Origin: an uncultured Lachnospiraceae bacterium
Lineage (GTDB): Bacteria > Bacillota > Clostridia > Lachnospirales > Lachnospiraceae
Length of the DNA: 38,439 nt
Assembly (NCBI GenBank): GCA_947626915.1
Contig: CANQUA010000030.1
Span: 1-38,439 of the forward strand
Direction of reading: 5' to 3'
Position 1 is the first letter of the stretch. Each line of letters begins with the position of its first letter. Under the pieces are notes generated by a model. That model saw only the letters and a list, made by a program, of their open reading frames with translations, was not told the origin of the DNA and did not search any database. Positions 1 to 38,439 of this stretch are shown in pieces. The position numbers and the translations under genes are program-made.

Positions 1-106
1 TTCGCATCCGGTCCCCCGGATGCTTCCGGAATCTTCAGGGTCTTGCATACTGTTCTGTCTTTGATTGTCAAGGTGCTTCGTTGCTGCTTACCGCGACAAC
101 TTCCTT

Positions 107-135
107 ATCTTATCACACCGTTCCCGCTTTGTCAA
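107..135 (-). promoter_or_regulatory. Strong sigma-A promoter P1, probably of an rRNA operon
   Basis: Reading leftward there is TTGACA (130-135), a 17-base spacer and TAAGAT (107-112). Just upstream of the -35 box (about 136-165) lies an A-rich tract like an UP element. Downstream, toward the left edge, is an untranslated leader with a perfect 7-bp hairpin (4-10 with 17-23) and no open gene. Tandem consensus promoters with an A-rich upstream tract and a structured leader are typical of rRNA operons in Firmicutes; the 16S gene itself would lie outside the window, so this assignment is inference. Confidence 0.7.
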
Positions 136-220
136 CAACTTTTTAAAACTTTTTGCGATTTTTCATCACGCCCATCGCCTTCCAGGGAGTCATTTTATCC
201 CCTTTTCTCGGTGGGTCTTT

Positions 221-249
221 ACTATACCATTCCTTTCCAGGAATGTCAA
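221..249 (-). promoter_or_regulatory. Second tandem sigma-A promoter P2 upstream of P1
   Basis: Leftward TTGACA (244-249), a 17-base spacer and TATAGT (221-226), about 110 bases upstream of P1 in the same direction. Both promoters have an exact -35 box and ideal spacing, so together they should be very active. P2 sits only about 80 bases after the stop of the cvpA-like gene, and I see no clear terminator between them, so the housekeeping operon may read into the following operon. Confidence 0.7.
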
Positions 250-326
250 GGGGATTTTTTATTTCTTTTTTCACATTGTAACAGTTCATCCGGCCTTTGT
301 ATGGATCCTGGCTTTCCAATAACAGT

Positions 327-1139
327 TTATGCGATGATTCCTTTCAGGATACCCAGCACAATCCTTGAAAGCAGATTATAACGGTACAGGAACGACAGCC
401 ACGCGCTGGCCTGCACCTGTTCCAGGATCGAGGCCGCCCAGCTCATGCCGGAGCAGGCCGTTAGCAGCAGCGCCGCGATCCACAGGAAAAACAGCCCCTG
501 CACGCCGCCCAGCAGCGCGCCGGCCAGTTTGTTGACATCCGACAGGACCGGCAGCTTCGCCACCAGGTCCAGCGCGGCGGCCAGCAGATGCAGCGCTATA
601 AATATAATGATAAACAGCGCCACATAACAGACAATATGAATGATGAGCCCCGCCAGGTAATTGCTTACGTATTCCGTAAACGCGTCCACTCCCAGCATCC
701 CGTAAACTTCATTATTATTATTCTCGATCAGCAGATCCTTGATCTCGTCCGGCAGGGGCAGCTCTTCCAGTATTTTCCGCTGCTGCGCGGGGGTATCGAC
801 AATCCCCAGCCCCTGCAGCATACTCGCGTCAGCCTCATCCAGGTTCAGACCCCCGCTGATGCCCGCGGCGATTTCCGGCGGGAGATTGCTGAGACTTTCA
901 TCAATGTTGTCCTGGATTCCCTGGCTGATCCCGTCATTGATCGCATTCACGATCCACTCTTTCACCGGCGTTTTTTCCTTCACAAAAGACGTCACATACG
1001 GCATGGAAATATTCACCGCGATCAGCGTGATCACCATTGCGGTGATGGAAACGACCAAGCGTATCAATCCCCTATGATGGCCGTACAGCACCATCGCCAG
1101 CAAATATACTCCTACGACAATTTCCACCCAGTTTTTCAT
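327..1139 (-). CDS. CvpA-family integral membrane protein
   Basis: A 270-residue protein of the CvpA (colicin V production) family, whose molecular role is poorly defined. Hydrophobic segments lie near residues 5-20 and 25-47. A polar, presumably extracytoplasmic stretch of about 110 residues follows, then membrane segments near 160-190 and 205-230. The C-terminal half has the family hallmark of a Pro, a conserved Asn and a Gly-rich helix (PVLSDVNKLAGALLGG). The polar insert makes it longer than the short E. coli protein of about 160 residues. The start ATG directly abuts the stop TAG of the upstream HAD gene, and its AGGAG ribosome binding site lies inside that gene's 3' end, so the two are probably translationally coupled. 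Last gene of the leftward pfk-dnaX-recR operon. Confidence 0.8.
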   Translation of the reverse strand: MKNWVEIVVGVYLLAMVLYGHHRGLIRLVVSITAMVITLIAVNISMPYVTSFVKEKTPVKEWIVNAINDGISQGIQDNIDESLSNLPPEIAAGISGGLNLDEADASMLQGLGIVDTPAQQRKILEELPLPDEIKDLLIENNNNEVYGMLGVDAFTEYVSNYLAGLIIHIVCYVALFIIIFIALHLLAAALDLVAKLPVLSDVNKLAGALLGGVQGLFFLWIAALLLTACSGMSWAASILEQVQASAWLSFLYRYNLLSRIVLGILKGIIA

Positions 1140-1985
1140 CTATTTCTCCTCTTTCAAAGATCCGTCCCGCAGGAACTTTTCAATGACCTGCGCCACTCCG
1201 GCCGAATTATTATCGGGGGCCACGTAATCCGCTTTCGCTTTCAGACCGCTTTCGCCGTTGCTCATCGCAATCCCGACGCCGGCCTTTTCAATCAGGGAAT
1301 AATCGTTTCCGCCGTCGCCGAAGGCCATCGTCTCCTCCCGCGCAATCCCCAGATAAGCGGCCAGCCGCAGCAAAGCGTCTCCTTTTTCCGCACCGATCCC
1401 ATTGATCTCCAGATTGTTCGCCAGAGAAGAAGTGACCAAAAGCCCCGGAAAAACAGCCAAACGTTCCCGCAGGACCGCCCGATCGCCCATATCCGCAAAA
1501 AGCAGGTTCACTTTATCTACCGCCAGCGGCGTCTGTTCCACATAGGAAATGATATCGGCGATCTTGATCCGGGTGTTTCGGATCAGTTCCCGAACCGCCC
1601 CGGTCGCTCCAAACCGTTCCAGATGATCGTAAAACTTCTCCTCGGAAATTCCCTGTCCGCCGACAAACGCGTCGTACATCACGCCCGGATATTCCCGGGC
1701 CATTCTCATAACCGCCAGCGCATCCGTTTTCTCCAGAGGACGCCGATCCAGAATCTCACCGGTCTTCACATCTTCAATGCTGCCGCCATTCATCGTAATC
1801 GCATAGCGGACGCCGGTATCCAGAATCTCCAGCGGGATCCCTTTCACAAACCGTCCGGTACACGGGACAATATAAATTCCCCGTCTCGCACATTCCGCCA
1901 GCGCCTGCCGGTTGCGGTCGGGAAGCCGCTTTCCGTCGTCCAGCAGCGTTCCGTCCAAATCAAATGCTATTAACCGAATGTTCAT
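1140..1985 (-). CDS. Cof-type HAD-superfamily phosphatase
   Basis: A 281-residue cytoplasmic haloacid-dehalogenase-type hydrolase of the Cof/YbiV group (class IIB cap), which dephosphorylates sugar phosphates and similar small metabolites. Motif I is FDLDGTLL with the nucleophile Asp9 and acid/base Asp11. Motif II is the Thr of PCTGR (Thr43), motif III is Lys201, and motif IV is GDGGND (223-228), which binds Mg2+. The cap domain occupies roughly residues 85-190. Length is normal for the family and all catalytic residues are present, so it should be active; the substrate cannot be told from sequence. It lies 32 bases after the TPR gene and abuts the cvpA-like gene. Confidence 0.88.
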   Translation of the reverse strand: MNIRLIAFDLDGTLLDDGKRLPDRNRQALAECARRGIYIVPCTGRFVKGIPLEILDTGVRYAITMNGGSIEDVKTGEILDRRPLEKTDALAVMRMAREYPGVMYDAFVGGQGISEEKFYDHLERFGATGAVRELIRNTRIKIADIISYVEQTPLAVDKVNLLFADMGDRAVLRERLAVFPGLLVTSSLANNLEINGIGAEKGDALLRLAAYLGIAREETMAFGDGGNDYSLIEKAGVGIAMSNGESGLKAKADYVAPDNNSAGVAQVIEKFLRDGSLKEEK

Positions 1986-2017
1986 ACAGCTTCCTTATAT
2001 AATATGAAACTTTCCTT

Positions 2018-4033
2018 TCAGATGAAATGCTCCTCGCGCAGGATCAAAAGCCCTTCTTTATCATATTTGGCGGAAAAGACCCCGGTAATCAGCCTGGCCA
2101 GAGACGGTTTTTCCGCCTTATCCGCCGCTTCCTCGATCAGCGCCTCCGCATTGGCCCTGGTCAGGGGGATCCCATCCTCCTCCATAAGCTCTACGCGCTC
2201 GTACAGAGCCAGCATACTCTTGCCCGTAATGTTGCAGTCGATCTTCCCGGCGTACTGGCAGGCATACTCGGCAAACGCGTCCGCATCCATTTCCTCATTT
2301 TCGGCCTCCCGCGTACGAATCTCCGTCTTTTCTTCCGAGGCCGGCGTTTCCGCCGCAGCCTCGGGCTTCTCCTGCGCAGGCCCCGGTTCCGCTGCGGTCT
2401 GAACCTTTGACTCGGCCGCTGCTTTCTCGCCGTCGATATGCTCAAACATTTGAAGCTGTTCCGGATTCTTCTGGTACAGTTCCTCAATCTGATGCGGATT
2501 GTCCAAAAGGACGACCGCCCTGCCGCTCTCGTCCGACGACAGCAGCTCTGTCAAATGCTCCAGTTCCTCTCCGGTCAGATCGCCCGCCTCATCAATGATC
2601 AGATCCTTGCCGGTCAGCTGTTCGGACACATTGTTAATGCCCCGCTGGTTCAGTTTGCTCCCGGAAATCTTCACCGCCTGATTATGGCTCTCGTGCTGCT
2701 TATGATATTTTTTCAGCAATTCAACCGTAACTTTCATGCCCGTTTCCGGGGTGCGCGTATCGACCGCCATATACTGCGGTACAGGAGTTTCCTCTTCCGC
2801 GGCGTCCGGTCCGGAAGCCTCCGCTTCCGCACTCTGCCCGGCTTCCCCGCCCGTTTCCTCAGAGGGTTTTTCTCCGCCGTCTGCCGCGGCCGCCTCTCCG
2901 CTGCCGGATTCCGCAGTTTCGGCGGTTCCCGTTCCTTCTCCGCCCTCTGCTTCCGACGCTTCCTTCCAGGATGCCGGCTGGCTCTCCTCCTCTACGATCT
3001 TCGTTTCTTCCTCAGGCCCTTCCTCTTCCGCGTCCTCCTGCTGCCGCAATGCGGACGGAAGCGCTCTGTGGATATCGTACAGCCGCTTCGTCTTCCCGCC
3101 GATCACATTTTCCTCTTCCATCGTGCCGGCTTCGGACATCCGGGACATCTCCTGCGCCAGCTTTTCCTCGGCCATGGCCTGATGAAGGTTGGCCGCCAGA
3201 TCGTCCTCGGGCGTCATCTGCTTCTGGCTGTAGTCGGGATAATCCTGCTCGTAGGTGTCCGGAATATATTCCGGCTCCTCCTCATAACCGTCCGCCGTCT
3301 CTTCCGTCTGTCCGTACGTTTCCTCCGGCACGGTTTCCGTCCCTTCGTCCTCTTCCTCTCCGAACAGATCCGGTCCGCCCGTAGCGAACTCCTGCTCCAC
3401 CGCCTTCAGCTTCGCTTCGTATTTATCCGGGTTCTGCACCAGATCGTTCTGGTAATCCGAAAGCGGCGCAAAACGCATTTTCAGTTTGATCGCTTTATCC
3501 ACATATTTGCCAAACGCAAACATGAGCGTGATCTTATCGCAAAGCTGTATGCACTTCTGGCGTTCTCCGGTAGAAGCGTAGAGCTCTGCCAGTTCATACA
3601 TCCATTTTTCATCCAGTTCTGTATCTACATAACGCTCCAGCGCAGCGCTCAGCTGCCTGGGAGTCGCACCTTTCGCCTTTAAGATCAAATATCGAAGCAG
3701 ATGCTGCCTGGTATCCCCCGACGCCGTTTCGCAGAATTCCCTGTAGTAGCTTTCCGCCTCCCGAATATTTCCCTCGCGCAGGGCCAGTTCCGCCAGCTTG
3801 AACAGCAGCCGCTTCCCCACCGGCGCACGGTCATACGCCTGCAGCAGAACTTCCTTGGCTTCCCGGTACTCTCCATTTTTTTCGTATACCTGAGAAATCA
3901 TAGACAGCAGATTCGTATTGCGCACACGATGCCAGTCTATGGTATCAGCGATCTTCATGGAGGTTGTGAAATCTCCCTTTGTCACCAGTTTTTTGATCTG
4001 TTCAACCTTGATGTTAAACTCATATTTATCCAT
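2018..4033 (-). CDS. TPR protein with a long acidic insert and a degenerate AAA+ (SpoVK/CbbX-like) core
   Basis: About 671 residues. The N-terminal 220 residues are helical repeats of tetratricopeptide type. Residues 225-430 are very acidic and rich in Glu, Ala, Ser and Pro, probably disordered. Residues 430-535 resemble the core of SpoVK/CbbX-type AAA+ ATPases. A Walker-B-like LIIDEAGDL survives, but the expected P-loop position reads TGMKVT, lacking the GxxGxGKT pattern. The last 90 residues resemble an AAA+ lid. This suggests a scaffold rather than an ATPase; I know no assigned function. An upstream ATG at 4042 is possible, but it sits only 2 bases from the AGGAG, so the start at 4033 (11 bases away) is preferred. 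It lies 36 bases downstream of recR in the same operon. Confidence 0.75.
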   Translation of the reverse strand: MDKYEFNIKVEQIKKLVTKGDFTTSMKIADTIDWHRVRNTNLLSMISQVYEKNGEYREAKEVLLQAYDRAPVGKRLLFKLAELALREGNIREAESYYREFCETASGDTRQHLLRYLILKAKGATPRQLSAALERYVDTELDEKWMYELAELYASTGERQKCIQLCDKITLMFAFGKYVDKAIKLKMRFAPLSDYQNDLVQNPDKYEAKLKAVEQEFATGGPDLFGEEEDEGTETVPEETYGQTEETADGYEEEPEYIPDTYEQDYPDYSQKQMTPEDDLAANLHQAMAEEKLAQEMSRMSEAGTMEEENVIGGKTKRLYDIHRALPSALRQQEDAEEEGPEEETKIVEEESQPASWKEASEAEGGEGTGTAETAESGSGEAAAADGGEKPSEETGGEAGQSAEAEASGPDAAEEETPVPQYMAVDTRTPETGMKVTVELLKKYHKQHESHNQAVKISGSKLNQRGINNVSEQLTGKDLIIDEAGDLTGEELEHLTELLSSDESGRAVVLLDNPHQIEELYQKNPEQLQMFEHIDGEKAAAESKVQTAAEPGPAQEKPEAAAETPASEEKTEIRTREAENEEMDADAFAEYACQYAGKIDCNITGKSMLALYERVELMEEDGIPLTRANAEALIEEAADKAEKPSLARLITGVFSAKYDKEGLLILREEHFI

Positions 4034-4069
4034 GGTCCCCATCTCTCCTACAACAAAATTTTCCGGCGG

Positions 4070-4666
4070 TTATAGTTCCACCCGTCCCTCCAGGGCACGG
4101 AGCAGAGTCACCTCGTCGATGTTCTCCAGATCTCCGCCCACCGGAACGCCGCTGGCTATGCGGCTGACTTTAATACCCGTAGGCTTTATCAATTTGCTGA
4201 TGTACATCGCCGTCGTCTCGCCTTCCAGACTGGAGTTCGTAGCGATGATTACCTCGTTTACCTCTCCCTGAAGCCGCTGTATCAATTCTTTCAGCTTTAT
4301 ATCGCCCGGCCCAATCCCCAGCATCGGGGAAATCGCTCCGTGAAGCACATGATAAACGCCGTCGTATTTGCCCGTTTTTTCATATGCCACATAGTCCCTG
4401 GGATTCTCCACCACCATGATCGTCCTGTGATCGCGGCTGGCGCTCCTGCACACGGGACAAAGCTCCTGGTCCGTAAGCGTATAACATTCCTTGCAGTAAC
4501 GAATCGTCTTTTTGGCATCCAGCATCGCTGAAGACAGCCGCTCCACCTGCTCCTCCGGCATGTTTATAATATGAAACGCAAGCCGCTGCGCCGATTTTGC
4601 GCCGATCCCCGGAAGCCGGGACAATTCCTCTATCAATTTTGTAATCTGACCACTGTAATATTCCAT
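4070..4666 (-). CDS. recR: Recombination mediator protein RecR
   Basis: A 198-residue cytoplasmic protein that works with RecO and RecF to load RecA onto gapped DNA. Seen in order: a helix-hairpin-helix ([17 protein letters not shown], residues 17-33), a four-cysteine zinc finger (Cys58, 61, 70, 73), and a Toprim domain starting at [10 protein letters not shown]. The C-terminal Walker-B-like stretch before the [12 protein letters not shown] end is also present. Length matches the family. It starts 3 bases after the ybaB stop, the classical ybaB-recR coupling, downstream of dnaX. Confidence 0.97.
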
Positions 4667-4669
4667 GGC

Positions 4670-5023
4670 TTAGAACGGGAGCCCTCCGCCCAGTCCGCCT
4701 AATCCGCCGGTGAATTTCGCCATGGCCCCCGCGGAATCTTCTTCCATCTGCCGGAACGCCTCGTTCACCGCGGCCATAATCATGTCCTCCAGCATCTCCA
4801 CATCGTCCGGATCCACTGCCTCCGGTGAAATCTTCACCGCAGTCACCTCTTTTCTGCCGGACACGGTCACGCTGACCGCACCGCCGCCGGCCGACGCGGT
4901 ATATTCCTTGCTCTCCAGTTCTTTCGTCGTCTCTTCCATCTGCCGCTGCATCCGCTGGGCCTGCTTCATCAGATTGCTCATATTCCCGGGCATACCGCCG
5001 GAAAATCCGCCTCGTTTCGCCAT
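4670..5023 (-). CDS. YbaB/EbfC nucleoid-associated DNA-binding protein
   Basis: A 117-residue small basic/acidic helical protein of the YbaB/EbfC family, dimeric DNA-binding proteins linked to nucleoid structure. Visible are a Gly/Met-rich start (FSGGMPGNMSNLMKQAQRMQ), a central beta region with VTVSGRKEVTAVKISPE, and the conserved DxxMLEDMIMAAVNEA helix. The Gly-rich tail is usual. A strong AGGAGGAG site lies 8 bases before the ATG. It lies between dnaX (48-base gap) and recR (3-base gap), its normal place in Firmicutes. Confidence 0.95.
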   Translation of the reverse strand: MAKRGGFSGGMPGNMSNLMKQAQRMQRQMEETTKELESKEYTASAGGGAVSVTVSGRKEVTAVKISPEAVDPDDVEMLEDMIMAAVNEAFRQMEEDSAGAMAKFTGGLGGLGGGLPF

Positions 5024-5071
5024 TGACCTGTCTCCTCCTGCTCTTCTCTTTTCTCCCGAACGCCCCGCCGG

Positions 5072-6745
5072 CTATTCGTCGTCCTCTTCCGTAATATCCA
5101 TGTGAATGTGCGCTTTTAATTCCTCGGCGCTGACATAGACGGTGTCCGTCCTCTCTCCGCTGCCCAAAAGTCTGGCTTTAAAATAGATATCTTTCTTGTA
5201 GGTCGTCCGCACGTATTCCTCAAGCGCACCCAAAACCGTAGGACGGCGGCCGATCTCAAAACTGTTCACACTGGAAAATACCACGCACAGGCAGCTCTCG
5301 CCGCCGGGCTCCACAAACGTATCCCGGAAACTGGCCCGGATCGTACCGCCCAAAGCGCGGACAATCTTGCTCCATTCATTGCGGATCAGCGTAAGATCCT
5401 CCAGCTGGGCTTTGGGAAGCTTCACCTCTCTGGGCGGAGTCGTTTCCTGCCGCGCAAAACCACCCGCGCCGGAATCGCCCTGCGCGCCGTCCGCCGCGAA
5501 GCCGGGGCCTGCCGCTGTACCCGCGGGCGCGCCGCCATAGCCCGCCGTGCCCATTGTGCCGCCCGGCAATGCCGCCGGATTTACCGGTATTCCTTCCCGG
5601 AGCGTATCTTCAATCTGCCGGATCCGTTCAAGAATGGAATCATAATTCTGCTCCATCTGCGGCCGGGTCAGCCGGATCAGCGCCACCTCCGTCAAAACAC
5701 GCTTCTGCGCCGCATAGCGGATCTGACTGGACAGATCGGAAAAAATCCGGATATAACGCATCAGCGTCTCTTCATCCGCCAGTTTCGCGTCCTCTTCCAG
5801 AAGCCTGCGGTTGTCATAGGACATGTCCACCAGCTCTTCCGCATCCTCTGTCGTCCGCACCAGCAAAAGATTGCGCATATACCAGATAAAATCCGTGACA
5901 AACTGGGACAATTCGCGGCCCTGCATCACCAGATCCTCCAGCTGGCGGATGCAGTCCGCCGTCCGGCTCTCCACCACGGCCCTGAACATCCTGCCGAATA
6001 CAGCCGTATCTACCGCTCCCAGCACATCCAGAACCTGCTCGTAGCTCAGCTTCTCCCCGAAATGGAACGCCACGCATTGGTCCAGAAGGCTCAGCGCATC
6101 GCGCATGGAACCGTCCGCCGCTTTCGCGATATAGGTAAGCGCTTTTTCTTCCACGTCGATCTGCTCCGCCCGGGACAACTCCTTCAGCCGGTCCGTCAGC
6201 GTCCGGATCGAAATCCGCTTGAAATCATAGCGCTGGCAGCGTGAAAGCACCGTCACCGGGATCACCTGGACCTCCGTCGTCGCCAGTATGAAGATCACGT
6301 AGGACGGAGGCTCCTCCAACGTCTTCAGAAGCGCGTTGAAGGCGGCCGCCGACAGCATATGAACCTCATCTATGATATAAACCCGATAGCGTCCCTCCGT
6401 AGGCGGATACTGCACCTGCTCGCGGATATCGCGGATATTTTCCACGCCGTTATTGGAGGCGGCGTCGATCTCCACCACGTTCAGGGACGCGCCGGCCGCG
6501 ATACTCCGGCAGGTGGGACATTGGCCGCAGGGGCTGCCGTCCACCGGGTGTTCACAGTTGACCGCCCTGGCGTAGATTTTGGCGATCGTCGTTTTGCCCG
6601 TGCCGCGAGTACCGCAGAATAAATACGCGTGTCCTATGCGCTGCGACAATATCTGATTTTTCAATGTCTGCACAATGTGGTCCTGCCCTTTGACATCCTC
6701 AAAGGTCGTCGGACGCCATTTGCGGTACAGCGCCATATACGACAT
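5072..6745 (-). CDS. dnaX: DNA polymerase III subunit gamma/tau
   Basis: A 557-residue clamp-loader ATPase subunit that drives loading of the beta clamp at the replication fork. Seen: Walker A GTRGTGKT (45-52), zinc-binding cysteines 64, 73, 76 and 79, Walker B ending in DEVH (126-129), sensor 1 ATTE (155-158), and the SRC motif with its arginine finger (168-170). A Gly/Ala-rich linker (about 385-430) separates the clamp-loader part from the tau-type C-terminal domain. I found no A-rich slippery site like the E. coli frameshift signal, so a single product is likely. AAGGAG lies 9 bases before the ATG and 16 bases separate it from pfk. Confidence 0.97.
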   Translation of the reverse strand: MSYMALYRKWRPTTFEDVKGQDHIVQTLKNQILSQRIGHAYLFCGTRGTGKTTIAKIYARAVNCEHPVDGSPCGQCPTCRSIAAGASLNVVEIDAASNNGVENIRDIREQVQYPPTEGRYRVYIIDEVHMLSAAAFNALLKTLEEPPSYVIFILATTEVQVIPVTVLSRCQRYDFKRISIRTLTDRLKELSRAEQIDVEEKALTYIAKAADGSMRDALSLLDQCVAFHFGEKLSYEQVLDVLGAVDTAVFGRMFRAVVESRTADCIRQLEDLVMQGRELSQFVTDFIWYMRNLLLVRTTEDAEELVDMSYDNRRLLEEDAKLADEETLMRYIRIFSDLSSQIRYAAQKRVLTEVALIRLTRPQMEQNYDSILERIRQIEDTLREGIPVNPAALPGGTMGTAGYGGAPAGTAAGPGFAADGAQGDSGAGGFARQETTPPREVKLPKAQLEDLTLIRNEWSKIVRALGGTIRASFRDTFVEPGGESCLCVVFSSVNSFEIGRRPTVLGALEEYVRTTYKKDIYFKARLLGSGERTDTVYVSAEELKAHIHMDITEEDDE

Positions 6746-6761
6746 AGCTTAAAGCTCCTTC

Positions 6762-7862
6762 TCAGTCTTTCTCTTTCAATTTCTCATCGCCGAAGCAGAT
6801 GCCCACCATCTTCGCTTCGCGGATAATAGAGCTGTTCGGATCCACCACTTTCAGTTTCCCGGCAACTTCACGCAGCGGAACTTTGTCGATATCGTTATTC
6901 TTCACGCAGACCATGTAGCCGTATTCCTTCTGCTGGATCAGGTAAGCCGCTTCCGCGCCCAGTCTCGTGGACAGCACACGGTCGTAGGGACAAGGCTCGC
7001 CGCCTCTCTGCATGTGCCCCGGCACCGTCACGCGGACTTCCTGCCCGGTCATCTCCTGAATCTGCGCTCCCAGTTCATAAGCGACCGACGGATAGACCAC
7101 GCCCTTGGCCTTCTTATCTTTCAATTCCTTCTTCGTCAGCTTGGCGTCCTCTTTGGAGATGGCGCCTTCCGCCACGGCCAGGATCGAGAACCGCTTGCCC
7201 TGACGGTTGCGCTCCTTCAGCGCCTCCACCACAACCTTGATATCATAGGGGATCTCCGGGATCAGGATAATATCGGCTCCGCCGGCAATTCCCGCATGCA
7301 GCGTCGGCCAGCCCACCTTATGGCCCATGATCTCCACGATAAACACACGTCCGTGGGAAGAAGCCGTCGTATGGATGCCGTCGATGGCGTTGGTCGCGAC
7401 GTTCACAGCGCTCTGGAAACCAAAGGTCATCTCTGTGCCCCACAGATCGTTGTCAATGGTCTTCGGCAGAGCGATGATATTCAGTCCCTCTTCACGCAGC
7501 AGGTTCGCGGTCTTCTGGCTGCCGTTTCCGCCCAGCACCACCAGGCACTCCAGGCGCAGCTTCCGGTATGTCTGCTTCATGGACTCAACCTTGTCGAGAC
7601 CGTTCTCATCCGGCGTCCGCATCAGTTTGAACGGCTGCCGGGAAGTGCCGAGCATGGTTCCGCCCTTGGTCAGGATCCCCGAGAAATCGGAAGGTTTGAG
7701 AATCCGGAAATCCGCGTAGATCAGGCCCTTATAACCGTCCTCAAAGCCGATGATCTCCACATCGCTTCCGTACATTTTGTACAATGCTTTCGCCACGCCG
7801 CGCATGGTCGCGTTCAGCGCCTGGCAGTCTCCGCCGCTGGTCAACATTCCTACTCGAATCAT
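6762..7862 (-). CDS. pfkA: 6-phosphofructokinase with mixed ATP/PPi phosphoryl-donor signature
   Basis: A 366-residue cytoplasmic enzyme that phosphorylates fructose 6-phosphate, the committing step of glycolysis. The N-terminal donor loop is TSGGDCQALNATMRG. The two positions that separate ATP from pyrophosphate enzymes are mixed: GGNGS (111-115) keeps the Gly of ATP enzymes, while PKTIDND (133-139) has the Lys of PPi enzymes. The phosphate-loop Asp is Asn here, and the usual MGR reads MGHKVG. Donor use therefore cannot be fixed; pfkA is a family-level name. The frame is open further upstream, but AAAGGGG lies just before the ATG at 7862 and homology begins there (MIRVGMLTSGG). First gene of the operon leading to dnaX. 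Confidence 0.92.
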   Translation of the reverse strand: MIRVGMLTSGGDCQALNATMRGVAKALYKMYGSDVEIIGFEDGYKGLIYADFRILKPSDFSGILTKGGTMLGTSRQPFKLMRTPDENGLDKVESMKQTYRKLRLECLVVLGGNGSQKTANLLREEGLNIIALPKTIDNDLWGTEMTFGFQSAVNVATNAIDGIHTTASSHGRVFIVEIMGHKVGWPTLHAGIAGGADIILIPEIPYDIKVVVEALKERNRQGKRFSILAVAEGAISKEDAKLTKKELKDKKAKGVVYPSVAYELGAQIQEMTGQEVRVTVPGHMQRGGEPCPYDRVLSTRLGAEAAYLIQQKEYGYMVCVKNNDIDKVPLREVAGKLKVVDPNSSIIREAKMVGICFGDEKLKEKD

Positions 7863-7940
7863 GTGTTCAATTCCCCTTTCGTTTTTCATTTTGAATGGGC
7901 TTCGTCGGTTCCTGTAATGCTGAATAAACCCCATTGTGTA

Positions 7941-7968
7941 ATTATAATACAAAGAAGGAAAGGGGGCA
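7941..7968 (-). promoter_or_regulatory. Candidate promoter of the pfk-dnaX-recR operon
   Basis: Leftward TTGCCC (7963-7968), a 16-base spacer and a perfect TATAAT (7941-7946), giving a leader of about 70 bases before the pfk ATG. The -35 box is a partial match, so strength is uncertain. It lies just downstream of the SRP RNA gene, whose transcript may also run through. Confidence 0.55.
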
Positions 7969-8054
7969 AGGGGGGAAATAAAAAAACGAGATAAATTATA
8001 GAATAAAACGCAGCGGCCCGGATCTGTCCGAACTCCTGCGAACAAATAACGCGC

Positions 8055-8092
8055 CCCGCGGACCCCTGTACGGGCCTCTCGCGCTCCGCGGG
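8055..8092 (-). terminator. GC-rich hairpin between SRP RNA and pfk, weak terminator candidate
   Basis: A perfect 8-bp inverted repeat, CCCGCGGA (read leftward from 8092) with TCCGCGGG (ending at 8055), with an internal loop of 22 bases. It lies about 30 bases past the SRP RNA 3' end. The following bases are GCGCGTTATTTG, so the U-run is poor and termination would be partial. Confidence 0.45.
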
Positions 8093-8120
8093 TCAGAACC
8101 TCTTGAAAATAATATAAAAT

Positions 8121-8383
8121 CCGTGCGTCTCACTTTGAACAGCCGCCACAGACGTTACCTGCGCAGTTAGCTCGGCCCAGGCTGCCTCACGGCACACAGA
8201 AGATTCCGCTTAGTGCTGCTGCATTCCTGCCCTGACACGGTTCACAGAGTTCTGTTGCGCAAGACCCAGACGTCATCACCACTTACGCAGGGCAGCTCCA
8301 CAACGCACTGCCCGGGGTGAGACATCACCCCTGCTAGAGCGGATTGCAGGTACAGGGCACCGCTATCTCCCCGGCTGCACGGA
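8121..8383 (-). ncRNA. ffs: Signal recognition particle RNA, large Bacillus type with Alu domain
   Basis: The leftward strand matches the conserved parts of the Bacillus-type SRP RNA. The Alu domain contains GCGGTGCCCTGTACCTGC and AATCCGCTCTAGCAGGG. The S domain has a GGAA tetraloop closed by GCA/TGC, where the usual closing stem is TCC/GGA; this is a compensatory change, with flanking GTCAGG and AGCAGCA conserved. CCTGGGCCGAGCTAACTGC is also present. The ends pair as CCGTGC (8377-8382) with GCACGG (8121-8126), which sets the mature ends at about 263 nt. The RNA binds Ffh and targets nascent membrane and secreted proteins. Between the promoter and pepF (8473-8740) I see no gene. Confidence 0.95.
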
Positions 8384-8443
8384 AAGGTTATGACAAATTC
8401 TGACGAAAGTGCCGCGAACGGTTCAGCGGCATCTCTGTGCTTT

Positions 8444-8472
8444 AGTATAATCGCTGGCGGGATGTTTGTCAA
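8444..8472 (-). promoter_or_regulatory. Consensus promoter of the SRP RNA gene
   Basis: Leftward TTGACA (8467-8472), a 17-base spacer and TATACT (8444-8449). Transcription would start near 8437, about 54 bases before the mature RNA, so 5' processing is implied, as known for the B. subtilis precursor. Confidence 0.85.
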
Positions 8473-8740
8473 GGCTGGCAGGGCGGTTTTTCTCATTCAT
8501 CAAGCGGAACCCTTGCTGCATACAATCATCTGACGGCCGTTCTCTTCAATGGCCTGTTACCGCCCGGCAGCGTTTCGCGCGGCTGCCGCAAAGAGAAACC
8601 GACGTCCTGCTTTCACAGAAAACGGTTTTGCGGTAACTGCACGAGACGCGCCGTGACAAAACCAGCTTTGCAGCGGTCCCTTTACGGAAACGGCGTCCAC
8701 CGCCGATCCGGACGCCGGCAGGAAACGGACTCGCCGGTTC

Positions 8741-10444
8741 CTACGCGATCTCTCCCAGGTCAAATTGCTCCAGCCAGGCCTTCGCTTCCGCACAGACGCC
8801 CCGCAGGCAGGCCTCGTCGAAGGGGCTTTCCAGACCGGCGTTTTGCAGAAGCTCCGTGAACACCCGGCTGCCGCCCTGAGACGTATACGCCATGTAGCGC
8901 TCCCAGGCGGCCCTGCGGTCCTTCTGCAGAAGCGCCCAGAACTGCAGCGACACGGTCTGCGCCAGGCAGTAATCAATGTAATAGAACGGGCTGGAATAGA
9001 TGTGATGCTGCCGCTGCCAGCCCTCTCCGTCCGCGTAGAACGGAATCTCGCCGTCCAGTTTCATCCAGGGCATATAAATCCCCAGAAGCTCTTTCCAGAC
9101 GCCATGGCGCTCCGCAGGCGTCATTTCCGGCCGTTCAAACACAATATGCTGGAAATGGTCCACCATCGTCCCGTAGGGAATGAACGTCAGCGCCCCCGTC
9201 AGATGGCTGTAATAGAATTTGCGGGTATCCGGCCCGAAAAATCCCTCGGCCCACGGCCACGACATAAACTCCATGGACATGGAATGAACCTCGCAGGCCT
9301 CCATTCCCGGCCATATATAGGTGGACGGAATCCGGTTGCGGTTGACATAATACGCGAACGCATGGCCCGCCTCGTGGGTGACCACCTCCACATCATGCTG
9401 GGTGCCGTTGAAATTGGCGAAAATAAACGGAACGCCGTAGTCCGGCAGGCTGGTGCAGTAGCCGCCTCCCTTTTTGCCCTCGGTGCTCAATACGTCCAGA
9501 AGCTGATTGTCCAGCATCATCCGGAAGAACTCGCCCGTCTCCGGCGAAAGCTCTTTATAGAACTTCAGCCCATGAGCCAGGATCTCCTCCGGCGTTCCCA
9601 CGGGGCGCGGATTGCCGGAGCGGAACTGCAGCGCATTGTCGGCAAAGCTCATGGGGTATTCCTTGCCCAGGCGCTTCGCCTGCTCCTCGTAAATGGACGC
9701 GGCCACAGGCACCAGATATTTCTGCACCGCCAGGCGGAATTTCTCCACGTCCTCTTTCGTATAACATTCGCGGCCCATGCGGTAATAGGCCAGCGTCGTA
9801 AAGCCCTCGTACCCCAGCTTTTTGCCCATCCCGTCGCGCAGATGGACCAGCTGGTCATAGATCCGGTCGAGCTGCGCCTGGTTCTCCTTGTACCATTTTC
9901 CCTCGGCCTGCCAGGCAGCCAGACGGCGGGCGTCGTCTGCGTCCGTCTTGAACGGCGACATCTGGGACAGCGTATAAACGCCGCCCTCAAACGGAATCTG
10001 CGCCGACGCCAGGAGCTTTTCATACTCCTGCGTCAGATCGTTCTCCTTCTGCATATCCGGCACCAGCTCCGGCGAAAAGGACTTCAATGAAATCTCCTCC
10101 CGCAGAAACATCAGGCTTCCATACTCGGCCTCAAAATCGGCTCTGAACCGGCTCGCCAGCAATTCCTTCGCCCATGTCTGGGTATAGACTCCCAGCTCCG
10201 GCAGCGCGGCGTTCCAGAAATGAGACTCCTCATCATAGAACGTATCGCGGGTATCAATGGAATGGCGAATATACGCCAGCGACTCCTCCGTCGAAATATG
10301 AGCGTCCAGCGACTCCTTCTGCAAAAACGCTTCGCGGGCCTGCCCGTAATTTTCCGCCGTCTTCAGCCGGTCGATCAGGGTCTGATACTGTTTCTTCATC
10401 TCGTCCTTATCCGGACGGGTGTACTGCATCTCCGAAAATTTCAT
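8741..10444 (-). CDS. M3-family oligoendopeptidase (PepF-like zinc metallopeptidase)
   Basis: About 567 residues, a cytoplasmic zinc metallopeptidase of family M3B that trims short peptides. The zinc motif HEAGH is at residues 357-361. The third ligand is the Glu of ACEVHSMSMEF about 24 residues later, and the conserved substrate-binding tyrosines follow in the C-terminal part (YSSPFYYIDYCLAQ). There is no signal peptide. The frame has an earlier ATG at 10468, but AGGAGGAGG lies 6 bases before the ATG at 10444, so that start is used. It stands alone between the terminator of the giant surface gene and the SRP RNA gene. No clear terminator follows it. Confidence 0.93.
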   Translation of the reverse strand: MKFSEMQYTRPDKDEMKKQYQTLIDRLKTAENYGQAREAFLQKESLDAHISTEESLAYIRHSIDTRDTFYDEESHFWNAALPELGVYTQTWAKELLASRFRADFEAEYGSLMFLREEISLKSFSPELVPDMQKENDLTQEYEKLLASAQIPFEGGVYTLSQMSPFKTDADDARRLAAWQAEGKWYKENQAQLDRIYDQLVHLRDGMGKKLGYEGFTTLAYYRMGRECYTKEDVEKFRLAVQKYLVPVAASIYEEQAKRLGKEYPMSFADNALQFRSGNPRPVGTPEEILAHGLKFYKELSPETGEFFRMMLDNQLLDVLSTEGKKGGGYCTSLPDYGVPFIFANFNGTQHDVEVVTHEAGHAFAYYVNRNRIPSTYIWPGMEACEVHSMSMEFMSWPWAEGFFGPDTRKFYYSHLTGALTFIPYGTMVDHFQHIVFERPEMTPAERHGVWKELLGIYMPWMKLDGEIPFYADGEGWQRQHHIYSSPFYYIDYCLAQTVSLQFWALLQKDRRAAWERYMAYTSQGGSRVFTELLQNAGLESPFDEACLRGVCAEAKAWLEQFDLGEIA

Positions 10445-10527
10445 CGGAATCCTCCTCCTTTTACACACATCTGTGCCTCTTGTTCGCCGGATCCGCCGCC
10501 CGCTGCGGGCGGCAGACCGCCGTATTA

Positions 10528-10550
10528 ATTATAGTGTACTACGAAATATT
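10528..10550 (-). promoter_or_regulatory. Possible promoter of the M3 peptidase gene
   Basis: A perfect TATAAT (10528-10533, leftward) about 85 bases before the pepF-like ATG, in an AT-rich stretch. The -35 region (TTTGGA, 16 bases upstream) is poor, so only the -10 is well supported. Confidence 0.4.
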
Positions 10551-10603
10551 CCAAATTACAACCTTTTAAAATTCCGGGAAATCTGCGCCGCCGGGCGCAC
10601 GGC

Positions 10604-10646
10604 AAAAAGCAGTCCGCCCCACATTTCTGTGAAACGGACTGCTTTT
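10604..10646 (-). terminator. Strong rho-independent terminator after the giant LPKTG gene A
   Basis: Leftward AAAGCAGTCCG, a loop of about 18 bases, then CGGACTGCTTTTT. The stem is perfect, with a U-run on the leftward transcript and a weaker one on the other strand. It lies about 60 bases after the stop of giant gene A and separates it from the M3 peptidase gene. Confidence 0.9.
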
Positions 10647-10704
10647 ATCATAGGTTACCGTTTACCTGTCGATGCCTGTTTCCGGGCTGCCGGGATGGGG
10701 CCGA

Positions 10705-13700
10705 TCAATCTTCCTCATCGCGGCGTTTCTTAACGGCCGCGCCCATCGCGCCCAGAGCCGCCAGCAGGCCTAACAACGAACCTACCGCGCCCATATCGCC
10801 CGTCTTGGGCAGATCGCTAAGCGGAACTCCCTCATCGTCAATCTCCGCCATATGGTTCGACGGTGCCAGCGGTACCTCGGCATCAGAGATATCTACCAGC
10901 CAATCCTCCGGATCCGTTACATTCGCGGTCGGAAGCTCGACACTCGGCATGTCGGACAGCGGTACCGTTTCATCCTCGATGTTCTCCAGCAGTGTCTCCT
11001 GCTCCGCCTCAGCCGGGCTGCTCTCTTCACGCGGGTTCGCTGCCTCAGCCGGGTTCGGATTTACAGGCCCTGCCGGGGTCTGCGGCTCGTTCGGGGTCTG
11101 CGGTTCATTCGGGTTCTGCGGTTCGTTCGGATTCACCGGCTCATTCGGGTTCTCCGGTTCGCCAGGATTCTGCGGCTCGCCAGGATTCTGCGGTTCGTTC
11201 GGATTCTCCGGCTCGCCAGGATTCTGCGGTTCGTTCGGGTTCTCCGGTTCGCCAGGATTCTCCGGTTCGCCAGGATTCTGCGGCTCGTTCGGATTTTCCG
11301 GCTCACCAGGATTTGTGCCTACCGGATCTTCCTTTTCTCCCGGCTCTACCGGTACTTCCGGCTTATCAGGATCAGGACTCACGCCTGTCGCTGTCGCTAC
11401 ATTCACCACTTTACCCGCCAGGACATCTGCCTCGGTAACTACATAGGTCGCCGTAAATGTCTGCGATGCTCCGGGTGCAAGGCTCTCAATCGTCCATGCG
11501 TTCTCACCTGCGTTGCCCGTCAATTCATCCGTTACGACTATATCTGTAACCGTCAAATTGCCGTCGTTCTTTACAGTAATGCTGTAAGTAATCGTCTCGC
11601 CCGGCACATACGCTTCGCCGTTTGCCGGACTGCTTGTGGTCTCTTTGGTCACCGTTACATGGCCTGCTTTCGGCTCTACCGGTACTTCTTTCTCGCCCGG
11701 CTCTACCGGTACTTCCGGCTCTTCCGGATCAGGAGTCGTGCCGGTTACTGTCGCGACGTTCACTACCTTGCCCGCCAGGACATCCGCCTCTGTTACTACA
11801 TAGGTCGCCGTAAAGGTCTGCGACGCACCAGGTGCAAGCGAAGCTATCGGCCACGTATCTCCCGTCAATTCGTCTGTCACCGTAATATCCGTTACAGTCA
11901 AGTTGCCGTCGTTCTTTGCGGTAATGCTGTAAGTAACCGTCTCGCCCAGCACATACGCTTCGCCGTTTGCCGGACTGCTTGTGGTCTCTTTGGTCACCGT
12001 CACATGGCCTGCTTTCGGCTCTACCGGTACTTCTTTCTCGCCCGGCTCTACCGGTACTTCCGGCTCTTCCGGATCAGGAGTCGTGCCGGTTACTGTCGCG
12101 ACGTTCACTACCTTGCCCGCCAGGACATCCGCCTCTGTTACCACATAGGTCGCCGTAAAGGTCTGCGACGCACCAGGTGCAAGCGAAGCTATCGGCCACA
12201 TATCTCCCGTCAATTCGTCTGTTACCGTAATATCCGTTACGGTCAGGTTCCCGTCGTTCTTTGCGGTAATGCTGTAAGTAATCGTCTCGCCCAGCACATA
12301 CGCTTCGCCGTTCGCCGGACTGCTTGTGGTCTCTTTAGTCACCGTCACATGACCGTTCTTAACCACTGTATCCACAGCTGCCGTACCCGAATCTTCTACG
12401 CGGTTTCCATCCCTGTTGATACCCGTTGCCGTTGCCGTATTTGTTACTTTCCCGTTAAGAATATCGTTTTCCGTTACTGTATACGTGGTTGTAACAGTCG
12501 CCGCTTCGCCAGGCGCAAGCGTTCCCACATTCTGATCCAGTCCGGTTAATGGGTCGGTCACCCGAATATTGGTTACCGTCTCATTTCCGTTGTTTGTTAC
12601 CGTGATCGTGTAGGTAATTACATCGCCAACCGCTGCGTTTGCAGGCTTATCCGCAGTCTTCTCAACATGCAGGCTTGCCCTTGCTGTCTGTGTTGGCACA
12701 TCTGCCGTACCCGGAGTCACAGGCACATCCGGCTTATCCGGATCCGGGCTCTCTCCTGTCGCAACTGCGTTATTCACAACGTGTCCCCTGATAATATCGG
12801 CCTCTTTTACAACATAGCTTGTATTAAGCGTTCGGCTCTCACCAGGCGCCAGACTATTAATCGTCCACTCAGAATTAGTCAGTTTGTCGGTCACCACTAC
12901 GTTCGTAATTGTCAGGTTGCCGTCGTTCGTCACAGTAATGCTGTAGGTAATCGTCTCGCCCAGCGCATACGCATTGTCATTCGCCGGCTCGCTTGTGGTT
13001 TCCTTTTTAATAGTCAAATGGCCGTTCTTCTTAACTGTATATATCACCACACTGTACTGATCAGATTTTTTCTCGCCATCTACAGTCACTTCCGCTCTCG
13101 CAGTATTTACCACACCGCCTTTCAAAATATCGGCTTCCGTTACCGTATAAGACGTGTACTCCTCCCAAGTAGCACCAGGTGCAAGACTCTCAATCGACCA
13201 TTCGTCATTTGTCAGTTCATCTGTTACTTTAATTTCCGCAAGCGTAATATTACCAGTATTTTTTACTTTTATATGATACTCAACTGTACTGCCCAACTCA
13301 TAGCCCTGGTTAGTATGAAGTACCATTTTACTTACTTCCAAATCCGGTTTCTTCTCTTCTGTTGGAATCGGCTCCGGTTCCGGAGCCGGCGTCGGGCCTT
13401 CGCCTTCTACCGTCGCGGTATTCGTAAGCTCCGTCTGGTTGTCAATGTCGGCCTGCGTGATCTTGTACTCCGCTTTTACCGTTACGCTTTCGCCTACCGG
13501 AATCTCTCCAATCGTCGCCGTGCCGTTCGCATTCACCGTGTAGCCTTCGCCCGCCACGATCTTCGCTCCGGCCATTGTATCCGTCACTACTACGTCTTGC
13601 TGCGTCGTGTTTCCGGTATTCTTGACTACGATGTCAAATCTTGCTGTCTCTCCCACCTTGAACGCTCCATTTTGGCCTTTGCCACTATTGGTCAGCGTCT

Positions 13701-16700
13701 TGGTCGTCGTCAGGCCAGGATTCTTCTCTTCTGTCGGAATCTCTGCAGGGTCAGGATCCGGTGTCGTGCCTTCGCCTTTTACCGTCGCGGTATTCGTAAG
13801 CTCCGTCTGGTTGTCAATATCGGCCTGCGTGATCGTATACTCCGCCTTCACCGTTACACTCTCGCCTACCGGGATCTCTCCAATCGTCACCGTGCCGTCC
13901 ATATTCACCGTGTAGCCTTCGCCCGCCACGATCTTCGCTCCGCCCATCGTATCCGTCACTACTACATTTTTCTGCGTCGTGTTTCCGGTATTCCTGACTT
14001 CGATGTCAAACTCCGCCGTCTCTCCCGCCTTGAACGCTCCGTCTTTACCGCTTCCTTTATTGGTCAGCGTCTTGGTTGTTGTTAGACCAGGGGCTTTCGT
14101 CTCCTCAGGAATCGTAATCTCAGGCTCAGGATCCGGTTTTTCCCCATTATCACCCTCAACCAACGCAATATTCTTGAGTTCTGCATCACTGTCGATATCG
14201 GCCTGTGTTACCGTGTAGGTTGCTTTTACAACTACCTCCGCACCTGGTGCCAGCTCCGCGATCACCGCCTGGCTGGCTTCATTGATCGTATAGCCTGTGC
14301 CAGCTACAATCGTCGCTCCCTCCAGCTGTTCTGTCACTATTACATTGCTCTGTACCGTGTTACCGCTGTTTGTCACAGTGATGTCAAACTCCGCCGTCTC
14401 GCCCGCCTTGAACGCTCCGTCTTTGCCGCTTCCTTTATTGGTCAGCGTCTTGGTCGTCGTCAGACTCGGTTTCTTCTTTTCTGTCGTCACCGTTACACTT
14501 CCGCTTCCAGTCACTTCGCTGCCATCAGGATCTTTTCCGGTTACTTTAGCAGTATTAGTAATCGTACCCGCCTCTATGTCATCTACAGTTACTACATACG
14601 TCACTTCAACAACTTTCTCTTCTCCTGGAGCAAGGCCGCCAATTTTTTTGGACTCCGTACCGGTCAACTCATCCGTTACAGTTACATCCGTTAACGTCAC
14701 ATTGCCAGTATTTGTTACATGGATTCTATAAGTAATTTCTTTGCCTAACTCAAATCCATAATTTTTATTACCCAGGACGGTTTTCTTTACTGCCAGATGT
14801 GGATCCTTCTCCTCTGTATAAATCGTCGCCGTCCCTTCAGCCTCAACCTCAGCATTATCCGGCGCTTTACCAGTCGCAGTCGCCACATTCTCAACAGATC
14901 CGTTTAGGATATCCTCTTCAGTCACTTTATATTTCGTGGTAACCGTTTTTCTGGCCCCAGGAGCAAGCTCTCCAGTCCATATCGCTTCCTCCCCGTTCGT
15001 CAGAGGATCTTTTACCACAATATCCCGAATCGTCACATTACCGTTATTAGTCACAATAATTGTATAAGTGACCGTATCGCCTAACTTCACGTCTGTAAGA
15101 TGATTTTCGTCCGCAGCTTTCTCTACTACAAGCGACGGCCTCTTTACCGCTGGATGTGCATACACTGAACCAGCGCCTTTCACAGACTCACCATAACCGG
15201 TCTTGCCCGCTGCGCTTGCAGTATTTGTAATTTTGCCTACCCGAATATCATCTTCAGTTACAACATAAGAGTCTGTTTCCTTCGTAATAGCCTCTCCTGG
15301 TTTCAGTTTCTCAATATCCCATTTCTGATTCAGCATCGCATCTATCAGCTTTGTATCGAAAAGGGTCACATTACCAGTATTTTTAACTTCGATTACATAT
15401 GTTATCTTATCTCCCAGTTCATATGCCGTTTTGGGATCTTTCACTTTCTTCGTAACCGTCAAATGCGGCTCCGCGTCCTCTACCTGAGTTTCAACCTGGC
15501 TTTTCTTTGTCTCATACAAACCATTATGTTCAACCTCAAGTTTTGCCGTATTGATAAGCTTTCTGCCTTCGCCGTCCTGCGTTACGTCTTCTTCCCGCAC
15601 AATATAACCTGCCGTCAGAACAGCGATTCCACCGCTCGGGATCCTCAATGTATTACCGTCCAAAACCACTCCTTCAGAAGATGCAGCAGCGTCAACTTCC
15701 AGAGCACTCAATTCGCCGGTTCCGCCCTTAAAAGTATCGCTCAGGAATCCGCGGAGGTCAACCGTCCCTGAATTTGTTACAGTGATTTTGTACGTTAATT
15801 TCTCTCCAAACTTCGCCGTTTCAGCCTTTTCACCATCTTCATTAAACACTTCCTTTAAAAGCTCAAACTGCACATCAGCTTCTACCGTTGATATGGTCAC
15901 TTTTGCATTTTTCCTATTGGGCAGTTCCTTCGCCCACGCATATGCTACATTTGTGATTGTACCCTTTTCCACATCATCCGAAGTCACTGTGTATTCATAT
16001 GTAATTACAATCGTCTTCCCTGGCTCAAGTTTGTCAAATGTCAGGACATGACCGTCTCTGCTGTACGCCTGGCTTGCATTAATAAAACGACCATCAAATT
16101 TGGCATCTTCTACATGAATCTGCGTTAAATCTTCTATTCCTGTATTTGTAACAATAATCTGATAACGCACTATATTGCCAATCTGATAACCCTGATCGGT
16201 AATATTATTCAGCTCTTTGCTTATACTTAAACCATAACGCTCGCCATCGACCGGAATCGGCACAGGCATCGGCTGCACGTCTTGCCCATCTCCTTCGACA
16301 ATTGCGGAGTTCAGCAATCCGTCTTTATTTTCAGCAGCATTCTTAACATCTTCTGCAGTAATAGTATATTTTGCTTTTACCGTCACAGATGCGCTCGGCG
16401 CCAAATCTTTAATTACAGCAGTCCCATCCGCAAGTTCATATCCTTCTCCTTCTACAATCACAGCATCAGCATCAGTTGTACGATTAATAAGCAACTCAGA
16501 CACAGTTACTGTTTTTTGCGTCGTATTGCCGGTGTTCTCGACTACGATATCAAACTCTGCCGTCTCGCCTGCTTTAAACTTTTTCGTTGAACCATCCTCA
16601 TTCGTCCCGTTAGTCAGCGTCTTCGTCGCCGTCAGGCCAGAATCTTTCGCCTCTGTAGGAATCGGTACCGGTTCAGGACCGGTTACATCACCATTACCCT

Positions 16701-19700
16701 CTACCGTTGCAGTGTTCGCAAGTTTTGTCTGGTCATCAATGTCAGCCTGTGTGATCGTATACTCCGCCTTTACCGTTACGCTTTCGTTTATTGGAATCTC
16801 TTTAATCGTTGCCGTGCCATTCGCATCCACCTCATAGCCTTTGCCCGCCACGATCTTCGCTCCGGTCATTGTATCCTTCACTTCTACGTTATACTGCGTC
16901 GTATTTCCGGTGTTTTTGACTACAATATCAAATGTTGCTGTCTCGTCTGCTTTAAAGCCTTCTGGATCTGCCGGTTGATTCGTTAATGTCTTTTCAATTT
17001 CCAACTTTCCTTTTCCAGGCTCTATCATTACTTCTGCGCTAGCGCTTCCAGTCACAGATTTTTTTATTGTTCCAGCGACAGCCTCACCTGTAGCAGTTGC
17101 TGTGTTCGTTAACTTCTTATTGTTCCCGTCTGTCCCTAAATTTGCTTCTGTCACAGTATATTCAACAGTCACAGAAACTTTCTCTCCAGGTTCCAAACGC
17201 TCTATAACAGCATTACCGTCTTCATTTACAGTATAACCATTATCTGATACAACCTTCGCTTCATCTAACCCATCTGTTACTACAATATTTTCAATAGGCC
17301 AGCATCCCGGAATCAATTTTCCAAGTTTCCACAGCCCCTCATTCTTTACCGTGATCGTATATTGAATTGTCTCACCCAGTTTTTTCACGGCTTCTGCATT
17401 TACTGCTTTTTTGGACACTGATAAATCAGGCCACCATAAACTCCAAGTAGCTTTAAAAGCCAGATCTCCGTAGGTTCCTGCTTCAATAACTGTTTCTTGC
17501 TTATTATGAGCATTTCCGCTACTTTCGCTAACCCTGGTATCCGCATCCATTTCCCACCCATCGAACCTATAGCCATCCTTTGTAGGATTCTTAAGTGTGA
17601 TCGGGTTGTCAACCAGGTTATCTGCATAATATTCCTTAGGATTATCCGGTTCCGTACCACCATCCAGATCATACGTAATTGTAAACGGCGCTTTCACAAA
17701 AACAAAATCAACTACATTCGTCTCATTATTGCCGCTCAGCTCCAATATTTTCGAGGTCTCTTCCAATCGATAATTATGCATTGCCTGATCAGAGACAATC
17801 TTGCTATCGGCTATAACTGTAAAACTCGCAGCCGCTACTAACCGCGACGGCTCCACCCTTTTCTCAAAAGGTTCGCCATCTGTATTATCATGCCAATACC
17901 GAATCGTATATGTAACATTTGCCACTGCAGTATACGTAAATGTAATTACATTCTTTTCCGGATCAGAGCTAAGTGTTAATTCGTAGCTTAAGGGGGCCGG
18001 AATATATCCGTCTACTGGTTTCGCTTTTACAATAATCGTACTGCCGCTCTCGTAGCCGGGATATACTTCTTCCGCTAATGTTATTCCCCCATTACTAAAG
18101 GGGCTTCCATTTTCGTCTACATATCTAACTGTATAGCTGGTAGTTGTAACCTCTTCCCATTGAGCATAAACTGTCATGCTTTCGTCAATCGGATCCCGAC
18201 CGGTGAAAACATTTCCAGCCGCATCTTTCCAGCCAGTAAATATATAACCTTTCTGTGACTCAAGCTTCGGAGCGCCATTTTTCAGGCCGCTCCCCTTCGG
18301 AACACTCTGCTGCTCTATCGATGTGTTAAACTGCTCATCCTCAAAAGTTACAGTGACCATTTCTGTTGACCACTTGCCATAGAGCACCAACCCTTTCGGC
18401 ATCGTAGTAGTTTCATCAATTACCATCTGAGTTGTAAACTCTGGGTCAATATACCAGCCGTCAAAAGTTAAATTTGAATTTGCCTCTTCATTTACCAGCG
18501 GTTTAATATGCGCAGTGTATGGAACTTGCTGTGTTGTATCCTTCCCATTACCATTTACATTATATAATTTAAGTTCATACTTTTTACGGGTATAATAAAA
18601 TTTATTGTCTCCTTGCCATTCACCTCTATTATTACTATTAAACTTAACATTAGTTCGTTGATAATCACGATCATATCCATCAATCTCAAAGAATTCTTCA
18701 TCCTTTGTAGGAAAAGTAGTATAGCCACCAAAGAGGCCAGACTTTTTATCAGTATACGTAATATATGACATAAACTCTTTGAAATAACTATCTCTGTCCA
18801 AAAAAGCTCCCGCTGCCTCACTATCAACTTCAACAAAATAAGTCAACGTCTGCTTAATAGGACCTTCCGTATCTAAATATTCCACCACATCCTTATTTTC
18901 CCCTGGCATTTTAACTTGTGCCTGAGTATAAGATGAACCTGTCCATATCCAGCTTTTTTCATATCCAACCGTTTCTTTCCATTTTTGACGAATATCTGCT
19001 TCATATTTCGCGGTAAGCTCATAACTCTTCCCCTTAAAGCAGTTATTGTTATGTTGATGCGCTGTTTGCTTGCATGCGAGGCGTCCCAATACATAACATT
19101 GAGCTGTGTGCTCATGTTCATTCTCTCCACAACTCACCTCTTTAAAAGTGAGAGTATACTCATTCCGAGCATAATACACTGGAATAACCGTAGAGCCATC
19201 GCCCGCAACCGTTGCTCTCTCTGCACTTTCAAAAGTAAAATGCTGCGTATCAAAGCCACTTGGCGTCTTACTCGTTCTATCCGCAGTAACCTCTTCGCCT
19301 GTCAAAGCAGACATCTTTACGGAACCGGCATAAGAGTACTCGTCATCGTCTGCATTTTCAGTCATATAAACCAGCGTATAGTCTACAGAAACAGGCGCCC
19401 AGATTGCATAAACATGCACGCCCTCGCCGACGACATTAGCTGTATTCAATTCGACGCTCGTGATAGACGTGTCTCCGCCTTCTGTCATGCTCCATCCCTT
19501 AAATTCATAACCTTCCAGTTCAGGAACCTGACCTGCCGCAACAAGAGTCACACTTGTTCCAAACTTTCCCTGCGTCGGTTGTATATACGGTCCGACTGTC
19601 TCATCGACATCCGTCTCATAAAATACATAATACGTATTCGGAGTATATATAACCTCTATAACTATACCCGCGCCTTCGATCTTCTGCTGAACAATCTTTC

Positions 19701-20826
19701 CCACTGTATAGTGTTCCAAATCAACGGGACAATCTTTCAGCGCATCTGCCGTCATAGGCTCAGCTTCTGTAAGATCACCCATTAATCCGCTCTTCATCTC
19801 TTCATAAAATGCGTCGTTCTCCCCCGCAATTTTATATCTCACCTTATACTCAACTAAATCTGACTTCAAATCAACTCGTATGATATAGTCAGCCTGATCT
19901 TTCCCTTCCGGCAATGTCATTGTCGCTGTTATCTTCCCACTGTTATATTGAAGATTTGTCAGTCCTTCAGCCTCACTGCTGACAGCCACAGTATAGTACT
20001 CCGCAGCCTCTACATCATAAGAGAACATCGCAGAACTGCCGTTGTCCGGTTCCAGAACCGTTGAATCTACCTTTTTGAGTATTCCATTTTCGTAAATTTG
20101 TATATTAACAAAAAATTGTTCAATCGGATTGATGCTAATGTCTCCAAATTTTCCTTCATATACCGCAATCGGCATAATTGGATTGGTATACACTGCCTTA
20201 TACCCATCCATCACTCCATACTCAATCACAGCAGTCGCCGCGCCGTCTGTAAAATCTTCCGCGGTCACTACCGTATCGCCGGATGTGACTTCCATGCCAT
20301 CTTTATGGATTGCATTTTTCAGAATATCATAACCGCCGGCCAGCTCACCCTCAGATAAAGTATGAGTGGTCGTCTCATGGAACTGCATCTCGCCCCATAC
20401 GGCGATTTCTGCAGTTAAGACATGATCGATTGTCAGAACATAAGATGCTGGTTTCTCTGGCTGGAGTTCTTCCTGCTCAGCCGGAGCAGCTGTCTCAGAC
20501 TCACCCTCCGCGCCGGGGACATCGTTCGTTACTTCGTCATCCGACGAAGTACCCCCCCCGCGCAATCCGGTATCCGGATCTACGCTCATACCCGGGTCAA
20601 GTTCGGTGCCGGGCACCACAACAACCGGTCCCTCTGTCTCCGGGGCCGTACTTTCATCTGCCGCATTCGACGGCGTCGCCGTACCGCTCTGATCCGATAC
20701 GGAGGGCGTCGACGGAAGCGTATAGACCGGTTCTGCCGCCCACGCCGTGGTAACGCCCGTGAGCACATTCAGCGTGATCATGACCATCGCCATGAAACTC
20801 GCTATCACTCTGTCCATCTTCTTCAT
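10705..20826 (-). CDS. Giant LPKTG cell-wall-anchored surface protein A with about 17 DUF11-like repeats
   Basis: 3373 residues, secreted and wall-anchored. The signal peptide is residues 1-31 (basic start, hydrophobic core, AWAA). An acidic Ser/Thr/Pro stretch and N-terminal beta domains follow; residues about 400-1120 hold several InlB/MucBP-like modules (patterns such as GYEFKGW, GYIFTGW, GYRFDGW). From about 1127 to 3170 there are about 17 DUF11-type modules of 105-120 residues, recognised by a TKT...ETAEFDI-VNTGN...VTDTM pattern. A NPGEP/NPNEP repeat spacer, three acidic VPL motifs, LPKTG (near residue 3338), a hydrophobic helix and VKKRRDEED complete it. GGGAG lies 8 bases before the ATG. 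Probably a stalk-like adhesin; the ligand is unknown. It has its own promoter 100 bases upstream, next to a class B sortase. Confidence 0.93.
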   Translation of the reverse strand: MKKMDRVIASFMAMVMITLNVLTGVTTAWAAEPVYTLPSTPSVSDQSGTATPSNAADESTAPETEGPVVVVPGTELDPGMSVDPDTGLRGGGTSSDDEVTNDVPGAEGESETAAPAEQEELQPEKPASYVLTIDHVLTAEIAVWGEMQFHETTTHTLSEGELAGGYDILKNAIHKDGMEVTSGDTVVTAEDFTDGAATAVIEYGVMDGYKAVYTNPIMPIAVYEGKFGDISINPIEQFFVNIQIYENGILKKVDSTVLEPDNGSSAMFSYDVEAAEYYTVAVSSEAEGLTNLQYNSGKITATMTLPEGKDQADYIIRVDLKSDLVEYKVRYKIAGENDAFYEEMKSGLMGDLTEAEPMTADALKDCPVDLEHYTVGKIVQQKIEGAGIVIEVIYTPNTYYVFYETDVDETVGPYIQPTQGKFGTSVTLVAAGQVPELEGYEFKGWSMTEGGDTSITSVELNTANVVGEGVHVYAIWAPVSVDYTLVYMTENADDDEYSYAGSVKMSALTGEEVTADRTSKTPSGFDTQHFTFESAERATVAGDGSTVIPVYYARNEYTLTFKEVSCGENEHEHTAQCYVLGRLACKQTAHQHNNNCFKGKSYELTAKYEADIRQKWKETVGYEKSWIWTGSSYTQAQVKMPGENKDVVEYLDTEGPIKQTLTYFVEVDSEAAGAFLDRDSYFKEFMSYITYTDKKSGLFGGYTTFPTKDEEFFEIDGYDRDYQRTNVKFNSNNRGEWQGDNKFYYTRKKYELKLYNVNGNGKDTTQQVPYTAHIKPLVNEEANSNLTFDGWYIDPEFTTQMVIDETTTMPKGLVLYGKWSTEMVTVTFEDEQFNTSIEQQSVPKGSGLKNGAPKLESQKGYIFTGWKDAAGNVFTGRDPIDESMTVYAQWEEVTTTSYTVRYVDENGSPFSNGGITLAEEVYPGYESGSTIIVKAKPVDGYIPAPLSYELTLSSDPEKNVITFTYTAVANVTYTIRYWHDNTDGEPFEKRVEPSRLVAAASFTVIADSKIVSDQAMHNYRLEETSKILELSGNNETNVVDFVFVKAPFTITYDLDGGTEPDNPKEYYADNLVDNPITLKNPTKDGYRFDGWEMDADTRVSESSGNAHNKQETVIEAGTYGDLAFKATWSLWWPDLSVSKKAVNAEAVKKLGETIQYTITVKNEGLWKLGKLIPGCWPIENIVVTDGLDEAKVVSDNGYTVNEDGNAVIERLEPGEKVSVTVEYTVTEANLGTDGNNKKLTNTATATGEAVAGTIKKSVTGSASAEVMIEPGKGKLEIEKTLTNQPADPEGFKADETATFDIVVKNTGNTTQYNVEVKDTMTGAKIVAGKGYEVDANGTATIKEIPINESVTVKAEYTITQADIDDQTKLANTATVEGNGDVTGPEPVPIPTEAKDSGLTATKTLTNGTNEDGSTKKFKAGETAEFDIVVENTGNTTQKTVTVSELLINRTTDADAVIVEGEGYELADGTAVIKDLAPSASVTVKAKYTITAEDVKNAAENKDGLLNSAIVEGDGQDVQPMPVPIPVDGERYGLSISKELNNITDQGYQIGNIVRYQIIVTNTGIEDLTQIHVEDAKFDGRFINASQAYSRDGHVLTFDKLEPGKTIVITYEYTVTSDDVEKGTITNVAYAWAKELPNRKNAKVTISTVEADVQFELLKEVFNEDGEKAETAKFGEKLTYKITVTNSGTVDLRGFLSDTFKGGTGELSALEVDAAASSEGVVLDGNTLRIPSGGIAVLTAGYIVREEDVTQDGEGRKLINTAKLEVEHNGLYETKKSQVETQVEDAEPHLTVTKKVKDPKTAYELGDKITYVIEVKNTGNVTLFDTKLIDAMLNQKWDIEKLKPGEAITKETDSYVVTEDDIRVGKITNTASAAGKTGYGESVKGAGSVYAHPAVKRPSLVVEKAADENHLTDVKLGDTVTYTIIVTNNGNVTIRDIVVKDPLTNGEEAIWTGELAPGARKTVTTKYKVTEEDILNGSVENVATATGKAPDNAEVEAEGTATIYTEEKDPHLAVKKTVLGNKNYGFELGKEITYRIHVTNTGNVTLTDVTVTDELTGTESKKIGGLAPGEEKVVEVTYVVTVDDIEAGTITNTAKVTGKDPDGSEVTGSGSVTVTTEKKKPSLTTTKTLTNKGSGKDGAFKAGETAEFDITVTNSGNTVQSNVIVTEQLEGATIVAGTGYTINEASQAVIAELAPGAEVVVKATYTVTQADIDSDAELKNIALVEGDNGEKPDPEPEITIPEETKAPGLTTTKTLTNKGSGKDGAFKAGETAEFDIEVRNTGNTTQKNVVVTDTMGGAKIVAGEGYTVNMDGTVTIGEIPVGESVTVKAEYTITQADIDNQTELTNTATVKGEGTTPDPDPAEIPTEEKNPGLTTTKTLTNSGKGQNGAFKVGETARFDIVVKNTGNTTQQDVVVTDTMAGAKIVAGEGYTVNANGTATIGEIPVGESVTVKAEYKITQADIDNQTELTNTATVEGEGPTPAPEPEPIPTEEKKPDLEVSKMVLHTNQGYELGSTVEYHIKVKNTGNITLAEIKVTDELTNDEWSIESLAPGATWEEYTSYTVTEADILKGGVVNTARAEVTVDGEKKSDQYSVVIYTVKKNGHLTIKKETTSEPANDNAYALGETITYSITVTNDGNLTITNVVVTDKLTNSEWTINSLAPGESRTLNTSYVVKEADIIRGHVVNNAVATGESPDPDKPDVPVTPGTADVPTQTARASLHVEKTADKPANAAVGDVITYTITVTNNGNETVTNIRVTDPLTGLDQNVGTLAPGEAATVTTTYTVTENDILNGKVTNTATATGINRDGNRVEDSGTAAVDTVVKNGHVTVTKETTSSPANGEAYVLGETITYSITAKNDGNLTVTDITVTDELTGDMWPIASLAPGASQTFTATYVVTEADVLAGKVVNVATVTGTTPDPEEPEVPVEPGEKEVPVEPKAGHVTVTKETTSSPANGEAYVLGETVTYSITAKNDGNLTVTDITVTDELTGDTWPIASLAPGASQTFTATYVVTEADVLAGKVVNVATVTGTTPDPEEPEVPVEPGEKEVPVEPKAGHVTVTKETTSSPANGEAYVPGETITYSITVKNDGNLTVTDIVVTDELTGNAGENAWTIESLAPGASQTFTATYVVTEADVLAGKVVNVATATGVSPDPDKPEVPVEPGEKEDPVGTNPGEPENPNEPQNPGEPENPGEPENPNEPQNPGEPENPNEPQNPGEPQNPGEPENPNEPVNPNEPQNPNEPQTPNEPQTPAGPVNPNPAEAANPREESSPAEAEQETLLENIEDETVPLSDMPSVELPTANVTDPEDWLVDISDAEVPLAPSNHMAEIDDEGVPLSDLPKTGDMGAVGSLLGLLAALGAMGAAVKKRRDEED
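11665..12354 (-). repeat. Two near-identical tandem 345-bp units (115 residues each) in giant gene A
   Basis: Units 12010-12354 and 11665-12009 are nearly identical at the DNA level, differing by scattered single bases. A third, more diverged copy starting at 11664 has a 3-residue insertion. Each encodes one DUF11-like module beginning GHVTVTKETTSSPANGEAYV. Such identity points to recent duplication or ongoing gene conversion, with room for length change by recombination. Confidence 0.92.
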
Positions 20827-20876
20827 TTTCGTGTCTCCCTTCTGCTAAATAGGATTTGACATACCGTTTGCAACTT

Positions 20877-20907
20877 CCGGATGATTCCTCTCTGCTGGCT
20901 CATCCGG
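20877..20907 (-). promoter_or_regulatory. Perfect 8-bp hairpin in the 5' leader of giant gene A
   Basis: Leftward CCGGATGA, a 15-base loop, then TCATCCGG, inside the untranslated leader between the promoter (-10 at 20930-20935) and the ATG at 20826. There is no U-run, so it is more likely a stabilising or protein-binding stem than a terminator. Confidence 0.5.
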
Positions 20908-20929
20908 GGCCATTTGTAGTTTTAAAGAG

Positions 20930-20963
20930 ATTTTATCACGCGGAATATCACCAAACGTATCAC
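20930..20963 (-). promoter_or_regulatory. Activator-type promoter of giant gene A with three GTGATA repeats
   Basis: On the leftward strand, GTGATA occurs three times at exact 12-bp steps (20958-20963, 20946-20951, 20934-20939). The last one overlaps the -10 box TAAAAT (20930-20935). There is no -35 consensus; the repeats occupy its place. An A-rich tract lies just upstream (about 20964-20990). The same arrangement recurs at three other promoters in the locus. Direct repeats about one helical turn apart over the -35 region are how SARP/BTAD activators bind, so the two BTAD regulators here are the natural candidates; that link is inference. Confidence 0.75.
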
Positions 20964-20995
20964 ATTTTAAATTTTTTTTCCTTTTTTTGCAATAT

Positions 20996-21931
20996 TCAGT
21001 GATCCGTTTTGATTTTCCTGGCGAATACCATCAGACGGCTGTTGTTCTGGGAATACTCGCAGGTGGTCAGGGTCAGCAGCTGCTGAGGCCATTCGGGGGT
21101 GATGCCGGTGTCGTAATAGCTCTCGGCTTTCACGGTGGACACCAGGCGGTTGTAGCTTTCTTCGTCCTCCGCCAGCAGGTCGCTGAGAAATTCGTCGCTC
21201 ACATTGTCGGCGGATACGCGGATCGCCCCGAACACCTCATACTCGGCGTATTCCGTGAGCGTGTCGAACACGATGACCGGATGTTCCTCGAAATAGGAAC
21301 GCCCTTTGTAGCCTTCCAGCTTCGCGAACATGGAGCCGTTTTTCATATGGTGGCCGTAGAGCAGGTAGTTGAGGCCGCCCGTCTCCAGGTTGCAGGCCCC
21401 GTCCATGTAGATCATGCCGTAGGCGGATTCGCTTTTGTCGAACCCGTGATGAAGGTAAAAATCACGATCCTGCGGCGTATACATGACCGGATAATCGATC
21501 ACCGTGCCCTCGATGCGGATCCAGCCGATGACATCGCTGTTCTGCTCCTTCACCGCCGCGTACTGCTCCAGGCTGCGCCCTTCCATGCTGATGGAATAGG
21601 CGGCGGCCGGTTCGGCGGCGGCCCGCACGATGACGACAGGCTCAGGCTCCGTTTCCGCCTCGGTGGTGCTTTCGGTTTCTTCCGGCACAATTTCTGCCGG
21701 CGAGGTTTCCTCCGGCCCGGCAGCCGGCTCTGTGACCGCGGCTGCGGCAGTCGGCGCAGATTCCGCCGCCGCGCCGGCGCTTTCCATGATCTGGTAGATT
21801 TGTTCCAGGTCTTTATCGCCCTGCCGGTATTCCCACAAGGTGTGGAAAAACGAGTATCCGAACCACAGGGCGGCGAGTCCGCTGATCACCATGCAGATGG
21901 TCCATATCCGTTTTTTGATTTTGTTGCTCAT
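20996..21931 (-). CDS. Class B sortase
   Basis: A 311-residue membrane-anchored transpeptidase. One N-terminal membrane segment (about 9-29) is followed by a long Ala/Glu/Thr/Pro linker (about 52-112) and the catalytic domain. The catalytic His is in YGHHMKNGSMF (His194), the Cys in TLTTCEY (Cys291) and the Arg in NNSRLMVF (Arg299); these motifs are those of class B enzymes. It should cut sorting signals and join proteins to the wall; its evident clients are the two LPKTG proteins here, although classical SrtB enzymes prefer NPxTN-like motifs. AGGAGGAGG precedes the ATG, 28 bases after the BTAD regulator, so the two are cotranscribed. The giant gene A promoter begins 33 bases after its stop. 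Confidence 0.92.
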   Translation of the reverse strand: MSNKIKKRIWTICMVISGLAALWFGYSFFHTLWEYRQGDKDLEQIYQIMESAGAAAESAPTAAAAVTEPAAGPEETSPAEIVPEETESTTEAETEPEPVVIVRAAAEPAAAYSISMEGRSLEQYAAVKEQNSDVIGWIRIEGTVIDYPVMYTPQDRDFYLHHGFDKSESAYGMIYMDGACNLETGGLNYLLYGHHMKNGSMFAKLEGYKGRSYFEEHPVIVFDTLTEYAEYEVFGAIRVSADNVSDEFLSDLLAEDEESYNRLVSTVKAESYYDTGITPEWPQQLLTLTTCEYSQNNSRLMVFARKIKTDH

Positions 21932-21959
21932 CAGACCTCCTCCTTCCGAATAAGCTCCT

Positions 21960-23183
21960 TCACCCGGCCGGCGGCGAGCCCGCTACGGGTTTCACCTGGT
22001 ACGCCAGGTCCGCCTGATTGGACGTCATGGCGCGCAGCTTGTCGGAGATCCTGCGGGAAATGGCGGCGCAGTCCCCGCCGCGGACATTCATGACCAGGAT
22101 CAGGAATTGGGACGCGCTGTACTGGGTAAACACGTCGCCCTGGCGCAGGCTGGTACGGATCGCGGTGCGCAGCGCCTCCGACCGTTCCTTCAGCTTTTCT
22201 TCATTAGATATCGGCTTGCCCTCGTAGTCCACCAGCACACACATCATCAGGTAAATGGACATGCCGGTCCGTTCCATATTGCGGCTGAGCAGATGGTAAA
22301 TGTCCATGAAGCTGGAGTACGCGCAATAATACGCGCCCGGGCCGAACCCTTCGTCCGGCGACTCCGTCAGCGAATCGAAAATTTCTTCCAGCGTGCCGGA
22401 AGGGGAGACATTCTTCTCGCCCATGCGCCGGTAAATCTCCAGCATCCGCTCCGGCGGCGTCAGGCCCCGTTCGTTGGAATAGAGGCGCACCGTCTTATTG
22501 TAGAGCTGCCGCGCTTTTTTGAATTTGCCGCCGGCCAGCAGCGCCTCCAGCAGATCGCTTTCCCAGTCCTCCAGCGGGTACAGCCGGACGGCTTTGTTGT
22601 AAACGGTCTCCATGGCCGCGTAATCCCGGTTCCCCCTGGCGGATTCGCCCAGGATGCGCACACATTTCGCAAACATGCGCTTATATTTGACGCCTTTTTC
22701 GTAGACCCAGAGCTGGTTCACTTTATCCGCAAGCAGGTCGCCCTGGTACAGTTCGAAAGCGGCCTGACAGCACGAAACCCGTTCCGCCAGGCCGGCGCTG
22801 CCGTCCGCCCGCAGCATCAGTTCCTCAAATTCCAGGGCGTCCACCCACACGGGCACGCGTTCGTCCGGGACGTACACGCCGTTCCGGCGGACGATATATT
22901 CTCCCTCGGGCAGGCCCGCGTTCTGCATCTGAAGCCGCATCCGGTACACCAGCGTATTGAAGCTGCTGTTCACATTGTTGATCACTTCCCGGTCATACAA
23001 TTCCTCAACCAGCTTTTCTTTCGTGATGCCGCGGCTTCCCTGCAGCCATACCAGCTGCAGCAGCTGCACGAACCTGGCGGAGGAATTTCTGCCCAGGGCA
23101 ATCTCCTGCCCTTTGTAAGTCATTGAAAAGCCGCCCAGCATTTTTACTGCAATCAGATCGCCGGCGCGTTCCTGTGGATGCAT
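21960..23183 (-). CDS. BTAD (SARP-like) transcriptional regulator with degenerate GGDEF-like C-terminus, paralog 1
   Basis: 407 residues, cytoplasmic. Residues about 10-110 form an OmpR-type winged helix of the SARP kind (MLGGFSMTYKGQEIALGR; helix around VNSSFNTLVYRMRLQMQ). Residues about 115-265 are the BTAD helical repeats. Residues about 285-390 follow the layout of a GGDEF domain, but the signature position reads YSASQF, so no cyclic-di-GMP synthesis is expected. It is about two-thirds identical by eye to the regulator at 31146-32369. GGAGGG lies 7 bases before the ATG. It leads into the sortase gene. Likely an activator of the four repeat-bearing promoters in the locus (inference). Confidence 0.85.
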   Translation of the reverse strand: MHPQERAGDLIAVKMLGGFSMTYKGQEIALGRNSSARFVQLLQLVWLQGSRGITKEKLVEELYDREVINNVNSSFNTLVYRMRLQMQNAGLPEGEYIVRRNGVYVPDERVPVWVDALEFEELMLRADGSAGLAERVSCCQAAFELYQGDLLADKVNQLWVYEKGVKYKRMFAKCVRILGESARGNRDYAAMETVYNKAVRLYPLEDWESDLLEALLAGGKFKKARQLYNKTVRLYSNERGLTPPERMLEIYRRMGEKNVSPSGTLEEIFDSLTESPDEGFGPGAYYCAYSSFMDIYHLLSRNMERTGMSIYLMMCVLVDYEGKPISNEEKLKERSEALRTAIRTSLRQGDVFTQYSASQFLILVMNVRGGDCAAISRRISDKLRAMTSNQADLAYQVKPVAGSPPAG

Positions 23184-23287
23184 CGTCTTTCCCTCCGGGC
23201 AACGACGGCAGCCCGGTCACTGCGTTGCCGTACCGGACTCCATCAAACGTACCCTCTTGAAAACGTTCTGACAACAAGCGGATTCCC

Positions 23288-23316
23288 TGTATAAGGCAAT
23301 CCATTCTCATTGTAAA
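23288..23316 (-). promoter_or_regulatory. Candidate promoter of the regulator 1-sortase operon
   Basis: Leftward TTTACA (23311-23316), a 17-base spacer and TATACA (23288-23293), about 105 bases before the regulator ATG. It lacks the GTGAKA repeats of the locus, so the regulator appears not to share the promoter type of its presumed targets. Confidence 0.5.
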
Positions 23317-23413
23317 CAAAAATTCCGGGAAGCGCAAGAATCAATTGTTAAAAAGGGCAAAAAAATTGCAGGATTACACAAAAGAGCAAAAATATTCCAT
23401 TTACGGGACTGTC

Positions 23414-23624
23414 CTATATTTCTTTCTTCCGCCCCCAGCCGGTCAGCGCCGCGAAAATGAATACGGCAAACGGCGCGAACCTGTAAATAATTGAGGGCGG
23501 AAGTCTTGAACCCGTTCCGCCTGCAGAACTCGGCTTCGCTCGGCCCGCTGGATTTCGGCTCCCCGAGGGCCATGGGCCGGAACTCCGCCCGTTCCTCCGT
23601 TGACATGTCATCTGTAGGTTTCAT
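23414..23624 (-). pseudogene. Small gene with C-terminal membrane segment, apparently frameshifted
   Basis: A start ATG at 23624 has a good GGAGG 9 bases upstream and opens a frame beginning MKPTDDMSTEERAEF. About 40 codons in, the plausible continuation is in the +1 frame: GSRLPPSIIYR, a hydrophobic segment (about APFAVFIFAALTGW) and a basic end (GRKKEI), stopping at 23414. In the original frame the sequence continues to 23307 but looks non-coding. One extra base would explain it: a broken gene, a sequencing error, or programmed frameshifting. Intact, it would be a peptide of about 70 residues with one C-terminal membrane segment. No family recognised. It lies between giant gene B and regulator 1. 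Confidence 0.35.
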
Positions 23625-23632
23625 AAGAAAGT

Positions 23633-23679
23633 ACCTCCGTTTCTGAGATTGATAAACGTATTATCTCAAAAACGAAGGT
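23633..23679 (-). promoter_or_regulatory. 17-bp RNA hairpin that sequesters the ribosome binding site of the small gene
   Basis: The leftward transcript carries ACCTTCGTTTTTGAGAT (23663-23679) and, after a 13-base loop, ATCTCAGAAACGGAGGT (23633-23649). They pair over all 17 positions with two G-U wobbles. On the opposite strand those positions would be A-C mismatches, so the structure fits the leftward RNA. The 3' arm contains the GGAGG that serves the ATG at 23624. Confidence 0.65.
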
Positions 23680-23735
23680 GCTTGAAAATCGGTTTGTTTT
23701 GTACCGTTTACGCGGCATTTCCTCTGCACGCAATA

Positions 23736-23764
23736 CCGGCGCGGTCTTTCGGGGCCCGCGCCGG
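23736..23764 (-). terminator. GC-rich 9-bp hairpin after giant gene B, without U-run
   Basis: Leftward CCGGCGCGG, an 11-base loop, then CCGCGCCGG, 78 bases past the stop of giant gene B. The stem is perfect, but no U-run follows, so it may set the mRNA 3' end or attenuate read-through rather than terminate fully. Confidence 0.45.
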
Positions 23765-23841
23765 CAGCTTCATTTCAGTCATTCGATTTTTCATCAGCGG
23801 AAGATTTTCCCGCCGCGGTACCCATTTATCGGACTTCCGTT

Positions 23842-26800
23842 TTATTCGGCGTCGTCCTTCTTCCGGGCACTCAGCGCTCCGAACATACCCATCATACCCA
23901 GGGCCACCAGAGCAAGCATTCCGGCCAGCCCCGCATGGGCTTCGTCACCCGTCTTCGGTAACGCGGCCGTCAGCGGTACGTCCTCATCGAAGATCTCTTC
24001 CTGCGGCGCGCTGGTCAGCGGAATCGCCTCATCAACGATCTCTACCGGCGGGAAATCAGCCAGCGGAACTTCCTCTTCCTCTATTTCGACCATCGGTTCT
24101 GCCTGCTCGGTCGGATTCTCCGGGCTCGGTTCAGTCGGGTTCTGCGGATTCGGCTCGTTAAAATTCGTCGGGTTCTCCGGACTGGTCTCGCTCGGGTTCG
24201 TCGGGTTCTCCGGGCTGGTTTCACTCGGGTTCGTCGGGTTCTCCGGGCTGGTCTCGCTCGGATTGGTTGGGTTCTCCGGACTGGTCTCGCTCGGATTGGT
24301 TGGGTTCGTCGGATTGCTGGGATTAGTCGGCTCCTGCGATCTGTTATTATTCACAACAACTTCCGCTGTCTCTCCCGCCACAATCGTGCCGGTCCCATTC
24401 CTGTAAGTTACCTCGTACTCCCGATAAGTGTCCTCAAGCACACTGTACCCGATTCCCTCAGGCAGGCCAACTGCCTTGGCGGTCTCGTTGGCCTTCAGTT
24501 CTACAGTTGCCTGGTTGTTCGTAAATACCATACCTCCGAACGTTCCGTTTATCACTGCTCCTGATGTCGGAGTCAGTGTAATCGTGAACCGGAAAGCCTT
24601 GTCAGTTTCCGCCGCGTTGCCGCTGACCGTCTTGGTGACGGACAAATCGCCGGTCCGCACCGGAATATGGGTGTTGGTGATCGTGAAGGTATCACTGCTG
24701 TAAGAAGCGGTGTAGCCGGTGATTTCGCCCAGTTCTTCGACCGTGTAGGCGATTTCCTTACCGTCTGCATTCTTCGGCAGATTCGTCCATGTATGACTCC
24801 AGCCATTCTCCGTATTCAGCACCACAGGCTCACCTAATGCTGTACCGTCCGCAAGCAACTGTACCTCGATGCTGGTCGGCCTCAGGTTATCCTGGTTACC
24901 ATTATCCTCCCAGACCTTCGTGACCGTTCTCGTAACAGTCGGCTCTGTGGGCTCCGGCATATGCGTGTTCGTGATCGTAAAGCCGGTCTCTGTTCCATCA
25001 GCTGCCATAAGCGGCTCCACCTCGGAAGTGTAGCCGGCCGGGACGTTCGTCTCTTCGACCGTGTAGATGATCTCTTTTTCACCAGCATTCTTCGGCAGAT
25101 TTTCCCACTTGTAGGTCCAGTCGTTTGCCTTATTCAGCGTCACAACTCCCCCGTGGGCCACTCCGTCCGCAAACAGCTGCACCGTGACACTCTCTGGCCT
25201 CTGGCCATCCTGGTCGTCATTATCCTCCCAAACCTTCTCCACGGCCAAATCCAACGCTTCATAACGATTTGTGAAGGACGCCGTCTCATTAGAAGACTCG
25301 CTGTCATCTGCCTTCGTATAAGTAGTTGTAGCTTTAAGAACCCCATCTTTCTTCTCAACGACAACTGTCACATTCCAGACAGTCTCATCATATGTCCAGC
25401 CTTCGGCATTTCCTTTTTCTTCGACAATTGTATAGTTATAGGTGCCTTCTTCCTCATATTGAATTGTTTTAAATGTCTTGCTGCCTTCCCCTGTAATTTC
25501 GATGGTATCGAGCGCCTCTTCACCTTGCTTGAGAATAAATGTAAATTTCTCATCTTTAGGTGCATCACTACCCTCTATCGTCTTTTTAACCTTAAGGGAA
25601 ACCGACGCAGCCGGTTTATTCGCAGCAGTCATAGTCATGGGATTGGAGTCTGACCCAGCCGTGACCATTTCTGCCTTTGCATCAAGAATCTCAAGTTTCG
25701 CCGTTGATGAATCATCCGTTGTCTCCTCTTCCACCCGGAATACAACAGGCTCTTCCATTCTCTGATAACCTGCAGGTGCAAAAGCCTCCACCAACGCATA
25801 GTTCACATTATTTGTAAGGAGCTGCCAATTAATATTAATCGTTCCGTCTGAGCCGGTTTTATAAACCGCGACAGGCTCCAACGCTACTCCATCGTACGCA
25901 ACCGTTTCCTTGCCGATTCTAGTTGCTTCATCGGCAGCTGTTTTGTTATCCAGCCACGCACTATTAGGCGCATAAAGAATAAACTCAGCGTTCTGAAGAC
26001 CTGCGCCATCTGTAGTATTCGCCGTCTTCTTCAACGTGAATGCATAAACGGAGCCGCTGGCGCTGGCATTAATTTCACTTGTTTGGAAACTCCAAACATC
26101 CTCATCCTGAATCGGCTTCTTTCCAGTGACTGTAACCCCATTTGTAATGGAAACATTCTCCGCATTCTTCCCTGCCTCTGTAAGAACATACTCATAACTC
26201 ACACGCAGATGCGTTTGGTCAGGGACCTGAAGACTAAACATGCTGTCCCCAGAAGTTTCATTACGGAGGTAACCGGTTCCTTCCTCAAGCAAACTCCAGC
26301 TTTCATTTTCGAATTTTTCAACTGTAAGGCTGTCTCTCTCCAGGCTCAGGTTCCCGTTCTGATTGGCTTCGTCCGTAACAGTCAGCCACTCTCCCTCCGA
26401 AAGTTTCAGAGCCTGCTCGTTAATCTCCACAGAGAAGGCTACCTTACCGTTCTTAAGGGCTGCGGTTTTCGTTAAGACGCCTGTGCGTACCTCAAGATCC
26501 TCCTCTACAGAAGCTAATTTCCCACCGTCCCATTTCATCCACGCTTTATTATGGATCGTGAGTTCTGGTTTTTCTGCACTCAGGGCGGCTGAATCCTTTA
26601 CTTTAAGCCGATATGTGAAACAATACGTATATTGTCCGCCTTGCTGATTAAAGTCATGCTGAAGATTTTCGCCATCCGGAGCCACAAAATCCGCCCAGGA
26701 CGCAGTGATCTGATTATCTTTTACAGGTTCCACTTCGCTTTGATACTCAAAAGTCTTTGTTCTGCTTCCATCCGGATAAGTACGCGTAACCTTAATGGGC

Positions 26801-29640
26801 CCTATAAACTCCATTTGCTCATCAAACGTATCACGGAATACGATCCCCTCGGCATCGTTAGGAATAGCACCGTCGTTCTGCTCACCATTATGGAAAGACA
26901 CAGAGTACGTGACAATGCGGCCGAAATCTTCCGGATCAACACTTACTTCTCCTTTTTTCTTCAGCGGAGCGACCAGATTCAACTCCTCCCTATCCACATC
27001 GCCATGTCCGGCCACAATTCCATAAGCCTTATTACTGACTACGGTATCGCCTTGCGCAGCCAGATATTCGGCCAGAGTCTGTCCTCGCTTATACGTATTT
27101 ATCCCGGAGCCAGTCCAGCCATAATTACCCGAATCATCAGCTCTTTCTCCTTCAAGATAACTCTTTTCCGGATGAATAGTATAATGAAGCGTCAATGTTA
27201 CATCATGCTGGGCCCATGCTCCTGGATATTTCCCTTTTACAGCTTTCACAAATTTTTGCTGTTCTTCTGAAGCCTCAGGATTCCCACAATAATCATATTC
27301 TTCAGGATCGATCACAATAGCGGTCCAGCCATACATTTTCTGCTCTGCCGAATAATCAAAGCGAATCAAAGCTCCATTGGAATCATACTCAACATCCCCA
27401 GTTTGCGGATACGGATAAACGGAGTATATCTTATAATTCGTAATATCTGTAATATCTTCTGTATGTTTTTCCGCTCCCTCCATCCACGATGCAGTAAACG
27501 ACGTAATCTCCATTCCCGTAGACGTATCAACCCGCAGTGTGTCGCCAGCTGTATTAGGATTAGGAACTGTCAGCCGATCGAGAATGGCAGCGCCCGCATT
27601 GTAATAACCATGATTGGAGATAAGCTCCTTGTCAACTTTAACAGTAATCGTGTACTCTAAATCACTGCCATTACTGCCGAGATTACCTGTTTTTTCAATA
27701 TCTACTCCCTCATGACCAACTGGCACTTTGTCCGAATCTTTCCGTTCTGCATTACCCTCACTGGGAAGTATTGTCGTAGCCGTATTTTCATATGTTCTGG
27801 CAAAGGTAGAATTATAGCGAGTGTAAACACAAATTTTCACAATGTGATTAAAATCACCGTTTTCTTTATTGAGGTGGAAAGTATTCACACCCTCCGGAAG
27901 CGTAATCTCAAGTTTCCGACTTTCTTCATTATAATGTAAAACACTATTATCCCATGAATCTTCTTTATACACATATGTCGCAAGCGCCTTGGAGCCATCG
28001 CTTTCAGCCGTTTTCGTCTTAATGACAACTTTCTCGAGCGTAAGATCATCTGGTATCACGTCGGTCACTTTAGTCCCACCCAAAGGCTGATAAGGATCAT
28101 AAAGCCGGATATCCCAATGAATGAGGCCCGTTCCCTTTTCAATTGATCCCTCTTTTTTCAGATACCCCAGGAATACCGTGTACGTCTCGTCATCCGTAAT
28201 CGGAGTACTCCCCTCAGATGTCCCTCCATCCGGTGAAACACTAACCTCATTGTGTACGTCAAACGATTTCTTCGAATTATCCGGAACATAGCGACTAACC
28301 AACTCACTTACATCTACATCATACGAAATAACTACCTCTCCTTCAGGCGCAAGTTCAACGGAACCGCTCTTCAGAGTGAAGCCATCGTGATTCTCATTCA
28401 CGGTGACTTGAGCAGAAGCCACCGGCTCACCATCGATCTTTATGCTGTCCGAAACCAGCTTCGCTTCCTCCGTTGTAATCGTATCCGTCACTGTCAACGA
28501 TGTAACCGTCTCCTTTGTGGGGTTATAAACAGTTACCTCATAATGAATGTGCTGTGTTTTAGAATCGTAGCCGACTGCCTCTTTCCTCACTATAATATTC
28601 GTTCCGGGATCAGGCTTAAATGTGACCGTGCTGTTGCCCTCCACGATTGTCACATCTTTCAGGTTAGCGCCTTTCTTCAACGTTCCGGTAAACTCAATGT
28701 CGACCTCCTGCGTATATCGGTCCTTGGGTAATTTATACAGGATTGCACTGCCGCCATTTACGATTTTTACGTTAGAATCCTCACTAATAACGCCATCAAT
28801 TGCCTGGATGTCTCCATCCAGCTTAAGAAACATCCATGTTCCATCCGCACAATCTGTCTCCGGGATTCCTGCCTTCCTGAGTTCATCAGCAGTAGCGCAC
28901 CGCATCATCAGACTCTGGTTTTCACCCTCTTCAAAGTGCAGCTTCACCTTATATTGAGCATCAGGATCCATCAATCCCTCAACGCGATTGCCATCGAGCG
29001 TCACTATGTCTACGGATTTCAGGAAATCTGCCAGGTTTCCGGAATCCTTGCGTTTCGACAAAACAACCGCCGCGCCAAACGGTGTCCTTGTATCGGTTGT
29101 ATTATTTCCACTCGCAACGTCTGGCTGTGAGCTGCCGGGGTCGCTTGTATTCGAGCCCGAAGCTACGGGGTCTTCAGCTGTGTATGCCTTTCCCTTAACG
29201 CAGATCGGGTCCGAGGCGATAGTAACGCCGTCAATCCTAACGTTAAACCACTTTTCTTCCAAACTTTCATTGATAAACAGCGCAATCGTCTGCTCCTTTT
29301 TTTTATCATAGAAAACACGCAGGCTCGTATCGTTTTTACCCTCTATTCCCAAGGACAGTTCATAGATGTCAGAACCGTTCAAGAGCTCCTCGCAGCTGCC
29401 GTCCTCATCCTGTATATTCAGACTATCATAACTAAACGGAGTCCGTTCTCCTTCGCCGCTAAGGTCCTGTTTCAGTTGATCAATCGCAGCATTCCATTGT
29501 GCAGAACTAATGTCATAATAAATAACATTCCTATTCGCCGCATACGCAGTACCCACGTCTGCCAGAACCTGTACCAGTACCATGAACACGGTCAGCAAAA
29601 AGGCCAGGCCCCGACGGTATCTCATTTCTAATCCTTTCAT
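23842..29640 (-). CDS. Giant LPKTG surface protein B with pilin-type isopeptide and Cna-B domains
   Basis: About 1932 residues. The signal peptide is residues 1-36 (ends AYAA). A large N-terminal adhesive region of beta domains (about 37-1200) includes DUF11-like modules. A SpaA/prealbumin-like domain follows near 1210-1300 with an E-box (YALVEAFAPAGY). A Spy0128/FctA-like pilin isopeptide domain lies near 1340, two Cna-B domains (VWEDN...RPxSVxVQL) near 1465-1660, and another small beta domain to about 1760. Then come a NPSETSPENPT repeat spacer, three acidic VPL/IPL motifs, LPKTGDE (about 1891), a hydrophobic helix and ARKKDD. The frame extends further upstream, but GGAG lies 7 bases before the ATG at 29640 and the signal peptide starts there; ATG 29643 is also possible. 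Two repeat-bearing promoters drive it. Probably a wall-anchored adhesin. Confidence 0.9.
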   Translation of the reverse strand: MKGLEMRYRRGLAFLLTVFMVLVQVLADVGTAYAANRNVIYYDISSAQWNAAIDQLKQDLSGEGERTPFSYDSLNIQDEDGSCEELLNGSDIYELSLGIEGKNDTSLRVFYDKKKEQTIALFINESLEEKWFNVRIDGVTIASDPICVKGKAYTAEDPVASGSNTSDPGSSQPDVASGNNTTDTRTPFGAAVVLSKRKDSGNLADFLKSVDIVTLDGNRVEGLMDPDAQYKVKLHFEEGENQSLMMRCATADELRKAGIPETDCADGTWMFLKLDGDIQAIDGVISEDSNVKIVNGGSAILYKLPKDRYTQEVDIEFTGTLKKGANLKDVTIVEGNSTVTFKPDPGTNIIVRKEAVGYDSKTQHIHYEVTVYNPTKETVTSLTVTDTITTEEAKLVSDSIKIDGEPVASAQVTVNENHDGFTLKSGSVELAPEGEVVISYDVDVSELVSRYVPDNSKKSFDVHNEVSVSPDGGTSEGSTPITDDETYTVFLGYLKKEGSIEKGTGLIHWDIRLYDPYQPLGGTKVTDVIPDDLTLEKVVIKTKTAESDGSKALATYVYKEDSWDNSVLHYNEESRKLEITLPEGVNTFHLNKENGDFNHIVKICVYTRYNSTFARTYENTATTILPSEGNAERKDSDKVPVGHEGVDIEKTGNLGSNGSDLEYTITVKVDKELISNHGYYNAGAAILDRLTVPNPNTAGDTLRVDTSTGMEITSFTASWMEGAEKHTEDITDITNYKIYSVYPYPQTGDVEYDSNGALIRFDYSAEQKMYGWTAIVIDPEEYDYCGNPEASEEQQKFVKAVKGKYPGAWAQHDVTLTLHYTIHPEKSYLEGERADDSGNYGWTGSGINTYKRGQTLAEYLAAQGDTVVSNKAYGIVAGHGDVDREELNLVAPLKKKGEVSVDPEDFGRIVTYSVSFHNGEQNDGAIPNDAEGIVFRDTFDEQMEFIGPIKVTRTYPDGSRTKTFEYQSEVEPVKDNQITASWADFVAPDGENLQHDFNQQGGQYTYCFTYRLKVKDSAALSAEKPELTIHNKAWMKWDGGKLASVEEDLEVRTGVLTKTAALKNGKVAFSVEINEQALKLSEGEWLTVTDEANQNGNLSLERDSLTVEKFENESWSLLEEGTGYLRNETSGDSMFSLQVPDQTHLRVSYEYVLTEAGKNAENVSITNGVTVTGKKPIQDEDVWSFQTSEINASASGSVYAFTLKKTANTTDGAGLQNAEFILYAPNSAWLDNKTAADEATRIGKETVAYDGVALEPVAVYKTGSDGTININWQLLTNNVNYALVEAFAPAGYQRMEEPVVFRVEEETTDDSSTAKLEILDAKAEMVTAGSDSNPMTMTAANKPAASVSLKVKKTIEGSDAPKDEKFTFILKQGEEALDTIEITGEGSKTFKTIQYEEEGTYNYTIVEEKGNAEGWTYDETVWNVTVVVEKKDGVLKATTTYTKADDSESSNETASFTNRYEALDLAVEKVWEDNDDQDGQRPESVTVQLFADGVAHGGVVTLNKANDWTYKWENLPKNAGEKEIIYTVEETNVPAGYTSEVEPLMAADGTETGFTITNTHMPEPTEPTVTRTVTKVWEDNGNQDNLRPTSIEVQLLADGTALGEPVVLNTENGWSHTWTNLPKNADGKEIAYTVEELGEITGYTASYSSDTFTITNTHIPVRTGDLSVTKTVSGNAAETDKAFRFTITLTPTSGAVINGTFGGMVFTNNQATVELKANETAKAVGLPEGIGYSVLEDTYREYEVTYRNGTGTIVAGETAEVVVNNNRSQEPTNPSNPTNPTNPSETSPENPTNPSETSPENPTNPSETSPENPTNPSETSPENPTNFNEPNPQNPTEPSPENPTEQAEPMVEIEEEEVPLADFPPVEIVDEAIPLTSAPQEEIFDEDVPLTAALPKTGDEAHAGLAGMLALVALGMMGMFGALSARKKDDAE

Positions 29641-29702
29641 CATGATTCTCCTCTCCCTCTTTATTTTGTTTGTGTTCTTCCTATGCCAATCTATGTAACA
29701 AC

Positions 29703-29744
29703 TTATCGGCTGTCCCAACCGCTTAACTTCTTCCTTTCCACCAT
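29703..29744 (-). CDS. Possible 13-residue leader peptide upstream of giant gene B
   Basis: ATG at 29744, preceded by AAAGGAGGGGGAGGCA, encodes MVERKKLSGWDSR and a TAA stop, ending about 60 bases before the giant gene B start. The ribosome binding site is the best in the leader and serves no other frame I can support, which suggests translation. Role unknown; it could couple translation to leader structure. No homology claim. Confidence 0.35.
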   Translation of the reverse strand: MVERKKLSGWDSR

Positions 29745-29898
29745 TGCCTCCCCCTCCTTTAAATATGAATCGCGTACCCGGCCGCACCGCTGAACCCCCA
29801 TGTTTTCGCCCGGCAATACGTTCCGTCTGTCTGCGGCTCTATGAAAATACTGCAGAATTTTACAGATAATTCATCCTGTCTATCTTGATTTTGCTGAT

Positions 29899-29932
29899 AC
29901 TATAACATGACGCCTCTCACCAAACTTCTCAC
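29899..29932 (-). promoter_or_regulatory. Proximal activator-type promoter of giant gene B
   Basis: Leftward GTGAGA (29927-29932) and GTGAGA (29915-29920), 12 bp apart, then the degenerate ATGTTA (29903-29908) another 12 bp on, overlapping the -10 box TATAGT (29899-29904). The expected -35 position reads AAGTTT, not a consensus. Same register as at 20930, 30046 and 31064. Confidence 0.75.
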
Positions 29933-30045
29933 ATTTTCTGTAATTTTTGAACCCTGCATTTTGCGGGCCCTTCGGAATGTTTCATAAACGGCGCCGCTTA
30001 CACGAGAAGCTGCCGGGCGTTATTATTCCGTTTACTTTTAGAGAA

Positions 30046-30079
30046 ACTTTAACATACCGCTTATCACCAAATCTCTCAC
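30046..30079 (-). promoter_or_regulatory. Distal activator-type promoter of giant gene B
   Basis: Leftward GTGAGA (30074-30079), GTGATA (30062-30067) and degenerate ATGTTA (30050-30055), each 12 bp apart, with the -10 box TAAAGT (30046-30051). It is nearly a copy of the proximal site 147 bp downstream, including the shared TTTG between the first two repeats and ATGTTA at the third. Confidence 0.65.
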
Positions 30080-30168
30080 ATCTTTTACAATTTTTGGATT
30101 TCCGCATTCGCCGCCTGCGCGGAGCGGTCCGGGGCGGGAAGCGCCTGCGAACCCCGCTTTTTCCGACT

Positions 30169-30194
30169 AAAAAAGGACCCGCTGTCGGATCCTT
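30169..30194 (-). terminator. Rho-independent terminator after the small ATWQGE genes
   Basis: Leftward AAGGATCCG, ACAG loop, CGGGTCCTTTTTT: a 9-bp stem with one wobble followed by a U-run, about 55 bases after the stop of the 146-residue gene. It insulates the small-gene transcript from the giant gene B promoters. Confidence 0.85.
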
Positions 30195-30247
30195 GTACTA
30201 CTATGACCGCCGCCTGATTTAGTTTATGCGCCGCCGGGCTTTTCTGC

Positions 30248-30688
30248 TCATGCGGCGCCTCCCTGCAGGGACCGGTCGATCCATTTCAGCAGTTCCAGTA
30301 CGCTGAGAAACGTGATCTTCTCCTGCCCTTCCACCCAGACAGCCTCCCCCTGCCAGGTAGCGTTCTGCCGGTACTTGACGTGGATCACAAATGTGCCCAG
30401 CGCGCCTTTTTCTGCCGGCATCCAGTCCTGGTTCCGTTCGCCCAGAACAGACTTTTTCATCTCATGAACCGCATCGTCCGCAAACGACCTCACATAGGTG
30501 GAGCGCTGCGGGAAATTCCAGCGGTCGTACCACAGCTCCATCTGCCGGACCATATCGGCAAGGCCGCGGAACTCGCACCCTGCCTCATCATACTGATTCC
30601 AAATACTGCCCGCGTAATCATCGTCCTCTCTGCTCCTGACGCAAACGCAGACCAGGTTCGGGGCATACATTTTATACTCTGCCGCCAT
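30248..30688 (-). CDS. Small acidic protein with C-terminal ATWQGE motif
   Basis: 146 residues, no signal peptide or membrane segment, so probably cytoplasmic. The C-terminal 50 residues (FVIHVKYRQNATWQGEAVWV then LELLKWIDRSLQ) are clearly related to the 70-residue protein encoded just upstream. The N-terminal 95 residues are specific to this protein, with a CVCV stretch and an RQMELWYDRWNFPQR segment. AAGGAG lies 7 bases before the ATG at 30688 (a TTG codon precedes it in frame). No family function known to me. Second gene of a two-gene unit driven by the repeat-bearing promoter at 31064-31097 and closed by a terminator. Confidence 0.75.
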   Translation of the reverse strand: MAAEYKMYAPNLVCVCVRSREDDDYAGSIWNQYDEAGCEFRGLADMVRQMELWYDRWNFPQRSTYVRSFADDAVHEMKKSVLGERNQDWMPAEKGALGTFVIHVKYRQNATWQGEAVWVEGQEKITFLSVLELLKWIDRSLQGGAA

Positions 30689-30737
30689 CAAACCGCTCCT
30701 TGCTTACCCATGCCTTCTGCTAACCGGCCGAAACGCA

Positions 30738-30950
30738 TCACGCCTGCTGCATCTGCCGGCTGTCCGCCAGCTGAGACTCCTCCACCGCCCTGTCTATGAG
30801 TTTCAGCAGTTCCAGGGCGCTTCTGAAATACTGCTTTTCCTGCTTCTCTACCCAGGTGATCTCTCCCTGCCAGGTGGCGTGTTCATTATAAATAATTCTC
30901 ACAATAAATTCTTCGCGGATATTTTTTCTGGCTGCCCGTTTTTCTTCCAT
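30738..30950 (-). CDS. Small protein consisting of one ATWQGE motif domain
   Basis: 70 residues, probably cytoplasmic. After a basic start it reads EFIVRIIYNEHATWQGEITW, then VEKQEKQYFRSALELLKLID, and ends in a Gln-rich tail. It is the minimal form of the domain that ends the neighbouring 146-residue protein; the conserved core is ATWQGE, a WVE-QEK stretch and an amphipathic SALELLKLIDR helix. AAAGGAGA lies 6 bases before the ATG. Gap of 49 bases to the next gene. I do not recognise a function; a small adaptor or regulatory partner of the surface system is a guess from context. Confidence 0.75.
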   Translation of the reverse strand: MEEKRAARKNIREEFIVRIIYNEHATWQGEITWVEKQEKQYFRSALELLKLIDRAVEESQLADSRQMQQA

Positions 30951-31063
30951 GAATGATCTCCTTTCCGTCCGTGCCGCAACCCGTTTCCTGTTACAGTCCT
31001 CGGATCATCCGGTCCTCCCGCGTGCGCCCCCGCCGCGACAGGCAACCTCCTTGTTATTGAATC

Positions 31064-31097
31064 ATTATGGCAAACCGGTTATCACCAAAACTATCAC
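31064..31097 (-). promoter_or_regulatory. Activator-type promoter of the small ATWQGE genes
   Basis: Leftward GTGATA (31092-31097) and GTGATA (31080-31085), exactly 12 bp apart with GTTTTG between, and the -10 box CATAAT (31064-31069) in the same register as at the other three sites. The third repeat position (TTGCCA) is not conserved. It lies between the stop of regulator 2 and the start of the 70-residue gene. Confidence 0.7.
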
Positions 31098-31145
31098 AAA
31101 ACCGTTTAATTTTGAATTTTTCTTCCGGCATCGTCCCGCATGGGC

Positions 31146-32369
31146 TCAGGACACCCTGGCCACCGATCTCACCTGGCACAGCAGCTCCGCCCGGCTCGTC
31201 GTCAGCGCTCTCAGCTTGCCGGTGATCCGCCTGGCAACGACGCCGCAGTCCTCGTCGCGGATATTCATAACCAGGATCAGGTACTGGGAAATGCTGTATT
31301 TCGTAAAAATGTCTCCCTGGCGCAGACTGACGCGGATCGCCTGGCAGAGCGCTTCCGACTGCTCTTTCAGTTTTTCCTCGTTCTGCAGGGCTCTCCCTTC
31401 ATAATCGGCCAGCGTACACATCATCAGGTACATGGAAATGCCGGACCGCTCCATATTGCGGCTCAGCAGACGGTAAGCGTCGATAAAGCTGGGGTAGGAG
31501 CAATAGTACGCGCCGGCTTTATCATAGTCGTCCATGGGCTCCCGCAGCATACCGACGATCTCGTCCATCGTGCCCGGGCAATGAACCAGCTTCTCGCTTA
31601 ACCGCTTATACGCCTCCAGCATCCGTTCCGGCGGCGGCAGTCCCAGCTCGTCGGAATAGAGTCTGACGGTTTTATTATACAACTCAAGGGCTCTTTTGTA
31701 TTTACTCTGGGCCAGGAGCGCGTCCATCAGGCCGCTTTCCCATTCCTCCAGCGGATAGAGGCCTGCGGCTTTGCCGTACACCGTCTCCATGGTCAGGTAA
31801 TCCCGCCCTGCCCTGGCGTATTCGCCCAGCCAGAGCACGCATTTGCTGAACATTTTCTTGTATTTGATCCCGCTTTCCAGCACCCAGAGCTGGCCGGATA
31901 CGTCGGACAGCAGATCCCCCTGGTACAGATCGAAGGCGGCGCGGCAGCAGGCGGCCTTCTGTTCCGGATCGGCGGTCTGTTCCGCCTGTTCCATCAGGGC
32001 TTCGAACTCCTGCGCGTCGATCCACACAGGCACGTTTTCGTCGGGCACATACAGGCCGTTCCGCCAGACGACGTATTCTCCCTCAGGCAGACCGGCGTTC
32101 TGCATCTGGATCCGCATCCGGTAGACCAGCGTATTGAAACTGCTGTTCACATTGCTGATCTCGACCCGGTCGTACAGAGCCTCTACCAGCTTCTCCTTGG
32201 TAATGCCGCGCCGGCCCTGCAGCCAGACCAGCTGCAGCAGCTGAACGAACCTGGCGGAGGAATTCCTGCCCAGAGCAATCTCCTGCCCTTTATAGGTCAC
32301 CGTGAACCCCCCCAACATCCGTACCACGATTCTATTGTCTTTATTGTCTTCGCGTTCCTGCGGATACAA
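31146..32369 (-). CDS. BTAD (SARP-like) transcriptional regulator with degenerate GGDEF-like C-terminus, paralog 2
   Basis: 407 residues, same length and domain order as the regulator at 21960-23183: winged helix (MLGGFTVTYKGQEIALGR), BTAD repeats and a GGDEF-like fold whose signature position reads YSISQY. The start codon is TTG at 32369; it is supported by GGAGG 9 bases upstream and by alignment of its first residues (YPQERE) with those of paralog 1 (HPQERA). Parts of the gene are also close in DNA sequence to paralog 1, so the pair arose by duplication. The small ATWQGE genes follow directly under a repeat-bearing promoter. Presumed activator of this locus; which paralog binds which promoter cannot be told. 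Confidence 0.85.
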   Translation of the reverse strand: MYPQEREDNKDNRIVVRMLGGFTVTYKGQEIALGRNSSARFVQLLQLVWLQGRRGITKEKLVEALYDRVEISNVNSSFNTLVYRMRIQMQNAGLPEGEYVVWRNGLYVPDENVPVWIDAQEFEALMEQAEQTADPEQKAACCRAAFDLYQGDLLSDVSGQLWVLESGIKYKKMFSKCVLWLGEYARAGRDYLTMETVYGKAAGLYPLEEWESGLMDALLAQSKYKRALELYNKTVRLYSDELGLPPPERMLEAYKRLSEKLVHCPGTMDEIVGMLREPMDDYDKAGAYYCSYPSFIDAYRLLSRNMERSGISMYLMMCTLADYEGRALQNEEKLKEQSEALCQAIRVSLRQGDIFTKYSISQYLILVMNIRDEDCGVVARRITGKLRALTTSRAELLCQVRSVARVS

Positions 32370-32471
32370 TTCTTTTTACCTCCAGGTAAGATTCATGATA
32401 CAAAAGTCACTGCAAAGCGCGCCGTAAATTTAATGTTTGGCGGGACGGTTTTATAATCATCCCCATTTATC

Positions 32472-32499
32472 ATTATACGCAAAGCGCCGCGAATTTCAA
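32472..32499 (-). promoter_or_regulatory. Candidate promoter of regulator 2
   Basis: Leftward TTGAAA (32494-32499), a 16-base spacer and a perfect TATAAT (32472-32477), giving a leader of about 95 bases before the TTG start. No GTGAKA repeats. It diverges from the P-type ATPase promoter. Confidence 0.6.
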
Positions 32500-32591
32500 T
32501 CCCTAATTCGCCGGAAACTGCAGCATCGCCGGGCTGTGCATGAGAAAATACACGCCGAAATTCATTTTTCAGATGACTTTCTCCCGTATGG

Positions 32592-32600
32592 TGGTATACT
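32592..32600 (+). promoter_or_regulatory. Extended -10 promoter of the calcium ATPase gene
   Basis: TGGTATACT: a TG dinucleotide one base before a TATACT -10 box (32595-32600), with no good -35, about 45 bases before the GTG start. Confidence 0.5.
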
Positions 32601-32648
32601 TATGTTGTAATTTTAAATATGCAGTCTGATTACAAGGAGGAATGAATC

Positions 32649-35264
32649 GTGACGGCACACAGCGCAGAAATCCAAACGCTTCTGCAAACGCTGGATTCTA
32701 ATGAAACGGCCGGACTGAGTGAGGGGCAGGTCCGGGAGAAACTCGCCAAATACGGCGAAAACAAACTGAAGGAGAAAAAAGGAAAGACCAATCTGCAGCG
32801 GTTTTTCGACCAGTTCAAAGACGTGATGATCCTGATTCTGATCGCGGCGGCGGCCGTTTCGTTCGTGATCGCCTGCATGGAGGGCGAAGCGAAGGAATTT
32901 TTCGAGCCGGTCCTGATCCTGCTGATCGTGATCCTCAACGCCGTCATGGGCGTGCTGCAGGAAAGCCGGGCGGAAAAGGCCCTGGACGCCCTGAAAAATA
33001 TGTCCGCGCCCCACGCCAGGGTGATCCGGGACGGCGCGGAGAAGGTCATCGACGCCGCGAACCTGGTCCCCGGCGACATCCTGCGGCTGGAAGCGGGCGA
33101 TTTCATCCCCGCGGACGCCAGATTATTGCGCAGCGCCGGGCTGAAAAGCGAGGAATCGGCGCTGACCGGCGAGTCGGTTCCCTCTGAAAAGGACGCTGCC
33201 GCCGCCGTGGCGGAAAACGCGCCTCTGGGCGACCGCGCCAATATGATCTTTTCCGGCTGTTCCATTACCTACGGGACCGCCCTGGCCGTCGTAACCGCCA
33301 CGGGGATGGATACCGAAATGGGCAAGATCGCCGGTCTTCTGGAAAGCGCCGGCGACGGGATGACGCCTCTGCAGAAAAAACTGGCCCAGCTGGGCAAATA
33401 CTTAGGCGTGCTGGCACTGGCAGCCTGCGCCATCATTTTCGCGGTGGGGATCCTGAACGGCATCCCGGCCATGGACATTTTCATGACCGCCGTGTCTCTG
33501 GCCGTGTCCGCGATTCCGGAGGGACTTCCGGCCATTGTCACCATCGTATTGTCCATCGGCGTTCAGCGCATGGTGAAAAAGAACGCGATCATCCGGCGGC
33601 TCCCGGCGGTGGAGACCCTGGGCAGCGCTTCCGTGATCTGCTCCGACAAGACCGGCACTCTGACCCAGAACCGCATGACCCTGGTAAAGGCCTATCTGGA
33701 CAGCACGAAGGAGCTGACGGACATCACCGGCCAGGACTCCGAAGCGGTGCGCCTGCTGCTGAAATACGGCACCCTCTGTTCGGACGGCAGCGTGGTGTTT
33801 GAGGGCGGGGAGGAGCAGCACATCGGCGATCCCACCGAAACTTCCATTGTTCTGGCCGCCCACAAAAACGGTATGCCGAAAGAGGAACTGAACCGGTCCT
33901 GTCCGCGTCTGGCCGAGATCCCGTTTGATTCGGACCGGAAACTGATGACCACCGTCAACCGCATCGACGGCAAAAATATCGTAATCGTCAAGGGCGCGTT
34001 CGATATGATGGCCCGGCGCTGTGTCCGCGGCGACCTGGAAAACGCCGCCCGGGTCAACGAGCAGATGAGTCAGAACGCCCTGCGCGTACTGGCAATCGGC
34101 TGGAAGGAGATCAGCCAGGTTCCGTCCGAACCCACTTCGGAAGAGCTGGAGAACGGCCTGACCTTCCTGGGACTGGCCGGGATGATCGACCCGCCGCGTC
34201 CGGAAGCCAGAGACGCAGTCGCGGTCTGCCGCAGGGCCGGCATCCGCCCGGTCATGATTACCGGCGACCACGTAGAGACCGCCTCCGCCATCGCCAGGGA
34301 TCTGGGGATCATGCGGGAGGGCGACAAGGCCATTACCGGCTCGCAGCTGGACGCCATGACCGAACGGGAACTGGACGAGGAAGTCGAACACATCTCCGTC
34401 TACGCCCGCGTGTCTCCCGAAAATAAGATCCGCATCGTCCGGGCCTGGCAGCGCAAGGGCCAGGTTGTCTCCATGACCGGCGACGGCGTCAATGACGCGC
34501 CCGCTCTGAAGGCCGCCGACATCGGGTGCGCCATGGGCATTACCGGCACCGACGTCGCCAAGGGGGCCGCCGACATGACGCTGACGGATGATAATTTCGC
34601 CACCATCGTCGACGCGGTCCGCGAGGGGCGCGGCATCTACGCCAACATCCGCAAGGTGGTCGGCTACCTGCTGGGCACCAACATCGGGGAAGTGATCGTG
34701 GTCTTCGTCGCCATGCTTTTATGGCACAAGTCCCCGCTCCTGTCCATGCAGCTTCTGTGGATCAACCTGGTGACCGACAGTCTGCCCGCCATTGCCCTGG
34801 GCATGGAACCGGTCGAGAAGGACGTCATGGACCAGAAGCCCAAGCCCAGAGACGAGGGGCTTTTCGCGCATGGTTTCGGCGTCCGCATCCTGCTGCAGGG
34901 GTGCATGTTCGGAATCCTGTCCCTGATCGCGTTCCGTCTCGGCGTGAAAATGACCGGCCAGACGGAGGGCGGCCAGACGATGACGTTTATGGTCCTCGCC
35001 CTGTCCCAAATCGTGCAGGCGTTCAATATGCGCTCCGACCATTCCCTGTTTGCGATCGGCCCCTTCACCAACACGAAACTGAACGGCGCGGCCCTGATCT
35101 CCCTGGTACTGGTGGCGCTGGTGCTTTTCACGCCGGTTTCCATCCTCTTCGGCCTGATCACGCTTCCCGCCAGATTGTATCTCATCGGACTGGGACTGAT
35201 CCTGACGCCGCTTGTGCTCATGGAACTGTCCAAGGCCGCCGGGCTGATCCGCCACCGGCATTAA
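32649..35264 (+). CDS. Calcium-transporting P-type ATPase (SERCA-like, P2A/P2B)
   Basis: 871 residues, multi-pass membrane pump that exports Ca2+ using ATP. Seen: the N-terminal cation-ATPase domain, actuator motif TGES (173-176), the membrane helix with PEGLP (290-294), the phosphorylated Asp333 in SDKTGTLT, and hinge motif TGDGVNDAP (610-618). Ca2+-ligand residues of SERCA are conserved in NIGEV of the fifth helix and in NLVTDSLPA of the sixth, which supports calcium over other ions. Length is typical for bacterial members. GTG start with AAGGAGG 8 bases upstream; a nearby ATG (32642) is too close and out of frame. Transcribed alone and ended by the terminator at 35367-35422. Confidence 0.95.
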
Positions 35265-35366
35265 AATCGCCGTGCGCCCGTACAGCGGGTGGTTCATTGA
35301 GCACGTTTCCGTTTCTCTGTTGAGAAACTCCAACGCACTCAGCAGGGTCTATCCGACCCAAAACAG

Positions 35367-35422
35367 AAAAGCCGACGACGCGCGGGATTCAGTCCCGCCT
35401 CCACCGCCGGCTTTTCTTTTTT
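35367..35422 (+). terminator. Rho-independent terminator between the converging ATPase and DJ-1 genes
   Basis: AAAAGCCG (35367-35374) pairs with CGGCTTTT (35408-35415) around an internal CGGGATTCAGTCCCG stem, and is followed by CTTTTTT. Lies about 100 bases after the ATPase stop and can stop transcripts from both sides. Confidence 0.85.
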
Positions 35423-35448
35423 GAGAATATTTTTCACAATTCGGAATT

Positions 35449-36006
35449 TTATCCCCCATACACGATCTGCTCCGCGATCGCGTCCGCTTTCTCCTGTCCG
35501 CAGCAGGCCGCGATGATCGCCAGCCCAAACGGGATCGAGCAGCCCATGCCTCTTCCGGTGATCACGTGATCCGAAATGACCGCCGCTTCCCGCGCCACAT
35601 CGGCGCCTCCCGCCGCCAAATGGGACTCGAACGTCGGATAACAGCAGGCGCGGCGTCCTTTTAAGATACCGCGGTGGGCCAGGATGCTGGGGGCCGCGCA
35701 GATCGCCGCCACATATTTTCCGGACCGGTAAAACGCGTCGATCTGTTCCATCAGCGGGACACAGTTCTCCAGATTGACCGTTCCCGCCTTTCCGCCCGGC
35801 AAAATCAGCATCTCCATTGAAGCAAAATCCGTGTCCGAAAGCGTCTGATCCGCCGTCACCACGATCCCATGGGACCCCTTCACCGTGACCGTTTCCCCGA
35901 TCGACACCATCGTGATCTCCAGTCCCGCCCTGCGGCAGAGATCCACGACCGTCAGCCCCTCGATTTCCTCAAATCCATCCGCCAGAAAAATTGCTAATTG
36001 ATTCAT
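35449..36006 (-). CDS. DJ-1/PfpI-family protein (YajL-like)
   Basis: 185 residues, cytoplasmic, of the DJ-1/YajL group, proteins linked to repair or removal of glyoxal-type damage and to oxidative stress. The nucleophile elbow AAICAAPSILA holds Cys103, the conserved acid is in DGFEEIE (Glu13/14), and GGKAGTVNL and HVITGRGMG match the family. Length is normal. An AAAGGAA site precedes the ATG and a TATAAT lies at 36034-36039 without a clear -35. It is transcribed alone and converges with the calcium ATPase gene. The exact substrate cannot be read from sequence. Confidence 0.92.
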   Translation of the reverse strand: MNQLAIFLADGFEEIEGLTVVDLCRRAGLEITMVSIGETVTVKGSHGIVVTADQTLSDTDFASMEMLILPGGKAGTVNLENCVPLMEQIDAFYRSGKYVAAICAAPSILAHRGILKGRRACCYPTFESHLAAGGADVAREAAVISDHVITGRGMGCSIPFGLAIIAACCGQEKADAIAEQIVYGG

Positions 36007-36049
36007 GTTGATCCGTTCCTTTCTAAATTAGTTATTATAATATTAGCTT

Positions 36050-36245
36050 AAAAATATAATATAATGTTGATCTGTGGGTTTTCCTGTTGGCAGCTTTTCC
36101 TGCCGGCAGTTTTTCCTGTCAGCGACTTTCTTTGTTGCTAGGCTGAAAATCGCTGAGTCATTCTTTTTGATCTGTTTTCTTTTCATTATAATATAATGTC
36201 GATCTGCGATTTTTCCTGCCGGCAGTTTTCTTTGTTATCAGCTCC
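36050..36245. repeat. AT-rich region with TTTTCCTGCCGGCAG repeats and a hairpin
   Basis: The motif TTTTCCTG(CC/TT)GGCAG occurs several times with variation. It includes two copies of the perfect palindrome CTGCCGGCAG (36100-36109 and 36216-36225). Each end of the region carries TATAATATAATGTYGATCTG (from about 36057 and 36188), so a unit of about 130 bp seems to be duplicated. Between them TCAGCGACTTTC (36119-36130) pairs with GAAAATCGCTGA (36145-36156). No gene is visible here; it may be a remnant of a small non-coding element. Confidence 0.5.
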
Positions 36246-36303
36246 ATCTAATATAAGTCTAGCACAGACAGGCGCGGTTTGTCACGGAATATTTTTCATC
36301 CTA

Positions 36304-36332
36304 TTGCGTTCCGGCCGAAAGCATTGTATAAT
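36304..36332 (+). promoter_or_regulatory. Promoter upstream of the TM1266-like gene leader
   Basis: TTGCGT (36304-36309), a 17-base spacer and a perfect TATAAT (36327-36332). Transcription would start near 36339, about 280 bases before the TM1266-like ATG, leaving a long structured leader. Confidence 0.6.
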
Positions 36333-36373
36333 GAATCCGTTGCCTGACATAAAGACCGGCCGTCTGCGTGAAA

Positions 36374-36466
36374 GGTACGGTATGCAGCAAAAACGGCGGC
36401 TTTCCCGCGGTTTGCTTCGCTGCTTTTCTTCTGTTTTTTAGCCGTACCGATCAGGTGCGGCTTTTT
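36374..36466 (+). promoter_or_regulatory. Leader RNA with mutually exclusive terminator and antiterminator stems
   Basis: AGCCGTACC (36440-36448), GATCA loop and GGTGCGGCT followed by a T-run form a good terminator ending near 36466. Its 5' arm CCGTACC (36442-36448) can instead pair perfectly with GGTACGG (36374-36380). That pairing would close a folded domain containing an AAAC/GTTT plus GCGG/CCGC hairpin (about 36391-36413) and prevent termination. This is the layout of a riboswitch or attenuator expression platform. I do not recognise a known riboswitch class. Confidence 0.55.
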
Positions 36467-36616
36467 TGCGCTGTGCCATGGACAAGCGAGGGGAACGGCG
36501 GCCGCCGCAAACGGCGCTTCCGCGGCTATTGCCTTCGCAGCGATTGTCCTCACCGCCGTCGTCTCACAGCTTCCTCGCGGCGTAAGGCGCAAATATTTCG
36601 TATTGGAGGAATTTTC

Positions 36617-36874
36617 ATGAAAACACGAGTAGCAGTCATGAGCATCATTGTCAAAAACGGCGAGACCGTAGAGAAACTCAATGGGATCCTGCACGATTAC
36701 GGCGAATACATTATCGGCCGCATGGGCATTCCCTACCGCCAGCGCGGCATCAACATCATCAGCGTCGCGATCGACGCGCCCCAGGACACGATCTCCGCAT
36801 TGGCCGGGAAACTGGGCAATCTGGGCGGAATCAGCGTAAAAACCGCGTATTCCGATGTTCTGAGCAGCGACTGA
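36617..36874 (+). CDS. TM1266-family iron-only hydrogenase system regulator (ACT-like)
   Basis: 85 residues with a ferredoxin/ACT-like pattern: an opening VAVMSIIVKN strand, IIGRMGIPY, a central INIISVAIDAP strand and a closing GISVKTAYS strand. This matches the small TM1266 group, proteins found with hydEFG and thought to sense or regulate the [FeFe]-hydrogenase system. GGAGG lies 7 bases before the ATG. The frame is open further upstream, but that part crosses the leader terminator and is not coding. hydF follows 487 bases downstream in the same direction, which fits the role. Confidence 0.85.
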   Translation: MKTRVAVMSIIVKNGETVEKLNGILHDYGEYIIGRMGIPYRQRGINIISVAIDAPQDTISALAGKLGNLGGISVKTAYSDVLSSD

Positions 36875-37020
36875 GGTCCCGCGCCGGCTGACCGACACGC
36901 TGTGCGGGCGTCATAGTCTCTCGCCGGAAGAACACGAATACCTGTCTGCCAGCTGCTGGGAAGAGACGGCCGCTGCCGCCTGCTGCCGGGAGGGACGCAC
37001 CGGGGATTGCTTCCTGAGCC

Positions 37021-37213
37021 TGTGCCTAAACGGCCGGGACAACAGCAATATCTGCATCCAGAGACCGCCCCTATGCGCCTGTACCAAAACGGCCGGGACA
37101 ACAGCAATATCTGCACCCAGAGATCGCCCCATGCACCTGTGCCAAAACGGCCGGGACAACAGCAATATCTGCACCCAGAGACCGCCCCATGCGCCTGTGC
37201 CTAAACGGCCGGA
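37021..37213. repeat. 58-bp non-coding tandem repeat between the TM1266-like gene and hydF
   Basis: Units start at AAACGGCCGG at 37028, 37087, 37145 and (partial) 37203, with periods of 59, 58 and 58 bp and few differences. Since 58 is not a multiple of 3, the repeated peptide frames seen here are by-products. It occupies much of the 487-base gap 36875-37361, which otherwise holds no gene that I can support. Confidence 0.9.
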
Positions 37214-37361
37214 TCACCGCAGAGGACCTCCGGAATATCAAAATTTCAGCCGGAGGAATTTCCGGTTCTGACAGAAAGAAATGTGCCAATCCATAGGATA
37301 GCGCACAAACCCTGGAGAGGGTCTATAAACACTACTACTTTATAATACAAGGAGAAACTAT

Positions 37362-38439
37362 ATGGGACTCAATGAAACCGTTTCCGCCGAACGCCTGCAC
37401 ATTGGCTTTTTCGGCGTCCGCAACGCCGGCAAATCCAGCCTGGTCAACGCGGTGACCGGCCAGGAACTGTCCGTCGTCTCGGAAGTCAAAGGAACCACCA
37501 CCGACCCGGTGAAAAAATCCATGGAACTGCTTCCCCTGGGCCCGGTGCTGATCATTGACACGCCTGGACTGGACGACGAGGGCGAACTGGGGGCTCAGCG
37601 CGTCCGCAAAGCCCGCCAGATTCTGGCGCAGACCGACATCGCAGTCCTGGTCGTCGACGCAGCGCGCGGGCGTACGGAGGCGGACGAGGAACTGATCGCT
37701 CTTTTCGAAGAGAAAAAACTGCCTTACCTGATTGCTTACAATAAAGCCGACCTGCTGCCGTCACACTGCGCAGAGACGGAAAATGAACCCGCATCCGTCA
37801 CCCAGCAAGCCTGCGTCGAACCGTCCGGACATACTCCCGCAACCGCTTCCGCAGCGCCGCAGGCCGATACATCATCCCAAACCACGCATCCCATTTTAAA
37901 AAGCCATGAACTCTACGTCAGCGCCGTCACCCGCCAGGGCGTCACGGAACTGAAAGAGCGGCTGGGGACGTTCGCGCAGACCGCCAAAAAGGATAAATAC
38001 ATCATCGCGGATCTCTTAGACCCCGGCGATATCGTAGTGCTGGTGATCCCGGTGGACGAGGCCGCCCCCAAGGGCCGCCTGATCCTGCCCCAACAGCAGA
38101 CCATGCGGGAGATTCTGGACATCCACTGCTCGTTCATCTCCTGCCAGCCGGAAGAACTCTCCGCGACGCTGGCCGCATTGTCCCGCAAACCGAAGATTGT
38201 CGTCACCGATTCCCAGGCATTCGAGAAAGTGGCCGCGGACACGCCAGACGATGTGCTCCTAACCTCGTTTTCGATCCTTTTCGCCCGCTACAAGGGCAGC
38301 CTGCCCCGCCTGGCAGAGGGCGCGGCGCAGCTTTCCCGCTTAAAAGACGGCGACCGGGTGCTGATCTCCGAGGGCTGCACCCATCACCGCCAGTGCAGCG
38401 ACATCGGGACCGTCAAGCTCCCCCACTGGATCGAACGCT
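37362..38439 (+). CDS. hydF: [FeFe]-hydrogenase H-cluster maturation GTPase HydF, cut by the window end
   Basis: 359 codons are visible, open to the right edge. HydF is the scaffold GTPase on which the 2Fe subcluster is assembled by HydE and HydG before transfer to the hydrogenase. Seen: P-loop GVRNAGKS (18-25), the switch Thr in KGTTTDP, DTPGLDD (66-72) and the NKAD base-specificity motif (127-130). The dimerisation region and the start of the cluster domain with Cys339 and His341 (EGCTHH) follow; the downstream HCxxC lies outside. Unusual is an insert of about 45 residues (about 134-178), rich in Ala, Thr, Ser and Pro, between NKAD and the SAVT motif. AAGGAG lies 7 bases before the ATG; a TATAAT is at 37341-37346 with no clear -35. 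Confidence 0.93.
   Translation, partial: MGLNETVSAERLHIGFFGVRNAGKSSLVNAVTGQELSVVSEVKGTTTDPVKKSMELLPLGPVLIIDTPGLDDEGELGAQRVRKARQILAQTDIAVLVVDAARGRTEADEELIALFEEKKLPYLIAYNKADLLPSHCAETENEPASVTQQACVEPSGHTPATASAAPQADTSSQTTHPILKSHELYVSAVTRQGVTELKERLGTFAQTAKKDKYIIADLLDPGDIVVLVIPVDEAAPKGRLILPQQQTMREILDIHCSFISCQPEELSATLAALSRKPKIVVTDSQAFEKVAADTPDDVLLTSFSILFARYKGSLPRLAEGAAQLSRLKDGDRVLISEGCTHHRQCSDIGTVKLPHWIER

Follow-up and report, generated by a model that had tools for sequence, protein, structure and literature searches.

What reads the direct repeats that precede the surface-protein genes of this locus, and how does it act on their promoters? The window, i.e., the whole 38,439-nucleotide stretch of contig CANQUA010000030.1 from an uncultured Lachnospiraceae bacterium, carries on its minus strand two giant surface-protein genes, two small ATWQGE genes, a sortase gene and two BTAD regulator genes. 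Giant gene A (10705–20826) encodes a protein of 3373 aa of the sortase-anchored type, whose LPXTG-type end was recognized by regular expression only. The sortase gene (20996–21931; Sortase, E = 6e-16) is located between giant gene A and the first regulator gene, BTAD1 (21960–23183). Giant gene B (23842–29643) encodes Cna_B/FctA/SpaA domains and an LPKTG anchor; its start was set at the ATG of MMKGLEMR, and the domain search ran on 23842–29628. ATWQGE gene 1 (30738–30950, 70 aa) is followed downstream by ATWQGE gene 2 (30248–30691, 147 aa). For the ATWQGE protein, no Pfam model above the cut-off (the best was at chance level), no NCBIfam model and no solved relative was found. BTAD2 (31146–32369) encodes a SARP-like protein of 407 aa with a winged helix, a BTAD domain (E = 7e-14) and a degenerate GGDEF-like C-terminus, and is the proposed reader of the repeats; BTAD1 is its paralogue (67–68% identity) and has the same recognition helix, NVNSSFNTLVYRMR.

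Four minus-strand sites share the layout GTGAKA-NN-TTTG-GTGAKA-N10-[-10], and inspection confirmed every element given in the initial annotation, namely GTGAKA-N6-GTGAKA, TTTG before the second copy and a -10 box in a fixed register. Site 1 (20930–20963; GTGATA-N6-GTGATA, N10, TGA-TAAAAT) is the putative promoter/operator of giant gene A and has a syntenic copy in a genome of the same genus (G020, contig C175). Sites 2 (29899–29932; GTGAGA-N6-GTGAGA, N10, TGT-TATAGT) and 3 (30046–30079; GTGAGA-N6-GTGATA, N10, TGT-TAAAGT) form a tandem in front of giant gene B, as its proximal and distal candidate promoter/operators. Site 4 (31064–31097; GTGATA-N6-GTGATA, N10, TGC-CATAAT) is the putative promoter/operator of both ATWQGE genes, with gene 1 as its predicted target. 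With up to one mismatch permitted, GTGAKA-N6-GTGAKA occurs at five places in the window, every one with no mismatches (site 1 is counted twice), and 100 shuffles of the window gave a mean of 0.62 places, with none reaching five. As first described, the four sites have no -35 consensus, the best agreement with TTGACA being at most 2/6 over all hexamers and spacers of 15–19. TGN precedes the -10 box at all four sites and at two further sites in the genome, i.e., the -10 is extended. Three perfect GTGATA copies had been reported for giant gene A; the third is present, but because it overlaps the extended -10 TGA-TAAAAT and its position reads ATGATA in the syntenic G020 promoter, where TGA-TAGAAT is kept, it is read mainly as extended -10 and was set aside as a third operator copy.

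The core GTGAKANNTTTGGTGAKA has six matches in the 3.18-Mb genome and its reversed pattern, used as a control, has none; a 34-bp pattern including the -10 finds the same six sites and nothing more at up to two mismatches. The statement that these promoters serve only the two giant and two ATWQGE genes holds within the window but not genome-wide. One of the two further sites, on contig C69, precedes a giant-A-like surface gene with an interrupted frame; the other, on contig C54, is perfect and lies 61–78 bp upstream of a LytTR response regulator gene. A dedicated surface-protein regulon read by two BTAD proteins, as initially proposed, is supported by the sequence data but too narrow, since a LytTR regulator would also belong to it. 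The exact core is present in three of the 26 genus genomes searched, G000, G015 and G020, whose BTAD proteins are 100/68%, 75% (an N-terminal fragment) and 64% identical to the query, respectively. The single sites of G015 and G020 stand before a BTAD gene and a giant gene, that of G015 without the TG extension. G017, the fourth genome with a BTAD protein above 50% identity, has a two-mismatch site 1.4 kb from that BTAD gene. Across the 26 genus genomes, the exact core is confined to genomes with close BTAD proteins, in line with the initial prediction, and conservation of the motif without these regulators was not seen. A family-wide GTGAKA regulon was rejected: at up to two mismatches, 49 of 397 genomes have matches, 48 besides the window's own, and the matches in those 48 appear to be mostly variants of GATATCTTTGGTGATATTTTC, one coding-type repeat that we take to be a DnaJ GDIFGDIF stretch.

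The promoter geometry extends much further than the GTGAKA word. The sample comprised 79 ATWQGE loci from other genomes, 60 of them with a BTAD gene in the fetched stretch, and the strict promoter test combined a hexamer repeat at least 5/6 identical, a period of 12 and TGNTANNNT at N10. This test was passed by 26/79 loci. Other periods from 7 to 26, at any spacing of 4–17, gave at most 3/79 loci (at most 2/79 for period 11); 30 shuffles of the ATWQGE upstream regions gave a mean of 0.1 passing loci and a maximum of 1, and 6/634 other genes of the same loci passed as a control. Under a looser rule (6/6 repeat, no TG), the counts were 12/79 at period 12 and up to 4/79 at period 11. The initial reading was too narrow in two further respects: the 12-bp phasing recurs well outside this genome under other words, and the -10 is extended. 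Some of the 53 loci that fail the strict test are operon-like, the ATWQGE gene lying less than 80 bp behind the BTAD gene, and no convincing site was found at the most distant loci (L172–L180). At 51/79 loci, a BTAD gene of the same orientation precedes the ATWQGE gene by no more than 650 bp. The regions upstream of the BTAD genes themselves contain a site in 1/60 cases, and L104 and L155 have a site with no BTAD gene in the fetched stretch. An inverted repeat flanks 9/40 sites (6 distinct), compared with a null mean of 2.9 and a maximum of 6.

All 50 members of the family alignment A3 contain the BTAD domain, and 34/50 match Trans_reg_C (E ≤ 0.01), to which BTAD2 alone gives no match; the family profile aligns to 36–252 of AfsR (E = 1.5e-15), as expected of an OmpR-type winged helix. 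The C-terminus appears to be a degenerate GGDEF-like domain: 24/50 A3 members match the GGDEF Pfam model and the family profile matches diguanylate cyclases (E = 1.3e-7), while the catalytic GG(D/E)EF signature is missing; at its place the window proteins read SISQY or SASQF, and the other 12 aligned rows have SxSQY-like sequences. In OmpR/PhoB response regulators, a winged helix binds direct repeats that run head to tail at a spacing of roughly one turn; the regulators here share that fold but have a BTAD domain, and no receiver domain was found in domain searches of the window proteins and the 50 A3 members. EmbR of Mycobacterium (structure 2fez; profile match 7e-8) shares winged helix and BTAD, but its C-terminus is an FHA domain (PMC10936776), whereas that of the present proteins is GGDEF-like.

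AfsR and the other Streptomyces SARPs are among the nearest known parallels. AfsR contacts DNA at -40 to -33 and -29 to -22, and its box overlaps the -35 region (PMC10936776). The present system shares with it an OmpR-type winged helix combined with a BTAD domain, a pair of direct repeats covering the -35 region with downstream contacts predicted at about -29 to -22, a poor or absent -35, and recognition-helix residues that align. SARPs activate transcription via region 4 of sigma. The distance from the 3′ repeat to the -10 is 8 bp in SARPs and comes to 9 bp (8-bp word) or 10 bp (hexamer) here, depending on the repeat bounds. In contrast, the repeat period is 12 bp here and 11 or 22 bp in Streptomyces SARPs. 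Further differences are the extended -10, the degenerate GGDEF-like C-terminus in place of NOD/TPR, putative targets that are surface proteins rather than antibiotic genes, and the phylum, Bacillota.

Given repeats that overlap the promoter, the BTAD proteins might instead repress, occupying the spacer and -35 region and blocking polymerase until a signal releases them, and promoters with an extended -10 can be active when no activator is present. We regard this as improbable, since none of the four sites has a -35 match, Pfam names BTAD for activators, and the geometry fits the activator complex of AfsR (PMC10936776).

The operator word varies among loci, with the classes GTGAKA, GAAAKA, TGAGATAA, CGTGCCAG and TATGATWA, while period, spacing and extended -10 remain constant. 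Operator distance correlates with that of the regulator's DNA-binding domain (Mantel r = 0.59, n = 30 non-redundant, p = 0.0005, the floor for 2000 permutations). The partial correlation is 0.47 given the C-terminal domain, against 0.003 for the reverse partial, and 0.49 (n = 24) given ATWQGE distance. Within the recognition helix, regulator residues 81, 83 and 84 correspond to AfsR Y89, S91 and R92 in the profile alignment. With F/H at residue 83, A occupies half-site position 4 in 26/26 half-sites (10 regulators), compared with 1/62 (26 regulators) with Y/W, and G occupies position 2 in 74/82 half-sites with R at residue 84 and in 1/6 with Q; these counts are not independent because the regulators are related, and the classes were defined after looking. 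GAAAKA pairs occur at 8/11 T81/F83 loci versus 0/44 other loci scanned, and NTAATG pairs at 4/7 T81/H83 loci, 1/28 Y/R loci (L152, also T81) and 0/20 others. This class-word scan added three new sites, at L149 and L152 before an ATWQGE gene and at L156 before an LPXTG gene.

Searched across the 397 family genomes, GAAAKA gave 13 matches in 10 genomes versus 7 in the control; 5 precede an ATWQGE gene, 2 a signal-peptide-like gene, 4 lie inside long frames without such a gene and the remaining 2 are ambiguous. GTAATG without its leading base proved too loose for family-wide use (28 matches versus 15 for the reversed control, most inside long frames), 5 of the 28 falling in one genome, G248.

Shared ancestry or shuffled promoter copies, rather than binding, could also make the sites alike and bring regulator and operator into agreement: the flanks of sites 2 and 3 are partly alike, loci duplicate together with their regulators, and the operator also tracks ATWQGE distance (0.28 with the DNA-binding domain held). 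Yet period, spacing and extended -10 persist under differing words, and neither the C-terminal domain nor the ATWQGE protein accounts for the operator as well as the DNA-binding domain does, which leaves this explanation highly improbable. LytTR response regulators bind direct repeats before surface or virulence genes in Gram-positives, their sites being repeated GTTN-type 9-mers and their fold differing from that of BTAD regulators. That another factor such as the C54 LytTR protein, whose own gene stands under a perfect site, binds the repeats with the BTAD proteins as bystanders is scarcely credible, because, across 30 loci, the word changes in step with the DNA-binding domain of the BTAD protein but not with its remaining parts, and the exact-core genomes are those with close BTAD proteins.

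Sites, geometry, statistics, gene linkage and covariation are directly observed; what they probably reflect, on the sequence comparisons made here, is that ATWQGE and giant surface genes are controlled by SARP-like activators, each with a degenerate GGDEF-like tail and a private operator that co-evolves with it. On this reading, the SARP-like regulators BTAD1 and BTAD2 would use the direct repeats of their own locus as operator, and either may act. Two regulator molecules arranged head to tail would each occupy an 8-bp half-site (NGTGAKAN), the half-sites being spaced by 12 bp at about -41 to -34 and -29 to -22; they would cover the place of the -35 and keep RNA polymerase at a promoter whose only element is an extended -10. 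The pair would thereby switch on, rather than repress, both the ATWQGE genes and those for the giant sortase-anchored proteins, presumably in response to a signal, and the GGDEF-like domain may have a sensing or dimerising role. Elsewhere in the genome, the LytTR regulator and another surface gene would be further members of the regulon. In relatives, each BTAD protein would drive its neighboring ATWQGE/surface module with the same geometry and its own word, the operator word having changed along with recognition-helix residues 81–84.

A more far-reaching proposal, which we advance only tentatively, is that these proteins form an extensive, diversified paralogous SARP-like set, in which each giant surface module of Lachnospiraceae has a private, insulated operator on a rigid 12-bp/N10/extended -10 scaffold. 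Residues 81, 83 and 84 might then be a readable code, the degenerate GGDEF domain might sense a nucleotide, and the cell might choose its surface coat. Titles and abstracts of the open-access literature yielded nothing tying BTAD/SARP regulators to Lachnospiraceae, GGDEF, LPXTG, Blautia or gut commensals, and little is known of adhesin control in gut Lachnospiraceae. If correct, the present findings would provide a natural series of regulator–operator pairs (30 non-redundant here) for testing the recognition code of SARP-type winged helices. They would show the SARP mode of activation, familiar from actinobacterial antibiotic genes, at work on surface proteins in Bacillota of the gut under another helical phasing, and would give a rule for predicting the regulator of each giant surface protein in gut Lachnospiraceae.

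The four minus-strand repeats proposed in the initial annotation are all present as it had them. Read 5′ to 3′, these are GTGATACGTTTGGTGATA TTCCGCGTGA TAAAAT upstream of giant gene A (site 1, 20930–20963), GTGAGAAGTTTGGTGAGA GGCGTCATGT TATAGT and GTGAGAGATTTGGTGATA AGCGGTATGT TAAAGT upstream of giant gene B (site 2, 29899–29932; site 3, 30046–30079), and GTGATAGTTTTGGTGATA ACCGGTTTGC CATAAT upstream of the ATWQGE pair (site 4, 31064–31097). In the 3.18 Mb genome to which the window belongs, the core (a GTGAKA-NN-TTTG-GTGAKA type repeat) is matched six times and its backwards-read control never; a search with the 34-bp pattern, which also takes in the ten bases and the −10 box, allowing up to two mismatches found no further places in this genome. 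All six sites carry TGN immediately 5′ of the −10 box, a feature absent from the initial annotation, and the best TTGACA match is 2/6. By sequence, they resemble promoters of the extended −10 type that lack a −35. The third GTGATA described for giant gene A is present, but it overlaps the TGN element.

The proposal that only the giant genes and the ATWQGE genes lie under the motif is correct for the window but not for the genome, where additional sites precede a LytTR gene (contig C54) and a giant-A-like gene (contig C69). The former encodes a LytTR-type response regulator (LytTR match, 1.5e-18); genes for a calcineurin-like phosphoesterase, for a DUF4832 protein and for a product weakly matching Wzy_C (O-antigen ligase) are among its neighbors. 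It is the first gene of a same-strand run (L082, 561–8817), perhaps an envelope polysaccharide set. The sixth site, on C69, lies upstream of a protein with a giant-gene-A-like beginning and an interrupted frame (L083, 10659–12106), which breaks after 104 codons near a G run and is followed by a homologous frame; the break may reflect an error or phase variation.

Across the genus, the upstream regions of related BTAD loci have repeats that keep the 12-bp phase but use different words. This geometry was examined in 79 loci from named genomes, picked via the ATWQGE protein regardless of promoter and labelled mostly as Lachnospiraceae, with a few Peptococcaceae, Butyricicoccus, Neobittarella and Clostridiaceae. 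In a strict test, 350 upstream bases were searched for a hexamer repeat (≥5/6) followed by TGNTANNNT, at periods of 7–26 and spacings of 4–17, counted per locus. Period 12 with spacing 10 was found in 26 of the 79 loci, any other period at any spacing in at most 3; neighboring spacings at period 12 were also high because the repeat exceeds 6 bp. With perfect hexamers, 11/79 loci passed. In 30 shuffles, the count averaged 0.1 and never exceeded 1. Other genes of the same loci rarely passed (6/634), as did BTAD genes (1/60) and giant genes directly behind the ATWQGE gene (2/39). Among the 53 failing loci, some have the ATWQGE gene <80 bp behind the BTAD gene, so that the promoter would be elsewhere; the most distant loci (L172–L180) showed no convincing site. 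A slightly looser rule, applied to the 79 loci, the window and 20 further stretches, was passed by 110 places. Forty are intergenic and upstream of an ATWQGE gene (33 distinct, because seven contigs were in the set twice), and 32 of these fall in 29 of the 79 loci. Another 22 are intergenic elsewhere, namely nine before giant surface genes, one before the LytTR gene and 12 chance-like, and 48 lie within long frames, of which at least three (L115, L145 and L151) are real ATWQGE promoters under a spurious overlapping frame. Window site 4, with CATAAT, and the site in the congeneric genome G015 did not pass.

Gene linkage was also frequent: in 51/79 loci, the ATWQGE gene has a BTAD gene ≤650 bp away on its 5′ side, and 60/79 have one anywhere in the retrieved stretch. 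A frame of >700 aa begins ≤3 kb behind the ATWQGE gene in 36 of the 65 loci where ≥3 kb of sequence follows that gene. Of the 397 family genomes, 72 encode ATWQGE proteins; searches of Pfam, NCBIfam and solved structures gave no relative of these. Alignments and the window genes (30248–30950) reveal a long form (~150 aa) and a short form (~70 aa) with only the TWQG-FRSALELLKLID end.

Among 26 genomes of the genus, the exact core occurs in three, the window's own, G015 and G020, with one backwards-control match in G020. The G020 site has the same setting as in the window, with BTAD-sortase on one side and a giant gene on the other, and that of G015 lies ~75 bp upstream of a BTAD gene truncated at the contig edge, with TACAAT and no TG. 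BTAD homologues (E ≤ 0.001) are present in 18/26 genomes, those of >50% identity only in these three and G017, which has a two-mismatch site near its own such BTAD gene. The remaining two-mismatch matches are a coding-type repeat in G001 and a site on G017 C4 directly 5′ of an ATWQGE gene start in another BTAD locus. BTAD regulators split into two frames, in G017 C3 (L088, 10208–11451) and G001 C16 (L097, 9496–10843), are possibly decayed or misassembled.

Each operator was paired with its nearest 5′ BTAD regulator, giving 36 pairs including the window. Ordered by DNA-binding domain, the words fall into groups: recognition helix SSFNTLVYRMR goes with GTGAKA, SLNNTIFRLR with GAAAKA, SLNSLIYRLK with CGTGCCAG, KSINNLLWRLR with TGAGATAA, NLNNLLYRLKK with TGAGWCA, helices containing YQ with TATGATW, and NNLRVTxHR with TAATG. 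Operator distance correlates with DNA-binding-domain distance (Mantel r 0.59, n = 30, <85% identity, p = 0.0005); the value is 0.47 with the C-terminal domain held, versus 0.003 for the C-terminal domain with the binding domain held. For all 34 full-length pairs, excluding the truncated regulators of L090 and L097, the corresponding values are 0.64, 0.46 and 0.02. When ATWQGE distance serves as the control (n = 24), the binding domain has a partial correlation of 0.49 and ATWQGE one of 0.28. In residue-by-residue counts, made after inspection and on regulators of shared ancestry whose half-sites are not independent, so that their p-values are nominal at best, F or H at residue 83 accompanies A at half-site position 4 in 26/26 half-sites (10 regulators), compared with 1/62 (26 regulators) for Y or W. 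Position 2 is G in 74/82 half-sites with R84 and in 1/6 with Q84, or 3/12 when the weaker sites of L105, L114 and L129 are added.

Class words were scanned over whole loci, leaving out eight with other residues. GAAAKA pairs occur in 8/11 T81/F83 loci and 0/44 of the other three classes, TAATG pairs in 4/7 T81/H83 and 1/28 Y/R loci (L152, also T81), and GWGANA pairs (position 5 T, C or G) in 7/28 Y/R loci and 0/27 others; the Q word occurs in 4/9 Q84 loci, yet also in 3/28 Y/R loci. First-time sites emerged 54 bp upstream of an ATWQGE gene (L149), 73 bp upstream of an LPXTG gene (L156) and 6 bp upstream of an ATWQGE gene (L152), whereas those of L142 and L129 were already in the earlier site listing. 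In the CGTG-type class (L132, L133, L140, L157, L159 and L161), an AAAAGGC...GCCTTTT-type inverted repeat encloses the repeats upstream of the ATWQGE gene; 9/40 sites (six of them distinct) show such enclosure, compared with 2.9 on average under the null. Across the 397 family genomes, GAAAKA gave 13 matches versus seven in the control and TAATG 28 versus 15; there is thus a real signal at genome scale, on top of chance matches that are about as numerous. Seven of the 13 and five of the 28 lie upstream of ATWQGE or signal-peptide-like genes, and the remainder mostly within long frames. Genome G248 has five TAATG-type sites (C5, C21, C24 and C54), of which one precedes an ATWQGE gene and two precede signal-peptide-like genes, giving a further case of a small regulon with dispersed sites.

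The 50 aligned regulators match BTAD (50/50), Trans_reg_C (34/50) and GGDEF (24/50), although the GGDEF signature itself was not found in the aligned rows examined. The family profile matches AfsR (1.5e-15) across the winged helix and BTAD, as well as EmbR, and the C-terminus matches diguanylate cyclases. Like Streptomyces SARPs, these proteins belong to the BTAD family, but the 11/22-bp spacing characteristic of the Streptomyces proteins, tested here, was not found. According to the AfsR study (PMC10936776), two side-by-side protomers occupy 11-bp repeats at −40 to −30 and −29 to −19 and contact the first 8 bp of each repeat, using R92 and T88 for base contacts; they also cover part of the −35 and hold on to sigma region 4. 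If the −10 box is taken as −12 to −7, the 8-bp words here fall at −41 to −34 and −29 to −22; the downstream protomer would take the AfsR position and the upstream one would sit 1 bp off. The words change with residues 81, 83 and 84, whose counterparts in the AfsR alignment are Y89, S91 and R92. Given this likeness in geometry and aligned helix residues, we think it likely that the regulators act in the manner of SARPs and activate promoters of the extended −10 type: a regulator pair over the −35 region would activate the extended −10 promoter downstream.
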